NCBI RefSeq assembly: GCF_000478585.1
Contig: NZ_ARWI01000001.1
Span: forward strand, 558,001-622,000
Direction: 5' to 3'
Source of the DNA: Thiomicrorhabdus sp. Kp2
GTDB taxonomy: Bacteria > Pseudomonadota > Gammaproteobacteria > Thiomicrospirales > Thiomicrospiraceae
Length of the DNA stretch: 64,000 nucleotides
Part shown: positions 1-64,000 of the stretch, one piece after another
How the letters are laid out: every line of letters starts with the position of its first letter
How positions within the stretch are numbered: position 1 is the stretch's first letter
Program-made: the position numbers and the translations under genes
The notes under the pieces: generated by a model
The model's database searches: none
The model's input: only the letters and a program-made list of their open reading frames with translations
What the model was told of the DNA's origin: nothing

Positions 1-420
1 ATAAGGCAAATCTAACACATAGCGCCAATTTAAGGCATTACCTGCAGACTGTCCAAACGCTTCACCCACTACGTCATCAGCCAGGCCTGTAAAGTGGTTA
101 GGGCTTGTTTCGGTAATTTTCCAAACACGCTGCTGTTTTTCGCCATCATCATAAATAAAGCGTTCATCTAGGGTTAACAACGGTTGTTCTTGCGGGGTTA
201 CTGTGCCCGTAATATCCACCGTAAAACGCCTAATGACTTTACCTGAACGGTCTTGAAACTGCCCCCAGGCATAAGTTTTACCAGAGAAAAAATCAAATAA
301 CTTTAATTCAGGTTTGTTACCCGCATAGTCATTCACATTGATTGAACTGCATCCATTTATCAAAAATAGAGAGAGGCTTAATGCCAGTAATTTAAGAGGT
401 TTGCTCGCGCTATTTAACAT
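1..420 (-). CDS. DUF3833 family lipoprotein (partial, C-terminus outside window)
   Basis: The first 140 codons of a minus-strand gene are present. The protein starts MLNSASKPLKLL and has a hydrophobic signal ending in a lipobox, LINGC, with the lipidated cysteine at residue 24, so it is an outer-membrane or periplasmic lipoprotein. The mature part (DYAGNKPELKLFDFF, then an ITGTV segment) resembles DUF3833 proteins, whose function is unknown. Its start overlaps the end of the methyltransferase gene by 11 bases, so it is the last visible member of the minus-strand lipid-modification operon. This family is often found next to the same DUF1365/cyclopropane synthase/FAD oxidoreductase set. Confidence 0.75.
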   Translation of the reverse strand, partial: MLNSASKPLKLLALSLSLFLINGCSSINVNDYAGNKPELKLFDFFSGKTYAWGQFQDRSGKVIRRFTVDITGTVTPQEQPLLTLDERFIYDDGEKQQRVWKITETSPNHFTGLADDVVGEAFGQSAGNALNWRYVLDLPY

Positions 421-1651
421 CAGAAATGGCCTCTACTTTTTTTAGAGTCAGTTGATGAACGGAGATATGCTGAGTTTCAAAACCCACTGCACAATAATCC
501 AAATAATAGTTCCACATTTTTTGGAATTTTTGATCATAACCTTTCTGTTTTAGCTCTACGCTATTGTCATTAAAGGCTTCTTTCCACAGCAAGCAGGTTT
601 TGGCATAGTCATAACCAAACTCATATAAATTAGTAAGTTCAAAGCCATGTTTTTTGGCTAATGATTTTAATTGTTCAACACTTGGCAATAAGCCACCTGG
701 AAAAATATAGGTTTGTATAAAATCAACACTCGATTGATACTCTTGGGCGTATTGTTCATTTATGGTAATAACTTGTAGCGCTGCATTACCGCCCAATTTT
801 AGGCTGTTACTTAACGTTTGAAAATAGGTATTCCAGTACTCTTTACCCACCGCTTCAAACATCTCAATGCTCACAATGTGGTCATATTGATGGATTTCAT
901 GGCGATAATCTTGGTAAGCCACTTCGTAGTCATCTTTATAAAATCGGTTCAATCTTTGTTGTGTATAGAGCTGCTGCTCTTTAGAGAGAGTTAAGCCCTT
1001 CACTTTGACTTTTTTCTCCAGCAAGGCCTCCATCATGCCTCCCCAACCACAACCAATCTCTAGCACTTCATCACCAGCTTTAACATTCAGCTGCTCAACT
1101 AATCGTGCATATTTTTGCTGTTGGGCTTGTTCAAGAGTGTCATCAGAAGCTTCGAAAATACCGCTGGAATAGCTCATGGTTTTGTCGAGCCACTTCTGAT
1201 AAAAAACATTGCCTAAATCGTAGTGATAAGAGATGTTCTTTTTACTGTTATGTTCAGAGTTATGGCGTTTGCGGTGCTTAACTAAATGCAACTTATTGAG
1301 TGTTTTATGAGACAACAACCCTGCTAAAGCTTGTTGGTTTTCATAGCCTAAATGCATAAGTGAATAGAGTGAGCGGGTATCAATGGCATGTTCAAAATAA
1401 GCTTGCGCAAAGCCCAGCTCACCCTGGGTTTTCATTAGCCAATAGGCTCTAAAAGGTTTTAAGATAATTAAGTCAGCATGTCTGCCCGCTTGTTGCCCTT
1501 CAAAACGGTAGGTTTCACCAAATAAATCAAGTGTTAAAGAGCCTTTTTGCAATTTATCAAATGGCAGTTTAAGCACCCACTGTTTGATTGAAAAAGGGGT
1601 AAATAATTTGCTAATAAAACTTTGACGTGGATCGGATACACTTTTTAACAT
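410..1651 (-). CDS. Cyclopropane-fatty-acyl-phospholipid synthase family methyltransferase
   Basis: 413 residues. The SAM-binding motif VLEIGCGWGG is at residues 196-205. The family hallmark HYDLGN is at about 143-148 and MSYS at 159-162. Known members methylate the double bond of phospholipid acyl chains, giving cyclopropane or methyl-branched products at the membrane. It overlaps DUF1365 upstream by 7 bases and the DUF3833 lipoprotein downstream, so the genes are co-translated. In this setting (FAD oxidoreductase plus DUF1365) relatives include methylases that open the route to methylated or furan fatty acids, so a housekeeping cfa role should not be assumed. Start ATG at 1651. Confidence 0.9.
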   Translation of the reverse strand: MLKSVSDPRQSFISKLFTPFSIKQWVLKLPFDKLQKGSLTLDLFGETYRFEGQQAGRHADLIILKPFRAYWLMKTQGELGFAQAYFEHAIDTRSLYSLMHLGYENQQALAGLLSHKTLNKLHLVKHRKRHNSEHNSKKNISYHYDLGNVFYQKWLDKTMSYSSGIFEASDDTLEQAQQQKYARLVEQLNVKAGDEVLEIGCGWGGMMEALLEKKVKVKGLTLSKEQQLYTQQRLNRFYKDDYEVAYQDYRHEIHQYDHIVSIEMFEAVGKEYWNTYFQTLSNSLKLGGNAALQVITINEQYAQEYQSSVDFIQTYIFPGGLLPSVEQLKSLAKKHGFELTNLYEFGYDYAKTCLLWKEAFNDNSVELKQKGYDQKFQKMWNYYLDYCAVGFETQHISVHQLTLKKVEAISDVK

Positions 1652-2430
1652 GATGTCATCTCCGTGTGACTGTAATTTACACTCTCAAGATGTTTAGGCG
1701 TTTTATGAAATTTACCGCCTTTTATCCAAATTTTGAGTGCCCACCAATGAATCATCCAAACCACTTTTAAGGTATTGAATGGATATTGCATAGCGGCTTT
1801 TACAAGGTTTGAACTTGTTAAGGGTTGGTGTTTTCCAACCTGAGTCGAGGTCAGAAGAGGCTTACCCTCCTCCTTTTGAAAAATACTGATTTGATAGCGT
1901 TCCGCAGGCTTGGCAAAACGAAACTCATAGTGGGCTTGCATGTTCATAAAGGGCGAAACATGAAACACTTTTAGGGCACAGGCTTTAGGTTTGTCGGCAA
2001 GCGGCTTACCCTGGTGAGTTAAAACATAATGATGCCACTGACCAAAGGTATTACTTACCTCACAAATGACTGCAATCAGTTGGTTCTGCTTATTGTAGGC
2101 ATACCACATTGCCAAGGGGTTAAACGTCAGGCCTAAATAGCGTGGAAAACAGACCAACTCAATACGATGAGCAGGCCTGGTAATTCCGTATTCAGCTAAA
2201 AGTTGATTCGCCCAAACTCGCCAAGGCTCATCTTTTTTACGTGCGCCATAATCGGCGTAGTTAAGACTAAATAGATTGAACTTATTAATGGATAGCCAAG
2301 TCAGTTTTGCTGATTCCGCTTCTATGGTGTCAATATCCACTTTGATGCTAAACACACCGTACTTAAACTGATATGCCACTGGTCTAAAACGTTGGTGCAT
2401 CACTTGGCCAAAATAGAGTGCGCTCGCCAT
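1645..2430 (-). CDS. DUF1365 family protein
   Basis: 261 residues from the ATG at 2430 (MASALYFGQVMHQRFRP), which matches how the family usually begins. A GTG 15 bases upstream would overlap the previous gene and is less likely. DUF1365 proteins have no settled biochemical role and are nearly always coded between an FAD-dependent oxidoreductase and a cyclopropane synthase homologue, as here. The ATG lies one base after the stop of the oxidoreductase gene, which suggests translational coupling. The C-terminus is basic and tryptophan-rich (VVWMIHWWALKIW), compatible with membrane contact. A one-mismatch copy of the ACCAGGCCTGGT palindrome lies inside. Confidence 0.85.
   Translation of the reverse strand: MASALYFGQVMHQRFRPVAYQFKYGVFSIKVDIDTIEAESAKLTWLSINKFNLFSLNYADYGARKKDEPWRVWANQLLAEYGITRPAHRIELVCFPRYLGLTFNPLAMWYAYNKQNQLIAVICEVSNTFGQWHHYVLTHQGKPLADKPKACALKVFHVSPFMNMQAHYEFRFAKPAERYQISIFQKEEGKPLLTSTQVGKHQPLTSSNLVKAAMQYPFNTLKVVWMIHWWALKIWIKGGKFHKTPKHLESVNYSHTEMTSC
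2170..2181. repeat. ACCAGGCCTGGT palindrome, 11/12, in DUF1365 gene
   Basis: The copy is AGCAGGCCTGGT followed by TAA. On the coding (minus) strand it is read as T-R-P-A, one of the few copies in this frame. Confidence 0.8.
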
Positions 2431-2431
2431 C

Positions 2432-3814
2432 TTAACGACCTGCACTCTTGATTAAGCTCGCTTCAAACGCCATTTCAGGGTTGTTGCTAAGGTCTGTTTT
2501 TGTTGCTCTCTCCCACGGTAAAGCCACTTGCCAAAGTTTAGCGAGTTCGGCCGAACTCTTTAAACCATCTTCATGAAAACCGTAACCAAAATAACTGCCA
2601 CAAAACCAGAGATTGTGCTTTCCCTGAAGTGTGTGTAACTTGCTTTGCGCATTCATTGCATCCATATCAAAAACGGGGTGTTGATAAACAATTTTTTGAT
2701 GTATGAACTCATATTTAGGCAAACGTGTTGGGTTTAAGGTCACCAATAACGGGGTTTTAACCTCTATGTTTTGCAGTAGGTTCATCCAATAGGTAACAGC
2801 AACACTACTAGACGATTTTGTTAAATCTCGTAAATAGTTCCATGCTGCCCAGGCTCGTTTTCTTTTTGGCATCAGCGATTCATCGCTGTGCAGGTAGGCA
2901 ATATTTTCTTGATACTTAAAGTTTTCTAGCAATGTAAAATCAGCTTTTAAATCATCACTTAACATCTTGTAAGTTTCATCAGCATGAGAGGCAAACACCA
3001 CCTCATCAAAAATCTGTTTTTGACCATTTTCACAAGTGACCACCAAACCTAAATCGGTTTTTTCAACCTGATTGACTGGCTGCCCCGACTTAACCGTAAA
3101 CTGTTGTAACGCCAATATCGCCTTTAGATATTGGTGTGAACCATTTTTAACGGATTCCCATTGCGGTCTGTCTTCAATATTAAGCAAACCGTGGTTTTCG
3201 AAAAATCGTAAAAAACTGCTTACTGGAAACTTCATCATCTGCTCAACAGGGCATGACCAAATCGCCGCCGCCATGGGTAATAAGTAATAATCGCGCATAC
3301 GATCACTAAAACCATGCAGACTTAAATAATCACCTAAATCTAAATCGCTGAATTCGTCTGACTCTAAATCTGCTTTAGCCTGTTTGTTAAAACGCAAAAT
3401 CTCCGCAATCATATTCCAATGTTTGGGAGAAAACAGATTACTGCGCTGAGCAAACATAGTATTGAGATTATTGCCCGAATACTCCAACTCGCCCTCATTC
3501 ACCGATACAGAAAAACTCATCTCAGTATTTTGAGTCGCCACAGATAAGTGTTTAAACATGGCCGTTAGCAAAGGATAGTTTGGGGTGTTAAACACAATAA
3601 AACCCGTATCAACAGGGTAGGTTTTACCGTCTATTTCTAACTCGATCGTATTGGTGTGCCCGCCCACTTTTGAATTTTTTTCAAATAGCGTGACCTCATG
3701 CTCTTGGCTTAAAAACCAAGCCGCACTGATGCCACTAATGCCACTGCCAATTACAGCAACTTTCTTTACCTGAACAGCGGAATCGTTGCTGTTTTTATCC
3801 TTTAGAGACGACAT
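2432..3814 (-). CDS. FAD-dependent oxidoreductase (amine oxidase/desaturase-like)
   Basis: 460 residues. The dinucleotide-binding fingerprint VIGSGISG is at residues 21-28, followed by the acidic end of the second strand (LFEKNSKVGGHTNT). The C-terminal FAD motif is around LWFCGSYFGYGFHEDGL. It belongs to the flavin amine oxidase/phytoene desaturase-like group seen next to DUF1365 and cyclopropane synthase homologues. By context it probably oxidises or desaturates membrane lipid chains; the substrate is not known. Start ATG at 3814 is preceded by AAGGTG at a 6-7 base spacing. It is the first gene of the minus-strand operon and divergent from the SDR gene. Confidence 0.88.
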   Translation of the reverse strand: MSSLKDKNSNDSAVQVKKVAVIGSGISGISAAWFLSQEHEVTLFEKNSKVGGHTNTIELEIDGKTYPVDTGFIVFNTPNYPLLTAMFKHLSVATQNTEMSFSVSVNEGELEYSGNNLNTMFAQRSNLFSPKHWNMIAEILRFNKQAKADLESDEFSDLDLGDYLSLHGFSDRMRDYYLLPMAAAIWSCPVEQMMKFPVSSFLRFFENHGLLNIEDRPQWESVKNGSHQYLKAILALQQFTVKSGQPVNQVEKTDLGLVVTCENGQKQIFDEVVFASHADETYKMLSDDLKADFTLLENFKYQENIAYLHSDESLMPKRKRAWAAWNYLRDLTKSSSSVAVTYWMNLLQNIEVKTPLLVTLNPTRLPKYEFIHQKIVYQHPVFDMDAMNAQSKLHTLQGKHNLWFCGSYFGYGFHEDGLKSSAELAKLWQVALPWERATKTDLSNNPEMAFEASLIKSAGR

Positions 3815-3859
3815 GGTTTACACCTTACTTATGAGTATTTGTTTTACTATTTAATTAAT

Positions 3860-3902
3860 AAGTTATACAAAAATAATACAAATAGCAAGAAAACCTATAC
3901 AA
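3860..3902. promoter_or_regulatory. Candidate operator: ATACAA direct repeats in the divergent promoter region
   Basis: ATACAA occurs at 3865-3870 and 3876-3881, exactly 11 bases apart, and again at 3897-3902. The 149-base region 3815-3963 separates the two divergent lipid-locus operons. One-turn (11 bp) direct repeats are the form of operator bound by CarH/LitR-type MerR regulators, which control light- and B12-dependent expression of similar lipid genes in other bacteria. No such regulator is coded in the window, and the region is A+T-rich, so this is only a candidate. Confidence 0.3.
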
Positions 3903-3963
3903 TAAAACTCAAAGAATTTTAAAAATGTTCATTTGTTAACTGCTCTTTAGCCAAGGATGAAAC

Positions 3964-4737
3964 ATGAAAACACTTAGCAATCAAAAAATTTGGCTGGTTG
4001 GCGGTTCTCAAGGAATTGGTTTGGCGCTCGCTCAGCAACTACTAAAAACAGGTAACCAATTGGTGGTGTCTGCCAGAAATGCCGAAAGCCATTCTGAGTT
4101 GATTGAATTAACTCAACAGTACCCAGGGAAATTGGTGCTAATCGATTTAGATGTCACCGATAAAAAGAACTTAGCCCAAATAACTTACCAGGCCTGGTCA
4201 ACCTTTAATGGCTTGGATGTTTGGATATATAACGCAGGCAGCTACAAAGCGATGGTAATGAGCGAGTGGGATATTGAACAGTTTGAAAGCATGACTCAGG
4301 TAAATTATTTAGGTGCCGTGTATTTAATGAAACCGTTGAGTGTGCTGTTTCAACAGCAAGGTCATGGGCAATGGGTGTGGAATATTAGCTTGTCTTCAGA
4401 TTTTGGCTTGCCTTATGGCGGAGCTTATTCCGCACCCAAAGCGGCTTTACAAAATCTGGCTGAGTCAATTCAACCTGAATTGGCCAGAGAAGGCATACAA
4501 CTCAAGGTGATTAATCACGGATTTGTAAAAACCCGACTGACCGCACAAAATGATTTTGCTATGCTCGGTTTAATGGAGGCTGAAACTGCAGCCATTTATA
4601 TTGCCAAAACACTTGAAAAAAAACGGTTTGAAACCCGTTTTCCGTTCAATTTAGCTCTCATACTTGGATTCATTAAAAGGCTACCAAAATCATGGGCTTT
4701 AGCCATAACTAAAAAGGCTTTGAAAGAAAATGTCTAA
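3964..4737 (+). CDS. Short-chain dehydrogenase/reductase (SDR)
   Basis: 257 residues of Rossmann fold. The nucleotide-binding turn is GGSQGIG at 13-19, the NAG motif is at 90-92, and the catalytic set is Ser142/144, Tyr155 and Lys159 (YSAPK). It uses NAD(P)H and acts on an unknown substrate. Start ATG at 3964 has AAGGA upstream. The gene overlaps the NTF2-like gene by 8 bases and heads a three-gene plus-strand operon facing the FAD oxidoreductase operon. SDR and NTF2-like genes accompany DUF1365/cyclopropane clusters in many proteobacteria. A perfect palindrome copy lies inside. Confidence 0.88.
   Translation: MKTLSNQKIWLVGGSQGIGLALAQQLLKTGNQLVVSARNAESHSELIELTQQYPGKLVLIDLDVTDKKNLAQITYQAWSTFNGLDVWIYNAGSYKAMVMSEWDIEQFESMTQVNYLGAVYLMKPLSVLFQQQGHGQWVWNISLSSDFGLPYGGAYSAPKAALQNLAESIQPELAREGIQLKVINHGFVKTRLTAQNDFAMLGLMEAETAAIYIAKTLEKKRFETRFPFNLALILGFIKRLPKSWALAITKKALKENV
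4187..4198. repeat. ACCAGGCCTGGT palindrome, perfect, in SDR gene
   Basis: It is read in the frame that gives Q-A-W (YQAWS). The flank on the left is TTACC, so the preferred TAA extension is on the minus strand. Confidence 0.9.
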
Positions 4738-5176
4738 CACTGATTTAATTGAAAATGCGTTACAGAATTACATTGCAGCATTTGAAAACTTAACCCCCAG
4801 CTCACTCCTTCAAGAGCTCGCCCCAATATTAGACGACAATATTCATTTTAAAGACCCCTTTAATAATGTGTTTGGCAAACAGGCCACAGTGGTGATTTTT
4901 AAGCATATGTTCGGTACTTTAAATCAACCCAAGTTTACCGTTAAACACCATGCTATTAATGAACAAACCGCTTATCTTCATTGGGATTTCAGTTTTACAT
5001 TAAAAGGTAAGGAAACCATTCAAAAAATTGAGGGGTTAAGCCAAGTTACTTTCAATTTAGCAGGCCTGGTAACTTCACATATCGACTATTGGGATCCTGC
5101 TGAACAGATTTACAGTCAAATCCCCGTTTTAAACTGGTTAATTAAACAGGTCGCCAAACGTTTATCTGCTAATTAA
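4730..5176 (+). CDS. Nuclear transport factor 2 (SnoaL-like) family protein
   Basis: 148 residues with the cone-shaped NTF2/SnoaL pattern: an N-terminal helix, DNIHFKDPFNNVFG, then a beta sheet ending SHIDYWDPAEQIYS. Family members are small-molecule isomerases, hydrolases or binding proteins. No catalytic assignment is possible here. It starts inside the end of the SDR gene (8-base overlap), so it is made with it, and probably works on the same lipid-derived compound. A one-mismatch palindrome lies at 5059-5070. Confidence 0.8.
   Translation: MSNTDLIENALQNYIAAFENLTPSSLLQELAPILDDNIHFKDPFNNVFGKQATVVIFKHMFGTLNQPKFTVKHHAINEQTAYLHWDFSFTLKGKETIQKIEGLSQVTFNLAGLVTSHIDYWDPAEQIYSQIPVLNWLIKQVAKRLSAN
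5059..5070. repeat. ACCAGGCCTGGT palindrome, 11/12, in NTF2-like gene
   Basis: AGCAGGCCTGGT followed by AAC; read as A-G-L-V. Confidence 0.8.
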
Positions 5177-5189
5177 GTGAGTAAAACTC

Positions 5190-6473
5190 ATGTCTAACTC
5201 GCATCAAGATACCTCTGAACCGCTTTTAAAAAGCACGCTTGTTTACTATGCGGTTATGGGGTTTCCTCTAGCTATGTTAGGGATTCCTGTTTATCTTTAT
5301 CTGCCCCAATACTATGCGGATGAATTTGGCTTATCTTTAAGCACAATTGGTTTGGCTTTATTAGCCGCAAGGCTATTTGATGTGATTACCGACCCTTTAA
5401 TTGGTTGGTTAAGTGATCGATTACATAGCCAGTTTTCTCGGCAAAAACAAGTTTTAGCAGGCCTGGTAATTTTAATATTCGCTCTCTATTTGCTGTTTTT
5501 TCCACTCATTGAATCGCTCAATTTTTGGTATTTATTTATTCTGAGTTTTATCACTTACCAGGCCTGGACAATCGTTCAAGTGCCTTACCAAACCATGGTG
5601 GCTGAAATCAGCCTTGAACCTCTACACAAAACCCAACTTACCTCCGCCCGTGAAGCGATGGCTATTTTGGGTGTATTGTTTATTTTAATTGTACCGTTTG
5701 CGCTTGAACTACCAACCAATCAGCCCGAGTTTTATCAATTTTTTATGGTGAGTGTTGCACTAAGCTTAACCCTTGGCGCTCTGTTGCTGTTTGGCATTCA
5801 CTGGCTTACATCATTAAACAAAGAAGTAAACAACAGTAATAACCCAAGCTCGATTGTATTCACTCTAAAAAACCTATGGTTGAGTTCTCCTCAAATTTTT
5901 TCAGTTATGCCCGCCTACTTTCTAAACAATTTAGCCAACGCTTTGCCAGCTACCTTATTTGTCTTTTTTGTGAGTGATTATTTACAACTCAAACAGTACA
6001 CGGGCCTGTTTTTGTTAATTTACTTTCTATCAGGCCTGCTTGCTTTACCATTTTGGATATTGCTTTCAAAAAAATTAACCAAAGAAAAAACCTGGCAACT
6101 CTCTATGTGGCTAGCCAGCCTATTCTTTAGTTTGGTGTTTTGGTTACAACCCAATGATGTGCTATTTTTTGCGCTAATTACCGTTTTAACAGGATTAAGC
6201 TTAGGCATAGATTTGGCCATACCCGCTTCTATACAGGCGGATATGACTCAAAAAATACAGCATCACACTGAAGTAAAAGGGTTGGTTTTTGGTATTTGGG
6301 GTATGCTCACAAAGCTGGCTTTAGCGATTGCCGTAGGCGTTTCTTTACCCGCTTTAGAGTTTTTAAAAGAGAACCAAATTCATTTTGAGAGCGGAATTCT
6401 TCTGCTGTATGCAGGCATTCCTATTGCTCTCAAAATAGTGGCTATATTTTTAGTGACACGCCATCAAAGGTAA
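5190..6473 (+). CDS. MFS transporter (glycoside-pentoside-hexuronide-like)
   Basis: 427 residues, strongly hydrophobic with about 12 membrane segments. The loop RLFDVITDPLIGWLSDR (about 52-68) is the signature seen in GPH/MelB-type carriers. It lies 13 bases after the NTF2-like gene, so it is the third gene of the operon; the same combination is seen next to DUF1365 clusters elsewhere. Substrate is unknown; lipid or steroid-like molecules are possible from context. Two one-mismatch palindromes are inside. Its stop codon lies in the first copy of a 13-base tandem duplication. Confidence 0.85.
   Translation: MSNSHQDTSEPLLKSTLVYYAVMGFPLAMLGIPVYLYLPQYYADEFGLSLSTIGLALLAARLFDVITDPLIGWLSDRLHSQFSRQKQVLAGLVILIFALYLLFFPLIESLNFWYLFILSFITYQAWTIVQVPYQTMVAEISLEPLHKTQLTSAREAMAILGVLFILIVPFALELPTNQPEFYQFFMVSVALSLTLGALLLFGIHWLTSLNKEVNNSNNPSSIVFTLKNLWLSSPQIFSVMPAYFLNNLANALPATLFVFFVSDYLQLKQYTGLFLLIYFLSGLLALPFWILLSKKLTKEKTWQLSMWLASLFFSLVFWLQPNDVLFFALITVLTGLSLGIDLAIPASIQADMTQKIQHHTEVKGLVFGIWGMLTKLALAIAVGVSLPALEFLKENQIHFESGILLLYAGIPIALKIVAIFLVTRHQR
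5456..5467. repeat. ACCAGGCCTGGT palindrome, 11/12, in MFS gene
   Basis: AGCAGGCCTGGT followed by AAT; read as A-G-L-V in a membrane segment. Confidence 0.8.
5557..5568. repeat. ACCAGGCCTGGT palindrome, 11/12, in MFS gene
   Basis: ACCAGGCCTGGA preceded by TT; read as Q-A-W (TYQAWTI). Confidence 0.8.
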
Positions 6474-6492
6474 GGTTGCAAGGTAAGGTTGC
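6467..6492. repeat. 13-base perfect tandem duplication at the convergent gene end
   Basis: AAGGTAAGGTTGC occurs twice head to tail (6467-6479 and 6480-6492). The first copy holds the stop codon of the MFS gene, and the second ends one base before the stop of glutamate dehydrogenase. It looks like a simple slippage duplication. Confidence 0.9.
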
Positions 6493-6493
6493 G

Positions 6494-7771
6494 TTACTTA
6501 CTGTTTTTAAAATATTTTTGATTACCACGCTCATCAATCGCCCCTGCTAAACGGGCAATGCCATGAATGTAAGCCGCTGTTCTTAAAGAGCATTGATGAT
6601 TTAACGCCAAATCATAAATAATATTCGCTTCTCTGCACATCAGTTTTTTGAGTTTGGCTTCTACTTCCGCCGATTCCCAATAGAGACCAGAACGGTTTTG
6701 CACCCACTCAAAATAACTAACAATCACCCCGCCAGAGTTGGCTAGGACATCAGGAATCACATGAATACCATTTTTCTCTAACACCTCATCGGCTTGCGGT
6801 GTTACTGGGCCATTGGCAATCTCTAACACCGTTTTGGCTTTAATATTGTGTGCGTTTAGCTGGGTAATTTGATTTTCTAACGCCCCTAACACTAAAACAT
6901 CCACCTCTAGCTCAAGCAGCTCATCATTGGACAACTCTTGATAATCAAGCATATTACAAACCGAGCCATCACAATAGACGGAAGCAAGCTTATTGTCAGA
7001 CCGCTTAAAACGGTAAACATCTTCAATATTTAAACCTGAAGTGCTGTAAATAGCGCCTTGCGAATCCGATACTGCCACCACTCTATACCCCATTGCTTTG
7101 GCTAAACGTGCAAAGTGATAGCCCACATTACCAAAACCCTGTACCGCAATGGAGGTCTCTTCAGGCTTGCAGCCTTTACGGCGGGCATATTCATTTAAAG
7201 CATGCAAAGCCCCTTGCCCTGTGGCTGAATTACGCCCTTCTGAGCCGCCCAAATGCACAGGTTTACCAGTGATGGCACCAGGAACTTGTCTACGTGAAAT
7301 CATATTATATTCATCGGCCATCCAGCCCATGATGGTGCTATTGGTATAAACATCTGGTGCTGGAATATCACGAGAGTCGCCCAACATATCCGCAAATGCG
7401 CGAATATAACCACGTGACAAACGCTCCAATTCCAATTTAGATAACTCTTTTGGATTAACCATCACGCCACCTTTAGCACCACCAAAAGGCAAACCAGCAA
7501 CCGCACATTTAACGGTCATCCAAAAACTCAATGAGGTGACTTCATCCAAATTCACTCTAGGGTGATATCGAATCCCACCCTTAGTTGGCCCACGAGTATC
7601 ATCATATTGCACTCGGTAGCCTGTAAAAATCTTTAAGGAACCATCGTCCATTCGTACAGGAATACTGGCAATAATCGATCGCTTTGCTACTGATAAACGA
7701 TCAATCACCTCTTCATCCACATCAATGTATTTAAAAACCGATTCTAACCGCTGCTTTGCGAGTTCAAACAT
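6494..7771 (-). CDS. gdhA: Glutamate dehydrogenase (Glu/Leu/Phe/Val family)
   Basis: 425 residues from the ATG at 7771 (MFELAKQ), which has AAGGAA seven bases upstream; a longer TTG-started form is unlikely. It interconverts glutamate and 2-oxoglutarate plus ammonium in the cytosol. The active-site segment PFGGAKGGV has the catalytic Lys near residue 100, the substrate-binding KGGIR is near 64, and the nucleotide-binding GFGNVG follows. The approximately 425-residue size fits the hexameric bacterial/archaeal type. It stands alone, convergent with the MFS gene. A sigma-70-like promoter and an inverted repeat lie upstream. Confidence 0.92.
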   Translation of the reverse strand: MFELAKQRLESVFKYIDVDEEVIDRLSVAKRSIIASIPVRMDDGSLKIFTGYRVQYDDTRGPTKGGIRYHPRVNLDEVTSLSFWMTVKCAVAGLPFGGAKGGVMVNPKELSKLELERLSRGYIRAFADMLGDSRDIPAPDVYTNSTIMGWMADEYNMISRRQVPGAITGKPVHLGGSEGRNSATGQGALHALNEYARRKGCKPEETSIAVQGFGNVGYHFARLAKAMGYRVVAVSDSQGAIYSTSGLNIEDVYRFKRSDNKLASVYCDGSVCNMLDYQELSNDELLELEVDVLVLGALENQITQLNAHNIKAKTVLEIANGPVTPQADEVLEKNGIHVIPDVLANSGGVIVSYFEWVQNRSGLYWESAEVEAKLKKLMCREANIIYDLALNHQCSLRTAAYIHGIARLAGAIDERGNQKYFKNSK

Positions 7772-7805
7772 AGTAATTTTCCTTACTAACAAACCAAGAT
7801 TTCAT

Positions 7806-7835
7806 TCTATACCGAAACAGTATCGGTACATACAA
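7806..7835 (-). promoter_or_regulatory. Candidate gdhA promoter with internal inverted repeat
   Basis: On the minus strand, TTGTAT (7835-7830) and TATAGA (7811-7806) are separated by 18 bases. The spacer contains the inverted repeat TACCGA-N7-TCGGTA (7810-7815 and 7823-7828), placed where a repressor would block polymerase. The -10 is imperfect. Confidence 0.4.
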
Positions 7836-7880
7836 AATATGCATTTAATTGAAACATGAATTTACTAAACTATAAAAACA

Positions 7881-7903
7881 AAAAACCCGCAGTTAAGCGG
7901 GTT
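7881..7903 (-). terminator. Rho-independent terminator after the secreted-protein gene
   Basis: Stem AACCCGC/GCGGGTT with a six-base loop (7884-7903). On the minus strand it is followed directly by a T run. It sits 24 bases beyond the stop at 7927 and before the gdhA promoter region. Confidence 0.85.
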
Positions 7904-7926
7904 GGTTTATTCTTTTTTAAAAAAAA

Positions 7927-8991
7927 TTATCGTATATTATCAACCATTTTAGAACCATTGAAAATGACTTTTACGTTATTGTGAAAGGTACTATTATTAA
8001 CCGATTTCGTTTTAATTATGTTCGCTTCACCAATTAATTTGCTTGCATCTGACCCAATAAATGTACCTTTAACAAAAGAAGCTTTATCTATTCCTCTATT
8101 ATTCGTCGCTACAATCGAATCCGATTTGAATGTATTACCCGTAATCGTGCCACTTGTGTTAGTTACATAAAAATCGTTCATAGACCAACTACCTTGTCCA
8201 AAATCAACATTCATTCGATGTTCACCATATGCCGCATTACTATTAACAGTTCGAGCACCATATGAATTAACGTTAAAATTGGCTGTCGCTTGAATATTCT
8301 TCAAGTTTTGCATCTCTACCACATCCGTAGCCCTACCAACATACCCAGAATAAGAGCCTAAATTACTGTCATAACCATGGATATTTCCATATGTTAAATC
8401 TTTAATATCAACTGGCTGAACGTTTTCTTCAAGCATTATGACAGGCTGTTTTTCTCTGGCTTTTTCTGAATAGACAGATAACCAAAAATCAGAAATATCA
8501 CTCTCAGCTCTTGCGACTCTCTTTGAGTTTGTACCTGAACTTAAAGAAGTTGCATAACGATCGTAATAGTTAGACGTCGCACTCACGGTTTTGCCATTAT
8601 CAAATTCACCATTAATGGTAGAGACTTGGTTATCATCATCCAATAAAATCGACATATTTCCTAAGCCAAACTCACCATCATTATTAAAGAAGGTATAAGC
8701 GATTAATTCAGAGGTATTTGTTATCTTTGTTGGATTATTCTCCACTTTGCCACCAAACTCATCGCCACTTAAACCCAGCTGGTTCAATCCAGAAAATCCA
8801 TTCGCCCCCACTGGTCCAGCGGCTGTTGGTTCTTGTTGAGTTAAATAGGTATCAATACCACACCAAGCTCCCCACCCCTGCACACCATTAGCAGCGTTAC
8901 ACTCTTCAGTAGCGGCGAAAACGCTTGGTGACTGTAACATAGCACCCAAAACGGCTGTGATTAATACCTTAGACTTAAATACGGCTTTCAT
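7927..8991 (-). CDS. Secreted protein of unknown function, barrel-like C-terminus
   Basis: 354 residues from the ATG at 8991 (MKAVFKSKVL), which has GGAGA upstream; the longer frame lacks this. Residues 1-26 are a clear signal peptide ending SVFA before ATEECN. No lipobox cysteine follows it. The mature part is rich in Asn, Ser, Gly and Thr. Residues about 259-354 alternate short strands (VDFGQGSW, GTITGNTF, GTFIGSDASKLIGE), a pattern like the C-terminal barrel of transferrin-binding-protein-B-like and Slam-exported surface proteins. That likeness is by eye only. It is monocistronic with its own terminator and a promoter region rich in repeated sites. No relative is recognised for the N-terminal half. 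Confidence 0.6.
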   Translation of the reverse strand: MKAVFKSKVLITAVLGAMLQSPSVFAATEECNAANGVQGWGAWCGIDTYLTQQEPTAAGPVGANGFSGLNQLGLSGDEFGGKVENNPTKITNTSELIAYTFFNNDGEFGLGNMSILLDDDNQVSTINGEFDNGKTVSATSNYYDRYATSLSSGTNSKRVARAESDISDFWLSVYSEKAREKQPVIMLEENVQPVDIKDLTYGNIHGYDSNLGSYSGYVGRATDVVEMQNLKNIQATANFNVNSYGARTVNSNAAYGEHRMNVDFGQGSWSMNDFYVTNTSGTITGNTFKSDSIVATNNRGIDKASFVKGTFIGSDASKLIGEANIIKTKSVNNSTFHNNVKVIFNGSKMVDNIR

Positions 8992-9064
8992 TGTGTTTCT
9001 CCAGTAAGTGGAAGTTAATTTTGTTTCATGAATCAATAGTATAGAAATATAAAGGTATTAATAT

Positions 9065-9078
9065 TGTACTTAGGTACA
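9065..9078. promoter_or_regulatory. Perfect inverted repeat TGTAC-N4-GTACA
   Basis: The repeat arms are five bases with a TTAG spacer. It lies 74-87 bases upstream of the secreted-protein start and 220 upstream of birA, within the divergent region 8992-9297. A dimeric repressor or activator site is plausible; the protein is unknown. Confidence 0.4.
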
Positions 9079-9096
9079 GTAAATAGCACTCTTTTC

Positions 9097-9122
9097 CGAC
9101 ATGTTACCGACAAGTTACGACA
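9097..9122. promoter_or_regulatory. Tandem CGACA/GTTAC repeats with one-turn spacing
   Basis: CGACA occurs at 9097, 9108 and 9118. The first two units are 11-base tandem repeats differing at one position (CGACATGTTAC, CGACAAGTTAC). A fourth TTCCGACAT at 9261-9269 repeats the sequence at 9095-9103. The array lies about 105-130 bases upstream of the secreted-protein gene and within the divergent region shared with birA. Otherwise this 306-base gap shows no gene. Confidence 0.45.
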
Positions 9123-9297
9123 TTTCCATTTTTTTAAGTATTTACACTTAAATAAGTAATATACAAATCTTCACTCAATTCATTACAAAAAAAACATAAG
9201 CCCACCTACTAAGTGATAACTAAAACAGCAAAAGAGAGCGTTGGGAATTAGTTACAATACTTCCGACATTAAGACTTAACTAACAAGAGTCATTATT

Positions 9298-10038
9298 TTG
9301 AGCCCAAACTATTCTGTAATTAAATTGAAAATCATCGATTCAACTAATCGTTATTTAAAAGATTACGTGTCAGAGCATCGACCCTCTCACCCTGTTTTTT
9401 GCACGACTCAACAACAAACTGCGGGCTATGGTCAACAAAACCGTGTTTGGCAAACCAATGACCATTCAGCCATTTTATCTTTAGCTTATCCATTACCCAT
9501 AAAAGCGGAACTACCAGGCCTGGTAAGTTTGCATATTGCCAAACTATTGCATCAAACCTTAACAGAACTTACTGGCGATAAACTCTACTTAAAGTGGCCT
9601 AATGACCTCTATAACCAACATGGCAAAGTCGCGGGAATTTTGATTGAACAAATCATAAAAAAAGAATACAGGTCATTAATCATTGGCATTGGCATTAACC
9701 GTAATCACAACGAATTAATTGAAACAGCCAGCAGTGTGAGTGATTTTAATACTCAGGAATTGATTGACACCTTGTTTCAAAAAGTCGAGTCGCCTGCTCC
9801 ACAAGCCCCCTCAAAAGGACTGTTAGATTTTTCGCTTATTGAACTGCTTGATTACTGGCAAGACCATGACCTATTTGCCATCGAAGAACCGATTCAACTG
9901 ATTACCGCAGAAGACTTAAATTCAAAAAAACCTGGTTTCTATTTAGGCATAAATGCCCAAGGCCAAGCTTTGATTCGTGTGAATGGCCAAATCCAGCCTC
10001 TCTCATCTGGTCAAACTTCTATTCGTAAACTGACCTAG
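9298..10038 (+). CDS. birA: Biotin--[acetyl-CoA-carboxylase] ligase, catalytic domain only
   Basis: 246 residues starting at a TTG (9298). The protein begins directly with the catalytic domain (IDSTN at 13-17) and has no N-terminal DNA-binding domain, so it is a ligase without repressor function. KWPNDLY and KVAGILIE, which hold the catalytic and biotin-binding residues, are intact. The adenylate-binding loop, normally GRGRxGRxW, reads GYGQQNRVW at 43-51, so two arginines are replaced. It charges biotin carriers, including the large carboxylase coded 4 kb downstream. A perfect palindrome is inside, read P-G-L-V. Confidence 0.88.
   Translation: MSPNYSVIKLKIIDSTNRYLKDYVSEHRPSHPVFCTTQQQTAGYGQQNRVWQTNDHSAILSLAYPLPIKAELPGLVSLHIAKLLHQTLTELTGDKLYLKWPNDLYNQHGKVAGILIEQIIKKEYRSLIIGIGINRNHNELIETASSVSDFNTQELIDTLFQKVESPAPQAPSKGLLDFSLIELLDYWQDHDLFAIEEPIQLITAEDLNSKKPGFYLGINAQGQALIRVNGQIQPLSSGQTSIRKLT
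9513..9524. repeat. ACCAGGCCTGGT palindrome, perfect, in birA
   Basis: Followed by AAG; read as L-P-G-L-V-S. Confidence 0.9.
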
Positions 10039-10062
10039 CCCATCTCAAAACACAACTGATTC

Positions 10063-10094
10063 ATTTTGGTTTGCATTTGAACCAAAATAATACA
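10063..10094. promoter_or_regulatory. NtrC-like upstream element and 9-base inverted repeat
   Basis: ATTTTGGTT (10063-10071) and AACCAAAAT (10080-10088) form a perfect inverted repeat with an 8-base spacer. The right part, TGAACCAAAATAATACA (10078-10094), matches 13 of 17 positions of the element upstream of the substrate-binding protein gene, and resembles an NtrC half site (GCACCAAAAT). It lies about 90-107 bases before the expected sigma-54 start. Confidence 0.5.
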
Positions 10095-10158
10095 TATATA
10101 GCTTCCTAAACACACAACACTACAATAGAAATATTATTAAATAGGAATAAATTATAAA

Positions 10159-10174
10159 TGGCATACCTAGTGCT
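10159..10174 (+). promoter_or_regulatory. Sigma-54 (-24/-12) promoter of the carboxylase operon
   Basis: TGGCATACCTAGTGCT matches the -24/-12 consensus (TGGCAYR-N4-TTGCW) at all but one defined position, with GG and GC in the right register. Transcription would begin near 10185, about 40 bases before the permease start. Confidence 0.65.
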
Positions 10175-10226
10175 TATTACCTTTTTATAAAAAAGTAATA
10201 CCATTTAAACCATCTCAACTAAAAAG

Positions 10227-11213
10227 ATGAGTGCACTTATGAATATGCTGAAAAGTTGGACAACACCACGAACACCTGTCGATAAAAAATCCGCTCGCTT
10301 ACTGACTTTTGCCAGTTTCGCCATTCCTATTTTTCTTTGGTGCTTAGTGAGCTATACACCGTTTATTTGGCATCCACAAGTCGAAATCACTCAAGCTGGT
10401 GGTGTGAGTTACTTTCGTGAAGGCTCTCTAATAGATAAAGAAGTTTTTCAACGAGAAAGAGATCAAAAGATTGCAGAAAACCCACAAATTGATATCGCTA
10501 CTCTTCCACAAGGTAATCCAGCCAATCCCGTTTATTTGCCAGCACCACACGAGGTAGTAACGGCACTATATACTGCATTTACAACCCCGCCAAAACGCAG
10601 TAGTGAGCCTTGGTTGCATGAAAGTTTATGGCACTCTATTCAAGTGATTGCTTGGGGCTTTTTTTGGGCGATGTTATTTGGTGTTCCATTAGGAATCTTA
10701 GCGGGCACTTACAGTGCTGCATCACACCTGATTGAACCCTTTACTGAATTTTTTCGCTACTTACCCGCTCCCGCCTTTGGTGCCCTAGCGGTGGCTATTT
10801 TGGGTATTTATGATGCCCCTAAAATCGCCATTATTTTTATTGGAACCTTTTTTCAAATGGTACTGATTGTCGCCACAACCACCCGCAAGTTAAATATGGC
10901 TTTGGTAGAAGCCTCATTAACCTTAGGTTGCAAAGGCTTTCGCATGATTCGACGCGTGGTATTACCTGGCATATTGCCTGACCTTTACCGTGATATGCGC
11001 ATCCTACTTGGATGGGCGTGGACTTACCTGATTGTGGCGGAATTGATTGGAACAAGCTCGGGGATTACTTGGTTTATTACGCAGCAAGCTCGTTACAAAA
11101 ATTTTGATAATGTGTTTGCGGCCATTTTAATCATCGGCTTAATCGGCTTGATTACCGATATGATTTTGGCACAAATTGGCAAGCGTTTATTCCCTTGGCA
11201 TACAACAAAATAA
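10227..11213 (+). CDS. ABC transporter permease (guanidine/urea-type uptake)
   Basis: 328 residues. One N-terminal membrane segment (about 26-48) is followed by a periplasmic stretch of about 80 residues (ITQAGG to KRSSEP), then five or so membrane segments of the SsuC/TauC-type permease domain. The EAA loop that contacts the ATPase is at EASLTLGCKGFRMIRRVVLPG. The large insertion is typical of permeases coded in urea-carboxylase clusters. It is first in a seven-gene operon and its partners are the ATPase next to it and the substrate-binding protein at 23.4-24.4 kb. Confidence 0.85.
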   Translation: MSALMNMLKSWTTPRTPVDKKSARLLTFASFAIPIFLWCLVSYTPFIWHPQVEITQAGGVSYFREGSLIDKEVFQRERDQKIAENPQIDIATLPQGNPANPVYLPAPHEVVTALYTAFTTPPKRSSEPWLHESLWHSIQVIAWGFFWAMLFGVPLGILAGTYSAASHLIEPFTEFFRYLPAPAFGALAVAILGIYDAPKIAIIFIGTFFQMVLIVATTTRKLNMALVEASLTLGCKGFRMIRRVVLPGILPDLYRDMRILLGWAWTYLIVAELIGTSSGITWFITQQARYKNFDNVFAAILIIGLIGLITDMILAQIGKRLFPWHTTK

Positions 11214-11238
11214 TCAATTGAGCAAAGAGGAGCAACAG

Positions 11239-12150
11239 ATGTTAAAAAAGATTCATCCATTAGCCAATTGGTATACCCCTGAAATTAAAGAGCGTAACCA
11301 ACGCATATTAAATCGTCCAAAAGCGTTAACCATTACGGATTTGCACAAGACCTTTGAGCATAAAGGTAAAAAGGTTAATGTGCTCAATGCCATTGATTTT
11401 ACGGCCTATAAACGTGAGTTTGTGTGTGTAGTTGGCCCTTCTGGTTGTGGTAAATCGACCCTTGCTCGTTTAATAGCAGGCCTGGAAACTCACGAAGTGG
11501 GTGCGATTCATATTGACGACGAATTGGTTGATGGCCCTGGCCCAGATAGAGGCATGGTGTTTCAAAGTTATTCGTTATTCCCGTGGATGACGGTGAAACA
11601 AAACGTGATGTTTGGTTTAACTGAAGGGGGTATGTCCAAAAACCAGGCCGAAGCTGAAGCCTTTCAATGGATTGATTTAGTCGGTCTAGAAAAATTTACC
11701 AACGCCTATCCTCATCAACTGTCTGGTGGTATGAAACAGCGTGTAGCCATTATTAGAGCCTTAGCCAATCAGCCTAAAATTTTATTGATGGACGAGCCCT
11801 TTGCTGCCTTAGATCCGCAAAACCGTTTAAAAATGCAACGCTATCTATTAGAAATCTGGCAAAACATCGACATTACCGTCTTTTTTATCACTCACGATTT
11901 AGATGAAGCCATTTATTTAGCTGACAGAATCTTAATTCTTGAAGCTAACCCTGGACGAGTTTTAGAAACTTTAAGTGTTCCTCTGCCCCGTCCTAGAAAA
12001 GAAGACACACTTCTCAGTCCAGAATTTTTAGCCACCAAAGCGTATCTAGAAAAGTTGGTTCACCCTCCACAAGAGGAAGAAAACATGGAAGAAAAACTCA
12101 GTATGGTTCGCATGGTTTCAGTCAATTCAGAAGTACCGGATATTTTTTAA
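11239..12150 (+). CDS. ABC transporter ATP-binding protein
   Basis: 303 residues from the ATG at 11239, preceded by AGAGGAG. The longer frame starts at a TTG inside the permease and has no such site. Walker A is GPSGCGKST, the signature LSGGMKQR, and Walker B ILLMDEPFAAL, followed by the H-loop ITHDLDEA. It belongs to the nitrate/taurine/sulfonate importer group. A C-terminal tail of about 40 residues (QEEENMEEKLSMVRM) extends past the core domain. It energises uptake for the carboxylase pathway coded downstream. Confidence 0.88.
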   Translation: MLKKIHPLANWYTPEIKERNQRILNRPKALTITDLHKTFEHKGKKVNVLNAIDFTAYKREFVCVVGPSGCGKSTLARLIAGLETHEVGAIHIDDELVDGPGPDRGMVFQSYSLFPWMTVKQNVMFGLTEGGMSKNQAEAEAFQWIDLVGLEKFTNAYPHQLSGGMKQRVAIIRALANQPKILLMDEPFAALDPQNRLKMQRYLLEIWQNIDITVFFITHDLDEAIYLADRILILEANPGRVLETLSVPLPRPRKEDTLLSPEFLATKAYLEKLVHPPQEEENMEEKLSMVRMVSVNSEVPDIF

Positions 12151-12151
12151 T

Positions 12152-12616
12152 ATGACACAACATAACAATAAACTCATTAGAACCAGTGCATCACTTCCCT
12201 CTAGCGTGATTGATGAACTGGATAACCTGATGCAAGCACGTGGATTTAGTAATCGCTCCGCTTTATTAGCAGACATTATTCGTAAAGAAGCCGCCTCTTT
12301 TAGCCAAAACTACACTAATGAGATTATGGCTGGCACCTTTACTATGGTCTATAACCACTCAGTACCAGGCCTACAACAAAAATTAAATCAACTTAAACAT
12401 CAATATGTTGCAGAAATTATCTCTAGTACACAAATTCAACTTATGGATCAGCACACTTTAGAGGTCAACTTAATGCAAGGGCCAGCGCAAGATTTAAAAA
12501 AAATCAGCGATGAGATGATGGCGAATCGTGGCGTAAAAAATGCCAATCTTTACTTAACCCAATCGGCTCTACCGCCTATTTACAGCACTGAAAAAAGCAC
12601 AGGAGAAGTCAAATGA
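12152..12616 (+). CDS. NikR-like ribbon-helix-helix regulator lacking most nickel ligands
   Basis: 154 residues. The N-terminus (RTSASLPSSVIDELDNLM, RGFSNRSALLADIIR) is a ribbon-helix-helix DNA-binding fold, and the rest matches the NikR ligand-binding ACT-like domain (GVKNANLYL near the end). Aligning by eye to E. coli NikR, the ligand His76 is kept (LKHQY), but His87, His89 and Cys95 are Gln, Gln and Thr (TQIQLMDQHTLE). High-affinity nickel binding is therefore unlikely. It starts one base after the ATPase stop and overlaps DUF1989 gene 1 by four bases. It probably reports substrate or product of the pathway to the operon. Confidence 0.82.
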   Translation: MTQHNNKLIRTSASLPSSVIDELDNLMQARGFSNRSALLADIIRKEAASFSQNYTNEIMAGTFTMVYNHSVPGLQQKLNQLKHQYVAEIISSTQIQLMDQHTLEVNLMQGPAQDLKKISDEMMANRGVKNANLYLTQSALPPIYSTEKSTGEVK

Positions 12617-13365
12617 CGGATACAAACCAACCCAGCCAATACAACGGCTTAATCTGGCAAGAACACCTTCCAGGTGGTGCACACTGGTCTGGTGTAATTC
12701 GTCGCGGTACGGTTTTACGTTTAACCGATATTGAAGGCGGAGCAAACGTGGCCATGCTCATTAATAACCTCGAAGTCAAAAACGAACGTTACAACATGCC
12801 AGATACGTTAAAAGCCCAAAAAACGGCCTTTTTAACCACGCCCAATATGTGTTTTAGCGATATGGGAAGAGTCATGTGCTCAGTTATTGTCGACACTTGT
12901 GGTTGGCATGACACCATCGGTGGTCTTTCTAACGCCGCTATTGTGCAAAAAAAGTACGGCAAAAAACCTTACCAGGAAGCGCACAACGACTACTTTAAAA
13001 ATGGCTATGACAGCTTAATTAATGAACTCGGTAAATGGGGTTTAAATGCCAGTGATGTGATGCCAAACATTAACTGGTTTAGCAAGGTTCGTGTAGAAGA
13101 CAATGGCGCTATGACTTTTATTACCAATAATTCTAAAGCGGGAGATTATGTTGATTTACGCTTTGAAATGGACTGCATTGTTAGCTTATCAACCGCTCAA
13201 CACCCAATGGATACTCATCCAGAATATGCCCCTAAACCAATCGAATTGAGTGTTTATAAAGCCCTGCCTGTTGCACAAAACGACCCTTGTCGTTTACACC
13301 GAGCAGAGAATCAAAGAGCCTATTACAACACCAAAGTATTTTATGGAGAGAACCCAAATGACTAA
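12613..13365 (+). CDS. DUF1989 protein, urea-amidolyase-associated protein 1 (probable carboxyguanidine deiminase subunit)
   Basis: 250 residues. It contains [21 protein letters not shown] and the family core [12 protein letters not shown], shared with the following gene. Paired DUF1989 proteins coded with a carboxylase and allophanate hydrolase have been shown in Pseudomonas to form a carboxyguanidine deiminase (CgdAB), which turns carboxyguanidine into allophanate. By position this is one of the two subunits. The ATG overlaps the NikR-like stop (ATGA), and its own end overlaps the next gene by 8 bases, so the pair is tightly coupled. Confidence 0.82.
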
Positions 13366-14017
13366 ACCAACTTTTGATGAAAATCGTATCGTTTATCGTG
13401 AAGTAGTGGCTGCGGGTGACCCATGGATGCACGAAGTGAAAGCAGGCCAGTATTTTAGAATTGTGGATCTTGAAGGTAACCAAGCGGTTGATACCCTTTT
13501 TTACAATGCTAAAGACCATGCTGAACGCTATTCAGCCACTGACACGATTCGTGAACAAGGCAATATTTATTTAACAACAGGCAGCGTATTACAGTCAAAC
13601 CTTTGCAATCCAATGTTAACCATTGTAGACGACACTTGCGGTCGCCACGACACCATTGGTGGAGCCTGTTCCGCTGAGAGTAATACCGTGCGTTACGCCA
13701 TTGAAAAACGCCATATGCACTCTTGCCGTGACTCTTTTTTAATGGCATTGGGCAATATGCAATCAGAAAAATGCGGCTGTCACTCTGATAAAGCAATGAC
13801 TAAAGATGACCTATCAAGCAACATCAACTTTTTTATGAATGTGCCGGTTTCGCCAGATGGTCATCTTGATTTTGATGATGGTATCTCCGCCCCTGGGCGT
13901 TATGTAGAGATGCAAGCTCATATGGATGTATTGGTATTAGTCTCTAACTGTCCACAGTTAAATAATCCATGCAATGGCTACAACCCAACCCCAGTTGAGA
14001 TGGTGATTTGGGAATAA
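13358..14017 (+). CDS. DUF1989 protein, urea-amidolyase-associated protein 2 (probable carboxyguanidine deiminase subunit)
   Basis: 219 residues from the ATG at 13358 ([12 protein letters not shown]), which has GGAGAG upstream; the longer frame runs inside the previous gene. It shares [12 protein letters not shown] with its neighbour. Unlike subunit 1 it has a cysteine/histidine-rich stretch, MHSCRDSF followed by KCGCH, which may hold a metal or the catalytic cysteine. Subunit 1 has EAHNDYF at the same place, suggesting one catalytic and one supporting chain. It is the last small gene before the carboxylase. Confidence 0.82.
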
Positions 14018-14121
14018 ACGTTAAAACTTAGCAACAAAAAACACACTTACAAAATTACAGCCAATTGGGACGACCCAATCTGGTAGAAATCGCTTCAGAA
14101 CGGTCTGAAAAGGAAACAACT

Positions 14122-17100
14122 ATGTTTAATAAAGTGCTCATCGCTAACCGTGGTGCTATTGCGACAAGAATAATTCGTACCCTTAAAAAAATGAATATTC
14201 AGTCTGTGGTCTTAGCCTCAGATGCCGACCGTGCATCGTTACATGTTCAACATGCCGATGAAGTCATTTTTTTACCAGGTAATGTCGCCACAGAAACCTA
14301 CTTAAACGTACCCCTTATTTTAGAAGAAGCGATTAAACGTGGTGTTGAAGCCGTTCATCCTGGCTATGGTTTTTTAAGTGAGAACACTAGTTTTGCCGAA
14401 TCTTGCGAAGCTGCAGGCATTCGTTTTATTGGCCCAGAACCGCAACATATTCGTGACTTTGGTTTAAAACACATTGCCAGAGATTTAGCGATTGAAGCCA
14501 AAGTACCCCTACTGCCAGGATCGGGACTTTTAGACACATTAGACCACGCCTTTTCTGAAGCCAATCGCATTGGCTACCCTGTTATGCTTAAAAGTACAGC
14601 AGGCGGCGGCGGGATTGGTATGCAAAAATGCAACTCGCAAGAAGAGCTATCAGAAGCCTTTGAACAAGTCGCCCGTTTAAGCCAAAACTCTTTTGGACAA
14701 AGCGGTATTTTCTTAGAAAAATTTGTGGTGAATGCGCGTCATATTGAAATTCAAATTTTTGGTGACGGTAATGGCAATGTCGTCTCTTTTGGTGAACGTG
14801 ACTGCTCTTTACAACGTCGTAACCAAAAAGTCGTTGAAGAAACCCCTGCCGTAGACATTAACCGTGACCAAGTAGCCGAGATGGAAGCCCATGCCGTTCG
14901 TTTAGGTGAATTAGTTAGCTACAAATCCGCAGGAACGGTGGAATACGTTTACGATGCCGACACCAATGAATACTATTTTTTAGAGGTCAATACGCGTCTG
15001 CAAGTTGAACACGGTATTACCGAAGCGGTTAGAAACGTCGATTTAGTTGAATGGATGGTTAAAGTGGCTTATGAAGCCAAACTGCCGCTTACTGCCGAAC
15101 AAATTCAGCCCGCCCAAGGTCACGCCATAGAAGTACGCGTTTATGCAGAAGACCCATTTAAAAACTTTCAACCTAGTACGGGTAAATTAACGGGTTGGAC
15201 TATGCCAGAAAACTGCCGTGTAGATACTTGGTGTGACCGTGGAATAGAAGTCAGCTCATTTTATGATCCAATGTTGGCCAAAATTATTGTTAAAGGCAAT
15301 ACCCGAGAAGAAGCCGTTAAAAAACTGCAACAGGCTATGGACACTACAAAAATTGATGGTTTTGAAACCAACATTGTTTATTTAGGTGCGCTAAGTCATT
15401 CTGATAAATTTAAAAATGGTAGCGGTCTTTACACGCAATTTTTAAATCACTTTATGCACACGCCTAATACCATTGAAGTGACCAACCCTGGTACACACTC
15501 TATGATAGTCAGTTACCCAGGTCGAGTTGGCTTTTGGGATATTGGTGTACCACCATCAGGGCCAATGGATTCTTTATCGCACCGTTTAGCCAACCGCTGT
15601 TTAAACAACCCCGAAGATGCCGCAACCATAGAGATGACTGTATCGGGTGTGGGTCTCACCTTTGATAAAGACACGGTTATCTGTATTACAGGTGCTGACA
15701 TTCAAGCCACGCTAGATAAACAACCTATTCCACAATGGCAAGCTATTCATGTTAAAGCGGGTCAACAATTAAAATCTAAAGTGATTAAAGATATTGGTCA
15801 ACGAGCTTATTTAGCGGTGCTCGGCGGTTTTGATGTGCCAGATTATATGGGCAGTAAAACCACCTTCTCATTAGGTAAGTTTGGTGGTCACGGTGGTCGT
15901 TTATTGCGTACTGGTGATGTATTACGTTTAACCGATATTGAAGACAATCAAGAGTTACCAGGCCTGCCAAAACAGGTTATTCCTGCATTAACAAATCAAT
16001 ATGAAATTGCCGTCATCTACGGCCCACAAGGTTGCCCCGATTTCTTTACAGAACAAGATATTGAAACCTTTTTTGCTGCTGAGTGGCAAGTGCATTACAA
16101 CTCAAGCCGTACAGGTATTCGCTTAATTGGGCCAAAACCAAAATGGGCACGTAAAGATGGGGGCGAAGCAGGCTTACACCCATCTAATATTCATGACAAC
16201 CCTTATGCAATTGGTGCCATTGACTTTACGGGCGATATGCCCGTTATCTTGGCGCAAGATGGCCCAAGTTTAGGTGGTTTTGTTTGCCCAGCGACCATTA
16301 TTGAAGCAGAACAATGGAAAATGGGACAGCTTCGTCCTGGAGATAAGGTACGCTTTAAAGCGGTATCGATTGAAACGGCTGAACTGGCGATTGCTCATTA
16401 TGAAAAAGCCATTGCAGATTTAGACACTCCAACCACCCTTGAGCTACCTTATTTACCTGAATCCACTGAGCAATCTTGTATTGCCCATGAAACCTCGGCA
16501 GATGAGCATGAGTTTGGTGTTAAATACCGCCGTTCTGGTGACAGCCATGTTTTGATTGAATACGGCAAAATGGAGCTCGATTTAGCGTTACGTTTTCGTA
16601 TTCAAGTGTTATATGAACGTTTAAAAACCCATAAAGAAGACCTAGATAACCAGGCCTGGTCATTTTTAAAAGAGTTAACGCCAGGTATTCGTTCATTGCA
16701 GGTTCACTATGACCCTAAACAGATTACCCAATCAGAAATTATTCAAAAACTCATCCAGTTAGAAGAAGAAATTTCATCTGGTCAAGATTTAACCGTTAAA
16801 AGCCGTATTGTGCGTTTACCGCTCTCTTGGGATGACCCAAGCACCAAACTCGCTATTGAAAAATACATGACAACGGTTCGCCCTAATGCCCCTTGGTGCC
16901 CAAGTAATATTGAATTTATTCGCCGTATCAATGGCTTAGAGAGCATTGAAGACGTTAAAAAAATTATCTTTGACGCTAAATATTTAGTTATGGGCTTAGG
17001 CGATGTTTATTTGGGAGCCCCCGTTGCTACTCCGCTTGACCCTCGCCATCGTTTAGTGACCACAAAATACAACCCAGCCAGAACCTGGACACCCGAAAAT

Positions 17101-17766
17101 GCCGTGGGGATTGGTGGTGCCTATATGTGTGTATATGGCATGGAAGGCCCAGGTGGTTACCAGTTTGTGGGTAGAACCATTCAAATGTGGAACCCTTATC
17201 ACATTACCAACAACTTCCCCGTTGGCAAACCGTGGTTATTAGACTTTTTTGACCAAATTCAATACTACCCTGTTTCAGAAGAAGAGCTGGCGCAGGCCCG
17301 TTTAGACTTCCCTTTAGGGCGTTATGATATTGAGATTGAAGAGACTGAACTCTCTTTAAATAAATACCAAGCTTTCTTAGCTGAAAACACAACAACGATT
17401 GAAGCATTTCAAGCTCAACAACAAGGTGCGTTTGAAGCCGAAAGACAGTACTGGGAAGAATCAGGCCTAGCCAATTTTGAAGCCGAAACCGCCCAAGAAG
17501 AGATTCAAAATGAGGTCGCGACTGAAATCCCAGAAGGCTTTGAAGCTGCAACGTCCCCTATTACAGGCAGTGTATGGAAACTACAAGTTAAACCTGGCGA
17601 TAAAGTGCAAGAAGACGACACCATCGCCATTTTAGAAACCATGAAAATAGAAATACCTGTTGTGGCTGAAACATCAGGTACGGTCACTGAAATTTTGGTT
17701 AATGAAGGTGATCTTATTCAAACAGGTCAAAACTTAATGGTGCTTGAACTGGAAGCTGAGGCATAA
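14122..17766 (+). CDS. Biotin-dependent urea/guanidine carboxylase
   Basis: 1214 residues from the ATG at 14122, with AAGGAAA upstream. Order of domains: biotin carboxylase with ATP-grasp (residues 1-450; GGGGIGM, ERDCSLQRRNQK, EVNTRLQVEH), a carboxyltransferase region related to KipA/KipI (about 455-1030), a helical linker, and a C-terminal biotin carrier domain with ETMKIEI, where Lys1175 takes the biotin. It carboxylates urea to allophanate or guanidine to carboxyguanidine, using bicarbonate and ATP. The two DUF1989 neighbours and the ABC importer favour guanidine. One perfect palindrome lies inside (16649). Confidence 0.9.
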   Translation: MFNKVLIANRGAIATRIIRTLKKMNIQSVVLASDADRASLHVQHADEVIFLPGNVATETYLNVPLILEEAIKRGVEAVHPGYGFLSENTSFAESCEAAGIRFIGPEPQHIRDFGLKHIARDLAIEAKVPLLPGSGLLDTLDHAFSEANRIGYPVMLKSTAGGGGIGMQKCNSQEELSEAFEQVARLSQNSFGQSGIFLEKFVVNARHIEIQIFGDGNGNVVSFGERDCSLQRRNQKVVEETPAVDINRDQVAEMEAHAVRLGELVSYKSAGTVEYVYDADTNEYYFLEVNTRLQVEHGITEAVRNVDLVEWMVKVAYEAKLPLTAEQIQPAQGHAIEVRVYAEDPFKNFQPSTGKLTGWTMPENCRVDTWCDRGIEVSSFYDPMLAKIIVKGNTREEAVKKLQQAMDTTKIDGFETNIVYLGALSHSDKFKNGSGLYTQFLNHFMHTPNTIEVTNPGTHSMIVSYPGRVGFWDIGVPPSGPMDSLSHRLANRCLNNPEDAATIEMTVSGVGLTFDKDTVICITGADIQATLDKQPIPQWQAIHVKAGQQLKSKVIKDIGQRAYLAVLGGFDVPDYMGSKTTFSLGKFGGHGGRLLRTGDVLRLTDIEDNQELPGLPKQVIPALTNQYEIAVIYGPQGCPDFFTEQDIETFFAAEWQVHYNSSRTGIRLIGPKPKWARKDGGEAGLHPSNIHDNPYAIGAIDFTGDMPVILAQDGPSLGGFVCPATIIEAEQWKMGQLRPGDKVRFKAVSIETAELAIAHYEKAIADLDTPTTLELPYLPESTEQSCIAHETSADEHEFGVKYRRSGDSHVLIEYGKMELDLALRFRIQVLYERLKTHKEDLDNQAWSFLKELTPGIRSLQVHYDPKQITQSEIIQKLIQLEEEISSGQDLTVKSRIVRLPLSWDDPSTKLAIEKYMTTVRPNAPWCPSNIEFIRRINGLESIEDVKKIIFDAKYLVMGLGDVYLGAPVATPLDPRHRLVTTKYNPARTWTPENAVGIGGAYMCVYGMEGPGGYQFVGRTIQMWNPYHITNNFPVGKPWLLDFFDQIQYYPVSEEELAQARLDFPLGRYDIEIEETELSLNKYQAFLAENTTTIEAFQAQQQGAFEAERQYWEESGLANFEAETAQEEIQNEVATEIPEGFEAATSPITGSVWKLQVKPGDKVQEDDTIAILETMKIEIPVVAETSGTVTEILVNEGDLIQTGQNLMVLELEAEA
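16649..16660. repeat. ACCAGGCCTGGT palindrome, perfect, in carboxylase gene
   Basis: Followed by CA; read as Q-A-W (DNQAWSF) in the carboxyltransferase region. Weaker relatives occur at 15957 (10/12) and 17460 (8/12) in the same gene. Confidence 0.9.
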
Positions 17767-17768
17767 AG

Positions 17769-19580
17769 ATGAAAGAACTTAATTTAACATTAACCTCTTT
17801 AAAACAGTCCTACTCAGAAAAGAGCTTAACGCCAAGAGAGTTAATCAAAACGCTATTGAATAAAGCTGTTGACTACCGAGATTACAACCTGTTTATTCAC
17901 CAACTAACAGAAGCCGAACTTGAACCTTATTTAAGCCGTCTTGAGCAATCAGAACCCAATAGCTTGCCTTTATGGGGCGTGCCATTTGTGATTAAAGATA
18001 ATATTGATTTAGCCAATATTCCTACCACGGCGGCCTGTAAAGAGTATCGCTATGTACCCAAAGAATCGGCCACGGTTGTGCAAACGTTAATTGACGCAGG
18101 CGCTATTCCCATTGCCAAAGCCAATATGGATCAATTTGCAACAGGCCTGGTCGGTACTCGATCACCCTATGGAGAGTGCCATAACGCCTTTGACTTTAGC
18201 AAAATTTCTGGTGGTTCAAGTTCTGGCTCTGCGGTCTCTTTAGCCTTAAATTTATGCAGTTTTTCATTAGGAACAGACACCGCAGGTTCTGGCCGAGTGC
18301 CAGCCGCCTTTAACAATTTAATTGGCCTTAAACCTTCAAAGGGGTTATTAAGCACCAAAGGGGTTGTACCTGCGGTTCGCTCGCAAGATGTGGTGAGCAT
18401 TTTTGCTCTCAATTCACAAGACGCTTACCAAGTGTTTGATGTGACATCACAATTTGATGAAGCCGATGAATTCAGTCGCCACGAAAATGAAATGACGCCC
18501 CCTGCTTGGCAGGCAAAACCCATTATTGGTATTCCAGGTAACGAAAGCCTGTTTTTTGATGGCGATGCACAAGCTCAACAAAACTTTAGCGAAACCGTAT
18601 CCAGTTTAGAAAAACTAGGCTATCAAATCAAAACCGTGCCATTTAAAGTCTGGATAGACACCGCAAAACTGCTTTATGGTGGAGCTTGGGTGGCCGAACG
18701 TTTTGTTGCCATTGAAGCGTTTTTTAAAGAACATGAATCCATTATGGATTCAAGCGTAGCAAGCATTATTGCAGGCGCAAAAAACCTTACGGCCGCCGAT
18801 GCTTATCAAGGTAGTTACGCCCTACAAAAAGCCCAGCGTGAAACTGAAATTTTATGGCAACAACATGGCATTGATTGCATGATGACCCCGACCACACCGA
18901 CGATTTATGCAATCAATGCGGTTAAACAAGACCCAATTGGCTTAAATTCAAAGTTAGGTACTTACACCAACTTTATGAATTTATTAGATTATGCAGCCAT
19001 TGCAATGCCAACAGGGTTTAGAAAAGATAGTTTACCAACAGGGGTGACTTTCTTTGCACCCGCTGGCGCAGACCGCTGTTTAATGCAACTAACGGACACA
19101 CTTCACCCACAGTTTGTAGAAGCCTCTGGCGCACGGTTTTTAGAAGTTCCACAAGCCAATCCTCAACTATTCAACAATATGCAAACCATTCCATTAGCGG
19201 TAGTTGGTGCGCATTTAGTCGGTTTTCCACTCAATAGTCAATTGATTGAACGCGGTGCAACTTTATTAGAAACCACTCAAACCGCACCTAAATATGCGTT
19301 TTATGAACTAGCAGGTGGCGCTATTCTTAAACCAGGCCTGGTAAAACAGACCGAAGGCGGAGAATCGATTGAATTAGAAATCTGGAATATGCCTAAACAA
19401 CATTTAGGCAGTTTTTTAGCCCTTATCCCATCCCCTTTAGGTTTAGGTAAAGTAGAACTGATTGATGGCAGACAAGTAGTTGGATTTATTTGCGAACCTT
19501 GTGGCATAGAAGGCGCAACCGATATCACGCATACAGGCGGTTGGCGAAACTGGATAAAAGAACGCAACGCAAAATCCTAA
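17769..19580 (+). CDS. atzF: Allophanate hydrolase
   Basis: 603 residues. The N-terminal amidase-signature domain has the Lys76 / Ser150 / Ser174 triad (VIKDN, GGSSSGS, DTAGSGR) with the usual spacing. The C-terminal domain of about 150 residues (from PQANPQLF) is the second domain of AtzF-type enzymes. It splits allophanate to ammonia and carbon dioxide, the last step of the pathway. The start lies two bases after the carboxylase stop. It closes the operon and is followed by a strong terminator. Two palindrome copies lie inside. Confidence 0.92.
   Translation: MKELNLTLTSLKQSYSEKSLTPRELIKTLLNKAVDYRDYNLFIHQLTEAELEPYLSRLEQSEPNSLPLWGVPFVIKDNIDLANIPTTAACKEYRYVPKESATVVQTLIDAGAIPIAKANMDQFATGLVGTRSPYGECHNAFDFSKISGGSSSGSAVSLALNLCSFSLGTDTAGSGRVPAAFNNLIGLKPSKGLLSTKGVVPAVRSQDVVSIFALNSQDAYQVFDVTSQFDEADEFSRHENEMTPPAWQAKPIIGIPGNESLFFDGDAQAQQNFSETVSSLEKLGYQIKTVPFKVWIDTAKLLYGGAWVAERFVAIEAFFKEHESIMDSSVASIIAGAKNLTAADAYQGSYALQKAQRETEILWQQHGIDCMMTPTTPTIYAINAVKQDPIGLNSKLGTYTNFMNLLDYAAIAMPTGFRKDSLPTGVTFFAPAGADRCLMQLTDTLHPQFVEASGARFLEVPQANPQLFNNMQTIPLAVVGAHLVGFPLNSQLIERGATLLETTQTAPKYAFYELAGGAILKPGLVKQTEGGESIELEIWNMPKQHLGSFLALIPSPLGLGKVELIDGRQVVGFICEPCGIEGATDITHTGGWRNWIKERNAKS
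18140..18151. repeat. ACCAGGCCTGGT palindrome, 11/12, in atzF
   Basis: AACAGGCCTGGT followed by CG; read as T-G-L-V. Confidence 0.8.
19331..19342. repeat. ACCAGGCCTGGT palindrome, perfect, in atzF
   Basis: Followed by AAAA; read as K-P-G-L-V-K. Confidence 0.9.
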
Positions 19581-19601
19581 TAACCTTTCGACTTGAATGA
19601 A

Positions 19602-19655
19602 TAAAACGACCAGGCCTTTATACCCCCTTGCGGGGTGTGGTCGTTTTAACTTTTT
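19602..19655 (+). terminator. Terminator of the carboxylase operon, containing a partial palindrome
   Basis: An 11-base outer stem (19602-19612 with 19638-19648) encloses an inner ACCCC/GGGGT hairpin, and TTTTTCTTTT follows. The left arm runs into ACCAGGCCTTTA, a 9/12 relative of the iterated palindrome. Confidence 0.85.
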
Positions 19656-19716
19656 CTTTTGTAACTTACCATCAGAGCATAGCACTCCCTGTAAAAAAGG
19701 GCGTAGCTTCTGTTAA

Positions 19717-20631
19717 CTAAGTATCTGAATCTTTATGAGTTCTTAATGCCTCAATTAGGGCTGCACTCAAGATTAATGCGGCGCCCAAGCCTTCAATTAA
19801 ATTCAATGTTTCGCCGTTTAGTAACATAGCAGAAACAACCGCTGCAACCAGCTCCATAATCATAATAATGGATGACTGGCTTGCTGGCATGTGTGTCACC
19901 GCCCACTGAGAACCGAGATTAGAGATCAATAACCAGATTAAACCAAATGCGGCTAACCACAACCATGCCATTGAAGGTATTTCAGAGGCTAGGTGAATGC
20001 CTTGATTGAATACCAACATGCCTGACATCAGCATTGTGCCGATAAACAAAGCACTAAGTTTTACGACAACAGGCAGAGATTGCACGCCTCTAAAAGCGAT
20101 ATTGTTCATGGCAAATAAAAAGCCAGAAAGCAATGCTAAAAAATCGATCCACGTTGGTGGTGATTCAAATACTTCAACACCTCCAACCACTAAAAACGCC
20201 CCCGAAATTGCCAGGCCTGCTGCTAACCAACCTAACATGGGCACACGTTCTTTTAATATAAATTTACCGCCTAACACACCCCAAAGTGGTAATAAATAAA
20301 ACAACACCATCACTCGAATCACATCGCCATAAATTAACGAATAGTTAAAGGCTAAATTGGCACCGCCCCCAAGCACGGCAATTAATAACCAGGGTTTAAG
20401 ATTGTTTTTGAGTGAGGCTCTAAAGCGCCATAAAATCGGTAAAAACAGCAAACTTAATAATCCGTAGGCTACAAAAATAATAAACGGCCCATCAAACCCC
20501 ATTTGATGCAGTGACTTTAGCGGCCACCAACTTAACCCCCAAAATATCGAAGCAATCAATAGCACTAATACAGGTCGTTTATCTTTAGCCGCAGCCTGAT
20601 AATTTACGGCTTGGGTTAATCCGATTTCCAT
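19717..20631 (-). CDS. EamA/DMT-family transporter
   Basis: 304 residues, ten predicted membrane segments in two EamA repeats. The second half ends ILSAALIEAL. It probably exports a metabolite; substrate unknown. Its ATG overlaps the stop of the isomerase-like gene by one base (TAATG). It is last in the minus-strand run that begins at the substrate-binding protein and converges on the carboxylase operon. Confidence 0.85.
   Translation of the reverse strand: MEIGLTQAVNYQAAAKDKRPVLVLLIASIFWGLSWWPLKSLHQMGFDGPFIIFVAYGLLSLLFLPILWRFRASLKNNLKPWLLIAVLGGGANLAFNYSLIYGDVIRVMVLFYLLPLWGVLGGKFILKERVPMLGWLAAGLAISGAFLVVGGVEVFESPPTWIDFLALLSGFLFAMNNIAFRGVQSLPVVVKLSALFIGTMLMSGMLVFNQGIHLASEIPSMAWLWLAAFGLIWLLISNLGSQWAVTHMPASQSSIIMIMELVAAVVSAMLLNGETLNLIEGLGAALILSAALIEALRTHKDSDT
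20210..20221. repeat. Palindrome relative, 10/12, in EamA gene
   Basis: GCCAGGCCTGCT; read as A-A-G-L-A on the coding strand. Included as an example of the degenerate class. Confidence 0.5.
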
Positions 20632-21485
20632 TACAAAAACACCTCTAAAAATTGCTGTTGTTCAATTTGATTCATCCACTGATTTATTTCAGATAAATCG
20701 GCCACTGGCATTTGGGTAAATGGTTGTAAATGCAAATAACCGTCTGGCCCAAATTCTGGCGTTAAGGTGGTCACTGCAAATCCCTTTGCAAACTGGGCTT
20801 GCCAAACAGTCTCCCAAACTCGCTGATGCGACTTTAATGCTTTTGCATACTCTGGTGCTGCTGGATGTGGCACTTGCGGACCTTGGTCATAACCAACCCT
20901 TGCATGAATATGATGAACGTTGCTTTTTATTGCGTGGATCACATCCATTTCAGTGTCCATTAAACGTTCACATACCACACACCAATGACTGATATCTAAA
21001 GTTAATTTAATCTCTGGTAAGACTTTAACCACTTTACGGGTAATCCATGGGTTAAATAAAGAGCGGCTTCGGTGGGTTTCAAAACAGACATCTATGCCAT
21101 AGTCTTGGCCAATTTGCATGGCTTGCTCAAAAAATTTGATTGATTGAGATTCTTCCCAAGCATCACACCCTGTTATGCAGGTGGCAAACAGAGGGTTTAA
21201 AGGCATTGAATCATCCAGCTGTCTTTTAATGTCGTCTAAATGCTGATTTTCGCTCCAGTTTCTATTTGGCACGTAATCCCCACCTGTCACAATTTCAGCA
21301 ATGTAATTGCACTGAGTCTCTTGCAACGTATTATGCCATTTAGCTTGCTCAATACGCTGTTGTGGAGCTTGACCTTCAATGCCACTAAAGCCTTTTTGAA
21401 TGGCATCTTGACAGGCCTGGTCAATCGGCAAGGTGTTTCCCCAGAGGGTTTTAAAGGTTTTTAATTGCATAGAATCTATAGCCAT
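20631..21485 (-). CDS. TIM-barrel sugar-phosphate isomerase/epimerase-like protein
   Basis: 284 residues of the xylose isomerase-like/AP-endonuclease-2 superfamily. Likely metal-site residues are in ICFETHRSRS-type (VCFETHRSR), LTLDISHWC and HIHARVGYDQG, in the usual order along the barrel. Reaction unknown; family members isomerise or dehydrate sugars and keto acids using a divalent metal. It is sandwiched between the metallo-beta-lactamase-fold gene (2-base gap) and the EamA gene (1-base overlap), so all three are probably translated together. Confidence 0.8.
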   Translation of the reverse strand: MAIDSMQLKTFKTLWGNTLPIDQACQDAIQKGFSGIEGQAPQQRIEQAKWHNTLQETQCNYIAEIVTGGDYVPNRNWSENQHLDDIKRQLDDSMPLNPLFATCITGCDAWEESQSIKFFEQAMQIGQDYGIDVCFETHRSRSLFNPWITRKVVKVLPEIKLTLDISHWCVVCERLMDTEMDVIHAIKSNVHHIHARVGYDQGPQVPHPAAPEYAKALKSHQRVWETVWQAQFAKGFAVTTLTPEFGPDGYLHLQPFTQMPVADLSEINQWMNQIEQQQFLEVFL

Positions 21486-21487
21486 TA

Positions 21488-22270
21488 CTATTCAAAAAAG
21501 TTAGGGAAACGATTGTGTCTTTGAAAGAAATCCCAATCATGATTTGGCCAGAGATTAGCCTGGTTATGTTGGCTAAACTGTTTAAGCTTTTGAATGCTCT
21601 CAATTGCCATTTTTTCATTGTCTTGCCAACATAGGCCTGGTGGAATTTCTTGTTCTATATTCTCAACTAAATCAGCTGCATCACCCGCAAGAATAATTGG
21701 CTGGCCTTTAGGTAATTCAATGAACATGGACATATGTCCGGCGGTATGCCCAGGTGTTTCAATGGCTCTTACACCTGGCACCAAGTCATACTCCTCTGTT
21801 TGAATTTTCCAGTTAAGAGGCAAATCAAAATCAGAGGTAAAGTAGGCTTCGTCTTCAAGGTTTTTAGCGGCACTCATCTCTTGTGCATGAACATGCACCT
21901 CGGCATGACAAAACTCACATAATCCGCCCGCATGGTCAAAATGTAAATGGCTACAAAACACCACATCGACATCCTCTGGCTGTAAACCTAAAATTTGTAG
22001 TTTATTAGGTAACTGCTGCTCCTCTTCCATCTCTGGCGGACCAAACGGAAAACCGTCATGTTCATAATATTTTTGGCGCAAGTCTGGCTGCTGAATTTTT
22101 TGGTAATCACAACCTACGTCAAACAAAATTCGTCCATTATTGGTTTCAATTAAATAAGCCAAAATCGGTGCTTTAATAATTTGACCTTGGCCCACACCAC
22201 GAGTAGAAAGCGTTTTTTCATAGGTATGTTGGCCTGTTAAGATTGGCCAGAACTTTTTAACTTGAGTCAT
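21488..22270 (-). CDS. Metallo-beta-lactamase-fold hydrolase, N-acyl homoserine lactonase-like
   Basis: 260 residues. The zinc motif HLHFDH is at 108-113, with a later GHTAGH and DAAD providing the remaining ligands. This arrangement and size fit the AttM/AiiA-type lactonase group. That group covers many lactone and ester hydrolases, and nothing in the window (no luxI/luxR) points to quorum signals. It sits 16 bases after the desaturase-like gene and 2 bases before the isomerase-like gene. Confidence 0.85.
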   Translation of the reverse strand: MTQVKKFWPILTGQHTYEKTLSTRGVGQGQIIKAPILAYLIETNNGRILFDVGCDYQKIQQPDLRQKYYEHDGFPFGPPEMEEEQQLPNKLQILGLQPEDVDVVFCSHLHFDHAGGLCEFCHAEVHVHAQEMSAAKNLEDEAYFTSDFDLPLNWKIQTEEYDLVPGVRAIETPGHTAGHMSMFIELPKGQPIILAGDAADLVENIEQEIPPGLCWQDNEKMAIESIQKLKQFSQHNQANLWPNHDWDFFQRHNRFPNFFE

Positions 22271-22286
22271 GCGGTTCTCACTTGAA

Positions 22287-23312
22287 TCAATGTGCAGTTA
22301 AAAAAGAGACGCCATCAACCCCAATAAAGGTTTCACCTTCCTCTTTTTTAACAGGTAAATTAATCGGGTCGCCATTTAAAATGCGAGGCACTCGGTATTT
22401 ATGAAAACTTTTAATTAGGTGTTTAAAGGTCAGAATTTGCTGATATTCATCACCAAACATCTCCTTATGCAACTTAGGCAAGCGATACCAGGGTTGCAAT
22501 TGCTGTTCATGATGAACATTGTGGTAACTAAAATTTAACACCAATAAATTAACCCAAGGATACTTAACAGAAAGTAAATTTGAGTAAGTATTATGCTCTT
22601 CAAACTCACGGTCTCTTAAACGCGCCTCGGCACCTCTAGGTAAATCTAAAGTTTCATACACTTCATAGGTGTGTTGGTGAACATCCATAAATCGCATGAC
22701 CGTTAAAAACAGCATATAGGCTAATGGGTATAACCATAGAATATGGATAGAAATGGATGCTAACCAGGTAAATAAGGTAACTCTTAAAGCAAGTACGATA
22801 AGAATTCTTAACCGATTGTGTTTTCTATTTTCTTTTACAAAAGGCAGTATTAATACAAGCAGGTGCATTAAAACTTCAAGCGCGGGTATATAGAACCACT
22901 CTAAAGTTTTAATCCCTTTTAAAACAACGGGATGCTTTTCTAAAATTGGCCTAAAATCAAATGAAACAATGTCCGCCCTATCACTATGATGGCGATTGTG
23001 TTTGCGTTGGATATCTTCAAAATTAGAGTAACTATTACCCGTTATCCACAATAAAAACTCAGCAAACCAACGATTGTGTTTTTTGTTTTTAAAAACACTG
23101 AAGTGTGCTGCTTCATGAATTAGGTAGGCGGCTATTACCATCGCGTGGGCTAACAAAACAATCCCAACCAGGTTTAACCATAAAGACTCGGAAAGCATTA
23201 ATCCAAATCCAAAAAAATAAGTGCTCATTACATAAAACAGAGCAATAATTGTTGGAAACAAAGCATCGTCATGTCTAAAAAAACGTGAACTTGTTTTCAT
23301 GCGAGACCCCAT
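22287..23312 (-). CDS. Membrane fatty-acid desaturase-like di-iron protein
   Basis: 341 residues with four to six membrane segments. Histidine boxes are HEAAH (66-70), HNRHH (105-109) and HNVHH (264-268), with an extra HQH near 212-214. These hold the di-iron centre of membrane desaturases and hydroxylases. The substrate could be a lipid or a small molecule. It follows the substrate-binding protein gene by 81 bases containing paired palindromes. An alternative ATG is at 23300. The location inside a nitrogen locus is unusual for a lipid desaturase. Confidence 0.85.
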   Translation of the reverse strand: MGSRMKTSSRFFRHDDALFPTIIALFYVMSTYFFGFGLMLSESLWLNLVGIVLLAHAMVIAAYLIHEAAHFSVFKNKKHNRWFAEFLLWITGNSYSNFEDIQRKHNRHHSDRADIVSFDFRPILEKHPVVLKGIKTLEWFYIPALEVLMHLLVLILPFVKENRKHNRLRILIVLALRVTLFTWLASISIHILWLYPLAYMLFLTVMRFMDVHQHTYEVYETLDLPRGAEARLRDREFEEHNTYSNLLSVKYPWVNLLVLNFSYHNVHHEQQLQPWYRLPKLHKEMFGDEYQQILTFKHLIKSFHKYRVPRILNGDPINLPVKKEEGETFIGVDGVSFLTAH

Positions 23313-23331
23313 GATTACAACTTTAGAAATG

Positions 23332-23368
23332 ACCAGGCCTGGTAACTTTTAAAGCTACCAGGCCTGGA
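23332..23368. repeat. Paired ACCAGGCCTGGT copies between substrate-binding protein and desaturase genes
   Basis: A perfect copy (23332-23343) and a one-mismatch copy (23357-23368) lie 13 bases apart. 23333-23344 can pair fully with 23356-23367, a 12-base stem with an 11-base loop that itself contains CTTT-T-AAAG. This could be an mRNA processing or attenuation element between the first gene and the four downstream ones. No strong T run follows it on the minus strand. Confidence 0.85.
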
Positions 23369-23393
23369 GGATTAATCAAAAAAGCAGATAAAA

Positions 23394-24380
23394 TTAAAGA
23401 CCGTTTGTTAAAGAAGCATCAAAATAGACATTGATATCTTGTGGTGTATCGTAGACCTTGTTAGCAACGTTAAAGTCATCTGATACTTTTGAAGAACCAT
23501 AAATCGAATCTAATCCATCACCTTTTTTATAAGCCGCTTTGGCTTCTTCTAAAGTTAACAGCTTAGTTCCTTTAAGGAATGGTGCATATTCTTCAGCAGA
23601 TAGACCAGCACGAGAAGCCATAATACTTACAGCATCAGCGCGTGTTTTTGGATCGTTAATGTAATCCACTGTTTTGTACCAAACCTTTAACACGGTTTCC
23701 CACTCTTTCTTACGAGCAGATAGGCTGGCTGGATTAACCGACAAACCATCATAAATAATCCCTGGATTATCCGCAGAGGTAAATACCGCTTTAGAACCTG
23801 GCACCATACTTAATGCCTGGCCTGAACTAGGTTGCCAAGCAACAATAGCATCCACTTCACCAGAGGCTAGAACCTGTGGAGTTTCATTGGTTGGTACATT
23901 AACCAAAGTCACATCAGACTCTGACATGCCATTTGCTTCTAAAGCGGTAAGCAACATTAAATGCGCCACAAAACCAACTTCGACCCCAACTTTTTTACCT
24001 TTTAAATCCTTAATGGAAGACACACCCTGCTTACCAACCACCATATCATTACCATTAGAGTAGTCATTAAGCAAAATCATCACACTTGGTGCGCCAGTTG
24101 AACCCGTTACTAAAGCATCACCATTCGTCATATGCACAGCATCTAACTTACCTGCCGCATAAGCATCCATTGAAGCGACATAGTCAAACCACTCAAACTT
24201 GACATCAACCCCTGCTTCCTTAAACCACTTCTTCTCAATCGCCACTTCCCAAGCAACCCAGCCAGGCCAATCGCTATAACCAATTTTTAACGGCTCAGCC
24301 GCATTTGCCTGCCAGGACATGGCACTCATCGCAAGACCCGCTACCAAACCAAACGTTTTAGAGATTACTTTAGACTTCAT
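23394..24380 (-). CDS. ABC transporter substrate-binding protein (guanidine/urea-type)
   Basis: 328 residues. Residues 1-27 are a signal peptide ending QANA. The mature protein ([18 protein letters not shown]) is of the NMT1/SsuA-like periplasmic binding type found with urea-carboxylase clusters. It is the missing binding partner of the permease and ATPase at 10.2-12.1 kb although it is coded on the other strand. The ATG at 24380 has GGAG upstream, and a sigma-54 promoter lies 47-62 bases upstream. It heads the minus-strand run to the desaturase and the three genes behind it. Confidence 0.85.
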
Positions 24381-24426
24381 ATCACTACTCCAGTATTACT
24401 AATTAAGAAAAGGGTAATACCATATA

Positions 24427-24442
24427 AGCAATTGAAGTACCA
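24427..24442 (-). promoter_or_regulatory. Sigma-54 (-24/-12) promoter of the substrate-binding protein gene
   Basis: On the minus strand the site reads TGGTACTTCAATTGCT, a near-complete match to TGGYAYR-N4-TTGCW. Expected start is near 24416, about 36 bases before the ATG. It mirrors the promoter at 10159-10174. Confidence 0.65.
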
Positions 24443-24525
24443 ACTGTTTGAAACGGCGTATTTACAGCAACTAGGTTATATTTTCAAAAACAAAACGAAC
24501 TAAATGACTTGTTTTGACTCAAAAA

Positions 24526-24542
24526 AATACTATTTTGGTGCA
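24526..24542. promoter_or_regulatory. NtrC-like enhancer site
   Basis: AATACTATTTTGGTGCA matches 14 of 17 positions of the NtrC-type site TGCACTATTTTGGTGCA. It lies about 110-126 bases before the sigma-54 start of the substrate-binding protein, a normal enhancer distance. The rest of 24381-24673 shows no gene. Confidence 0.55.
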
Positions 24543-24673
24543 TAAAAACAATGCAGATATCAGAAAAGACTATTTACTTTGAAATAAAAAAAGAAAGTTT
24601 AAGAGAAATAAGAAAAAATGAGATTAGGCTTCAAGTGAAGCAGAGCTGAACTATAAAATAAGAAAGAAAAAAG

Positions 24674-24750
24674 TGGGGCGAATGACGGGGATCGAACCCG
24701 CGACAACAGGAATCACAATCCTGGGCTCTACCAACTGAGCTACATCCGCC
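24674..24750 (-). tRNA. tRNA-His (GTG)
   Basis: Full cloverleaf with anticodon GTG. The 5' end has the extra G(-1) opposite C73, the identity element of tRNA-His, and CCA is encoded. It is the last tRNA of a Pro-Arg-His operon. Confidence 0.95.
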
Positions 24751-24780
24751 ATAGATGGCGTGATGAACACACCATAAATA

Positions 24781-24857
24781 TGGTACGCCCATCAGGATTC
24801 GAACCTGAAACCCTCGCCTTAGAAGGGCGATGCTCTATCCAGTTGAGCTATGGGCGC
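24781..24857 (-). tRNA. tRNA-Arg (TCT)
   Basis: 77 bases including encoded CCA; anticodon TCT within CCCTTCTAAGG. The acceptor stem has one G-U pair at 1-72. Middle gene of the tRNA operon. Confidence 0.95.
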
Positions 24858-24917
24858 GTTATCGAACCTTTTGACTATTGAACTGAGAATGTGACCATTT
24901 TCAATTCAATAAGAATA

Positions 24918-24994
24918 TGGTCGGAGTGGAGGGATTTGAACCCCCGACCACCTGTACCCAAAACAGGTGCGCTACCAAGCTGCGCTACACTCCG
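24918..24994 (-). tRNA. tRNA-Pro (TGG)
   Basis: 77 bases including encoded CCA; anticodon TGG within CTGTTTTGGGTACAG. First gene of the tRNA operon, starting about 7 bases after the predicted transcription start. Confidence 0.95.
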
Positions 24995-25007
24995 TAAGAT
25001 GGGGCGT

Positions 25008-25036
25008 ATTGTATAGACGCCCCCCTAACCTGTCAA
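25008..25036 (-). promoter_or_regulatory. Sigma-70 promoter of the tRNA operon
   Basis: On the minus strand TTGACA (25036-25031), a 17-base spacer and TACAAT (25013-25008). The discriminator is G+C-rich (ACGCCCC), the feature that makes stable-RNA promoters sensitive to the stringent response. The rest of the 276-base gap before folD (24995-25270) shows no gene. Confidence 0.85.
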
Positions 25037-25270
25037 CAACAAAAATGAATATTTTTATGTTTTTTTGCATTTTATTTACAGCCTTAAAAGGCGCTTGCTC
25101 CGTTGTATGTTGCTAACTTATTGATTCTTATTTTAAAGCGGTTTTTTTGGCTCTAAATCACAAACATTAACTATCGGTATAAAGGATATAAATGATTCTG
25201 AAATTTATATTTTGTAAAAATCGGTTATGATAAACAGCAATTTTTTACTCTATGTAGGATGATTAATACG

Positions 25271-26134
25271 ATGTCTGCACAAATTTTAGATGGTAAGGCC
25301 ATTGCCGCCGAACTACGTGATTCAATTCAACAAGAAGTTGAGAAACAGGTGGCTTTAGGTAAAAAACCACCAGGCCTGGCCGTTATTATGGTTGGTGAGG
25401 ATCCTGCTTCTCAAGTTTATGTACGTAATAAAAAGATTGCTTGTCAAAAAGCGGGCTTTAATGACGTTTCTGAAGTACTTCCAGCTGAAACTTCTCAAGA
25501 AGAGGTTTTGGCGTTGATTGATAAGTTAAATGCGGATGACAGTGTTCACGGGATTATTGTTCAGTTACCCGTGCCTGACCATATTGATCCAGAAGAGATT
25601 ATTGAGCGCATTCACCCTTGTAAAGATGTAGATGGTTTTCACCCATACAATGTAGGCCGATTGGCGACTCGTATGCCACAGCTTGCGCCTTGCACACCTC
25701 ATGGTGTAATGACAATGCTGGCTAAAACAGGCATTCCTCTCCGCGGTTTGAATGCAGTTGTGGTTGGCGCATCTAATATTGTAGGTGTTCCAATGATGCT
25801 TGAATTGCTTAATGAGCGTGCTACTGTGACTGTTTGCCATAGCGCAACTAAAGATTTAGCACAAAAAGTTTCAGAAGCGGACTTGGTTGTTGTTGGTGTA
25901 GGTATTCCAAACATGGTAAAAGGTGAGTGGATTAAAGAGGGTGCGATTGTGATTGATGTGGGCATTAATCGTATGGACGATGGAACGCTTTGTGGCGACG
26001 TTGAGTATGATACCGCTAAAGAACGTGCTAGTTGGATTACACCTGTGCCTGGTGGCGTTGGCCCTATGACGATTGCGACTTTGTTGGAAAATACCATGCA
26101 GGTGGCTTACCACCTAGATTGTAAAGCTAAGTAA
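25271..26134 (+). CDS. folD: Bifunctional methylenetetrahydrofolate dehydrogenase/cyclohydrolase
   Basis: 287 residues from the ATG at 25271 ([16 protein letters not shown]), with TAGGA upstream; an ATG 12 bases earlier lies too close to that site. It interconverts methylene- and formyl-tetrahydrofolate. Signatures are [22 protein letters not shown] and PGGVGPMT, with the NADP fold at VVGASNIVG. It fits with the glycine cleavage system 34 kb away as part of one-carbon metabolism. A one-mismatch palindrome is near the start of the gene. Confidence 0.95.
25369..25380. repeat. ACCAGGCCTGGT palindrome, 11/12, in folD
   Basis: ACCAGGCCTGGC; read as P-P-G-L-A. Confidence 0.8.
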
Positions 26135-26142
26135 AGCGATCT

Positions 26143-26164
26143 AAGCTACCAGGCCTGGTAGCTT
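26143..26164. repeat. ACCAGGCCTGGT palindrome inside a 22-base perfect palindrome after folD
   Basis: The 12-base core (26148-26159) is extended by AAGCT/AGCTT arms to a 22-base perfect palindrome, eight bases after the folD stop. It may stop or protect the folD message together with the terminator behind it. Confidence 0.9.
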
Positions 26165-26186
26165 GTTTATTTTTCTGGTCATTTTC

Positions 26187-26218
26187 ATAAAAAAACCGAG
26201 TTTTAACTCGGTTTTTTT
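26187..26218. terminator. Bidirectional rho-independent terminator between folD and the chemoreceptor
   Basis: Stem ACCGAG/CTCGGT with A and T tracts of seven on both sides, so it works for folD on the plus strand and for the chemoreceptor on the minus strand. Confidence 0.9.
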
Positions 26219-26251
26219 ATTGGTTATAAGCTTTTTGTATTTAAAGACTAG

Positions 26252-28570
26252 TTAGACTTTAAATTTTGCAACTAAGCTTGCCAGTGATGAGGCTTCAGAC
26301 TTCATGGTTTCTGATGCTGCGGTACTCTCTTCAACTAAAGCAGCGTTTTGCTGTGTAACGGTATCAATCTCACCAATAGCCTGCCCTACTTGAGTAATTG
26401 AGTGCGCTTGCTCTCCAGATGCCTTTGATATTTCAGCCACAATATCACTTACCTTGCGGATACTTTCGGTAATGTGCTGTAAAGCTTCATCAGAGCGTTC
26501 TGCTCTTTCTGTCCCTTGTTCAACCGCATTCACCGCATTTTCAATTAACGCTTTAATATCACGAGCGGCATCTGATGATTTACCTGCTAAGTTTCTAACC
26601 TCACCCGCAACCACGGCAAAACCACGGCCATGTTCGCCTGCTCTGGCAGCTTCTACTGCGGCGTTAAGAGCCAACAGATTGGTTTGGAAAGCAATGCTAT
26701 CGATTAAGCTAATAATCTCTTCAATTCTATGGCTGGCTTGTTTAATATCACCCATTGATTCAATTGTACTGCGCATAACTTCTGCGCCATTATCGGCTTG
26801 AGTTCTTGCTGATGTTGCCAACTGATTAGCCGATTGAGCGTTATCAGTTGTTTGCTGTACCGCATACATAATTTGATCCATAGTTGCGGTGGTTTCTTCT
26901 AGTGAGGCCGCTTGACGTTGCGTGCGGTCATTTAAGTCTTGGCTACCTTGATAAATTTGCTCGACATTATCAGTAAGGTTATGAACACCGTGAGTGGTAT
27001 CAGAAATCAGCTTTGCGAGATTATCGATTGAGCCATTTAATGCGTTAGATACATCACCAAACTTACCACCAAAAACAGAGGTTATGCGTTTGGTTAAATC
27101 GCCTTCTGCAAGCGCGGTGACAACATCTGAAATTTCGCTCAGTGCTTGATCCGTCTGCTCTACACGACTATTGACACTATCGGCCATTAGCTTTAGTTCA
27201 CCATTGGCTGAAACCGTAACGCGTGTAGAGTAATCGCCATCGGCCATGTGTTCTAAAACCGTGTTTACATTAGAAATCACATCACTCATCATTCTTAGAG
27301 AGCTTTCTACTTCATGGCGAATATTAGGGTCAACATTATCATCCATCCTCGCTGAAAAGTCACCGTTACTTAATGCGTGCACAAGCGTGATAATCTCTTT
27401 CATTGAAAACTCTACCGCTTGGGTAGATTGGTTAACCGCGGTTTGAAGAGTCTCTAAATCACCTTTGTGAGCACCTGTAATACGTTGGGAAAAATCACCA
27501 TTTGCAACGGCGTTCATTACAAAATTACTTTCAGAGATTGCTTTTTGCAGTGTATCAATCATATTGTTAATAGCTTCGGCAGCTTCACCCACTTCATCTT
27601 TAGAGACAACAGGAATTCGTTTACTAAAGTCACCATTTTTACTGATACTATCAACCACTTTTTTCATGTTTTCAAGCGGTTTAAAAGCTTTTATAAATTG
27701 AATTTTAGTTAAGGTAAAAGCAATAATAATCCAAAGAATAATTGCTAAAGTTCCGACCATAAAAGAGAACTCTTGAGAGTTATGCCTTTCCGTGTCATCT
27801 GTTAGGGTTGCTACATAAGCAACGGTTTTGCCATTAATATCTGTTAACGGTTGCGTAACGCTACTGTAACTTTTATCACCATAAACAAACTTATCTATGC
27901 CATAACTGGTTACATCCATGCCGGTACTTATAAAGGCATCTTCAATCTGTTTATCTAGGTGGGTAATTAACTGCCCTTGCAGATTAAACAACATAAAACG
28001 TGTCTCCCCAATTTCAGCTAGGCTTGGGGCTAACATTGCATAATCCATAACAATATCAACAACCGCAAATGCTTGACCTTTATTGGTAAGCGGAAAAACA
28101 AAGTGCACTTCTGGAGAACCGTTAACCGATTCCAAACCTCGGGTTATCATTAATTCTGAAACAGCTTGCTTGGCAAGTTCAAGGTTTATTGCACTGCTGT
28201 CATTTTTGTTACGACTAAATAAAACCGTACCATCAACCCCCAATAAACGAACGTTTGACGCTGTTTGAGTGGCTTCTAATCGATTTACTGTTGGAGAGAT
28301 TCGGTCTGAAATAGCTTGTTTATCCGACGTTTGAATGGCGTTAAACAGTCCCTCATCACGGGTAAAGGCAAAAACATTTTTTTCCATTTGAGAAATGGTC
28401 TTGTCTAAAACCGTTTTATAAATAGATATCTGCTTGCCAGCCATGGCATTAAGCAAGTTTTGTTTAGATTGGAATAATTGATAAGAGAACACGGCAATTA
28501 AGATAGCCGCCGTAAAAAGAATGGTTAAAACTGTGTAGATTTCAACTCTGGTTCTAAGTGATTTAAACAT
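26252..28570 (-). CDS. Methyl-accepting chemotaxis protein with poly-HAMP array
   Basis: 772 residues. Membrane segment 1 is at 12-34 and segment 2 at 269-289; between them lies a periplasmic sensor of about 235 residues resembling a double-Cache domain. From about 291 to 520 there are five HAMP-like units, each with a GDF/Y/L-S/T-x-R motif repeated every 42-45 residues. The signalling hairpin ([21 protein letters not shown]) lies near 635-660. There is no C-terminal pentapeptide for CheR binding. Ligand unknown. It is monocistronic. Confidence 0.92.
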
Positions 28571-28594
28571 AATTATTTACCCTAATTCTTATTA

Positions 28595-29020
28595 TTATTC
28601 ATATGGATAGCCAGCATTTTTCCATGACGGAAAACCATCTCTGTAGTAGTAAACTTTAGTAAAGCCAAACTCAACTAATTTCTTTGCCCCTGATGCCGCT
28701 CTATGACATTTTTCGGCATTACAATAGGATATAACTGCGTCATTTAAACCGATATGAGTCAAAATATTTTCTTTGTTAAACTCAGGGTTTTTAATATTGA
28801 TATGAACCGCACCAGGAACACGCCCCGCTTCCCAATCAGAATCTTTTCGGGTATCAATAAAGGTTGCACCTTGCTTCCACAGTTTTTTAGCCTGCTCTGC
28901 ACCGATGGTTGTTGCTCCATCAACCGATTCAGGAGAAGGCCCTTTGGCCGCAAAAGCTATTGATGACATTAATAAACAAAATATTCCAATACCATCGATT
29001 AATTTTTTGTGCGAAAACAT
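28595..29020 (-). CDS. Periplasmic rhodanese-like protein
   Basis: 141 residues. Residues 1-24 are a signal peptide (ending AFA). A single rhodanese domain follows with FIDTRKDSDWEAGRVPGAVHI and the active-site loop C100-NAEKC-H, which has a second cysteine at 105. It may move sulfane sulfur or bind a periplasmic partner. Found 24 bases upstream of the chemoreceptor gene on the same strand, so co-transcription is possible. Confidence 0.85.
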   Translation of the reverse strand: MFSHKKLIDGIGIFCLLMSSIAFAAKGPSPESVDGATTIGAEQAKKLWKQGATFIDTRKDSDWEAGRVPGAVHINIKNPEFNKENILTHIGLNDAVISYCNAEKCHRAASGAKKLVEFGFTKVYYYRDGFPSWKNAGYPYE

Positions 29021-29101
29021 CTTTTTCTCCTGTTTTTACGCCTTATAAAGTAAAACAATACCTAATCAGTAACAGAACTTCATCCACCTAGTGAACACTT
29101 A

Positions 29102-30925
29102 TTAGCGATAAAGCTTGTGATATGTGCCTGTTTGAGCCATTAATTCATCATGGCTACCTGATTCAATAATATGCCCATCTTCAAACACCATAATTCTATC
29201 CGCTTGGCGAATTGAGCTTAAACGGTGTGCCACAATCAACGTTGTTCGATTTTCTAAAAAAGGCGCTAAATCTTCATATAAACGTCTTTCGGTTTCCATA
29301 TCTAAAGCGGAAGTAGCTTCATCCATAATCACCACTTTTGGATCCTGCAAAATCATACGTGCAATCGCTAAACGTTGTCTTTGCCCACCAGATAACTTGA
29401 TGCCATTTCTACCAACAATAGAATCTAACTGCTTATCTAATGCCTGAATGGTCTCGGCAAGTTGTGCTTGCTTTAACGCTTGCCAAAGAATTTCATCAGG
29501 TAAATTTTGCCCCATAGTTAAATTAAAACGTATGGTTTGATTAAACAACGCTGGGTGCTGTAAAACCGTAGCCACATTAGCTCTAACCACCGACTGGCCT
29601 ATTTGGGTAATCGGTATATTGTTATACAAAACCTGCCCAGAAGTGGCTTCATAAAACCCTAGCAACAACTGAACCAAAGTAGTTTTGCCACCACCACTTG
29701 CTCCAACCAAAGCGAGCTTTTCACCCGCTTCAATCTTAAAATTTAAGCTCTTTAATACAGATTCACTCTTCTCAGGGTAATAAAATTCTAAATCTTTAAC
29801 CGCAACCGAAACCGCAGTTTTTTCGTTAAAAGGGTTAATCTCTTCACGGTATTTAGGCTCTTGTTTTAAATCCAAAACCTCATTAATACGCTGTAAAGCG
29901 CCGCTTGCAGCACTGTAACCATATTGAATGGCTAGCAATTCTTGAACAGGCCCCATCATGAACCAAAGGTAACCAAATACCGCAATCATTTGCCCAATAG
30001 ACAAATCAGAGAACACCACCATCAACATACCAACCCCTCTAAAGAGGTCAAATCCAACTAAAAATATCATAAAAGAGAAGCGGCTAGCCGCATCACTCTT
30101 CCAGGTAAAGGCCTCAGAGTGTTTTTTGATCGAGAAGGCGTTATCCCTCACCCGATTAAAAAAGCTGCTGTCTTGATTGGCCGCCCTGACCTGTTGCAAC
30201 GCATCTAAGGTTTCGGTTAAAGACTGCTGAAAAGCATCCACTGCGCTGTTTTCATCTTTTTTAAGGGTTTTAACCTTACGTCCCATCAGCATGGTGAAAT
30301 AGACCACAACTGGGTTAAAAAGCAAAATAAACACCGCTAACTGCCAATTCAACCAAAACAAAACCGCACTCACACCCACCAGAGAAAACAGGGCAATAAT
30401 GAGTTTGCTAACGGTTGTACCTAAAAACGTGTCAATGGTATTCACATCATTCAACATGGTGGCTGAAACGCTACCACTGCCCATCGACGAGTATTGCGCC
30501 ATAGAAACACCTTGCACACGTGCAAGAAGGTCTTTTCGAATTCTAAAGGTGACGTTTTTTGCAATCACGGTAAATTGCTGCATTTGCCAAACACCCAACA
30601 ATAAACCTATCCCTCTCAATAGGATGGTGATAATCGTAATGGCGGTAATGTAATAGATTGGACCATACCAATCAGGTGAGACAAGTTTTTGAAGAGATTC
30701 GACGATAAATCCTGGTTTATCCAATAAAACTTCATCGACCAAAATTGGCAGCAATAGAGGTAGAGGCACAGTGGCAAGCATGGCAAATAACGCGATAATA
30801 TTCGCCTTAATCAGCTCAGGCTTATGCTGAACCACTAAATCATAAATGCGTTGCCAAGTATAAGAGCGTTCCGAAGAAGCCGTAACTTTAACTTTGCGTG
30901 GTTTTTCGGCCGTCATACCTCTCAT
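29102..30925 (-). CDS. ABC transporter, fused membrane and ATPase domains
   Basis: 607 residues. An exporter membrane domain (about 40-330, six segments) is followed by an ATPase domain with Walker A GASGGGKTT, signature LSGGQRQR and Walker B VVIMDEATSAL. It resembles MsbA/multidrug half-transporters; the substrate cannot be read from sequence. It lies 12 bases after tatD. An alternative ATG is three codons in (MTAEK). Confidence 0.88.
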   Translation of the reverse strand: MRGMTAEKPRKVKVTASSERSYTWQRIYDLVVQHKPELIKANIIALFAMLATVPLPLLLPILVDEVLLDKPGFIVESLQKLVSPDWYGPIYYITAITIITILLRGIGLLLGVWQMQQFTVIAKNVTFRIRKDLLARVQGVSMAQYSSMGSGSVSATMLNDVNTIDTFLGTTVSKLIIALFSLVGVSAVLFWLNWQLAVFILLFNPVVVYFTMLMGRKVKTLKKDENSAVDAFQQSLTETLDALQQVRAANQDSSFFNRVRDNAFSIKKHSEAFTWKSDAASRFSFMIFLVGFDLFRGVGMLMVVFSDLSIGQMIAVFGYLWFMMGPVQELLAIQYGYSAASGALQRINEVLDLKQEPKYREEINPFNEKTAVSVAVKDLEFYYPEKSESVLKSLNFKIEAGEKLALVGASGGGKTTLVQLLLGFYEATSGQVLYNNIPITQIGQSVVRANVATVLQHPALFNQTIRFNLTMGQNLPDEILWQALKQAQLAETIQALDKQLDSIVGRNGIKLSGGQRQRLAIARMILQDPKVVIMDEATSALDMETERRLYEDLAPFLENRTTLIVAHRLSSIRQADRIMVFEDGHIIESGSHDELMAQTGTYHKLYR

Positions 30926-30937
30926 TACGTTACTCTT

Positions 30938-31714
30938 TTAATTTAGTTTGAATAGTCGGTTAAAGTTTTCCGTAGTGGCATTCGCTACCGTATCAAATGG
31001 CAACGCTTTTAAATCCGCAATTTCTTGCACAACATATTTTGTGTAACCAGGTTGATTGGTTTTACCTCGGAACGGCATTGGAGCAAGGTATGGTGAATCC
31101 GTCTCCACCAAAATCTTATCTAGAGGTAAAACTGTGGCCACCTCTTTCAACTCTTTGGCATTCTTAAAGGTCACAATGCCTGAAAAAGAGATATAAAAAC
31201 CAATCTCCATCGCTCTTTGTGCAGTAGCCATATCCTCAACAAAACAGTGCATAATGCCACCCACGTCTTGTGCGCCCTCTTGCTCAAGAATGCTTAAACA
31301 ATCTGGGGTAGAATTTCTCGTGTGAATAATCAGCGGTTTATCGAGTTGTTTAGCAATCTTTATATGTTGTTTAAAACGGTCATGCTGCCAAGTCATATCT
31401 TCTTCATCTTCAAAATGAAAGTAATCCAGCCCTACTTCACCAATTGCAATGACTTTTGGGTGCGATGCAAACTGAATCAACTCATTATCCGTTACCGCAA
31501 CACTTTTGTCTTCACACGGATGTACGCCAATAGAGGCATAAACACATTCGTACTTATCCGCTAAATCAATCACTTCTTGCCATTGGCCAGGATTGATTGC
31601 CACGCATAAAATACGTTCTACCCCCAGCTCTTTCGCTTTGGCAATGACTTCATCAATGTTCCCGACTTTATCTTCAGGCAAGATATTAAGATGACAATGT
31701 GAATCAACTATCAC
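30938..31714 (-). CDS. tatD: TatD-family metal-dependent hydrolase
   Basis: 258 residues starting at GTG, which overlaps the holB stop (GTGA). Metal-ligand motifs DSHCHLN, GEVGLDYF and ETDSPYL are all present. Family members are deoxyribonucleases or amidohydrolases. The position after holB is conserved in many gammaproteobacteria. Confidence 0.9.
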   Translation of the reverse strand: MIVDSHCHLNILPEDKVGNIDEVIAKAKELGVERILCVAINPGQWQEVIDLADKYECVYASIGVHPCEDKSVAVTDNELIQFASHPKVIAIGEVGLDYFHFEDEEDMTWQHDRFKQHIKIAKQLDKPLIIHTRNSTPDCLSILEQEGAQDVGGIMHCFVEDMATAQRAMEIGFYISFSGIVTFKNAKELKEVATVLPLDKILVETDSPYLAPMPFRGKTNQPGYTKYVVQEIADLKALPFDTVANATTENFNRLFKLN

Positions 31715-32736
31715 GCTAACATTCCTTTTTGAATTTTGGATTTAAATACACTCTCTAGTGGCTCTTCACTTTGTTGAATGCTTAACCATTCCAAACAAAG
31801 ACTTTCTAATACCAACTCTTTATTGGCATTAGCCAACCAATTTTGTTTGGCGGTGAGCACAGCTTGCTGAAAACGCAACCAGTTTTGAACCTGGGCAGTA
31901 GAAGCCGTTTGTTCTTGAGCCTGGGTTTGATACATAACTGAGCGAACAGCGGAAACCGTCCATTGATAAAAATAATCAAACACACGTTCTGGTTCTTTAA
32001 ACTTTAACCACTCAGCCACCGCCTGAGAAGCGGTTTTGCGCCCAGATTGAATCTGTTTTAAATCATTTCGCCATTGGCTGTCTTCATCGAACAAACCACT
32101 CTCAATCCAGTTTAAGGCTTGAAGCGGTGCGCCCCAATTTAAACGTAAGGCACGTTTAATTAAGGCTTCATCGGCTTGTGGTGCATTATTATGCAACCAA
32201 TCAATGGCCTGGGACATGGCAGGTGGGGTAAAATTAAGTTGCTGGCAACGGCTTTTAATGGTGGCGGGTAAACGTTCAACCTGGTGTGTGCTTAATAAAA
32301 ACAACGTATTTGAGGCAGGCTCTTCAAGGTTTTTAAGCAAGGCATTAAAAGCCGATTGATTCATGTATTCAACACCATCAATCCAGATTATTTTATAACC
32401 ACCTTGGTGTGAGGTTTCATTCAGTTTATAAATCAGGCTTCTCACCTGATCGACCGCAATCTCTTTTTTATCTTCCAAACGTTTCAGTTCAAAAAAATCT
32501 GGGTGTTGTTGGGTTAAAAACAGATGACAACTTGAGCACTGCCCACAAGCCTGGCCTGTTTGATTATTTTTGCAAAAAACCGACTGAGCCACATCTTGAA
32601 TGAAAGGTTCAACCCCAATACCTTTTGGCCCCGCAAATAGATAAGCATGGCCTAAGCGCCCTTGCAGCTGTTGCCATTGTTGCCATTGGGGTTGTAACCA
32701 AGGATATAGAACATAGGCTGGTTGAATAGAATCCAC
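31711..32736 (-). CDS. holB: DNA polymerase III delta' subunit
   Basis: 341 residues, GTG start immediately after the tmk stop, with GAGGTG upstream. It has the AAA+ fold of clamp-loader subunits, a degenerate Walker A (GPKGIG) as expected for delta', and the zinc module with four cysteines (GQACGQCSSC). It loads the sliding clamp during replication. Confidence 0.93.
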   Translation of the reverse strand: MDSIQPAYVLYPWLQPQWQQWQQLQGRLGHAYLFAGPKGIGVEPFIQDVAQSVFCKNNQTGQACGQCSSCHLFLTQQHPDFFELKRLEDKKEIAVDQVRSLIYKLNETSHQGGYKIIWIDGVEYMNQSAFNALLKNLEEPASNTLFLLSTHQVERLPATIKSRCQQLNFTPPAMSQAIDWLHNNAPQADEALIKRALRLNWGAPLQALNWIESGLFDEDSQWRNDLKQIQSGRKTASQAVAEWLKFKEPERVFDYFYQWTVSAVRSVMYQTQAQEQTASTAQVQNWLRFQQAVLTAKQNWLANANKELVLESLCLEWLSIQQSEEPLESVFKSKIQKGMLA

Positions 32737-33363
32737 CTACACACCTCGCATCATTTGTAAACGCGCCACAATGTCTGCCTGCACTTGTTCTAAGGGTTGG
32801 CTTGCATCTAAAACGGTATAACGTTCAGGCGCCATCTCGGCACGTTTTAAATAGGCTGAACGTACCTTTTCAAAAAAGTCATGTTTCTCTTGTTCAAAAC
32901 GATCCGTCTCACCGCCACGAGAGGCCACACGCGCCATACCTACCTCAATCGGTAAATCAAAAATAAAAGTCGTATGAGGGAAAAACCCCTGTTGAACCCA
33001 ATGTTCAATCTCAGCAATACGGTCAAATTCCATGCCGCGTGCCGCACCTTGATAAGCGTAGGTGGCATCGGTAAAACGATCAGAAATTACCCATTTACCT
33101 TGCGCAAGGGCAGGCAATATTTTCTCTTGTAAATGTTGAGCACGTGCAGCAAACATTAAAAGCAATTCAGTCTCTTCATGCATCGCCGTGTAGTCTTTGT
33201 TTAATAAGACTTCACGAATCGCCTCACCAATTTCTGTTCCACCAGGTTCACGTGTCACAATATGGTCAATACCTTGTGCGGTTAACCACTCTTGAATAAA
33301 AACTAAATTGGTAGATTTTCCAGCACCTTCGGTGCCTTCTAAAGTAATAAACTGACCTGACAT
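32737..33363 (-). CDS. tmk: Thymidylate kinase
   Basis: 208 residues. P-loop GTEGAGKST and the DRFTDATYAYQGAARG segment identify dTMP kinase, which makes dTDP for DNA synthesis. It sits between mltG (33 bases upstream) and holB (directly adjoining). Confidence 0.95.
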   Translation of the reverse strand: MSGQFITLEGTEGAGKSTNLVFIQEWLTAQGIDHIVTREPGGTEIGEAIREVLLNKDYTAMHEETELLLMFAARAQHLQEKILPALAQGKWVISDRFTDATYAYQGAARGMEFDRIAEIEHWVQQGFFPHTTFIFDLPIEVGMARVASRGGETDRFEQEKHDFFEKVRSAYLKRAEMAPERYTVLDASQPLEQVQADIVARLQMMRGV

Positions 33364-33396
33364 AAACTGTCCACTTTTTGGTAAATGTGTAAATAA

Positions 33397-34506
33397 TTAA
33401 CGACTAAGCAAGTATTTTTGTACCGCTCGATTGTGTTCGATTAAGGTATTTGAAAAGTGGTGTTGTCCGCCACCTTTTGCCACAAAGTATAACGCTTTTG
33501 TCGGTTCTGGGTTTAATGCTGCCTGAATCGCTTCAATACTTGGTAAAGCAATTGGGGTCGGCGGCAAACCATCAATCTTGTAGGTATTGTATGCGGTGGT
33601 TTTAAGTAAATCCCTTTTTCGAATATTGCCATCATACGATTGACCAATGCCGTAAATGACAGTCGGATCAGTTTGCAAGCGCATTCCAATCTTAATCCTC
33701 CGAACAAACACACCTGCAATCAAAGGACGTTCTGGTGCATAACCCGTCTCTTTTTCCACAATAGAAGCCATAATCAAAGCTTCATAGGGTGTTTTGTATG
33801 GCAATTTTTTAGCACGATTTTGCCAGGCCTGGTCAAGTGCAGAATTTAATGCGCCTGCTGCTCTTAACAAGATTTCTTTGTCACTATCCCCTGCTTGATA
33901 GTGATAGGTTTCTGGCAAAATACGACCCTCGAGAGTTGCATATGGGTATTTTTTATCTATCTTTTCATCAATACCAAACAGCTCTTGTAAGCTTTTAATA
34001 TCACTGATATCAAGTTCTTTTTTAATTTTGGGTAGCGCTTGAATGGTTTGCAAGGTTTGCTGAATGGTTTGCCCAGCGACAATGGTTACAGGGTACTGGA
34101 TGTTCTTAGCGTTTTCTAAATTCAATATCAGCTCATCGACCGTCCATTCAGGTTGAATATGAAATTCCCCCGCTTTAATCACGTTTTGTTTATTTAGGTA
34201 ACGCACATACCAAGCAAACCATTTTGGTTGCGTTAAAAAGCCCTGCTGATGTAATTGATAAGCCACCTTAGAGACCGAACTACCGGGTTTAATTGTTAAC
34301 TCTATCGCTTGTTTTTGTTGAGAAATTGGCTCTGAAATAAAGCTTTTAAATTGGCTATAAGCGATACCAACAACTACCAGGCCTGCTAACAATATCAGAA
34401 CAAACAAACGCATAAACCAGTTAGACTTCTTGATTACTGGCTTATTTATCACTGATTTATGCATCTCAGATGTATTTGCATTTGTTTGGTTAGAATTTTC
34501 GCTCAT
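33397..34506 (-). CDS. mltG: Endolytic murein transglycosylase
   Basis: 369 residues with a membrane anchor at about 31-51 and a YceG domain. The catalytic glutamate is in ASIVEKETG. It cuts nascent glycan strands in the periplasm and so sets their length. The start overlaps pabC by four bases. Two palindromes of 11/12 are inside. Confidence 0.93.
   Translation of the reverse strand: MSENSNQTNANTSEMHKSVINKPVIKKSNWFMRLFVLILLAGLVVVGIAYSQFKSFISEPISQQKQAIELTIKPGSSVSKVAYQLHQQGFLTQPKWFAWYVRYLNKQNVIKAGEFHIQPEWTVDELILNLENAKNIQYPVTIVAGQTIQQTLQTIQALPKIKKELDISDIKSLQELFGIDEKIDKKYPYATLEGRILPETYHYQAGDSDKEILLRAAGALNSALDQAWQNRAKKLPYKTPYEALIMASIVEKETGYAPERPLIAGVFVRRIKIGMRLQTDPTVIYGIGQSYDGNIRKRDLLKTTAYNTYKIDGLPPTPIALPSIEAIQAALNPEPTKALYFVAKGGGQHHFSNTLIEHNRAVQKYLLSR
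33822..33833. repeat. ACCAGGCCTGGT palindrome, 11/12, in mltG
   Basis: GCCAGGCCTGGT followed by CAA; read as D-Q-A-W on the minus strand. Confidence 0.8.
34376..34387. repeat. ACCAGGCCTGGT palindrome, 11/12, in mltG
   Basis: ACCAGGCCTGCT; read as A-G-L-V in the membrane anchor on the minus strand. Confidence 0.8.
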
Positions 34507-35387
34507 TTCATACTCTTAAAGCTATTAACAGAAGTCGCATTTTCCATTTGCCAAGTTGACCAGGCCTGGTGAATTTGTTCTGTTTTTACGGTTGTATATT
34601 GAGCATTTAAAAACTGCTTAACAGGTTGCACACCTCTTACCGCATTAGTCAAAAACAGTTCATCCGCTTGCTCAATCTGGGTAAGTAAAATGTTTTTTTC
34701 TTCCATTTTCCAACCCAATTTTTGCACTAAGGTGTTCATTTGAAAACGTGTTGTGCCAGCAACACCACTCTCTTTAATCTTAGGAGTAAAAACGGTACCG
34801 TCTTTTAGTAAGTAAATATTTGACTGTGTGCCACAAACAACATAATTCAGCGCATTCAACATTAAACCTTCTTGATAGCCATTCTCTGCCATCTCGGTTC
34901 TTGCCATCACATTTTCTAAGCGATTTAAGCTTTTAACTCCCGCCAACGACCCCATACTTGCCAGTGTTTTACATAAGCCAATTTCCATAGGTTGAATAGC
35001 CGTTAACTCTCCTTGATTCAGCTGAATAGGGCTCGGCTTGATATAAAACAAACAGTTCGAGCCTATCGTTTCAGGCATTTGATAACCAACACCACCAGTA
35101 CCACGAGTAATGATTATTTTAAGCACGCAATCCTTGGTATCATTTTTTTCAAAATAATCATTCAGAGCTATTTCCAACCAATTACTTAGTTGCTCGAGCT
35201 TAATCAGAGGCAAACCCAAAACTTGGCTACTGTTTTTGATACGCTCCCAATGTGATGCCCAATTCAGAATTTGTTTATTCACAACAAGAATCGTCGTAAA
35301 AAAACCATCACCATACTGAATCGCCCTATCCTGAAGCGTTATCTCTTCCTGCGGTAGGCCATTTACCCAGTAAGTCGCTAGCTCCAT
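34503..35387 (-). CDS. pabC: Aminodeoxychorismate lyase
   Basis: 294 residues of the class IV aminotransferase fold (PLP). It releases pyruvate from aminodeoxychorismate to give p-aminobenzoate for folate. The phosphate-binding region GVAGTTRF and the start GDGFFTTILV fit the family. Its ATG overlaps the pabB stop by one base. Confidence 0.9.
   Translation of the reverse strand: MELATYWVNGLPQEEITLQDRAIQYGDGFFTTILVVNKQILNWASHWERIKNSSQVLGLPLIKLEQLSNWLEIALNDYFEKNDTKDCVLKIIITRGTGGVGYQMPETIGSNCLFYIKPSPIQLNQGELTAIQPMEIGLCKTLASMGSLAGVKSLNRLENVMARTEMAENGYQEGLMLNALNYVVCGTQSNIYLLKDGTVFTPKIKESGVAGTTRFQMNTLVQKLGWKMEEKNILLTQIEQADELFLTNAVRGVQPVKQFLNAQYTTVKTEQIHQAWSTWQMENATSVNSFKSMK
34559..34570. repeat. 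ACCAGGCCTGGT palindrome, perfect, in pabC
   Basis: Followed by GAA; read as H-Q-A-W on the minus strand. Confidence 0.9.
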
Positions 35388-36844
35388 TAATCGTTGCCCG
35401 CTTGCAAGGCTTTTACTAAACCTTTCGCTTTATGACGGGTTTCGGTTAATTCATTTTCGGCTTGAGAGTCGGCCACAATCCCAGCCCCCGCTCTAAATTG
35501 CACTGTGGGCTTATGGTCTTTTTCAAATTGAATCATAGTGCGAATCAAAATATTCAAATCTAGCGAACCGTCTAAATTGATATAACCTAAAGAACCCGTA
35601 TAAGCCTCTCTTGGCATCTGTTCTAACTCGGCGACAATTTCCATACAACGAATCTTAGGGCAACCCGTAATGGTACCTCCAGGAAACAAGGCATGAATGA
35701 TATCTAAGGGTGATAAACCGTCTTGAAGCCGACCTCTGACATTGGAAACAATATGATGCACATGTTCGTAAGTTTCTACTACCATTAGCTCGTTGACTTC
35801 TACCGAACCAGGTTGGCAAATACGACCTAAATCATTACGCTCTAAATCTATCAACATAATATGTTCAGCACGCTCTTTAGGATGTTCAATTAACTCGGTG
35901 ACAAGCGCCTTATCTGTTTCTACATCATCTCCACGTTTGCGTGTTCCTGCAATTGGACGAGTTTCTACCCAAGGCGCTTGGTATTTCACTAAACGTTCAG
36001 GCGATGAGCTAATAATCTGCCAGGCCTGGTTACCTTGGTTAGATTGTTGTGAGCCTGTTTCAAAATAAGCCAAAGCGGCAAAAGGGGCAGGATTCGATTT
36101 TCGTAAAGCTCGGTACACATCCAAGTAAGCCGTATTTTGTTCTAACTCAACTTGCCACTGACGAGACAAATTCACCTGAAAAACGTCACCAGCCAAAATA
36201 TATTCTTTTATCGCTTCAACACCCTGCAAATATTTCTGTTCAGGCTCTTCATGGCTATCAGTAACAACAACAGGTGAAGAATCATTCTCCAATAATAAAG
36301 CGTGAACAAAATCTTGTTCTACTTCTTGCAAACCAGCTTCAAACTGAGGCTCGGCTAACAAATACACGTTATTGGTTGAGTGTTCGAGAATAATCCCAAC
36401 AGGAATTCGAGTGAGGTTAGCCAAAGGAAACTGGGATTTTGGAAGATGTAAAACAGGTTCAACTACTTGAGCATAGTCATAACTAAAATAAGCAAACCAA
36501 CCACCAATAAACGGTAGGTTTTGGCTATTTTGAATATTGGGATTAATCTTAGAAAATTGAGTTTGAACCTGCTCAATAAAGGCTTGAGCATTTTCAGGCG
36601 AATCTAATTGAATGGATTCTTGCGGATAGGCCATTAACACATCAAATTCACCCAAACCACCTTTTGCCACACTTTCTAATAAAAACGGGTAGCGCAATGG
36701 GTTTAATTGATGTAATAAAGACAAATCAATCGATTGAATTTCCATTCCTACCAGGCCTGGTAAGTCTGAAAAGACAATCTTCTTGATAATAGGCGATTGA
36801 GAACCCAAAGAGGTGTCCGCCTGACTGTTAGCCGAAAAAGTCAT
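35387..36844 (-). CDS. pabB: Aminodeoxychorismate synthase component I
   Basis: 485 residues of the chorismate-binding fold. PIAGTRKRG and PGGTITGCPK identify PabB/TrpE-type enzymes; the neighbour pabC decides for PabB. It makes aminodeoxychorismate from chorismate with an amidotransferase partner not coded here. Two palindromes lie inside, one perfect near the N-terminus. Confidence 0.92.
   Translation of the reverse strand: MTFSANSQADTSLGSQSPIIKKIVFSDLPGLVGMEIQSIDLSLLHQLNPLRYPFLLESVAKGGLGEFDVLMAYPQESIQLDSPENAQAFIEQVQTQFSKINPNIQNSQNLPFIGGWFAYFSYDYAQVVEPVLHLPKSQFPLANLTRIPVGIILEHSTNNVYLLAEPQFEAGLQEVEQDFVHALLLENDSSPVVVTDSHEEPEQKYLQGVEAIKEYILAGDVFQVNLSRQWQVELEQNTAYLDVYRALRKSNPAPFAALAYFETGSQQSNQGNQAWQIISSSPERLVKYQAPWVETRPIAGTRKRGDDVETDKALVTELIEHPKERAEHIMLIDLERNDLGRICQPGSVEVNELMVVETYEHVHHIVSNVRGRLQDGLSPLDIIHALFPGGTITGCPKIRCMEIVAELEQMPREAYTGSLGYINLDGSLDLNILIRTMIQFEKDHKPTVQFRAGAGIVADSQAENELTETRHKAKGLVKALQAGND
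36019..36030. repeat. ACCAGGCCTGGT palindrome, 11/12, in pabB
   Basis: GCCAGGCCTGGT; read as N-Q-A-W on the minus strand. Confidence 0.8.
36750..36761. repeat. ACCAGGCCTGGT palindrome, perfect, in pabB
   Basis: Followed by AAG; read as L-P-G-L-V-G on the minus strand. Confidence 0.9.
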
Positions 36845-36953
36845 CTAATCTATAAACCGCTTAAATTCTGTATTCTTAAAAGGATACAGTTTACTTGAGT
36901 TTTAGACATTTTAAGCAACAAAATGTTGACTAAATTTAACGCAAAAATAGGTT

Positions 36954-38192
36954 TTATACTTTACCTAAAACCAAAGTTGCGTTAGTACCACCAAAACCGA
37001 AAGAGTTTGATAAGGCATAATCAATTTGTGCATCACGAGCGCCAGTAGCCACGTAATCTAAATCACAACCCTCTTCTGGATTTTCTAGGTTAATGGTTGG
37101 CGGAAGAATTTGATTTTTAATGGCTAAAGCTGTAAATACAGCTTCCATAGCCCCTGCCGCACCCAATGCGTGACCTGTCATAGATTTAGTTGAACTCATG
37201 GTTAGGTTATAAGCGTGGTCACCAAAGATTGTTTTAACGGCACTGGTTTCACAGACATCACCCGCTGGTGTTGATGTACCGTGCGCATTAATGTAATTGA
37301 TTTTAGTGGCATCTAATTTAGCATTATTGAGCGCGGTTGCCATGCAACGTCCAGCACCTTCACCGCCAGCTGCAGGTAAAGTCATATGATAAGCATCACC
37401 ACTCATACCAAAACCTAACACCTCGGCATAGATGGTTGCTCCACGTGCTTTGGCGTGTTCATACTCTTCAAGCACAACCGCTCCTGCGCCATCTGCAAGA
37501 ACAAAACCATCACGATCCTTATCCCAAGGGCGGCTTGCCGATTGTGGGTCATCATTACGTGTAGACAACGCACGCGCCGCTGCAAAACCTGCTAAGCCTA
37601 GCTCTGTGGTTGCGTATTCTGCACCACCTGCAACCATCACATCGACATCACCATATTGAATCATACGTGCAGAGTCACCAATTGAGTGTGTACCCGTTGC
37701 ACACGCTGTACCAATTGCCATATTAGGCCCTTTTAGGCCGAACATAATAGATAGGTTTCCAGAAATCATATTGATGATTGAGCTTGGAACAAAGAAGGGT
37801 GACACTTTTCTTGGACCACCCTTTAGCATGGCGTTGTGCTGAGTTTCAATTGAACCAATACCACCAATACCTGAGCCCATAGAAACACCAATTCGAGTTG
37901 CGTTTTCATCGGTAATTTCAAGACCAGAATCTTTGATTGCCTGTGCTCCAGCCGCAATTCCGTAATGAATAAAAGGGTCCATCTTTTTGGCTTCTTTAGG
38001 AGTAATGTATTGAGTTACATCAAACCCCTTTAATTCACCACCAAACTTTACTGAAAAAGCATCGGTATCAAACTTGGTTAGGTAATCAATACCACTTTTA
38101 CCAGCTAAAATATTTGACCAGTTTTCTTCAACATTTAACCCTACCGCTGAAAGAACCCCTAATCCTGTAATCACAACACGACGCTTAGACAA
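36954..38192 (-). CDS. fabF: 3-oxoacyl-[acyl-carrier-protein] synthase II
   Basis: 412 residues. The start is a TTG (38192) with AGAGGGTG upstream, and the protein begins [11 protein letters not shown] as the family does. Active-site Cys in [10 protein letters not shown], and the two His in [11 protein letters not shown] and TGHALGAAG. It elongates acyl chains in fatty acid synthesis. It follows acpP after an intervening terminator-like hairpin. Confidence 0.95.
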
Positions 38193-38310
38193 AATAGCAC
38201 CCTCTTAGATATTACGAACTGCAAACCCATTTGATTTACATTTAAATTCATTTATTAACAACAGCCACACCGACTGTAATTCTGACTTAATTCAATACAC
38301 GAGTATTAAA

Positions 38311-38340
38311 TACAAAAAAAGCCGCTAAAAAACGGCTTTA
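38311..38340 (-). terminator. Terminator/attenuator between acpP and fabF
   Basis: Stem AAAGCCG/CGGCTTT (38318-38324 with 38333-38339), followed on the minus strand by a T run. Such a hairpin behind acpP lowers expression of fabF relative to the abundant carrier protein. Confidence 0.75.
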
Positions 38341-38382
38341 TGAAGTACCTGACTGGTTCACAGTCATCTACTTGTCACTAAC

Positions 38383-38616
38383 TTATAGGTTAGCTTCTAC
38401 GTATGAAGTAGCTTGTGCTAGAGTAGAAATTTTCTCTGCTTCTTCATCAGGAATTTCGCAATCAAACTCTTCTTCTAGAGCCATTACTAATTCAACTGTA
38501 TCTAAAGAATCCGCACCTAAGTCATCTACAAAAGAAGCATCAGCTGTTACTTGATCTTCTTCTACACCTAATTGCTCAACTACGATTTTCTTTACGCGTT
38601 CTTCGATACTGCTCAT
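38383..38616 (-). CDS. acpP: Acyl carrier protein
   Basis: 77 residues from the ATG at 38616 ([12 protein letters not shown]), with GGAG upstream; the extended frame is not needed. The phosphopantetheine site is Ser37 in GADSLDTVE. It is strongly acidic and carries acyl chains for the fab enzymes on both sides. Confidence 0.97.
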
Positions 38617-38782
38617 GGAATTCTCCAATTTGTTTTTATGATAAAAATGAATGTTTTAAATTTGAACGTATTTTCCTCTTATCTTGTAAGATTTTCAAGC
38701 ATTTAATGTATTTTTGCTTGATTTCTATCACGCTCAAATTTTTAAAAATAAATAACCTTATGATTTATAAACCTTTTGGGGT

Positions 38783-39523
38783 TTAAACCATATACATACC
38801 ACCATTCACATTCAGCGTCTGACCAGTAATATATGAACCACCATCACCCGCCAAGAACGTGACAGCACGGGCAATATCTTCAGGCTGACCAAGACTTTGT
38901 AATGGAATTTGTGTGGTTAATGCGGCTCTTTGCTCTTCTGGAAGCGCCTTAGTCATATCGGTATCAATAAAACCTGGAGCAATCGTATTAACCGTAATAT
39001 TACGCGCACCCACTTCACGCGCCAATGACTTACTGAAGCCGATAATACCAGCTTTTGCCGCCGCATAATTTGTTTGACCAGCATTACCCATTACGCCTAC
39101 TACAGAAGCGATATTGATAATACGTCCGCCTTTGGCTTTCATCATGCCTCTCAAGCACGCTTTACTCATGCGGAAAACGGAACTTAAATTGGTTTGAATG
39201 ATATCGTCCCACTCTTCATCTTTCATACGCATCAATAGGTTGTCACGAGTGATACCTGCGTTATTCACTAAAATCGTTGGTACACCAAATTCTTTAGAGA
39301 CTTCAGCAAGTACCTCTGTAATAGCCTCGCCATTGGTCACATTCAAACACTTACCTGAACCTTGAGCACCTGCCTCAGCTAGATAGGCTGAAATGGCTTC
39401 AGCACCACTTTCAGACGTTGCAGTACCAATAACGGTTGCACCATGTGCGGCCAAATCCAACGCGATAGCCTTACCGATACCACGGCTTGCACCTGTTACA
39501 AAAGCTACTTTTCCTGTTAACAT
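38783..39523 (-). CDS. fabG: 3-oxoacyl-[acyl-carrier-protein] reductase
   Basis: 246 residues from the ATG at 39523 (MLTGKVAFVTGAS), with AAGGTGG upstream. Rossmann turn TGASRGIG, NNAG and the catalytic YAAAK are present, ending YITGQTLNVNGGMYMV as typical FabG. NADPH-dependent reduction step of fatty acid synthesis. Confidence 0.96.
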   Translation of the reverse strand: MLTGKVAFVTGASRGIGKAIALDLAAHGATVIGTATSESGAEAISAYLAEAGAQGSGKCLNVTNGEAITEVLAEVSKEFGVPTILVNNAGITRDNLLMRMKDEEWDDIIQTNLSSVFRMSKACLRGMMKAKGGRIINIASVVGVMGNAGQTNYAAAKAGIIGFSKSLAREVGARNITVNTIAPGFIDTDMTKALPEEQRAALTTQIPLQSLGQPEDIARAVTFLAGDGGSYITGQTLNVNGGMYMV

Positions 39524-39611
39524 TTTTTCCACCTTGTGTTTTGCGTGCTTTCGTTAAAAAGCGAATGAAAAACTTTTACAAATACGAATGAAAGACATTC
39601 TATAAAGTTGT

Positions 39612-40535
39612 TTAAAAACTTGCTAGTGCTTTTTCTAGCGAAGCATTATCAAAAACGGCTTGCATACCCATCTTACGGTCAATACGACGATTTAATCCCA
39701 TCAACACTTTACCAGGCCCTAACTCATATAAGGCTTCAACACCTTGAGCCTTCATGGCATTAACCGTTTCAACCCATTGAACTGGGCAATACAATTGCTG
39801 AACTAATAACTCTTTAATCTCTTCAGGGTTTTGAGCCTGACTAAAATTCACGTTGTGTAAAACAGGCACAGAAGGCATAACAATATCCATATCAGCCAAC
39901 TTTTCTGCCAATTGCTCTGCCGCTGGCTTCATTAACGAACAATGAGATGGCACACTAACTGGAAGTGGAACGACTCGAGAAGCGCCTGCTTCTGTCGCTA
40001 ACGCCATAGCCGCTTCAACTGCTTCTTTGTTACCAGCAATAACTACCTGGCCTGGTGAATTAAAGTTTACTGCTTCAACCACACCTTCGGCTTGTTCACA
40101 GACCGCAACCACTTGTGCATCTTCTAAACCTAAAACCGCTGCCATCGCGCCTTGCCCTGCTGGAACGGCTGACTGCATTAATTGCCCACGAAGCGCTACT
40201 AATGAAACTCCTTGTGCTAAAGACATCGCACCACTTGCAACAAGTGCAGTGTACTCACCCAAAGAATGACCCGCCATAAATGCAGGAGCGACTTCTTTTT
40301 GTGAAGTTAATGTACGATAAACTGCAATACCAGAAGCCAACATCGCTGGTTGAGTAACATCTGTTTGATTTAACTTACCATCAGCATCATTTTGAATAAC
40401 ATCCCAAAGATCATAGCCTAAGGCTTCAGAGGCTTCAGAAAATACTTCTTGAACTTGAGAGTGAGATTCCGCTAATTCAGCAAGCATGCCCACTGACTGG
40501 GAACCTTGACCTGGGAAAACGAATGCATATGACAT
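39612..40535 (-). CDS. fabD: Malonyl-CoA:ACP transacylase
   Basis: 307 residues from the ATG at 40535 (MSYAFVFPGQGSQ), with AGGAA upstream. The nucleophile is in GHSLGEYTAL, and the catalytic His in VPSHCSLM. It loads malonyl onto ACP. A variant palindrome (ACCTGGCCTGGT) lies inside. Confidence 0.95.
   Translation of the reverse strand: MSYAFVFPGQGSQSVGMLAELAESHSQVQEVFSEASEALGYDLWDVIQNDADGKLNQTDVTQPAMLASGIAVYRTLTSQKEVAPAFMAGHSLGEYTALVASGAMSLAQGVSLVALRGQLMQSAVPAGQGAMAAVLGLEDAQVVAVCEQAEGVVEAVNFNSPGQVVIAGNKEAVEAAMALATEAGASRVVPLPVSVPSHCSLMKPAAEQLAEKLADMDIVMPSVPVLHNVNFSQAQNPEEIKELLVQQLYCPVQWVETVNAMKAQGVEALYELGPGKVLMGLNRRIDRKMGMQAVFDNASLEKALASF
40045..40056. repeat. ACCAGGCCTGGT palindrome, 11/12, in fabD
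   Basis: ACCTGGCCTGGT followed by GAA. The mismatch breaks the central AGGCCT; read as S-P-G-Q-V on the minus strand, so Gln replaces the usual Leu. Confidence 0.7.
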
Positions 40536-40611
40536 ATATTTTAAATTCCTATAACTTTTAACACTTGGCAAAATAGAACAATAGCGTCTATCTATTCCAC
40601 AGGGTGTGCAC

Positions 40612-41589
40612 TTAATATTTTATAAGTGCTGAACCCCATGTAAATCCGCCACCAAAGGCTTCTAATAATAAGGTTTGACCACGCTGGATACGTCCGTCCC
40701 TAACCGCTTCATCTAAAGCTAATGGCACAGAGGCACTTGAGGTATTGGCATGCTTATGAACAGTCACAACCGTTTGCTCATCTGTAAGCTTTAACTTCTT
40801 AGCCGTACCTTTAATAATTCTTAAATTTGCCTGATGAGGAACCAACCAATCAATATCTTCTTTTTGCATATTATTGGCATCTAAAGTCTCTTTAGCGATG
40901 CGGCTTAAAGTATTTACCGCCATCTTAAATACTTCATTGCCTTTCATCTGCATCGAACGCTCTGCAATGGCATCGGTAGTCGGTAGCTTAGACGGGCCTG
41001 AAGGCACATGAAGTAGCTCATCATACTGACCATCTGCATGAATATGAGTAGATAAAATACCTGGTTCTGATGAAGCTTCTAAAATGACCGCACCTGCACC
41101 ATCACCAAACAACACACAGGTATTACGATCCGTCCAATCGGTGATACGTGATAAGGTTTCGGCGCCTACGACCAAAGCTCTTTTGGCCATACCTGTTTTC
41201 ACAAACTGATCTGCAACACTTAATGCATAGACAAAACCTGAACAAACCGCTTGAACATCAAAAGCTGGACAACCGTGAATATTAAGACGCGCCTGTAAAA
41301 GACAAGCGGTGCTAGGGAATATTTTGTCTGGTGTGGTAGTGGCAACTACAATTAAATCAATTGTATTGGCATCGATTCCTGCCATTTCAATCGCATGTAA
41401 GGACGCCTGTTCAGACAAGTCACAAGTTGTTTGACCCTCTGCTGCGATATGACGCTGTTGAATACCTGTTCTCTCGCGAATCCATTCATCACTGGTTTCA
41501 ACCATGGTTTCAAGGTCAGCATTTGTTAGAATTTTTTCTGGTAGGTAGCCGCCCGTACCAATAATACGGCTGTATATTTTTTGATTCAT
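40612..41589 (-). CDS. fabH: 3-oxoacyl-[acyl-carrier-protein] synthase III
   Basis: 325 residues. Catalytic Cys in [10 protein letters not shown], His in VPHQANLRI and Asn in [12 protein letters not shown]. It starts chain synthesis by condensing acetyl-CoA with malonyl-ACP. Gap of 115 bases from plsX. Confidence 0.96.
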
Positions 41590-41704
41590 ATTTTTATTAT
41601 CTGCTTAAACAGTCAACGTAACTGCCCACAATACAACAAAAGACAGGAGTAAGTCACCAAAATTTAAAAAAACTGATTGGTAAACTTAACACGCTGTCTT
41701 TTGT

Positions 41705-42739
41705 TTAAGCATTAGGCTCAGAATTATCAGTCTGTTGCTTCAATAGACTTGAAACCTCAGCTGAAATAAGCTGTGGAACGTTTTTGATTACTTCTAAACG
41801 CGCTTCGGTAATTGCGTGAAAGAATGAAAACTGATCCGCTCCACCATGACTTTTAATCACAATCTTACGAAGTCCTAATAATGATGCACCATTATATCTT
41901 CGAGGATCAACCTTGCTTTTGAATGACTTCAAAACTGGGTAAGCAAGAACAGCAACAAACTTAGTAAGTAAGTTTTTAGTAAATGCCTCTTTTAAGTAAA
42001 AAGAGATCATTTTTGCTACACCCTCGCTTGCCTTTAATGCAATATTTCCATCAAAGCCATCACAAGCCACCACATCCGTATCACCTTTATAAATGTCATC
42101 ACCCTCTACATAACCAATATAGTTAATAGACGTCGCATTTAATAAGTGATGCGCATCTTTAATACGCTGATGACCTTTAATTTCCTCTTCACCAATATTC
42201 AATAAGCCGACACGTGGATGTGGATTATCATCAACCGCTTGAGTTAACACAGACCCCATTAAGGCAAACTGCATTAAATTTTCACCCGTACAACCGACGT
42301 TAGCGCCTAAATCTAAGACATGAACATGCCCTTTCATGGTTGGCATAGAGGTACAGATAGCAGGACGATCGATCCCAGGAATCGTTTTAAGAACAAATTT
42401 GGCAACCGCCATTAAAGCACCCGTATTACCCGCACTTACACAAGCATCAGCCACATCATCTTTAACTAAATTTAAGGCGATACGCATCGAAGATTGACGT
42501 TTATTTCTTAGAGCTTTGGAAGGTAAATCATCCATTTCAACCACTTGATCAGCATGTTGAACGGTAATGCGTGAAGCATCATATTGGTGTTTTGCAAGTT
42601 CAGTCTCAATCAGAGATTGTTGACCAACTAAAACGATTTGAATATCAGAATATGCATTGAGAGCATCTATTGAAGCAGGGACGGTAACGGTTAAACCGTG
42701 ATCACCGCCCATTGCATCAATGGCAATAGTAATAGCCAA
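41705..42739 (-). CDS. plsX: Phosphate acyltransferase
   Basis: 344 residues starting at TTG (42739) with AAGGCG upstream; begins AITIAIDAMGGDHG, the family start. It makes acyl-phosphate for phospholipid synthesis. It lies 6 bases after rpmF, the conserved rpmF-plsX-fabH order. Confidence 0.94.
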   Translation of the reverse strand: MAITIAIDAMGGDHGLTVTVPASIDALNAYSDIQIVLVGQQSLIETELAKHQYDASRITVQHADQVVEMDDLPSKALRNKRQSSMRIALNLVKDDVADACVSAGNTGALMAVAKFVLKTIPGIDRPAICTSMPTMKGHVHVLDLGANVGCTGENLMQFALMGSVLTQAVDDNPHPRVGLLNIGEEEIKGHQRIKDAHHLLNATSINYIGYVEGDDIYKGDTDVVACDGFDGNIALKASEGVAKMISFYLKEAFTKNLLTKFVAVLAYPVLKSFKSKVDPRRYNGASLLGLRKIVIKSHGGADQFSFFHAITEARLEVIKNVPQLISAEVSSLLKQQTDNSEPNA

Positions 42740-42745
42740 GATAAA

Positions 42746-42922
42746 TTACGCCTTATCTTGAACTACTTTTTTACCTTTGTAGTAACCGTCTGCAGTCACA
42801 TGATGACGACGGTGAACTTCACCAGTAGTCTCATCTACAGTTAACGTAGGTGCACCAAGTGCATCATGTGAACGACGCATACCACGTCTTGAAGGTGTTT
42901 TACGACTTTTTTGAACTGCCAT
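42746..42922 (-). CDS. rpmF: 50S ribosomal protein L32
   Basis: 58 residues: starts [20 protein letters not shown] and ends [10 protein letters not shown]. This is the standard bacterial L32, without the zinc-binding cysteines. Located between yceD (30 bases upstream) and plsX. Confidence 0.95.
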
Positions 42923-42952
42923 GGCAATCTCCTAAGTTTATAATCTATAAAT

Positions 42953-43489
42953 CTATTTTTTTAACTCTTGCAACATTGCAAAAGGATTCGGCTTTTGGGT
43001 GTCATTATTCATGTCACCCTGCTGATTTTCAGCATCTGTTTTATCTGAAGCGCCTTCAAACTCAGGAGCAGAACGACTATCATCAACAGGAGCCAATGGC
43101 ACTGACAACAACAATTCATCTTCAACCAACTCAAACAATGAAATTTTTTCATCATCAAGCTCGTACACTTCAACATCTGCAGGTAAATCTTGTGTTAACG
43201 CCAGCGTTTCTGCAAACACACCTTTAACTTCAGTGGCTACAGGCAAGTCAAATGATTCCAAAGAACGCTGACATTGCAAATTCAAACTGGTTTCTACTTT
43301 CATGGTAAAGGCAGGAAACCTTAGCACTTTATCATAAAAGAAATCTATCTGAACGTCGACCTCACGATCGGCTTCAATAACCACTTCAACCAAGCGTTTT
43401 AAACGGCTTTGATTGACTCGCCCAGCAAATCGTTTATTATGATTTACCGCGTAAATAGGGTCAATGAATTCAGGTAGCTTATTAAACAT
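42953..43489 (-). CDS. yceD: YceD/DUF177 family protein
   Basis: 178 residues, acidic. It matches DUF177 (LQCQRSLESFDLPV, then the acidic LLSVPLAPV segment), the protein coded before rpmF in most bacteria and implicated in 23S rRNA accumulation. Ends in a variable tail (DKTDAENQQGD). Confidence 0.88.
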   Translation of the reverse strand: MFNKLPEFIDPIYAVNHNKRFAGRVNQSRLKRLVEVVIEADREVDVQIDFFYDKVLRFPAFTMKVETSLNLQCQRSLESFDLPVATEVKGVFAETLALTQDLPADVEVYELDDEKISLFELVEDELLLSVPLAPVDDSRSAPEFEGASDKTDAENQQGDMNNDTQKPNPFAMLQELKK

Positions 43490-43694
43490 AGGCGCGAATC
43501 ATACTCGCACAACTTTAAGAAGTCAAAAAAAACTCTCTAAAAACTCTAAAAAACTGGATATTTTTTATATGCTTAGGCAAGCTAGAAATGATTCATTACG
43601 ATTTCAAGGCTAACTGCGTGAACTATCACAGTAAATCAACCTATTAACCATGACAATACACCGTTATCAATAAACCAAAAAACTGAGTTAAAAC

Positions 43695-44324
43695 ATGAGT
43701 ATAAATAAAAACATTGACCTTCAAATCAAAACCCTACCTCAAATTATTCTTGGCTCAACCTCACCCTTTAGAAAACTACTGCTAGATAAACTGAACATTC
43801 CTTTTACTCAAGATGCACCAGAAATTGATGAAACCCCATTGCTTAACGAAAAGCCAAAAGAGATGGTTTTAAGACTTGCTCTTAAAAAAGCCAAGGTATT
43901 TACTGAAAAGTATCCAGAACACATCATTATCACCTCTGACCAATGCGCGGTATTTAATGACAAACCTATTGGCAAACCTCACACCTTAGACAATGCCATA
44001 AAACAACTACAGCAGTTTAGCGATAATGCTATTACTTTTTATACAGGCCTGGTAGTAAGCAACACTCAAACAGGTGATTTCTTCCAATATACAGATACAA
44101 CAACCGTTCACTTTAGAAAACTTTCTAATAGTGTGATTCAAAACTATCTTGAAATAGAACAACCATTAAACTGCGCTGGAAGCTTTAAATCCGAAGGACT
44201 TGGCATCACCCTGTTTAAACAGATTGATAGCAGAGACCCTAATGCATTAATTGGTTTGCCACTTATCGCACTGACAGATATTTTTTACGAGATGGGTTTT
44301 GAATTACCATTAAAAAGAGTATAA
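43695..44324 (+). CDS. Maf-like nucleoside triphosphate pyrophosphatase
   Basis: 209 residues. GSTSPFRKLLL near the N-terminus and SDQCAVF and GKP in the middle are Maf motifs; the spacing suggests the YceF (m7GTP-type) subfamily. It removes modified nucleotides from the pool. Stands alone, divergent from yceD. Confidence 0.88.
   Translation: MSINKNIDLQIKTLPQIILGSTSPFRKLLLDKLNIPFTQDAPEIDETPLLNEKPKEMVLRLALKKAKVFTEKYPEHIIITSDQCAVFNDKPIGKPHTLDNAIKQLQQFSDNAITFYTGLVVSNTQTGDFFQYTDTTTVHFRKLSNSVIQNYLEIEQPLNCAGSFKSEGLGITLFKQIDSRDPNALIGLPLIALTDIFYEMGFELPLKRV
44042..44053. repeat. Palindrome relative, 10/12, in maf-like gene
   Basis: TACAGGCCTGGT followed by AGT; read as T-G-L-V. Confidence 0.5.
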
Positions 44325-44368
44325 CCAATCCATACTCTAAACCCGTTAACACTACTCAAAACAGAGTT

Positions 44369-44380
44369 ACCAGGCCTCCC
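44369..44380. repeat. Palindrome relative, 9/12, between convergent maf-like and HAD genes
   Basis: ACCAGGCCTCCC; the left half is intact and the right arm lost, as if a decayed copy. Confidence 0.45.
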
Positions 44381-44429
44381 CTCTGCTTAGGAAAGAATAG
44401 AAGCTTATAAATAGAGCTGAAACACCCTA

Positions 44430-45095
44430 TTAAATATGATTCATTAACCACATATTTAACTCATTAAGAGAATCTAACGTTGTCACTGGGTTAAACTCAT
44501 TAAGCACTTCAGTTTGGTGAACACCATGACTAAGGGCAACCCTATCCATATTAATGTTTTGCGCCATCTCCATATCAAAGGTAGTATCGCCAATCATCAC
44601 AGCTTCTTCGGCCGTTAGATGAAACTCTTCTAAAATTTGAGTTAACATTAACGGGTCCGGCTTAGAAGCAGATTCAACAGGAGTGCGCGTCATATCAAAA
44701 TAAACGCCAAAACCTGTTTCAGCCAAAACAGCCGTTAAACCTTTACGACTCTTGCCTGTTGCAATCGCCAATTTTACACCTTGCTGCTTTAAATTAAGTA
44801 ACAAAGCTTCTGCACCATCAAAAGGCACCATTTCCACATTACTCTCTTCTAAAAAGCACTGTGTATAAGCTTCAGACATGGCAACCACCTTAGATTGCTC
44901 CAAATCGGGGTATAAACCTAAAATGGCATTCTCCAAACTTAAACCAATAATTTGTTTTGACTCATCATAAGACAAGACTGGCAAACCACACTCTCTAGCC
45001 GCCGTTTGAATTGCATCGACAATCCTAGCTTCAGAGTTCATTAAGGTACCATCCCAATCAAAAATAACCGCTTTGTACTGTTTTGTGTCTTGCAT
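44430..45095 (-). CDS. HAD-family hydrolase, phosphoglycolate phosphatase-like
   Basis: 221 residues. Motif 1 is DWDGTLMNSE, motif 2 ATGKSR, and motif 4 IGDTTFDME. Sugar-phosphate or nucleotide phosphatases have this form. It lies 62 bases after rluC, a pairing seen in Pseudomonas and relatives. Confidence 0.88.
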   Translation of the reverse strand: MQDTKQYKAVIFDWDGTLMNSEARIVDAIQTAARECGLPVLSYDESKQIIGLSLENAILGLYPDLEQSKVVAMSEAYTQCFLEESNVEMVPFDGAEALLLNLKQQGVKLAIATGKSRKGLTAVLAETGFGVYFDMTRTPVESASKPDPLMLTQILEEFHLTAEEAVMIGDTTFDMEMAQNINMDRVALSHGVHQTEVLNEFNPVTTLDSLNELNMWLMNHI

Positions 45096-45157
45096 GATTT
45101 ATCCGTTTTATATTGAATCTTTATAAATTTTTATTGAATCACTACTTTTTTGAAAAA

Positions 45158-46102
45158 CTACTGAATCGTTAAAATATCAATAATTTTAATAAAGTCTGGC
45201 CACAGTGGCGCTTCAAACAACATCTTTTCCTCTGTTACAGGGTGGGTAAAGCCTAAAAATTGAGCATGTAACGCCAGACGCTTCATCCCCAATGGACGAT
45301 ATTTTTTATTCACCTCTCTATCACCATACTTATCGTCGCCCATCAAAGCACAACCTTGTGATAATGCATGCACCCTGATTTGATGTGTTCTTCCTGTTTT
45401 CAGTTTTACCGAGACTAAATCAGCCCCCTTCAGATGTTGCTCTACTTTGAAATAACTAATGGCTTGCTTACCATCTTGCGCCACTTTTACATGCCAACCA
45501 TCATCAGACAGGTGGTCTTTGCGTAAGGGTAAATCAATCTTTTGCTTATTCTTTGGCCATAACCCCATTACGATTGCCAAGTAACGTTTATCAAATTGAT
45601 CCGCACGGATTTGTGCATGTAGATTTTTTAAAACAGAGGCTTTTTTGGCAATCAATAAACAACCCGAGGTATCTCTATCAATTCGATGCACCAACTCTAA
45701 ACGTTTGGCCAAAGGGCGAAGCACTCTAACAACCTCAATTAACCCCCAGTTAATTCCGCCACCGCCATGAACTGCAACACCAGAAGGTTTATTCACAACC
45801 ATTAAATCGTTATCCTCATAAAGAATACTCTCTTCGATACGCTTTAATTGCGCAACAGGAATATCCGAATCTAACAATTCAACCTTTTCAGGCACTTTAA
45901 CAGGAGGAATACGAACCACATCACCCGCCTCCAAACGAGTAGATGCTTTAGCACGCCCTTTATTAACTCGCACCTCTCCTTTACGAATAATTCGATAAAT
46001 CAGAGTCTTAGGCGCTTTGCGAAGGTGGCGCATTAAAAAATTATCTAAACGCTGACCCGCATCCTCGGTTCCTACATCAACTAACTGTACTTTTGCACTC
46101 AT
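45158..46102 (-). CDS. rluC: 23S rRNA pseudouridine synthase RluC
   Basis: 314 residues from the ATG at 46102 (MSAKVQLVDVG); a GTG 15 bases upstream is the alternative and neither has a strong ribosome site. An S4 domain (about 15-80) precedes the RluA-type catalytic domain with HRIDRDTSG. Divergence from rne supports RluC (positions 955, 2504, 2580 of 23S rRNA in E. coli). Confidence 0.92.
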   Translation of the reverse strand: MSAKVQLVDVGTEDAGQRLDNFLMRHLRKAPKTLIYRIIRKGEVRVNKGRAKASTRLEAGDVVRIPPVKVPEKVELLDSDIPVAQLKRIEESILYEDNDLMVVNKPSGVAVHGGGGINWGLIEVVRVLRPLAKRLELVHRIDRDTSGCLLIAKKASVLKNLHAQIRADQFDKRYLAIVMGLWPKNKQKIDLPLRKDHLSDDGWHVKVAQDGKQAISYFKVEQHLKGADLVSVKLKTGRTHQIRVHALSQGCALMGDDKYGDREVNKKYRPLGMKRLALHAQFLGFTHPVTEEKMLFEAPLWPDFIKIIDILTIQ

Positions 46103-46962
46103 CGTTTTAACCAACACTTTTTAATATCCACACTCAAATAAGTATAAGTAAATAGGACCCATAAAACCCACGAGTTTAAAATTAAATTCTTAACGACCTT
46201 AAAAGCTGATTCGTAAGAATTTTTCACCTTAAACAAACAATATTTACCAAATGGCGCACAGTTTACCCTCATATCATAAAGTTGTCATTGCATAGCAACA
46301 AAATGAGTGCTATATTTGCCGAGCTTATATTTATAAGTATGAACTCGTAGCGCTCGATTAAGCGCAAGAATTTTTACGCCGACCGTGTTTTAAACATAAA
46401 AATGCATTTAAAGCACGATCAGATTACAAAAACTCTGAGCCATACATTTTAAATAAAAGACGATACAGCCTTACTCAATGACCTTACAAAACTAACGTTC
46501 ATTAAGTACCTATGCAAAGTTTATAAGTGCAGCGCAAAAATCATTCTTATTTGGTCAAAAACCACTTAATAAGAATCCACTCGCCATAAGACACTTAATA
46601 AATGATACGAGCAATACCGGCTGAAAGAATTATAAAATCAGATAGCTAACCACTACCTGACGGCTAGAGCAAATTGGCCAAAACAACCAATAAAAACCAC
46701 TAATTTGCTCGATAACAATGTTACACAAACACGACAGATTCAAGTTATTGCAATACGGCATTAACCCAATAAAAATAGATTTAAACAAACAACTAACGTT
46801 AACGCTACAACAAAGATGTTGGCAACCCAAGCCTTAACCCCATAGATTTAAATCATTTGTGATAACAATTCGCCTTAACACTTTCACCAGGCCTGGTAAC
46901 TAACCACTCGTTTGCATTCGTCTATTTAAAATGTCGCTCAGCTCAATTATAAAGAGAAGAGC
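46103..46962 (+). other. Long rluC-rne intergenic region, probable rne leader
   Basis: 860 bases without a convincing gene. It contains an 11-base hairpin with one wobble pair (46384-46394 with 46407-46417), a 9-base inverted repeat GAGCAAATT/AATTTGCTC (46667-46675 with 46702-46710), and a perfect palindrome copy at 46886-46897 close to rne. RNase E controls its own mRNA through a structured 5' leader in enteric bacteria; this region could do the same. Confidence 0.5.
46886..46897. repeat. ACCAGGCCTGGT palindrome, perfect, in rne leader
   Basis: Followed by AAC, 65 bases before the rne start. Confidence 0.9.
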
Positions 46963-49590
46963 ATGAAAAGAATGCTAATCAATGCGACTCAAGCAGAAGA
47001 GACGCGCATTGCCCTTGTAGATGGTCAAACCCTCTACGATCTAGATGTTGAAACACCAACACATCAAAAGAAAAAAGCCAATATCTATAAAGGTAAAATC
47101 ACCCGCATCGAGCCAAGCTTAGAAGCCGCGTTTGTTGACTATGGCGCTGAGCGTCACGGATTTTTACCTTTTAAAGAAGTAGCCGAAGAATATTTTCCGA
47201 ATCAAAAACCAGAGTCTGGTCGCTTTAGCATCAAAGATGTTTTAAAAGAAGGCCAAGAGATTATTGTTCAAGTTCAAAAAGAAGAGCGTGGCAATAAAGG
47301 TGCAGCATTATCAACCCAGATTACCCTAGCAGGTCCTTATGTTGTAATGATGCCTAACAACCCAAAAGCGGGTGGTATTTCACGTCGTATTGAAGGTGAT
47401 GAGCGTAGCGATATTCGTGATAGCCTACGTGATCTGGAGACGCCTGAAGGCATGGGACTTATTATCCGCACAGCGGGTGTAGGCAAAAACACCGAAGAAC
47501 TTCAGTGGGGTGTTAATTACTTAATTCAACTCTGGGATGCCATTAAAACAGCGTCAGTTGAAAAAGAAGCGCCTTTCTTAATTCATCAAGAATCTGACAT
47601 CGTTATCCTGGCCATTCGTGATTACCTTCGTCAAGACATTGGTGAAATCATTATCGATAACATGGAGGTCTTCCATAAGGCTCGTGATTTCATTCAGCAT
47701 GTTATGCCTCAACAGGTTTATAAAGTAAAACCTTACCAAGATACCATTCCATTATTCACTCGTTTTCAAATTGAATCACAAATTGAGTCCGCTTATCAGC
47801 GTGAAGTAACTCTACCTTCAGGTGGCTCAATTGTCATTGATATTACCGAAGCACTGACAGCGATTGATATCAACTCAAGCCGAGCAACCAAAGGGACTGA
47901 TATTGAAGATACGGCATTCAGCACCAATATGGAAGCGGCTTGCGAAATCGCACGCCAGTTACGTTTACGTGATTTAGGTGGTTTAGTGGTTATCGATTTT
48001 ATCGATATGCACTCAAACAGACATCAGCGTGAAGTTGAAAATAAAATGCGTGAAGCCGTTAAGTCAGATCGTGCACGTGTTCAAATCGGTAAGATTTCGC
48101 GCTTTGGTTTACTTGAAATGTCTCGTCAAAGACTACGCCCTTCTATTGAAGAATCTACTCAAATTGTTTGCCCACGCTGTCATGGTGTTGGTGTAATTCG
48201 CGGTGTTGAATCTTTAGGCCTTTCTATCTTGCGTTTGCTTGAAGAAGAGAGCATGAAAGAGAACACACGTCGCGTAACGGTTCAACTTCCTGTGGATGTG
48301 GCGACCTTCTTATTGAATGAAAAACGCAACCAAATCACTAAAGTTGAAGACCGTCATAACTTGCATATCTTAATTGTGCCAAATGAGCATTTGGAAACAC
48401 CGCAATACATTATGGAACGTACGCGTGTGGGTGAAGAGTCACCTCAAAACGCAAGTTATGAAATCAAAGAGATTTCCATGCCTGAAATGGAAGCGACTAC
48501 AGAGCCTGCAAAACAAATTAAGAAAGAAGAACCTGCTGTACAAAATATTCAGCCAACAGCACCACCTCCTCCAACAACCGCAGTAGCAGTAGCCGTATCC
48601 ACAGAAACGGAGCAAAAACCAGGTTTATTTGCTCGTGTTTGGAAAGCACTATTTAGCAAAGGTGAAGCCGAAGAGGAAGAAGTCAAACCTCGCCCTCGTA
48701 ATCCACGCCGTAACAACAATAACCGTCGTCGAAATAACAATGGTGAAGGTCGTAACGAAAATCGTAATAACCGTAGTCGTAACAACCGTAATCGCAATGA
48801 CGATACACGTACTGACAACCGTAAACCACGTAATAACCGCCCAGATGAGAATGAAGTAGAAAATCAAACAACTCAACCTCAAGCGGACAAAACACGTAAA
48901 CCACGTCGTAACAACCGTAATCGTCGCAATCGTGAAGATGAAGCCATTGTAAATGATGAGGTATTAAATAATACTCCATCAACAACTGACTCTGATGACA
49001 AAACAAACAAAGAGAGCAACAACTCAGCCGACACCAAATCATCAGAAGACAAAGAGAACAAAGGCCGTCGTAATACTGGTGGTCAACGCCGTCGTAGCCG
49101 TTACAACAGTCGTAGCTACAATAGCCGTAGACGTGCGCCAGCTGGCGCTGCTGAGTTATCAATAGATTCTCCAGCACCAGGTTCTGAACATCTCGCTAAT
49201 GAAGAGAAAATAGCTTCACCTGCTACTGAAACGCCAGTAAAAACGGAAGTAGCTGAAACCGTTAACACTCCAGTTGAATCCGTGAACACGCCAGAAGTTG
49301 AAAACATTGAAACCTCTTCTACAGAAGAAAATTCAACTGTTAAAGAAGTGTCTGAACCAAAAACCTCTGTAATTGAATCAGAAGAAAACTCAGATGCAGG
49401 CGCAACAAGCCAGAATGAAACTGAAAAAACAGTAACGGATGGTGAAGAAACAACTGAAAGCGAAGAGAAACCAAGACAAAGAAGACGTCCACGTACTCGT
49501 AGACCACGTCCTTCCGGACCTCGTCCACGAAAAGAACGTTCTGAAAACACGGATTCATCTACGCCTAAAGGAGAAAGCTCAGAAGACTAG
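46963..49590 (+). CDS. rne: Ribonuclease E
   Basis: 875 residues. S1 domain at about 39-119, RNase H-like and catalytic core to about 410 ([12 protein letters not shown] and VVIDFIDM hold the metal-binding aspartates), and the Zn-link cysteines 403 and 406 (CPRC). The rest is a disordered scaffold with Arg/Asn-rich RNA-binding stretches, then a Glu/Thr-rich part and a basic end (RPRTRRPRP). It starts RNA decay and processes rRNA and tRNA. Start ATG has AGAGAAGAG upstream. Confidence 0.95.
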
Positions 49591-49627
49591 TTCAATACAA
49601 GTTAAACACTAGGCATTTAAAGCAACT

Positions 49628-49668
49628 AAAAAGCACCCAAAACAGATGTTGAGGGTGCTTTTTTTTAC
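49628..49668 (+). terminator. Rho-independent terminator of rne
   Basis: Stem AAAAGCACCC/GGGTGCTTTT with a 14-base loop and eight or more T residues. Confidence 0.9.
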
Positions 49669-49730
49669 CTATTTTTTTATTTTTATTACCTATTACTCAT
49701 TCATTACTTTAGCCAAACAAGACAAAAGCT

Positions 49731-49742
49731 ACCAGGCCTGCT
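49731..49742. repeat. ACCAGGCCTGGT palindrome, 11/12, between rne and the phosphatase gene
   Basis: ACCAGGCCTGCT, preceded by AAAAGCT, the same left flank (AGCT) as the copies at 23357 and 26148. Confidence 0.8.
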
Positions 49743-49760
49743 TATTCTTATAGAACCAGA

Positions 49761-50249
49761 TTAACTTCTTGAAAAATGCTGCTCTTTGATATGCTTTAAC
49801 AACCCTTCGGAGGCAGAATCCACTAAATCAAATACATGCTCAAACCCTTGAGCTCCGCCATAGTATGGATCAGGCACTTCTCGTTCTTCATAGTCTTGCG
49901 TGTAATCCAAAAACATTTGAATTTTTTGATGATGCTCAGGCAATGCCATATCAAGCAGATTGTGATAATTTTCATCATCCATCGCTAAAATGTAGTCATA
50001 CTGGTAAAAGTCGCCAAAATCCACCTTTCTGGCTCGCAAATCGAGCATCTCAATCCCACGATCTCTCGCGGTTTGCATAGAGCGTGTATCAGGGTGTTTG
50101 CCAATATGATAAGCCGCTGTTCCAGCAGAGTCGATGTCAATTCTATCCTCAAAACCTTCATCTCTAACCATTTTTCTAAAAACCGCATGAGCAGTGGGCG
50201 AACGGCAAATATTGCCAAGACAAACAAATAAAACAGAAACTTTACTCAT
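49761..50249 (-). CDS. Low-molecular-weight protein-tyrosine phosphatase
   Basis: 162 residues. The P-loop CLGNICRSP has Cys10 and Arg16, and the general acid lies in VPDPYYGG. It removes phosphate from tyrosine, often on cell-surface polysaccharide kinases; no such kinase is nearby. Confidence 0.92.
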   Translation of the reverse strand: MSKVSVLFVCLGNICRSPTAHAVFRKMVRDEGFEDRIDIDSAGTAAYHIGKHPDTRSMQTARDRGIEMLDLRARKVDFGDFYQYDYILAMDDENYHNLLDMALPEHHQKIQMFLDYTQDYEEREVPDPYYGGAQGFEHVFDLVDSASEGLLKHIKEQHFSRS

Positions 50250-50326
50250 GAGTAATAAACCTTTTTTCTTCTTTTAAAAGCATTCGTATAAAATAAGCCC
50301 ATTAGTTTACAAGGCTCACCCTTAAA

Positions 50327-50992
50327 ATGCACTCTTTGCCAACCTCACCCGCTCTTCAATTCAAATTCAGCTCAGACTGGATTCTTTATGCCGATGAACA
50401 CATTATTGTGGTCAATAAACCCAGTGGTTTACTATCTGTACCAGGTAGGGGAGTGGACAAACAAGAGTGTTTAGCCTCTCACCTTGCAGCGGATTTTGCC
50501 GATGTTAAGATTGTTCATCGTCTGGACATGGATACCTCTGGACTGATGGTGGTTGCCCGCTCTGCTGAAGCACACAGACACCTCAGTCGACAATTTCAAG
50601 AACGCCAAACTCAAAAGACTTACCATGCCGTTTGCAGTGGCAAACCAAGCTTAAAGTCGGGCTACATCAATCTGCCTATGCGTTGCGATTGGGAAAAACG
50701 CCCCCTACAAATGATTGACTTTAAACAGGGTAAAGGCGCGCAAACTCATTGGAAAATTCTAGAACAAAACCGAGACACTTTTTTAGTTGAACTAACTCCT
50801 ATCACTGGACGCTCTCACCAATTAAGACTGCATATGAAATCGCTCGGCCACCCCATTTTAGGCGACAACCTTTATGCGGACTTTTTCAGTTTAAATCAAT
50901 CCCCAAGATTAATGTTACACGCTAAAACACTGAGCTTTAGCCACCCTATTACAGAAAACAAAATGGACTTTGATTGCCCAAGTTTATTTTAA
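50327..50992 (+). CDS. RluA-family pseudouridine synthase
   Basis: 221 residues without an S4 domain. Catalytic motif HRLDMDTSG, followed by LTPITGRSHQLRLH. Length and lack of S4 fit RluA (23S position 746 and tRNA position 32) better than RluC/D, but the exact target is not proven. Confidence 0.88.
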   Translation: MHSLPTSPALQFKFSSDWILYADEHIIVVNKPSGLLSVPGRGVDKQECLASHLAADFADVKIVHRLDMDTSGLMVVARSAEAHRHLSRQFQERQTQKTYHAVCSGKPSLKSGYINLPMRCDWEKRPLQMIDFKQGKGAQTHWKILEQNRDTFLVELTPITGRSHQLRLHMKSLGHPILGDNLYADFFSLNQSPRLMLHAKTLSFSHPITENKMDFDCPSLF

Positions 50993-51150
50993 ACTAGATT
51001 GGTTTTTATACTTTGTAGTATGGACTTACCCTGAGTCAACTTAATGGCATGCAATATGCTTATTACTCACTAAAAATTCAAATTAAAAGGCCTCTAAACC
51101 TTATTAGCTACTAAATTTAGAGTCACTTGAAAAGGATAGGAATACTCGCC

Positions 51151-52407
51151 ATGTCAGAAATCGATTTAGAAAAAGATGACAAAGCCACCCAAGAAATGTT
51201 ATCAATGATGGGAAATATTACTCCAGAAATGAGTGATTCTCTTGAAGACTTTGATGCGGATGATTTGTTAAATGCTCTTGATGAGCTCCCCTCTATTGAA
51301 GCTGACCAAGATGAAACCCAAGACGTATATAGTTCAAAAGAGACTGATGACAATGACGACACAGAAACGGATTCACTTGCGGACTTAGGTATTGATTTAG
51401 ATGACCTTGACTCTTTAATGGCAGAAGCGGCTTCTGAAGTTGAAACTGAAGTTGAAGTCAAAGAACCACCTCAAGAAATGAGTTCAGCAGGCGACGATAT
51501 TGACTTAGACAGCTTAGATTTAGATGACTTAGAGGGTTTAGATGACATAGATAATCTTGACGATTTATCCCAGAGCGAAGCAGAAACAGCTCTTGAAGTC
51601 GATTCAGAAGGATCCGAGGTCAACCTAGACGATATTGACCTCAATGAATTCACAGAAGATGCTGGTACGCCTAATGAAAATAGCGATGAAGTGACCGCTG
51701 AGATGGATAATATTGATTTAGACAATCTGGATTTGGATGATTTAGACAACCTAGCAGATACTACTTCTGAAACAGGTAGTGAAACGACCGAACCTGACGA
51801 TGGCAATAACGATATGCCAGACCTAGATGATATTGACCTAGAAGCTCTGGATAACGCAGAAGAAGAGTTACCTATTGATCAAGCGGGTATTGAAGACACC
51901 GATATCGAAGATGATGTAGAACACATTTCTGAAACCAGCGAAACGGAAAACAGTCACCTAGAAATGGTCATGGAAAACCAAGACACAAACCAGATGCACG
52001 CAACAGAAGAGATATCAAACGATGATCTTTCGCTGATAGACCAAGCAAGCCAATCTGTTTCAGCTATGGAAGAAGCGATAGGCCTTGACCAATCCATTCA
52101 AAACATAGCTCAAGAAGTAAAAACGACTGCACAAGAAGCCACTCAATTAGCGTTAGCGACTTCTAAAGAAGCGCAAGCTTCTGCCGAAAAAACACAGCAA
52201 GCAATTGAAGCTACTTTCGCCGCTGCCGAACGCGCTTTTGAAGCGGCTAAAAAAGCAGGTTACACTGTGGATCTAACGCAATTAAACAGTAATCAAAACA
52301 CTGAAGAAGTTGCAGCCCAGTTAGCTGAAATACAAGAAAAGAATACCCATTTAAAATCTGTCAATGAGAGCATCAGAGCGAGAATTGCAGAAATGAAAGC
52401 AGAATAG
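51151..52407 (+). CDS. Highly acidic repeat protein with C-terminal coiled coil, unknown function
   Basis: 418 residues from the ATG at 51151 (MSEIDLEKDD), with AGGA nine bases upstream; the longer frame starts at a TTG. Residues about 70-250 hold several blocks of the form D-I-D-L-D-x-L-D-L-D-D-L, separated by Ser/Glu/Thr-rich linkers. Residues about 315-418 are Ala/Glu/Gln/Lys-rich and predicted coiled coil (TSKEAQASAEKTQQAIEATF). There is no signal peptide or membrane segment. The next gene, 10 bases on, shares the Ala-rich helical style (LALETSKTAQEAA), so the two may bind each other. No family is recognised. Confidence 0.8.
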   Translation: MSEIDLEKDDKATQEMLSMMGNITPEMSDSLEDFDADDLLNALDELPSIEADQDETQDVYSSKETDDNDDTETDSLADLGIDLDDLDSLMAEAASEVETEVEVKEPPQEMSSAGDDIDLDSLDLDDLEGLDDIDNLDDLSQSEAETALEVDSEGSEVNLDDIDLNEFTEDAGTPNENSDEVTAEMDNIDLDNLDLDDLDNLADTTSETGSETTEPDDGNNDMPDLDDIDLEALDNAEEELPIDQAGIEDTDIEDDVEHISETSETENSHLEMVMENQDTNQMHATEEISNDDLSLIDQASQSVSAMEEAIGLDQSIQNIAQEVKTTAQEATQLALATSKEAQASAEKTQQAIEATFAAAERAFEAAKKAGYTVDLTQLNSNQNTEEVAAQLAEIQEKNTHLKSVNESIRARIAEMKAE

Positions 52408-52417
52408 GCCCTTTCTT

Positions 52418-53695
52418 ATGAGTGATATTATGGATGACCTACTTGAAGAAGTTGAACAACTTGAGCAATCCACTCAGGAGTTGGAGTCTGCTACCCAAAA
52501 AACGGCAACTCAAAAAAAACAGGTAGATGACGTGACAAATAAAATGACTTCTGAAGCTAATTTACTCGCTTTAGAAACATCTAAAACAGCCCAAGAAGCG
52601 GCAGTACAAAGTCATCAAGCAGCCCAATCTTCTATAAAACAAGCAGAATCACTCAAAGAACAAGTACTAGAGCTGAATGAGTCGAACTTTAATTGGCGAC
52701 AAGCCGTTCGTAATGCCAGTAAAGAAATACAATCTGCTAAAAGTACGTTTACAGTCATGTTAATTACTTCCATCGTGTTTAGCCTAGTCGCACTGGGTGC
52801 AATGGGCTATCTGCTTTACGCCATGCAAAAACAAGAAGCACAGTTCAAAGGTGAAGTGCTTGATATGGTTTCCACTGAAAACACGCTACTGAATAAAAAA
52901 ATCACACTCAAAATGGATGAACTGGCCTCTGTCATTGAAATGCTTACGCAACAAGTGTCACAAAGTCAGATGCAAACCTCAAATATGACTGACAAACTTG
53001 AGCTATCTGAGAGTGAATCAAAATCCGATTTAATGCACGAAACAGCCGAACAAATTGAAACCCAACAAGAAACTAAGCAGCCAATAATAGATAACTCATT
53101 AACAACAGAAGTTGCCAATGACATGGCTGCAAACGCGCGTAAAACGGAACATACAGCAGAACATGGTTCAGAGCCTAATTCAGATCATAACATTGAAAAA
53201 CAGAATACTGAAAAACAAGATATTGAACCAAAAGTAATAACAGAAGCTCATCAAAAACCAGCGACTCTTGAAAAAGCGGTTCAAACGGAGGCTTCTGCTC
53301 AAGACGCAGTACAAAATACCATTTCAGCAAAAGAATACGCTGAATTAAAAGAACTCATTGAAAAGATACTGGCTGAACAGAAAGCTTTGCAAACACAGCA
53401 ATTGCAAGCCACTCCCCCAGCTGGTTTAAGTTCTGAACAAGTTAAAAAACTTAACGACATTAGCTGGCTTGTTAGAAAACAAGCTAAAACACTACAAGCT
53501 ATTGAAGCCAAAATAGGATTAAAACAAAACGGTAAAACCACTCAAGCAAATCGCAACACCGTTATAAACGAAATTAAAAATCTACAGTTGCAACAAGGTG
53601 CTTTACAAAAACAGTTATCTGAGATTCAAGTAACACTCAAAAAATACACTGAGCAACCCAAAGAAGCTGCACCCTATAGCTATAAAGCCAAATAA
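52418..53695 (+). CDS. Single-pass membrane coiled-coil protein, unknown function
   Basis: 425 residues. An N-terminal coiled coil (1-105) with LALETSKTAQEAAVQSHQAA echoes the end of the previous protein. One membrane segment lies at about 111-133 (FTVMLITSIVFSLVALGAMG). The rest is a long polar, Gln/Glu/Lys-rich rod ending in further coiled coil (about 315-415). Likely bound to the inner membrane, with its N-terminus in the cytoplasm where the acidic partner is. Function is not recognised. Confidence 0.8.
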   Translation: MSDIMDDLLEEVEQLEQSTQELESATQKTATQKKQVDDVTNKMTSEANLLALETSKTAQEAAVQSHQAAQSSIKQAESLKEQVLELNESNFNWRQAVRNASKEIQSAKSTFTVMLITSIVFSLVALGAMGYLLYAMQKQEAQFKGEVLDMVSTENTLLNKKITLKMDELASVIEMLTQQVSQSQMQTSNMTDKLELSESESKSDLMHETAEQIETQQETKQPIIDNSLTTEVANDMAANARKTEHTAEHGSEPNSDHNIEKQNTEKQDIEPKVITEAHQKPATLEKAVQTEASAQDAVQNTISAKEYAELKELIEKILAEQKALQTQQLQATPPAGLSSEQVKKLNDISWLVRKQAKTLQAIEAKIGLKQNGKTTQANRNTVINEIKNLQLQQGALQKQLSEIQVTLKKYTEQPKEAAPYSYKAK

Positions 53696-53723
53696 CTTTA
53701 AAGCGCACTCGTTAACTTATTTT

Positions 53724-53758
53724 AAAAGCCTTTATCTGCAAAGATATGGGCTTTTTTA
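53724..53758 (+). terminator. Terminator of the acidic/coiled-coil operon
   Basis: Stem AAAAGCC/GGCTTTT with an inner TATCT/AGATA pairing and six T residues after it. Confidence 0.85.
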
Positions 53759-53857
53759 ATTTAGAGAGCAACATACTGCTAAACAAGCCAAATACAAACA
53801 CGTCAACCAAACAAAAGATAAGACAACCTCAGAACTGAGGATTTTTTAAAGACATAA

Positions 53858-53897
53858 AAAAACCCCGTATTACTCAATTGCAATACGAGGTTTTCAA
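53858..53897 (-). terminator. Terminator of tRNA-Ser
   Basis: Stem of 13 pairs with one mismatch (AAAACCCCGTATT with AATACGAGGTTTT), directly after the tRNA on the minus strand and followed by T residues. Confidence 0.8.
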
Positions 53898-53901
53898 AAT
53901 A

Positions 53902-53992
53902 TGGCGGTGGACTAGGGATTCGAACCCCAGGTAGGCTACAAACCTACAACGGTTTTCAAGACCGCCGCCTTCAACCGCTCAGCCAGTCCACC
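53902..53992 (-). tRNA. tRNA-Ser (TGA)
   Basis: 91 bases with encoded CCA, anticodon TGA in GGTCTTGAAAACC, and the long variable arm of serine tRNAs (TTGTAGGTTTGTAGCCTAC). Confidence 0.95.
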
Positions 53993-54009
53993 ATGTTTTG
54001 ATGTGGCGT

Positions 54010-54037
54010 ATTATAGAGGTCTGAGCATTTTTTGCAA
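54010..54037 (-). promoter_or_regulatory. Sigma-70 promoter of tRNA-Ser
   Basis: On the minus strand TTGCAA (54037-54032), a 16-base spacer and a perfect TATAAT (54015-54010), with a G+C-rich discriminator. Confidence 0.8.
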
Positions 54038-54087
54038 GGCGTTTTATTAAGTTTTTTAGCTTTTTTTTCGTAAAATAATATGAACTC

Positions 54088-54099
54088 ACCAGGCCTGGT
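54088..54099. repeat. ACCAGGCCTGGT palindrome, perfect, just before ogt-like gene
   Basis: Followed by AATATC, ending 9 bases before the ogt-like ATG, so it overlaps the place where a ribosome site would be. No other Shine-Dalgarno sequence is visible there. Confidence 0.9.
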
Positions 54100-54108
54100 A
54101 ATATCATT

Positions 54109-54435
54109 ATGACAAAACATTTAAAAAACAATAGGTTAACTTTTAATGAGCAATGTTATGCCTTGCTGAGCCTAATTCCAAAAGGAAAAGTAACAACCTA
54201 TAAAGCGATTGCTGAAGCTTTAGAGACAAAAGCTTACCAAGCTGTAGGCAATGCTATGGCGGCAAATCCCAACCCCATTAAAGTGCCCTGCCATAGAGTG
54301 GTAAATAGCAATGGTGCGATTGGCAACTATGCATTTGGGGTAGATAAAAAAATTGAGTTATTACAATCAGAGGGTGTGATAATTCAAAATGGTAAAGTCA
54401 TGGACTTTAAAGCGCATTTCTTCGATTTCAAGTAG
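54109..54435 (+). CDS. Methylated-DNA--protein-cysteine methyltransferase, single domain
   Basis: 108 residues, only the DNA-binding domain of the family. The acceptor Cys61 is in VPCHRV, so it can take alkyl groups, unlike the Trp-bearing alkyltransferase-like proteins of the same length. The helix-turn-helix part (TYKAIAEAL) with its arginine finger region follows the normal order. It repairs O6-alkylguanine. Downstream is a shared palindromic terminator with serS. Confidence 0.85.
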   Translation: MTKHLKNNRLTFNEQCYALLSLIPKGKVTTYKAIAEALETKAYQAVGNAMAANPNPIKVPCHRVVNSNGAIGNYAFGVDKKIELLQSEGVIIQNGKVMDFKAHFFDFK

Positions 54436-54465
54436 CACCCAGTCATTTGCATACATTAGACATAA

Positions 54466-54491
54466 AAAAAGCACCAGGCCTGGTGCTTTTT
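54466..54491. terminator. Bidirectional terminator whose stem core is the ACCAGGCCTGGT palindrome
   Basis: The perfect copy at 54473-54484 is extended by GC and runs of five A and five T into a 26-base perfect palindrome between convergent ogt-like and serS genes. The T tracts on both strands make it a textbook two-way terminator. Confidence 0.9.
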
Positions 54492-54521
54492 AGTACGTTA
54501 CGTGAGGTAAGTAAACAGAGG

Positions 54522-55817
<1,296 letters not shown>

Positions 55818-55904
55818 CTATTTGATGGTTCTTTGTAAGAGCGAGTTGATTATGGCGTTTCGCTCGATAAATTTGCGAAGTATTTTAACACTTCTTCACG
55901 GCAA

Positions 55905-56432
55905 TTATGCATCTCCTTCAAGGAGTTCAATATCCACAATCAACTCATTGGCTAACTCTTCCAGTAGTGCTCTTATCTTACTCACAGGTACATCGCTTGC
56001 AATGTGTATTCTCATATTTGCTTTAAAGAGTTGCTCACCAGACATTGAGGCTTCAATCACCTCGGTCTCTAACTCATCAACATTGGCATTTATTTGCGCT
56101 AAAACGGAGGAAATACGATGAATAATGCCTGGCTGATCTTGGCCAATCAGTTCAATTTCAAATTGGTTTTCAGAAGGTGTAGCTTGACTTACGCCACTCT
56201 CTTCAAAAATCACACTTAAACCGAGTTCGGCCGAGTTTTGCAAATCCGCTTGAAACGCTGCAAATTCACTCACGGGTAAATCGACTCGCAAAATACCTGC
56301 AAACTTACCTGACAAACTCGCCATTCGGCTCTCAACCCACTCTCCTTGATGTGCCACGATGATTTTGGATAGCGATTTAACCAGGCCTGGTGAGTCGTTG
56401 CCTAATACACTAATCACCACAGATTTTTTCAT
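55905..56432 (-). CDS. Tandem ACT-domain regulator, GcvR-like
   Basis: 175 residues from the ATG at 56432 (MKKSVVISVLGNDSPG), with GGAGG upstream. Two ACT domains (about 4-75 and 88-165; second begins FEIELIGQDQPGII). It is coded two bases after gcvP, so a role in glycine-cleavage control, like E. coli GcvR, is likely. A perfect palindrome lies in the first ACT domain. Confidence 0.82.
   Translation of the reverse strand: MKKSVVISVLGNDSPGLVKSLSKIIVAHQGEWVESRMASLSGKFAGILRVDLPVSEFAAFQADLQNSAELGLSVIFEESGVSQATPSENQFEIELIGQDQPGIIHRISSVLAQINANVDELETEVIEASMSGEQLFKANMRIHIASDVPVSKIRALLEELANELIVDIELLEGDA
56380..56391. repeat. ACCAGGCCTGGT palindrome, perfect, in gcvR-like gene
   Basis: Followed by GAG; read as S-P-G-L-V on the minus strand, exactly at the conserved ACT-domain turn. 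Confidence 0.9.
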
Positions 56433-56434
56433 AT

Positions 56435-59377
56435 TCAAACCTCCTCTTGTTCGTAGTCCGTTAATGGCGGACAAGAACACACTAAGTTTCGATCACCATA
56501 CACATTATCCACACGACCAACGGGCGACCAATATTTTACCTCTCGTAAACTTTCTACAGGGTAAGCCGCAAGCTCACGTGAATAGCTATGGCTCCATTCT
56601 GTTGCCATAACCATATCCGCAGTATGTGGTGCATTTTTTAAAGGGTTGTCATTGGCATCCAATACCCCGTTTATCACATCGTTAATTTCTTGCTTGATTG
56701 CAATCATCGCATCACAAAAACGATCAAGCTCAACTTTGGATTCCGATTCCGTTGGCTCTATCATTAAAGTACCTGCAACAGGAAACGACATGGTTGGCGC
56801 ATGGAAACCATAGTCAATCAACCGTTTGGCAATATCGTCCACACTAATACCCGACTCTTCCTTGATTGGACGCAAATCAACGATACACTCGTGAGCCACC
56901 AAGCCATTTTCGTCACTGTATAAAATGGGATAATGTGGCGCTAAACGTTGCGCAATATAGTTAGCATTTAAAATTGCAACAGATGTCGCCTGCATCAAAC
57001 CATCGCGTCCCATCATGGCAATATAACTCCAACTAATGGGAAGCACACCCGCACTGCCCCAAGGGGCCGCTGATACAGCGCCAACATATTGCGGTTCAAA
57101 AGCATCCTCTATGCCTGCATAGCCAGGTAAAAATGGCGCTAAATGTTCACCAACACCAATTGGTCCAATGCCTGGCCCACCACCGCCATGCGGAATGGCA
57201 AAGGTTTTGTGTAAATTCAAATGCGAAACATCTCCGCCAAAATGACCAGGCGCAGCAACGCCGACCATGGCATTCATATTTGCGCCATCAATGTAAACCT
57301 GCCCGCCATGCTCATGCACCCAGTCACAGACTGTTTTAACATTTTCTTCAAAGACACCATGGGTGGATGGGTAAGTAATCATAATGGCTGCTAAATTTTG
57401 AGCGTGTTTAGCAAGTTTTGTCTGTAAATCATCAAGATCAATCTCTCCTTGTTGATTGGTTTTAATCACCACCACTTGCATGCCTGCCATTTGTGCCGAA
57501 GCGGGGTTAGTACCATGTGCAGACGCAGGAATTAAACAAATATCACGATGTGCTTCATTACGACTTTGATGATAAGCGCGAATGGCTAACAGGCCTGCAT
57601 ATTCACCTTGTGCGCCTGAATTAGGTTGTAGAGAAACGGCTTGATAACCCGTTGCCTGGCAAAGCATATACTCTAATTCCAAACGCATTTGTGTATAGCC
57701 TTGAGCTTGGTCGAGCGGCACAAAAGGATGAATATTGGCAAACTCTGGCCAAGAGATTGGCATAAGTTCTGCCGTTGCATTAAGTTTCATTGTGCAAGAA
57801 CCCAATGGAATCATCGCTCTATCTAAGGCTAAATCCTTATCGGCCAACAGTCGCATATAGCGCATTAACTCTGTTTCTGAACGGTGTTCTTTAAAAACAG
57901 GGTGCGTTAAAAATTCAGAGTCCCTAATTAAGTGGCTTGGAATCACTTCAATTAAGTCTTGCTGAATTTTTTCTGTATTTAGTTTTTCTGTATTGAGTTC
58001 GGCTGAATGTTTAGCAGAAAGCTCTCCTACAATCACCAGCCATAAGGTTTGTATATCTTCAATGGTGGTTGTTTCATCAAAAGAGAGACTAAGATGATTA
58101 GCATCAATCTTTCTTAAGTTATATCCGCGATTCACAGCCTCTGTTAAAACCGCATCTACCAGGCCTGGTAACTTTATTTTAACGGTATCAAAATAGACTG
58201 AGTTTTGAATATAGACACCCTCTTTTACTAACCCTTCTACAAATATTTGGGTAAACCGATGCACTCGATAGGCTATTTTAATTAAGCCTTCTGAACCATG
58301 ATAGACAGCATACATACTGGCCATCACCGCCAGCAGTGCTTGAGCCGTACAGATATTACTGGTGGCCTTTTCTCGGCGTATATGTTGTTCACGCGTTTGT
58401 AATGCTAAGCGATAAGCTTTTTGACCACGACTATCAATGGAAACCCCAATTAAGCGCCCAGGCATAGAGCGTTTAAAGGCATCTTTGGTTGCCATATAAG
58501 CCGCATGAGGTCCTCCGTAACCCAACGGAACACCAAAACGTTGTGTGTTACCAATGACCACATCCGCGCCCATTTCGCCTGGCGGTTTAAGCAAGGTTAA
58601 GGCTAATAAATCGGCAGAAACAGCGACAAGCGCTTTTTTGGCATGTGCTTGTTCAATCACCTCTGTTAAGTCAGTCACATCGCCATAAGTTCCTGGGTAT
58701 TGCAACAGCACACCAAACAGGTCGTACTCTTCAAACCCGAGTTCTGGGTTACCAATGACCACTTCAATCCCTAATGGTTCAGCACGGGTTTGTACCACCT
58801 CTATATTTTGTGGATGACAATCTTCAGCCACAAAAAACACCTTACCTTTTGATTTACTCATACGTTGGCAAAGGGTCATCGCTTCAGCACAGGCGGTCGC
58901 CTCATCCAGCATAGAGGCATTGGCTAACTCTAAACCCGTTAAGTCAGAAACCATGGTCTGAAAGTTGAGCATCGCTTCTAAACGACCTTGAGAGATTTCT
59001 GCTTGATATGGCGTATAAGCGGTATACCAGGCAGGGTTTTCGAGAATGTTGCGTTGAATGGTGGGCGGTGTATGGGTATTGTAATACCCCATACCAATAT
59101 AGGATTTAAGGACTCTGTTTTGGCTGGCGATGGCTTTGAGTTTTGCCAAAGATTGATGTTCGGTTAAGCCGTTTTCCAGCTCCATCAACGCTCGCCTACG
59201 AATGGATTGTGGAATCACTTTTTCCAGTAACTCGTCAATGGAAGCCATGCCGAGTAAATCGAGCATGGCTTGTTGTTCGGTAGCATCAGGCCCTAGGTGA
59301 CGTTTTACAAATGATTCACTTTGCTGAAGTTCTTCAAGCGTACATTTGCTCAACTGAGATAAAGTGGTTTTCACCAT
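56435..59377 (-). CDS. gcvP: Glycine dehydrogenase (decarboxylating), P protein
   Basis: 980 residues, the fused alpha-beta form. The PLP lysine is in [16 protein letters not shown]. Both halves are present. It decarboxylates glycine and passes the aminomethyl group to the H protein. Follows gcvH by 79 bases. Confidence 0.96.
58158..58169. repeat. ACCAGGCCTGGT palindrome, perfect, in gcvP
   Basis: Followed by AAC; read as L-P-G-L-V-D on the minus strand. A 9/12 relative lies at 57588. Confidence 0.9.
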
Positions 59378-59456
59378 ATTCTATTCTCCGATATTCAATC
59401 CATCCATTGTTTGACTACGTAAGTAACTGTGCGGTGTTCTTTTTGCTGTGTTGTAG

Positions 59457-59828
59457 CTACTCTTCTGTTAAAGCGTTATAAGCGTCTTCATCCATCAAAT
59501 CATCTAAATCAGCAGGATCTGAGAGCTCTACCTTAATAATCCAGTTTGCCATAGCATCTTCATTAATGAGTTCAGGTTCATCATCTAAGGCCTCATTCAC
59601 CTCAACAACGGTGCCATCCACAGGGGCAAACAGATCGCTGGCGGCTTTAACCGATTCAACTACCGAGATCTCTTCACCTTTATTAATTTCAGTGCCAACC
59701 TCAGGCAGTTCAACAAACACCAAATCGCCTAACTGTTGTTGTGCAAAATCGGTAATCCCAATCAAGACGGTACCATCGCCATTGTCTTGAATCCATTCAT
59801 GTTCTGCGCTGTATTTAATATTGCTCAT
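59457..59828 (-). CDS. gcvH: Glycine cleavage system H protein
   Basis: 123 residues, acidic. The lipoyl lysine is in ESVKAASDLFAP. It carries the aminomethyl group between the P and T proteins. Confidence 0.96.
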   Translation of the reverse strand: MSNIKYSAEHEWIQDNGDGTVLIGITDFAQQQLGDLVFVELPEVGTEINKGEEISVVESVKAASDLFAPVDGTVVEVNEALDDEPELINEDAMANWIIKVELSDPADLDDLMDEDAYNALTEE

Positions 59829-59880
59829 GGAATTTCTCCTTAATCATTTTTGACTTTTTACTTTACTCTTTCACCAAACC

Positions 59881-59892
59881 ACCAGGCCTGGT
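59881..59892. repeat. ACCAGGCCTGGT palindrome, perfect, between gcvT and gcvH
   Basis: Followed by AAG, inside the 84-base gap of the gcv operon. Confidence 0.9.
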
Positions 59893-59912
59893 AAGTTTGT
59901 TTTTAATACGAA

Positions 59913-61046
59913 TTAACCGCGATAATAATTCTGTTTTACAAAAGGTAGCTTAACCACGTTCACGGGGACTTTTTTGTTTCTAACCAAAGCATTTAATTGT
60001 GTGCCTTCAGTAGCGTATTCTGTCGGCACAAACCCCATCGCAATTGGCCCACCAAAAGAGGGACCAAATCCGCCACTGGTGATTTGGCCAATGATTTGGT
60101 CATTGTCATCAATTATTTCAGCACCATCTCTCACTGGCATTTTACCTAAAGCTTGAATCCCTACCCGTTTTCGAGAAACGCCGTTCGCTAACTGCTTCAT
60201 AATGACATCCGCACCAATATAACCACCTGCGCGTTCACCACCCGCTCGGCGTGATTTTGATAACGCCCAATTTAGGCTGGCTTCTACTGGCGAAATATCC
60301 TCTGCTAAATCATGTCCATACAAACACAGCCCAGCTTCTAAACGTAATGAATCTCGCGCACCTAAACCAATCATTTCGACGTTTTCATTGGCTAAAAAGA
60401 GTTTTGCGAGTCTTTCAGCTTGATGATTTAAAACAGAAATTTCAAAACCATCTTCACCCGTGTAACCCGAACGAGTGACAAAACACTCGATACCTTTAAT
60501 AGTCAGGTTTTTTGCTGTCATAAAGACCATCTCTAGTGACTCAGGCGCAAGCGCTGCTAAGACATCACTCGCTTTAGGCCCTTGCAAAGCCAAAAGCGCT
60601 CTGTCTTGTAAAACCTCAATATCACATTTATCATCTAGATGTTTTTTTAAGTGTGCAATATCTTGCTCTTTACAAGCGGCGTTCACAACCAAAAACAGAT
60701 GGTCGCCCGCATTCGTGACCATTAAGTCATCCATCACACCACCCTGCTCATTAGTAAACAACGCATAACGCTGCTGCATAACAGGTAAATCAACAATATC
60801 AACAGGTACTAATGACTCTAAAGCTAAAGCAGCATTTTTTCCTTTTAATAGCACTTGCCCCATATGCGAGACATCAAATAAACCTGCTTTAGAACGTGTA
60901 TGTAGGTGCTCCTTTTTGATACCTAGTGGATATTGAACAGGCATTGCATAACCTGCAAAAGGAACGAGTTTTGCGCCCAGTTCTTGGTGCAATGCAAACA
61001 GAGGTGTTTGTTTTAAAGGAGGTGAAGTTTCATTTTTAGAAGACAT
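59913..61046 (-). CDS. gcvT: Aminomethyltransferase, T protein
   Basis: 377 residues with the folate-binding GcvT fold (GLFDVSHMGQ, SGYTGEDGFEIS). It releases ammonia and makes methylene-tetrahydrofolate, which FolD then uses. No glycine riboswitch is visible in the 31 bases before it or in the gap before crcB. Confidence 0.95.
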   Translation of the reverse strand: MSSKNETSPPLKQTPLFALHQELGAKLVPFAGYAMPVQYPLGIKKEHLHTRSKAGLFDVSHMGQVLLKGKNAALALESLVPVDIVDLPVMQQRYALFTNEQGGVMDDLMVTNAGDHLFLVVNAACKEQDIAHLKKHLDDKCDIEVLQDRALLALQGPKASDVLAALAPESLEMVFMTAKNLTIKGIECFVTRSGYTGEDGFEISVLNHQAERLAKLFLANENVEMIGLGARDSLRLEAGLCLYGHDLAEDISPVEASLNWALSKSRRAGGERAGGYIGADVIMKQLANGVSRKRVGIQALGKMPVRDGAEIIDDNDQIIGQITSGGFGPSFGGPIAMGFVPTEYATEGTQLNALVRNKKVPVNVVKLPFVKQNYYRG

Positions 61047-61077
61047 AAAATCCCCATTTGTGAGAGCGTGAAAAAGC

Positions 61078-61461
61078 TTAAAACTGTTTAGCGGCCAGCA
61101 TGCCTAACCAAACAGCAATCAAACAAGTTATAACACTAACAGCGATATTTACGAGTGCTTTATTTATTTCACCAATTTCAATGTATTGCATGGTTTCATA
61201 AGAGAAGGTAGAAAAGGTGGTAAAGGCGCCTAAAAACCCAACCATAATAAAAGCACGCCATTCGGTGGAGACACCCAACTTATCAACTAAAAGAATAGCA
61301 ACTAAACCCATTATAAAAGAGCCAATGACATTAACGGACAGTGTACCCCAGGCAAACTCTCTACCAAAGGTTTGATACATGTGGTGAGACATGGCAAAAC
61401 GAGACATGGCGCCTAATGCACCCCCCATTGCGATTGCAAACCACCCCCAAGCTGACATCAT
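61078..61461 (-). CDS. crcB: Fluoride exporter CrcB/Fluc
   Basis: 127 residues, four membrane segments, with GFLGAFTTFSTFSYE and NVIGSFIMG. Works as a dimeric fluoride channel. Located between rarA and gcvT on the same strand. No fluoride riboswitch was seen upstream. Confidence 0.93.
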   Translation of the reverse strand: MMSAWGWFAIAMGGALGAMSRFAMSHHMYQTFGREFAWGTLSVNVIGSFIMGLVAILLVDKLGVSTEWRAFIMVGFLGAFTTFSTFSYETMQYIEIGEINKALVNIAVSVITCLIAVWLGMLAAKQF

Positions 61462-61537
61462 TGGCTTTACCTTTTTACATTTTCCATCTATACAGACTGT
61501 TTAATCTTCGCGTATTTAAGTTTTATCTATTTAATCA

Positions 61538-62878
61538 CTAAGAGCGCCGTTTATAAATGGCTTTTTCATTCAATTGGTTAAGATGATTCATCTTAGCCGA
61601 AATTTTAATTTCTAGCCCTCTTTCAACAGGTTGATAGTATTCTTTTTCGAGCATGTCTTCTGGAAAATAGCACTCGCCTGCGGCAAAGGCTTCTGGTTCA
61701 TCATGTGCATAACGGTAGCCTTGACCATAATCGAGTTCGGCCATCAACTTGGTGGGGGCATTCCGTAAATGAAGTGGCACTTCATGTGAACCATTTTCTT
61801 TTATATCCGCCAATACCGCTTTGTAAGCCATATAAACCGCATTGGATTTTGGCGCAACGGCCAAATAACTGGCGGCATGGGCTAAAGCTAAATCACCTTC
61901 TGGTGAACCCAGTCGTTCATAGGCTTCTGCTGCATTCACGGCCAATTGTAAGGCTTTAGGGTCAGCGTTGCCTATTTCTTCACTGGCCATACGGATTAAA
62001 CGTCGGGCTAAATACCGAGGATCTACACCGCCATCTAACATGCGTACCAACCAATATAAAGCGGCATTGGCATCTGAGCCTCTTATCGATTTATGCAGTG
62101 CTGATATTTGGTCGTAAAAGGCTTCTCCGCCTTTATCAAAACGCCTTACACCACCTTGAATCACCTCTTTACAGTTTTCGGTCGTTAAAGTGACCAGGCC
62201 TGGTAAGTCTGCTCTTACTTCAAATTCGGCAAAATCAATAACTTGTTCTAAGCTATTCAATAAACGTCTTGCATCGCCATCAGCAGCTTCAATTAAGAGC
62301 TCTTTGGCTTTATCTTCTATTTCAAGCGTAACGGTTTCATCAATGCTTAAATCTTGTTCAAGTAACGCACGTCCTCGTTCAAGTACTTGTTCGAGTTCGT
62401 CATCTTCTAAAACACGTAAAACATAAACTTTAGCACGAGATAGCAAGGCGTTATTGAGTTCAAACGAGGGGTTTTCGGTGGTCGCGCCAATAAATACAAA
62501 GGTGCCGTCCTCTACAAACGGCAAAAATGCGTCTTGCTGTGCTTTATTAAAACGATGTACTTCATCTACAAAAAGTAATGTACCTTGTTTAAATTGTTCA
62601 CGGTGAAGTTTGGCTTTTTCAACTGCGGCTCTCACCTCTTTCACGCCATCTAATACGGCCGATAAGTTTATGAACTGCAAATCAGATTGCAAAGCAATCA
62701 AACGTGCTAAGGTGGTTTTACCTACCCCAGGTGGCCCCCAAAAAACCATAGAGTGTAAACGCCCTGAGTTGAGCATTCGGGATAAGGCACGCTTTTCACC
62801 TAATAGGTGTGTTTGCCCAACGTAATCTTCAAGTGTTTTAGGACGTAAACGATCCGAAAGCGGTTGGTAAACAGACAT
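61538..62878 (-). CDS. rarA: Replication-associated recombination protein A
   Basis: 446 residues, AAA+ ATPase with Walker A GPPGVGKTT and Walker B FVDEVHRFN. It acts at stalled replication forks. The ATG overlaps the lolA stop by one base, the usual lolA-rarA pairing. A perfect palindrome is inside. Confidence 0.95.
   Translation of the reverse strand: MSVYQPLSDRLRPKTLEDYVGQTHLLGEKRALSRMLNSGRLHSMVFWGPPGVGKTTLARLIALQSDLQFINLSAVLDGVKEVRAAVEKAKLHREQFKQGTLLFVDEVHRFNKAQQDAFLPFVEDGTFVFIGATTENPSFELNNALLSRAKVYVLRVLEDDELEQVLERGRALLEQDLSIDETVTLEIEDKAKELLIEAADGDARRLLNSLEQVIDFAEFEVRADLPGLVTLTTENCKEVIQGGVRRFDKGGEAFYDQISALHKSIRGSDANAALYWLVRMLDGGVDPRYLARRLIRMASEEIGNADPKALQLAVNAAEAYERLGSPEGDLALAHAASYLAVAPKSNAVYMAYKAVLADIKENGSHEVPLHLRNAPTKLMAELDYGQGYRYAHDEPEAFAAGECYFPEDMLEKEYYQPVERGLEIKISAKMNHLNQLNEKAIYKRRS
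62193..62204. repeat. ACCAGGCCTGGT palindrome, perfect, in rarA
   Basis: Followed by AAG; read as L-P-G-L-V-T on the minus strand. Confidence 0.9.
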
Positions 62879-63516
62879 TATTGCGGAGTACCGACCAAAT
62901 CAGCCCCTTCAGGCAACTGAAACTGAAAATGCGTGTAAGGAATCACTTGATTGGATTGAATATTGGTAAATTTTACTTTGGTAATGTTATCGGCACTTTG
63001 ATACATCCACACCTCAACCATCTCACCGTCTTTCATCCCCACTTCAATGCTTTGAAAGTAAGTCGCTTGTTTAGGGGTGAGGTTAAACCATCTCAAGCCA
63101 CTTTTATCACCCGATTCGATAATGGTAAACTTATCTTGAATCGGTTCTTTATAAAGCAACCAACTTAAAGGTAGCTCTGCTTTAACATCATTAATTGGGC
63201 GCACGGTTACCTGATCCAGGTCTAAATCGTAAACCCAAAGATTCGTGCCATCCACCACAATCTTTTGCTCTTCTGGCTGAAAATATTGCCAGGTTAATTG
63301 ACCAGGCCTGTTAAGTTCAAAATGCCCCGTAGATTTATTTAATGTAAACAACGCTTCATCTGGTTGAGTTTGCACAAAATCCGCTTTAAAGGTTTGTAAC
63401 TGGTTTACATAGTCTTGTAGGTCTTTACCTGGTTTTTCTTTGCCATTTACCTGAGTGCTAATCGTAAGCGATGCAGTCATTAGCAGACTGAACAATAGTT
63501 TAGAAATACATTTCAC
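62878..63516 (-). CDS. lolA: Outer-membrane lipoprotein carrier protein
   Basis: 212 residues starting at GTG (63516) with AAGG upstream. Signal peptide at about 1-25, then the LolA fold (FKADFVQTQ, GHFELNRPGQLTWQY). It ferries lipoproteins across the periplasm. An 11/12 palindrome is inside. Confidence 0.93.
   Translation of the reverse strand: MKCISKLLFSLLMTASLTISTQVNGKEKPGKDLQDYVNQLQTFKADFVQTQPDEALFTLNKSTGHFELNRPGQLTWQYFQPEEQKIVVDGTNLWVYDLDLDQVTVRPINDVKAELPLSWLLYKEPIQDKFTIIESGDKSGLRWFNLTPKQATYFQSIEVGMKDGEMVEVWMYQSADNITKVKFTNIQSNQVIPYTHFQFQLPEGADLVGTPQ
63301..63312. repeat. ACCAGGCCTGGT palindrome, 11/12, in lolA
   Basis: ACCAGGCCTGTT followed by AAG; read as N-R-P-G on the minus strand, at a position where LolA proteins commonly have R-P-G. 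Confidence 0.8.
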
Positions 63517-63589
63517 GTTGGATAACCTTATTTAGTAATGGTGTTTAATGATGTTGTTTAAAAACATTTTTTAACAGAAGAGCTTTGTT

Positions 63590-64000
63590 TTAAGATTCTT
63601 GTGGTTTAGGCGCAAGAACTTCACGATTTCCATTTGAACCCGCTGTAGAAACTACCCCAGCAGATTCCATTGCCTCCACAATACGAGCCGCTCGGTTATA
63701 ACCAATTTTAAAACGACGTTGAACCGATGAGATGGAAACCCTTCTACCTTGAACCACAAATTCTACCGCTTCATCATAAAGAGCATCTTGTTCAGCATCA
63801 CCATCATCCAAGCCATTTCCATCTGTACCACTACTGGCTTGGGTTATGGTTTCTAAGTACTGTGGCTTGCCCTGCGACTTCACAAATTCAGCGACTTTAT
63901 GCACCTCTTCGTCGGTCATATAAGCCCCATGCACACGCTTTGGCGAACCTGAACCAGGAGGCATAAAGAGCATATCGCCCATACCAAGCAGCTGCTCTGC
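63590..64000 (-). CDS. ftsK: DNA translocase FtsK (C-terminal part, gene runs out of the window)
   Basis: 137 codons of the 3' end. They include the end of the motor domain ([28 protein letters not shown]) and the winged-helix gamma domain (about the last 65 residues; [21 protein letters not shown]), which reads the KOPS direction signal. FtsK pumps DNA at the septum. It precedes lolA, as in most gammaproteobacteria. Confidence 0.95.

Follow-up and report, generated by a model that had tools for sequence, protein, structure and literature searches.

The window analysed here, a 64,000-nucleotide stretch of Thiomicrorhabdus sp. Kp2 DNA, contains a gene for a NikR-like regulator embedded in a predicted operon for guanidine uptake and degradation. 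A gene for a substrate-binding protein, the second predicted target of the regulator, lies downstream. The features of the locus are:

10159-10174, plus strand: sigma-54-like -24/-12 box, TGGCATACCTAGTGCT, abutting operator 1
10174-10201, no strand assigned: predicted operator 1, TTATTAC-N14-GTAATAC, upstream of the permease gene
10227-11213, plus strand: ABC transporter permease
11242-12150, plus strand: ABC transporter ATPase
12152-12616, plus strand: NikR-like regulator, 154 aa, ribbon-helix-helix and ACT-type domains; nickel-ligand positions occupied by H83/Q94/Q96/T102 (sequence alignment); conserved C-terminal LPPI tail that includes P141
12613-13365, plus strand: UAAP1 (DUF1989), carboxyguanidine deiminase subunit, TIGR03425
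13343-14017, plus strand: UAAP2 (DUF1989), carboxyguanidine deiminase subunit, TIGR03424
14122-17766, plus strand: guanidine carboxylase, with Asp1330 and Asp1584 (K. lactis numbering) in the motifs AIDFTGD and GLGDVYLG
17769-19580, plus strand: allophanate hydrolase, TIGR02713
23394-24380, minus strand: ABC transporter substrate-binding protein (NMT1-like), predicted second regulator target
24393-24420, no strand assigned: predicted operator 2, GTATTAC-N14-GTAATAC, upstream of the substrate-binding-protein gene
24427-24442, minus strand: sigma-54-like box, TGGTACTTCAATTGCT, 6 bp upstream of operator 2

The genes around the regulator are tightly packed, with the ATPase gene ending 2 bp before the regulator gene begins and UAAP1 starting at 12613, before the regulator gene ends. 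The order permease, ATPase, NikR-like regulator, UAAP1, UAAP2, carboxylase, allophanate hydrolase was fixed in all long loci examined; the preliminary description had placed the regulator within a carboxylase operon. UAAP1 was missing from all host-family genomes tested that lack the regulator (24/24). Matches to TIGR03425, TIGR03424 and TIGR02713 were above cut-off, indicating that both deiminase subunits and the allophanate hydrolase are present. Alignment of the window carboxylase to 5i8i placed Asp at K. lactis positions 1330 and 1584, the criterion for a guanidine, rather than a urea, carboxylase (PMC11410670), and we observed this guanidine signature in every linked-cluster carboxylase that could be read. 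The curated model TIGR02712 labels 14122-17766 a urea carboxylase despite the signature. The Acinetobacter cluster additionally holds an SMR exporter and a 2OG-Fe(II) oxygenase; a known guanidine operon also includes a 2OG-Fe(II) oxygenase (PMC12508155).

Further genes recur around these clusters. Between the operon and the substrate-binding-protein gene, minus-strand genes at 19717-23312 encode an EamA transporter, a TIM-barrel protein, a metallo-beta-lactamase-fold lactonase-like protein and a di-iron desaturase-like protein. All or some of them recur near guanidine clusters of other genomes (L036, L037, L039, L050, L052-L054 and L148), and the desaturase-like and TIM-barrel genes lie inside a riboswitch-bearing guanidine cluster (L264); they are candidates for a pathway that oxidises a larger guanidino compound. 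At L149 (7521-9677), a creatininase-family gene is followed by a type III glutamine-synthetase-like gene. This pair recurs in guanidine clusters L145, L147, L244, L245, L246, L255, L260 and L264, under NikR-like operators or guanidine-I riboswitches and in some clusters without a carboxylase, and is possibly a second guanidine pathway.

We identified both NikR domains in the 154-residue regulator using Pfam (NikR_C, 7.8e-22; RHH_1, 1.1e-4), with each match above the gathering cut-off, and a phmmer alignment to P. horikoshii NikR (2bj1) had an E-value of 7.3e-24. A Foldseek search with the predicted structure, a model of modest confidence, gave top matches that were all NikR, such that Pfam, phmmer and Foldseek all point to the NikR architecture of a ribbon-helix-helix domain followed by an ACT-type NikR_C domain. 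The scores fell below the NCBIfam cut-offs for NikR (99.7 vs 105, 75.2 vs 83 and 69.7 vs 175 bits). In the alignment to 2bj1, H83 corresponds to His76, Q94 to His87, Q96 to His89 and T102 to Cys95, meaning that the high-affinity nickel site is absent from the window regulator (H/Q/Q/T). Glu30 of the domain-interface cation site (Glu30/Asp34) is also gone: it is replaced by A37 here, by Ala throughout the host family and by Gln or Ala in distant members, and the Asp34 position in the clade holds Asp or Glu, with Thr in one member. The R-x-S-x-S DNA-binding strand is retained. Hence, the by-eye reading that had described a NikR homologue with His76 kept, His87, His89 and Cys95 replaced by Gln, Gln and Thr, and an intact fold and DNA-binding half agrees with the alignment and the domain matches. 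An AlphaFold model built from 13 close sequences was weak (pLDDT 62) and was left out of the reading of pocket geometry.

The regulator gene is present in 24 of 63 host-family genomes, including that of the window, with related loci on records named Thiomicrorhabdus, Hydrogenovibrio and Thiomicrospira; the other copies are 60-94% identical to the window regulator. Alignment of these homologues, a check that had been proposed for the ligand replacement, showed that the H/Q/Q/T quartet is invariant in 24/24 proteins. Since the quartet is invariant while the protein diverges to 60% identity, we conclude that it does not reflect decay. Distant members, found in a large, evenly drawn but not exhaustive genome sample, belong to Gammaproteobacteria and other classes of the phylum, Alphaproteobacteria among them, and further members come from records labelled Acinetobacter, Novosphingobium and Asticcacaulis. 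A tree of 70 sequences, built with the ligand columns left in, placed the 32 cluster-linked regulators on one side of a single, long branch with support of 100/99. The HHHC nickel quartet was found in none of these 32 proteins, as compared to 38/38 canonical NikRs from other genomes. Quartets within the clade were HQQT, HHHT, HNNT, YNNT, SNNI, YHNT, YHHT, RHHT and (G/S/V/A)HFS, and those of the Acinetobacter members, read from the alignment, were QHQI and QHQV. Cys95 is never retained, two distant members retain all three histidines (HHHT), and Glu30 is gone in 32/32. The 32 tree sequences all share E88, Q109 and P141, with Gln in place of E88 in the Acinetobacter members, and P141 sits in a tail mostly missing from canonical NikRs. 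Ligand loss is a clade-wide trait, which goes beyond what had been seen in the window protein. The monophyly of the clade, its linkage to these clusters and its lack of the nickel quartet strongly support the view that the regulator left nickel and was recruited into the carboxylase operon.

The genomic context is consistent with this view. The host genome is a single contig of 2.73 Mb that encodes one NikR_C protein. We found no urease alpha subunit in it and no NiFe hydrogenase above cut-off, the latter giving a sub-threshold match only, so the earlier remark that the operon has no nickel enzyme holds and a nickel role is not expected. No metal transporter was seen in the regulon, and the clade members examined have guanidine-type neighbours, with no linkage to nickel transport or nickel enzymes.

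A dyad common to the promoter regions 10040-10226 and 24381-24542 was first spotted by eye, and the operator mapping suggested for these regions yielded a predicted operator in each. Across the 2.7-Mb genome, operators 1 and 2 are the only exact matches to the motif KTATTAC-N14-GTAATAM. The dyad lies upstream of the permease gene in 21/21 loci, always with a 14-bp spacer and in one case with one further mismatch, and, in no fewer than 14 additional loci, a short way upstream of the gene for the substrate-binding protein; some genomes have a third copy before the creatininase-family gene. At least two operator copies were found in 23/24 genomes with the regulator, as compared to 1/39 without it (Fisher 6e-15). 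Distant clusters, including GC-rich ones, carry GTAWTAC-N14-GTAWTAC at the matching place, and L246 carries GTATGAC-N14-GTCATAC. The predicted dyads have the form expected of NikR operators, inverted repeats of 27-28 bp with two half-sites of 6-7 bp: they are 28 bp long, as is the E. coli NikR operator, GTATGA-N16-TCATAC (PMC7055735), and the half-site differs by one base from the delta-proteobacterial NikR consensus, GTGTTAC-[N13/14]-GTAACAC (PMC545781). Chance occurrence of the operators was ruled out by the count in the host's own genome, by the genomes lacking the regulator and by the recurrence in GC-rich genomes; the finding of one match in 237 kb of riboswitch-controlled clusters versus 23 in 268 kb also counts against chance.

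Both promoters contain a sigma-54-like box of the type TGGYAY-N5-TTGCT, an addition to the preliminary description. The box ends one base inside the operator in 18/21 permease promoters, and usually lies 6 bp before it in substrate-binding-protein promoters and most distant clusters, where the distance is near-constant. Box scores averaged 17.8 of 22, as compared to 13.0 (sd 2.05) for random stretches, and some of the substrate-binding-protein and creatininase promoters have a weak box or none. Because the dyad overlaps the expected transcription start, its position is indicative of repression. NtrC-like dyads lie ~90-150 bp upstream of the operator in a few genomes. A search for a conserved NtrC enhancer site found no such dyad in the window, and it is from the sigma-54-like boxes that we infer possible nitrogen control of the operon.

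Several other sites were noted. A perfect dyad, TTTTGGTTTGCATTTGAACCAAAA, lies at ~10064-10087, ~110 bp upstream of operator 1, and has a similar counterpart in the nearest relative (L035); it is a possible activator site, not NtrC-like. L145 (G188) has four operators in one cluster (6838, 7010, 9662 and 15314), close to where the genes for the binding protein, UAAP1, the carboxylase and a second binding protein begin, and also has a guanidine-II aptamer upstream of the carboxylase, which would place DNA and RNA control in series. In L099 (G031), an exact operator copy at 7137-7164 lies ~130 bp upstream of a gene for an 846-residue protein whose start resembles that of a membrane chemoreceptor, and which is possibly a guanidine-linked taxis receptor.

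We next consider the guanidine riboswitches. No guanidine-I, -II or -III aptamer was found in the window at the gathering threshold, or at E <= 5 in 9000-25300, and the host genome has no guanidine-I riboswitch. In a survey of 52 genomes, the guanidine-I riboswitch was found in 0/29 genomes with NikR-linked clusters, as compared to 19/22 with UAAP1 but no linked regulator (Fisher 3e-11). Among the latter there are three riboswitch-free exceptions: G110 has a NikR-like fragment, the contig of G358 is truncated, and G274 is no more than a weak paralogue. In L264, which lacks NikR, an almost identical operon carries two guanidine-I riboswitches; the cluster holds substrate-binding protein, permease, ATPase, creatininase and glutamine-synthetase-like genes, and also desaturase-like, TIM-barrel, UAAP1, UAAP2, carboxylase and hydrolase genes. 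The creatininase/glutamine-synthetase-like units of G088 and G180 are likewise under guanidine-I riboswitches. Strict exclusion between the two kinds of switch was rejected: in three NikR-linked clusters the carboxylase is closely preceded by a guanidine-II aptamer, and both Acinetobacter loci have a guanidine-I riboswitch beside operators. In G273, riboswitch and NikR-like control are both present, in separate units. As both kinds of switch serve the same genes, the simplest common signal is guanidine.

Judging from sequence comparisons, we think it probable that the regulator is a NikR-derived, nickel-independent repressor of guanidine uptake and degradation that is released by guanidine or a close guanidino relative. 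The tetramer would retain the NikR mode of DNA binding and occupy the KTATTAC-N14-GTAATAM dyads, overlapping the start region of the sigma-54-type promoters and blocking the transporter/carboxylase operon and the substrate-binding-protein gene. Guanidine or a close relative would bind the remodelled former nickel pocket, or a nearby site, and release the regulator from DNA, such that expression would require both sigma-54 activation, probably in response to nitrogen limitation, and substrate. DNA binding by the regulator, guanidine as the inducer and the direction of the response, release on binding, are all points that we infer. Known NikR binds DNA when ligand-loaded, and induction by substrate would therefore need the reversed logic. 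Pocket residues differ among subclades (e.g. HQQT, HHHT, YNNT, RHHT, GHFS and QHQI); there is therefore no single conserved guanidine pocket, and the ligand contacts cannot be named.

It is unlikely, although less so than the other alternatives, that the regulator acts on this operon in response to a signal other than guanidine, be it a pathway intermediate or a nitrogen signal (e.g. carboxyguanidine, allophanate or an amino acid bound by its ACT-type domain). ACT-type domains often bind amino acids, and the controlled clusters L150, L244 and L246 hold a transporter, a creatininase and/or a glutamine-synthetase-like gene with no carboxylase, such that the signal could be one unconnected with that enzyme. 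However, these same clusters argue against allophanate, and riboswitches in equivalent positions, including those of the G088 and G180 units, respond to guanidine itself. The preliminary description had suggested recruitment to sense guanidine, allophanate or another metal. Recruitment stands, and guanidine is the best supported of these ligands, given the carboxylase signature, the exchange with guanidine-I riboswitches and the co-occurrence of guanidine-II aptamers; allophanate and a different metal are both less probable.

We consider it improbable that the protein has remained a metal sensor, responding to a different metal or, with changed affinity, to nickel, and that it selects the nickel-free guanidine route according to metal supply. 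A route using a nickel guanidinase plus urease is known in other bacteria (PMC11410670), and His76 is retained in the host family, as are all three histidines in the two HHHT members; however, Cys95 and Glu30 have been lost clade-wide, a planar nickel site would not be expected from the Q/Q, N/N and H/F versions, the host genome has no urease and no NiFe hydrogenase above cut-off, and no metal transporter was seen in the regulon. Least probable is a constitutive, ligand-free repressor, or a modulator with a decayed pocket, with induction left to sigma-54 and its activator only. The variability of pocket residues between subclades and the ability of sigma-54-like promoters, in principle, to regulate alone would fit such a scheme. 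By contrast, the host-family quartet is invariant in a diverging protein, and the regulator occupies the place of a ligand-responsive riboswitch. A NikR-family repressor that has moved off nickel and reports guanidine, an unusual system under an ordinary gene name, is the most likely reading of these sequences.

The regulator shares with the NikRs of E. coli, H. pylori and P. horikoshii the two-domain fold, by sequence and fold search, with P. horikoshii NikR the R-x-S-x-S strand, and with described NikR operators the architecture of its predicted 28-bp dyad (PMC7055735, PMC545781). It differs from them in lacking the nickel quartet and Glu30, in its subfamily-specific C-terminal PP tail and conserved E88 and Q109, in a regulon for guanidine uptake and degradation rather than nickel, and in a predicted operator that overlaps a sigma-54-like promoter. 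Guanidine-I and -II riboswitches, e.g. in Vreelandella boliviensis (PMC12508155), control the same genes, and in L264 guanidine-I riboswitches control nearly the same operon with an orthologous transporter; those are RNA aptamers, whereas here a protein and a predicted DNA operator would act, with both present in a few clusters. CdbA (PMC7156744) is likewise a ribbon-helix-helix DNA-binding protein and binds an organic small molecule, c-di-GMP; as far as its description goes, it has no NikR_C domain, and its ligand and role are different. A 2025 review lists riboswitches as the only known guanidine receptors besides transporters and enzymes, and allows that transcription factors binding guanidine could still come to light (PMC12186494). 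Searches of open-licence papers found no earlier report of NikR or a ribbon-helix-helix protein with guanidine, or of NikR with urea carboxylase. To our knowledge, no guanidine-sensing transcription factor has been described before, and this regulator would be the first.

With somewhat less assurance than for the repressor itself, we favour the broader view that a widespread clade of former nickel sensors is the protein counterpart of the guanidine riboswitches and includes the first guanidine-responsive transcription factor, its metal site having been rebuilt several times for an organic cation, in association with sigma-54 promoters and in exchange with riboswitches. The window thus offers a concrete candidate for a guanidine-responsive transcription factor with defined predicted operators, and a natural setting in which to compare protein-based with RNA-based switching of the same genes. 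The automatic labels "NikR" and "urea carboxylase" are misleading for such operons, in which the fold of a metal sensor would have shifted to a new signal.

Follow-up and report, generated by a model that had tools for sequence, protein, structure and literature searches.

A conserved pair of coiled-coil proteins with membrane-scaffold anatomy in Thiomicrospira and its relatives

Organisers of the cell pole, of chemotaxis arrays and of flagella, as described in excerpts of the papers cited below by PMC accession, are the known systems closest to the gene pair reported here, which encodes an acidic protein (P1) and a membrane protein (P2). HubP and FimV have a single membrane span, an acidic and disordered cytoplasmic region (repetitive in HubP), a periplasmic part and low sequence conservation, features that recur in the pair (PMC12918733). 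However, the span and the acidic cytoplasmic region, which HubP and FimV hold in one protein, are split between P2 and P1 respectively, and the membrane protein P2 is placed N-in and has coiled coils. We found no match to LysM in P1, P2 or their relatives (Pfam), and no TPR or FimV domain in P1 or P2 (Pfam, NCBIfam). ParP and ParC of Vibrio form a scaffold that ties chemotaxis arrays to the pole, with ParP joining the arrays through its C-terminus via MCPs and CheA (PMC5706961). In contrast to this system, the two-gene P1-P2 operon holds no ParA-type ATPase gene. The C-terminal domain of ParP is CheW-like, whereas Pfam detected no CheW-like domain in either protein of the pair or in the parts conserved among their relatives.

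MotV and MotW of Vibrio cholerae are membrane proteins affecting motility, and MotW, like P2, has coiled coils and periplasmic parts; they differ from the pair in the TPR of MotV, the Ig domain and K-rich part of MotW, and their independent encoding (PMC8789113), and no TPR, Ig or K-rich domain of these types was found in P1 or P2 (Pfam, NCBIfam). FipA (DUF2802), a small membrane protein with one span and a coiled region, functions in polar flagellation (PMC11620751); P2, in contrast, has a large periplasmic part, and DUF2802 gave no match in P1, P2 or relatives (Pfam). Finally, P1 and P2 appear to share a D(D/E/A)LLxxL core with the CheY-binding peptides of the CheZ tail and the FliM N-terminus. 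The conserved EIDALL motif of FliM/FliY is a site for CheY-P (PMC9126983), and another paper refers to a structure that contains CheY and a CheZ peptide (PMC9659070). The pair departs from these peptides in that the P2 motif lies at or near the N-terminus, that the P1 motif is internal and that the FliM type is unmatched. The pair may work like a polar or chemotaxis organiser, and it is a member of none of the families tested.

Anatomy of the locus and its two proteins

The window, meaning the whole 64,000-nucleotide stretch of DNA that we analysed, covers positions 558001-622000 of the genome of Thiomicrorhabdus sp. Kp2, a single contig of 2,725,706 bases. P1 and P2 lie on the same (+) strand, separated by a gap of 10 nt, and form a two-gene operon (Table 1); the list of open reading frames also holds an alternative start for P1, an upstream TTG at 51127. 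The hairpin 3' of P2 was folded at -16.6 kcal/mol (for the folded stretch) with a z of -3.65, and 0 of 200 shuffles were equally good. The shared operon and terminator that had been proposed from the sequence alone agree with this arrangement. The hairpin is absent from the seven terminator-like sites of a simple terminator scan, and a simple scan for sigma-70 promoters gave 0, compared with 5.8 in shuffles. Upstream, the pair is bordered by a gene that we named by eye as an rluA-type pseudouridine synthase; its counterpart in genome G053 is PseudoU_synth_2 (Pfam). The rluA gene, a phosphatase-like gene and rne were rejected as functional partners of the pair, being read as inherited synteny, and a carboxysome-positioning role for the pair was likewise considered and rejected.

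Table 1. Positions of the pair, its parts and its downstream neighbours in the window.
Feature	Position	Strand	Description and basis
P1 gene	51151..52407	+	418 aa acidic protein, ATG start; ORF list
P1 N-terminal motif MSEIDLEKDDKATQEMLSMMG	51151..51213	+	Family-conserved in alignment; 33/37 P1 fit motif pattern
P1 acidic variable linker holding D/L blocks	51214..52020	+	Composition, block count
P1 DFDADDLLNALDEL, CheZ-tail-like D(D/E/A)LLxxL motif	51247..51288	+	Pattern count, PSSM
P1 C-terminal Ala-rich coiled coil, most conserved part	52027..52404	+	Alignment, periodicity
P2 gene	52418..53695	+	425 aa bitopic membrane protein; ORF list
P2 N-terminal motif MSDIMDDLLEEVEQLE, CheZ-tail-like	52418..52465	+	Alignment, pattern count, PSSM
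P2 cytosolic Ala-rich coiled coil	52550..52741	+	Profile comparison, periodicity, model
P2 single transmembrane segment, about aa 110-136, N-in/C-out by positive-inside rule	52745..52825	+	Hydrophobicity, charge
P2 conserved periplasmic helix holding GEVLDMVSTENTLLNKKITLKMDELASVIE	52829..52966	+	Alignment, model
P2 variable, predicted disordered linker	52967..53290	+	Alignment, model
P2 C-terminal region, three predicted helices	53291..53653	+	Model
P2 C-terminal PYSYKAK	53672..53692	+	Pattern count
Terminator-type hairpin, then U run	53724-53755	+	Folding vs shuffles
tRNA-Ser(TGA), downstream of pair	53902-53992	-	

No Pfam or NCBIfam family was found over cut-off for either window protein, and the pair was not recognisable in literature searches of open-licence PMC papers, in agreement with its initial labelling as undescribed. 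Scattered weak matches of relatives (to SMC, ZapB, DUF7856, HSBP1, DivIVA and others) were set aside as coiled-coil composition. Most of the chains retrieved by profile searches of the PDB were designed bundles, coiled coils or otherwise helical, and a Foldseek search with the P2 model gave no match at E 0.001 or below.

The conserved N-terminus of P1 reads MSxIDxEKDDxATQEMLxMM in the family alignment, followed by the conserved D(D/E/A)LLxxL motif near residues 33-46. Residues 1-290 of the window protein contain 37% D+E and 1.4% K+R, and residues 291-418 contain 20% Ala, with a peak at the 3.5-residue period in residues 300-365. The sequence-only reading had described D/L repeats and an Ala-rich coiled coil, and both are real in the window: six blocks of the form [ILVN][DN]L[DEN]xL[DE] were counted in residues 1-290, whereas 2000 shuffles of these residues held 0.04 on average and never more than 2. 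The blocks did not prove to be conserved, as any were present in only 5 of 36 P1 sequences and three or more in 2 (the window counted in both), and we rejected them as a conserved active feature. Acidity, in contrast, is general, with a median of 36% D+E before the last 128 residues, compared with a maximum of 23% in 391 other proteins; these counts use 36 of the 37 P1 sequences, one having been left out because its linker is cut short. Judged from alignment and composition, the conserved elements of P1 are thus the acidic character of the linker, the N-terminus and the coiled coil. The acidic linker of a Thiomicrospira P1 (G055, L056:6847-7222) consists of an 18-bp minisatellite of 20.9 copies with 98% matches, and the length of the P1 arm may differ between strains.

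For P2, the conserved N-terminus reads MxDxxDDLLDELExLE in the alignment. Residues 45-108 peak at the 3.5-residue period and are followed by the one hydrophobic segment of the protein, the best 19-residue window of which begins at aa 111, confirming the expected Ala-rich coiled coil ahead of one membrane segment. K+R is heavier N-terminal of this segment in 39 of the 40 rows scored, the window among them, and we therefore took the N-terminus as cytosolic. Behind the membrane, a conserved periplasmic stretch reads KGEVLDIIQTENxL...TLKxDELAS, and a PYxY occurs within the last 30 aa in 37 of 40 P2 sequences, with PYSY(K/R) as the conserved end. The residues invariant in 32 sequences are M1, D6, K165 and E174. 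The structural model of P2 places a helix at 3-183 through the membrane, then disorder, then helices at 292-330, 339-368 and 376-412, with a mean pLDDT of 66.8 and a pTM of 0.27; pLDDT exceeds 70 for the most part within residues 11-160 and in portions of the C-terminal helices. Instead of the long rod first envisaged behind the membrane segment, the model thus predicts a helix, a disordered linker of about 110 aa and a three-helix region. The nearest solved shapes for the C-terminal region are designed three-helix coiled coils, at a non-significant E of 0.06.

The coiled coils of the two proteins are alike, as had been noticed at the outset, with 47% over 32 aa by BLASTP (E 0.006) and a profile-profile E of 3e-5, but with a probability of only 73% in the latter comparison. 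This likeness could reflect either common ancestry or shared coiled-coil composition. Distances in the P1 coiled coil and the P2 core correlate at 0.61 across 31 loci, and the partial correlation given the distances of the rluA and phosphatase genes is 0.547 (Mantel p 0.0002, 5000 permutations, 31 loci). As the partial correlation of P2 with the phosphatase gene given rluA is also high (0.469), we regard the P1-P2 correlation as supportive rather than decisive. A joint model of P1 and P2 from an alignment of 12 rows (pLDDT 56, pTM 0.29) was too poor to judge contact, and a mixed P1/P2 alignment was dropped, its P2-only rows having been misplaced onto P1.

Distribution of the pair and a natural deletion

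We sought P2 in 62 genomes of the family, which also represent the whole order as sampled, and identified it in 58 by single sequence and in 59 by profile; the three genomes lacking a profile match were G001, G039 and G053. P1 was matched by single sequence in 53 of the 62, all of which have P2, with P1 adjoining P2 by coordinates, and P1 without P2 was found in none. Six genomes contained P2 without a P1 match. Five of these (G002, G003, G004, G052 and G060) have a diverged P1-like ORF just upstream of P2, and in the sixth (G020) P2 reaches the contig end; the independent occurrence that would speak against a pair was accordingly not encountered among these genomes. At the level of genera, P2 is present in 7 of 7 and P1 in 6 of 7. 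Fifteen named records retrieved with the P1 coiled-coil profile belong mostly to Thiomicrorhabdus, Hydrogenovibrio and Thiomicrospira, and the names of a few MAGs among them stop at order or class.

A search of 369 class genomes, a few of which belong to the family, was run at an E of 1e-4 or lower; outside the family, the P2 profile matched only the MAG G118. With the P1 profile, G118 was again recovered, together with a weak match in G063 (E 3e-5) confined to part of the coiled coil. P1 and P2 are adjacent and in the usual order in G118 (L108), a MAG in which CheW matches are only broken; one such match (G118:C110:18043-18365) holds a stop and lies near a contig end. Much shortened pairs occur in G052 (L063:5326-6564) and G060 (L110:5635-6881), with a P1 of 111 and 109 aa and a P2 of 296 and 298 aa, respectively; these keep a DxLLDDI motif in P1 and lack the DDLL at the P2 N-terminus. 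We also noted stops or splits in the P2 matches of G021, G034 and G048, and a stop in the P1 matches of G021, G043 and G045, which may represent either assembly error or decay.

The presence of the pair was compared with that of the flagellar gene fliM. FliM was found in 49 of 50 good genomes, and P2 in 48 of those 49. FliM without a P2 match was seen in G001 and G039. In G001, the exception among the 49, the contig stops within mnmA, a gene found between the che cluster and the pair in the related genome G002. P2 without a FliM match was seen in G020, G034, G048 and G057, which are incomplete MAGs.

The sole genome without FliM among the 50 is G053 (1,932,455 bp), which we take as Thioalkalimicrobium cyclicum ALM1, described as non-motile (PMC4891895, in excerpt). 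Searches of this genome gave no match to FliM, CheB, CheW, the P2 profile or P1. Within an otherwise syntenic block of 24 genes of its relative G060 (172467 to 193357), 19 were found in G053 and five were not, namely P1, P2, cheA, cheD and a 222-aa ORF of the che cluster beside cheA. The genes htpG, FKBP and rluA, between or beside the lost genes, are retained, and rluA marks the deletion site. This comparison covers a 19-kb stretch of G053, with seven further G060 genes beyond it not counted, and cheD and cheA of G060 were named by likeness to Pfam-checked genes of G056. The genome-wide test in G053 relies on the P2 profile, which is able to pick up the shortened P2 proteins of G052 and G060; the shortened P1 of these relatives is missed by the window P1, so that absence of P1 beyond the 19-kb stretch is tested only via P2.

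The pair and the che genes were cleanly lost together only once, in a single species that also has a small genome and an altered cell shape, so the evidence is strong as a pattern but weak in numbers. In this non-motile relative the pair is gone along with chemotaxis genes, from which we conclude that it is probably a so far undescribed component of the machinery for swimming or of the cell pole; its absence together with both chemotaxis and flagella makes a polar organiser plausible.

Linkage to chemotaxis genes and the CheZ-tail-like motif

We measured the distance between P2 and cheB in 27 genomes, chosen by eye, that hold P2 and a stand-alone cheB (an open frame of about 340-440 aa) on one contig; a 48-residue cheB fragment 13 kb from P2 in G048 was left out. 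Fifteen of the 27 genomes show a distance of no more than 65 kb and 12 one above 100 kb; in three Thiomicrospira it falls to 3.9-4.5 kb. In the Thiomicrospira genomes G054, G055 and G059, an MCP gene, cheB and cheR adjoin the pair together with rluA and the phosphatase-like gene, and in G052, G056, G057, G058 and G060 the pair lies near FKBP, htpG, a che-cluster ORF and cheA. In G002 a distance of 7.7 kb separates the pair from cheB, and the pair does not have rluA as a neighbour. In the window genome, cheB lies at 628,680, 17 kb beyond the P2 end and near the start of a che/fla cluster, the MCP, CheZ and CheW domains of which were checked with Pfam, the remainder being named by eye. The linkage of the pair to che/fla genes can be inherited synteny.

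Acidic-LF peptides were noted at the C-termini of several che-related proteins: L145:5171-6427(-) (EIELF), L142:4068-4655(-) (EIELF), L144:2405-3628(-) (DVDLF) and L149:4226-4765(+) (DDDLF), the bearers overall being two MCPs, a che-cluster ORF and a CheW-like protein. These ends are possibly a docking tail. L142:4068-4655(-) is a 195-aa ORF between cheA and htpG, without a Pfam match, in which we recognised by eye a CheZ-like stretch (FQFYDKLSQRLEHV vs SYQDLTGQVLNRV).

The CheZ tails of 22 loci resemble SQDDIDDLLSDLGI, and the FliM starts of 20 loci resemble ILSQDEVDALLKGM. We identified the pattern D[DAE]LLxx[LMVI] in 32 of 40 P2 sequences, always in the first 25 aa, and in 24 of 37 P1 sequences, compared with 9 of 411 other ORFs; shuffle rates were 0.65% for the N-terminal 25 aa of P2 and 3.3% for P1. 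Both sets include the window and leave out, as unclustered, the pairs of G052 and G060, the P2 of G118 and the P1 of G002-G004. A PSSM built from the 22 CheZ tails of these genomes scored 24/40 P2 and 23/37 P1 above the 95th percentile of 892 other proteins, and a combined CheZ and FliM PSSM scored 18/40 and 19/37. With the FliM-only PSSM there was no enrichment of the two proteins (2/40 P2 and 4/37 P1 above the 95th percentile), and a FliM-type peptide in P1 or P2 was rejected on this ground. Measured against shuffles of their own letters, 24/40 P2 and 14/37 P1 exceeded the 95th percentile with the CheZ PSSM; with only 14 P1 sequences doing so, part of the P1 score reflects composition. A PDB search with the N-terminus of a relative's P2 retrieved no CheZ, and the true CheZ tail of the window genome, SQEDIDDLLSDLGI, itself aligned with the CheZ chain of PDB 1KMI at an E of only 0.31. 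The motifs of P1 and P2 thus appear to resemble the CheZ tail, a moderate likeness that is firmer for P2 and suggestive only.

Scaffold readings of the pair and their implications

Together, these genes form an undescribed two-protein family whose conservation and membrane-scaffold anatomy are both firm. Of the readings first put forward, that of a membrane scaffold is supported, and the co-occurrence of the two genes speaks for it. A link to chemotaxis or the flagellar pole is probable in our judgement, and we lean, with rather less assurance, towards P1 and P2 being one complex, an envelope-spanning scaffold for the chemotaxis or flagellar machinery of the order, with binding of P1 to P2 and a location at the pole as presumed parts of that proposal. 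Such a scaffold, in Thiomicrospira and its relatives, would most likely sit at the cell pole. P2 would cross the inner membrane once and hold to the periplasm through its helices and the conserved PYSY(K/R) end, a putative anchor, and its cytosolic coiled coil would recruit P1 through the similar coiled coil of that protein. P1 would then present a long and flexible acidic arm. Since D(D/E/A)LLxxL peptides resembling the CheZ tail are present in P1 as well as in P2, CheY or some other response regulator may be bound by the scaffold and kept near the array or the motor; docking of CheY itself is a tentative proposal, which we consider doubtful.

The loss in T. cyclicum may be read in other ways. 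Its cells are irregular spheres and often open rings (PMC4891895, in excerpt), and the pair might be a general scaffold of the cell pole or cell shape, not specific to chemotaxis, that was lost because polarity and rod shape were given up, with the loss of motility as one consequence. P2 spans the envelope and has conserved periplasmic parts, which would suit such a role, as would a need for another pole landmark: none of the 12 genomes searched exceeded the cut-off of TIGR03504, the FimV C-terminal model, and one (G005) had a sub-threshold match, but 14 control genomes also gave none over cut-off. We nonetheless think this reading rather unlikely, given that the deletion took out the pair and che genes of the same block with single-gene precision, and that the pair stands beside cheB, cheR and an MCP gene in three Thiomicrospira.

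A role outside motility is a further, unlikely reading, under which an ordinary coiled-coil pair of the envelope or division machinery was lost by genome reduction and coincided with the che genes by chance. The single loss event, the separation of the pair from cheB by over 100 kb in 12 of the 27 genomes and the weak matches of single relatives to SMC or ZapB are consistent with this; however, only the pair and che-cluster genes are missing from the 24-gene block, and the pair is otherwise nearly universal among the family genomes searched. That the ORFs are functionless, low-complexity by-products is highly improbable. Fast evolution of the P1 linker, which in L056 is a minisatellite, would fit this reading, but P2 occurs in all seven genera and P1 in six, the ends and coiled coils are conserved, adjacency is kept and a terminator-type hairpin follows, and we take this reading to be refuted by conservation.

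Returning to the scaffold for chemotaxis or flagella, its furthest extension would be a lineage-specific replacement for organisers of the HubP or ParP type, in which a two-protein membrane-anchored platform, with CheZ-tail-like peptides both on P2 and on the acidic P1 arm of variable length, concentrates CheY near array and motor and so tunes turning; we put this forward as a speculation, and an improbable one. The pair is present in nearly all genomes searched of an order of sulphur-oxidising chemolithoautotrophs, yet has no family name in Pfam or NCBIfam. The natural deletion in G053 provides a clear prediction for a knock-out. If the pair organises the chemotaxis or flagellar pole, it would show how bacteria without a match to the FimV C-terminal model, as in the 12 genomes searched, mark their pole, and, if CheY docking is true, the pair would add a further kind of CheY-docking surface beside CheZ and FliM.
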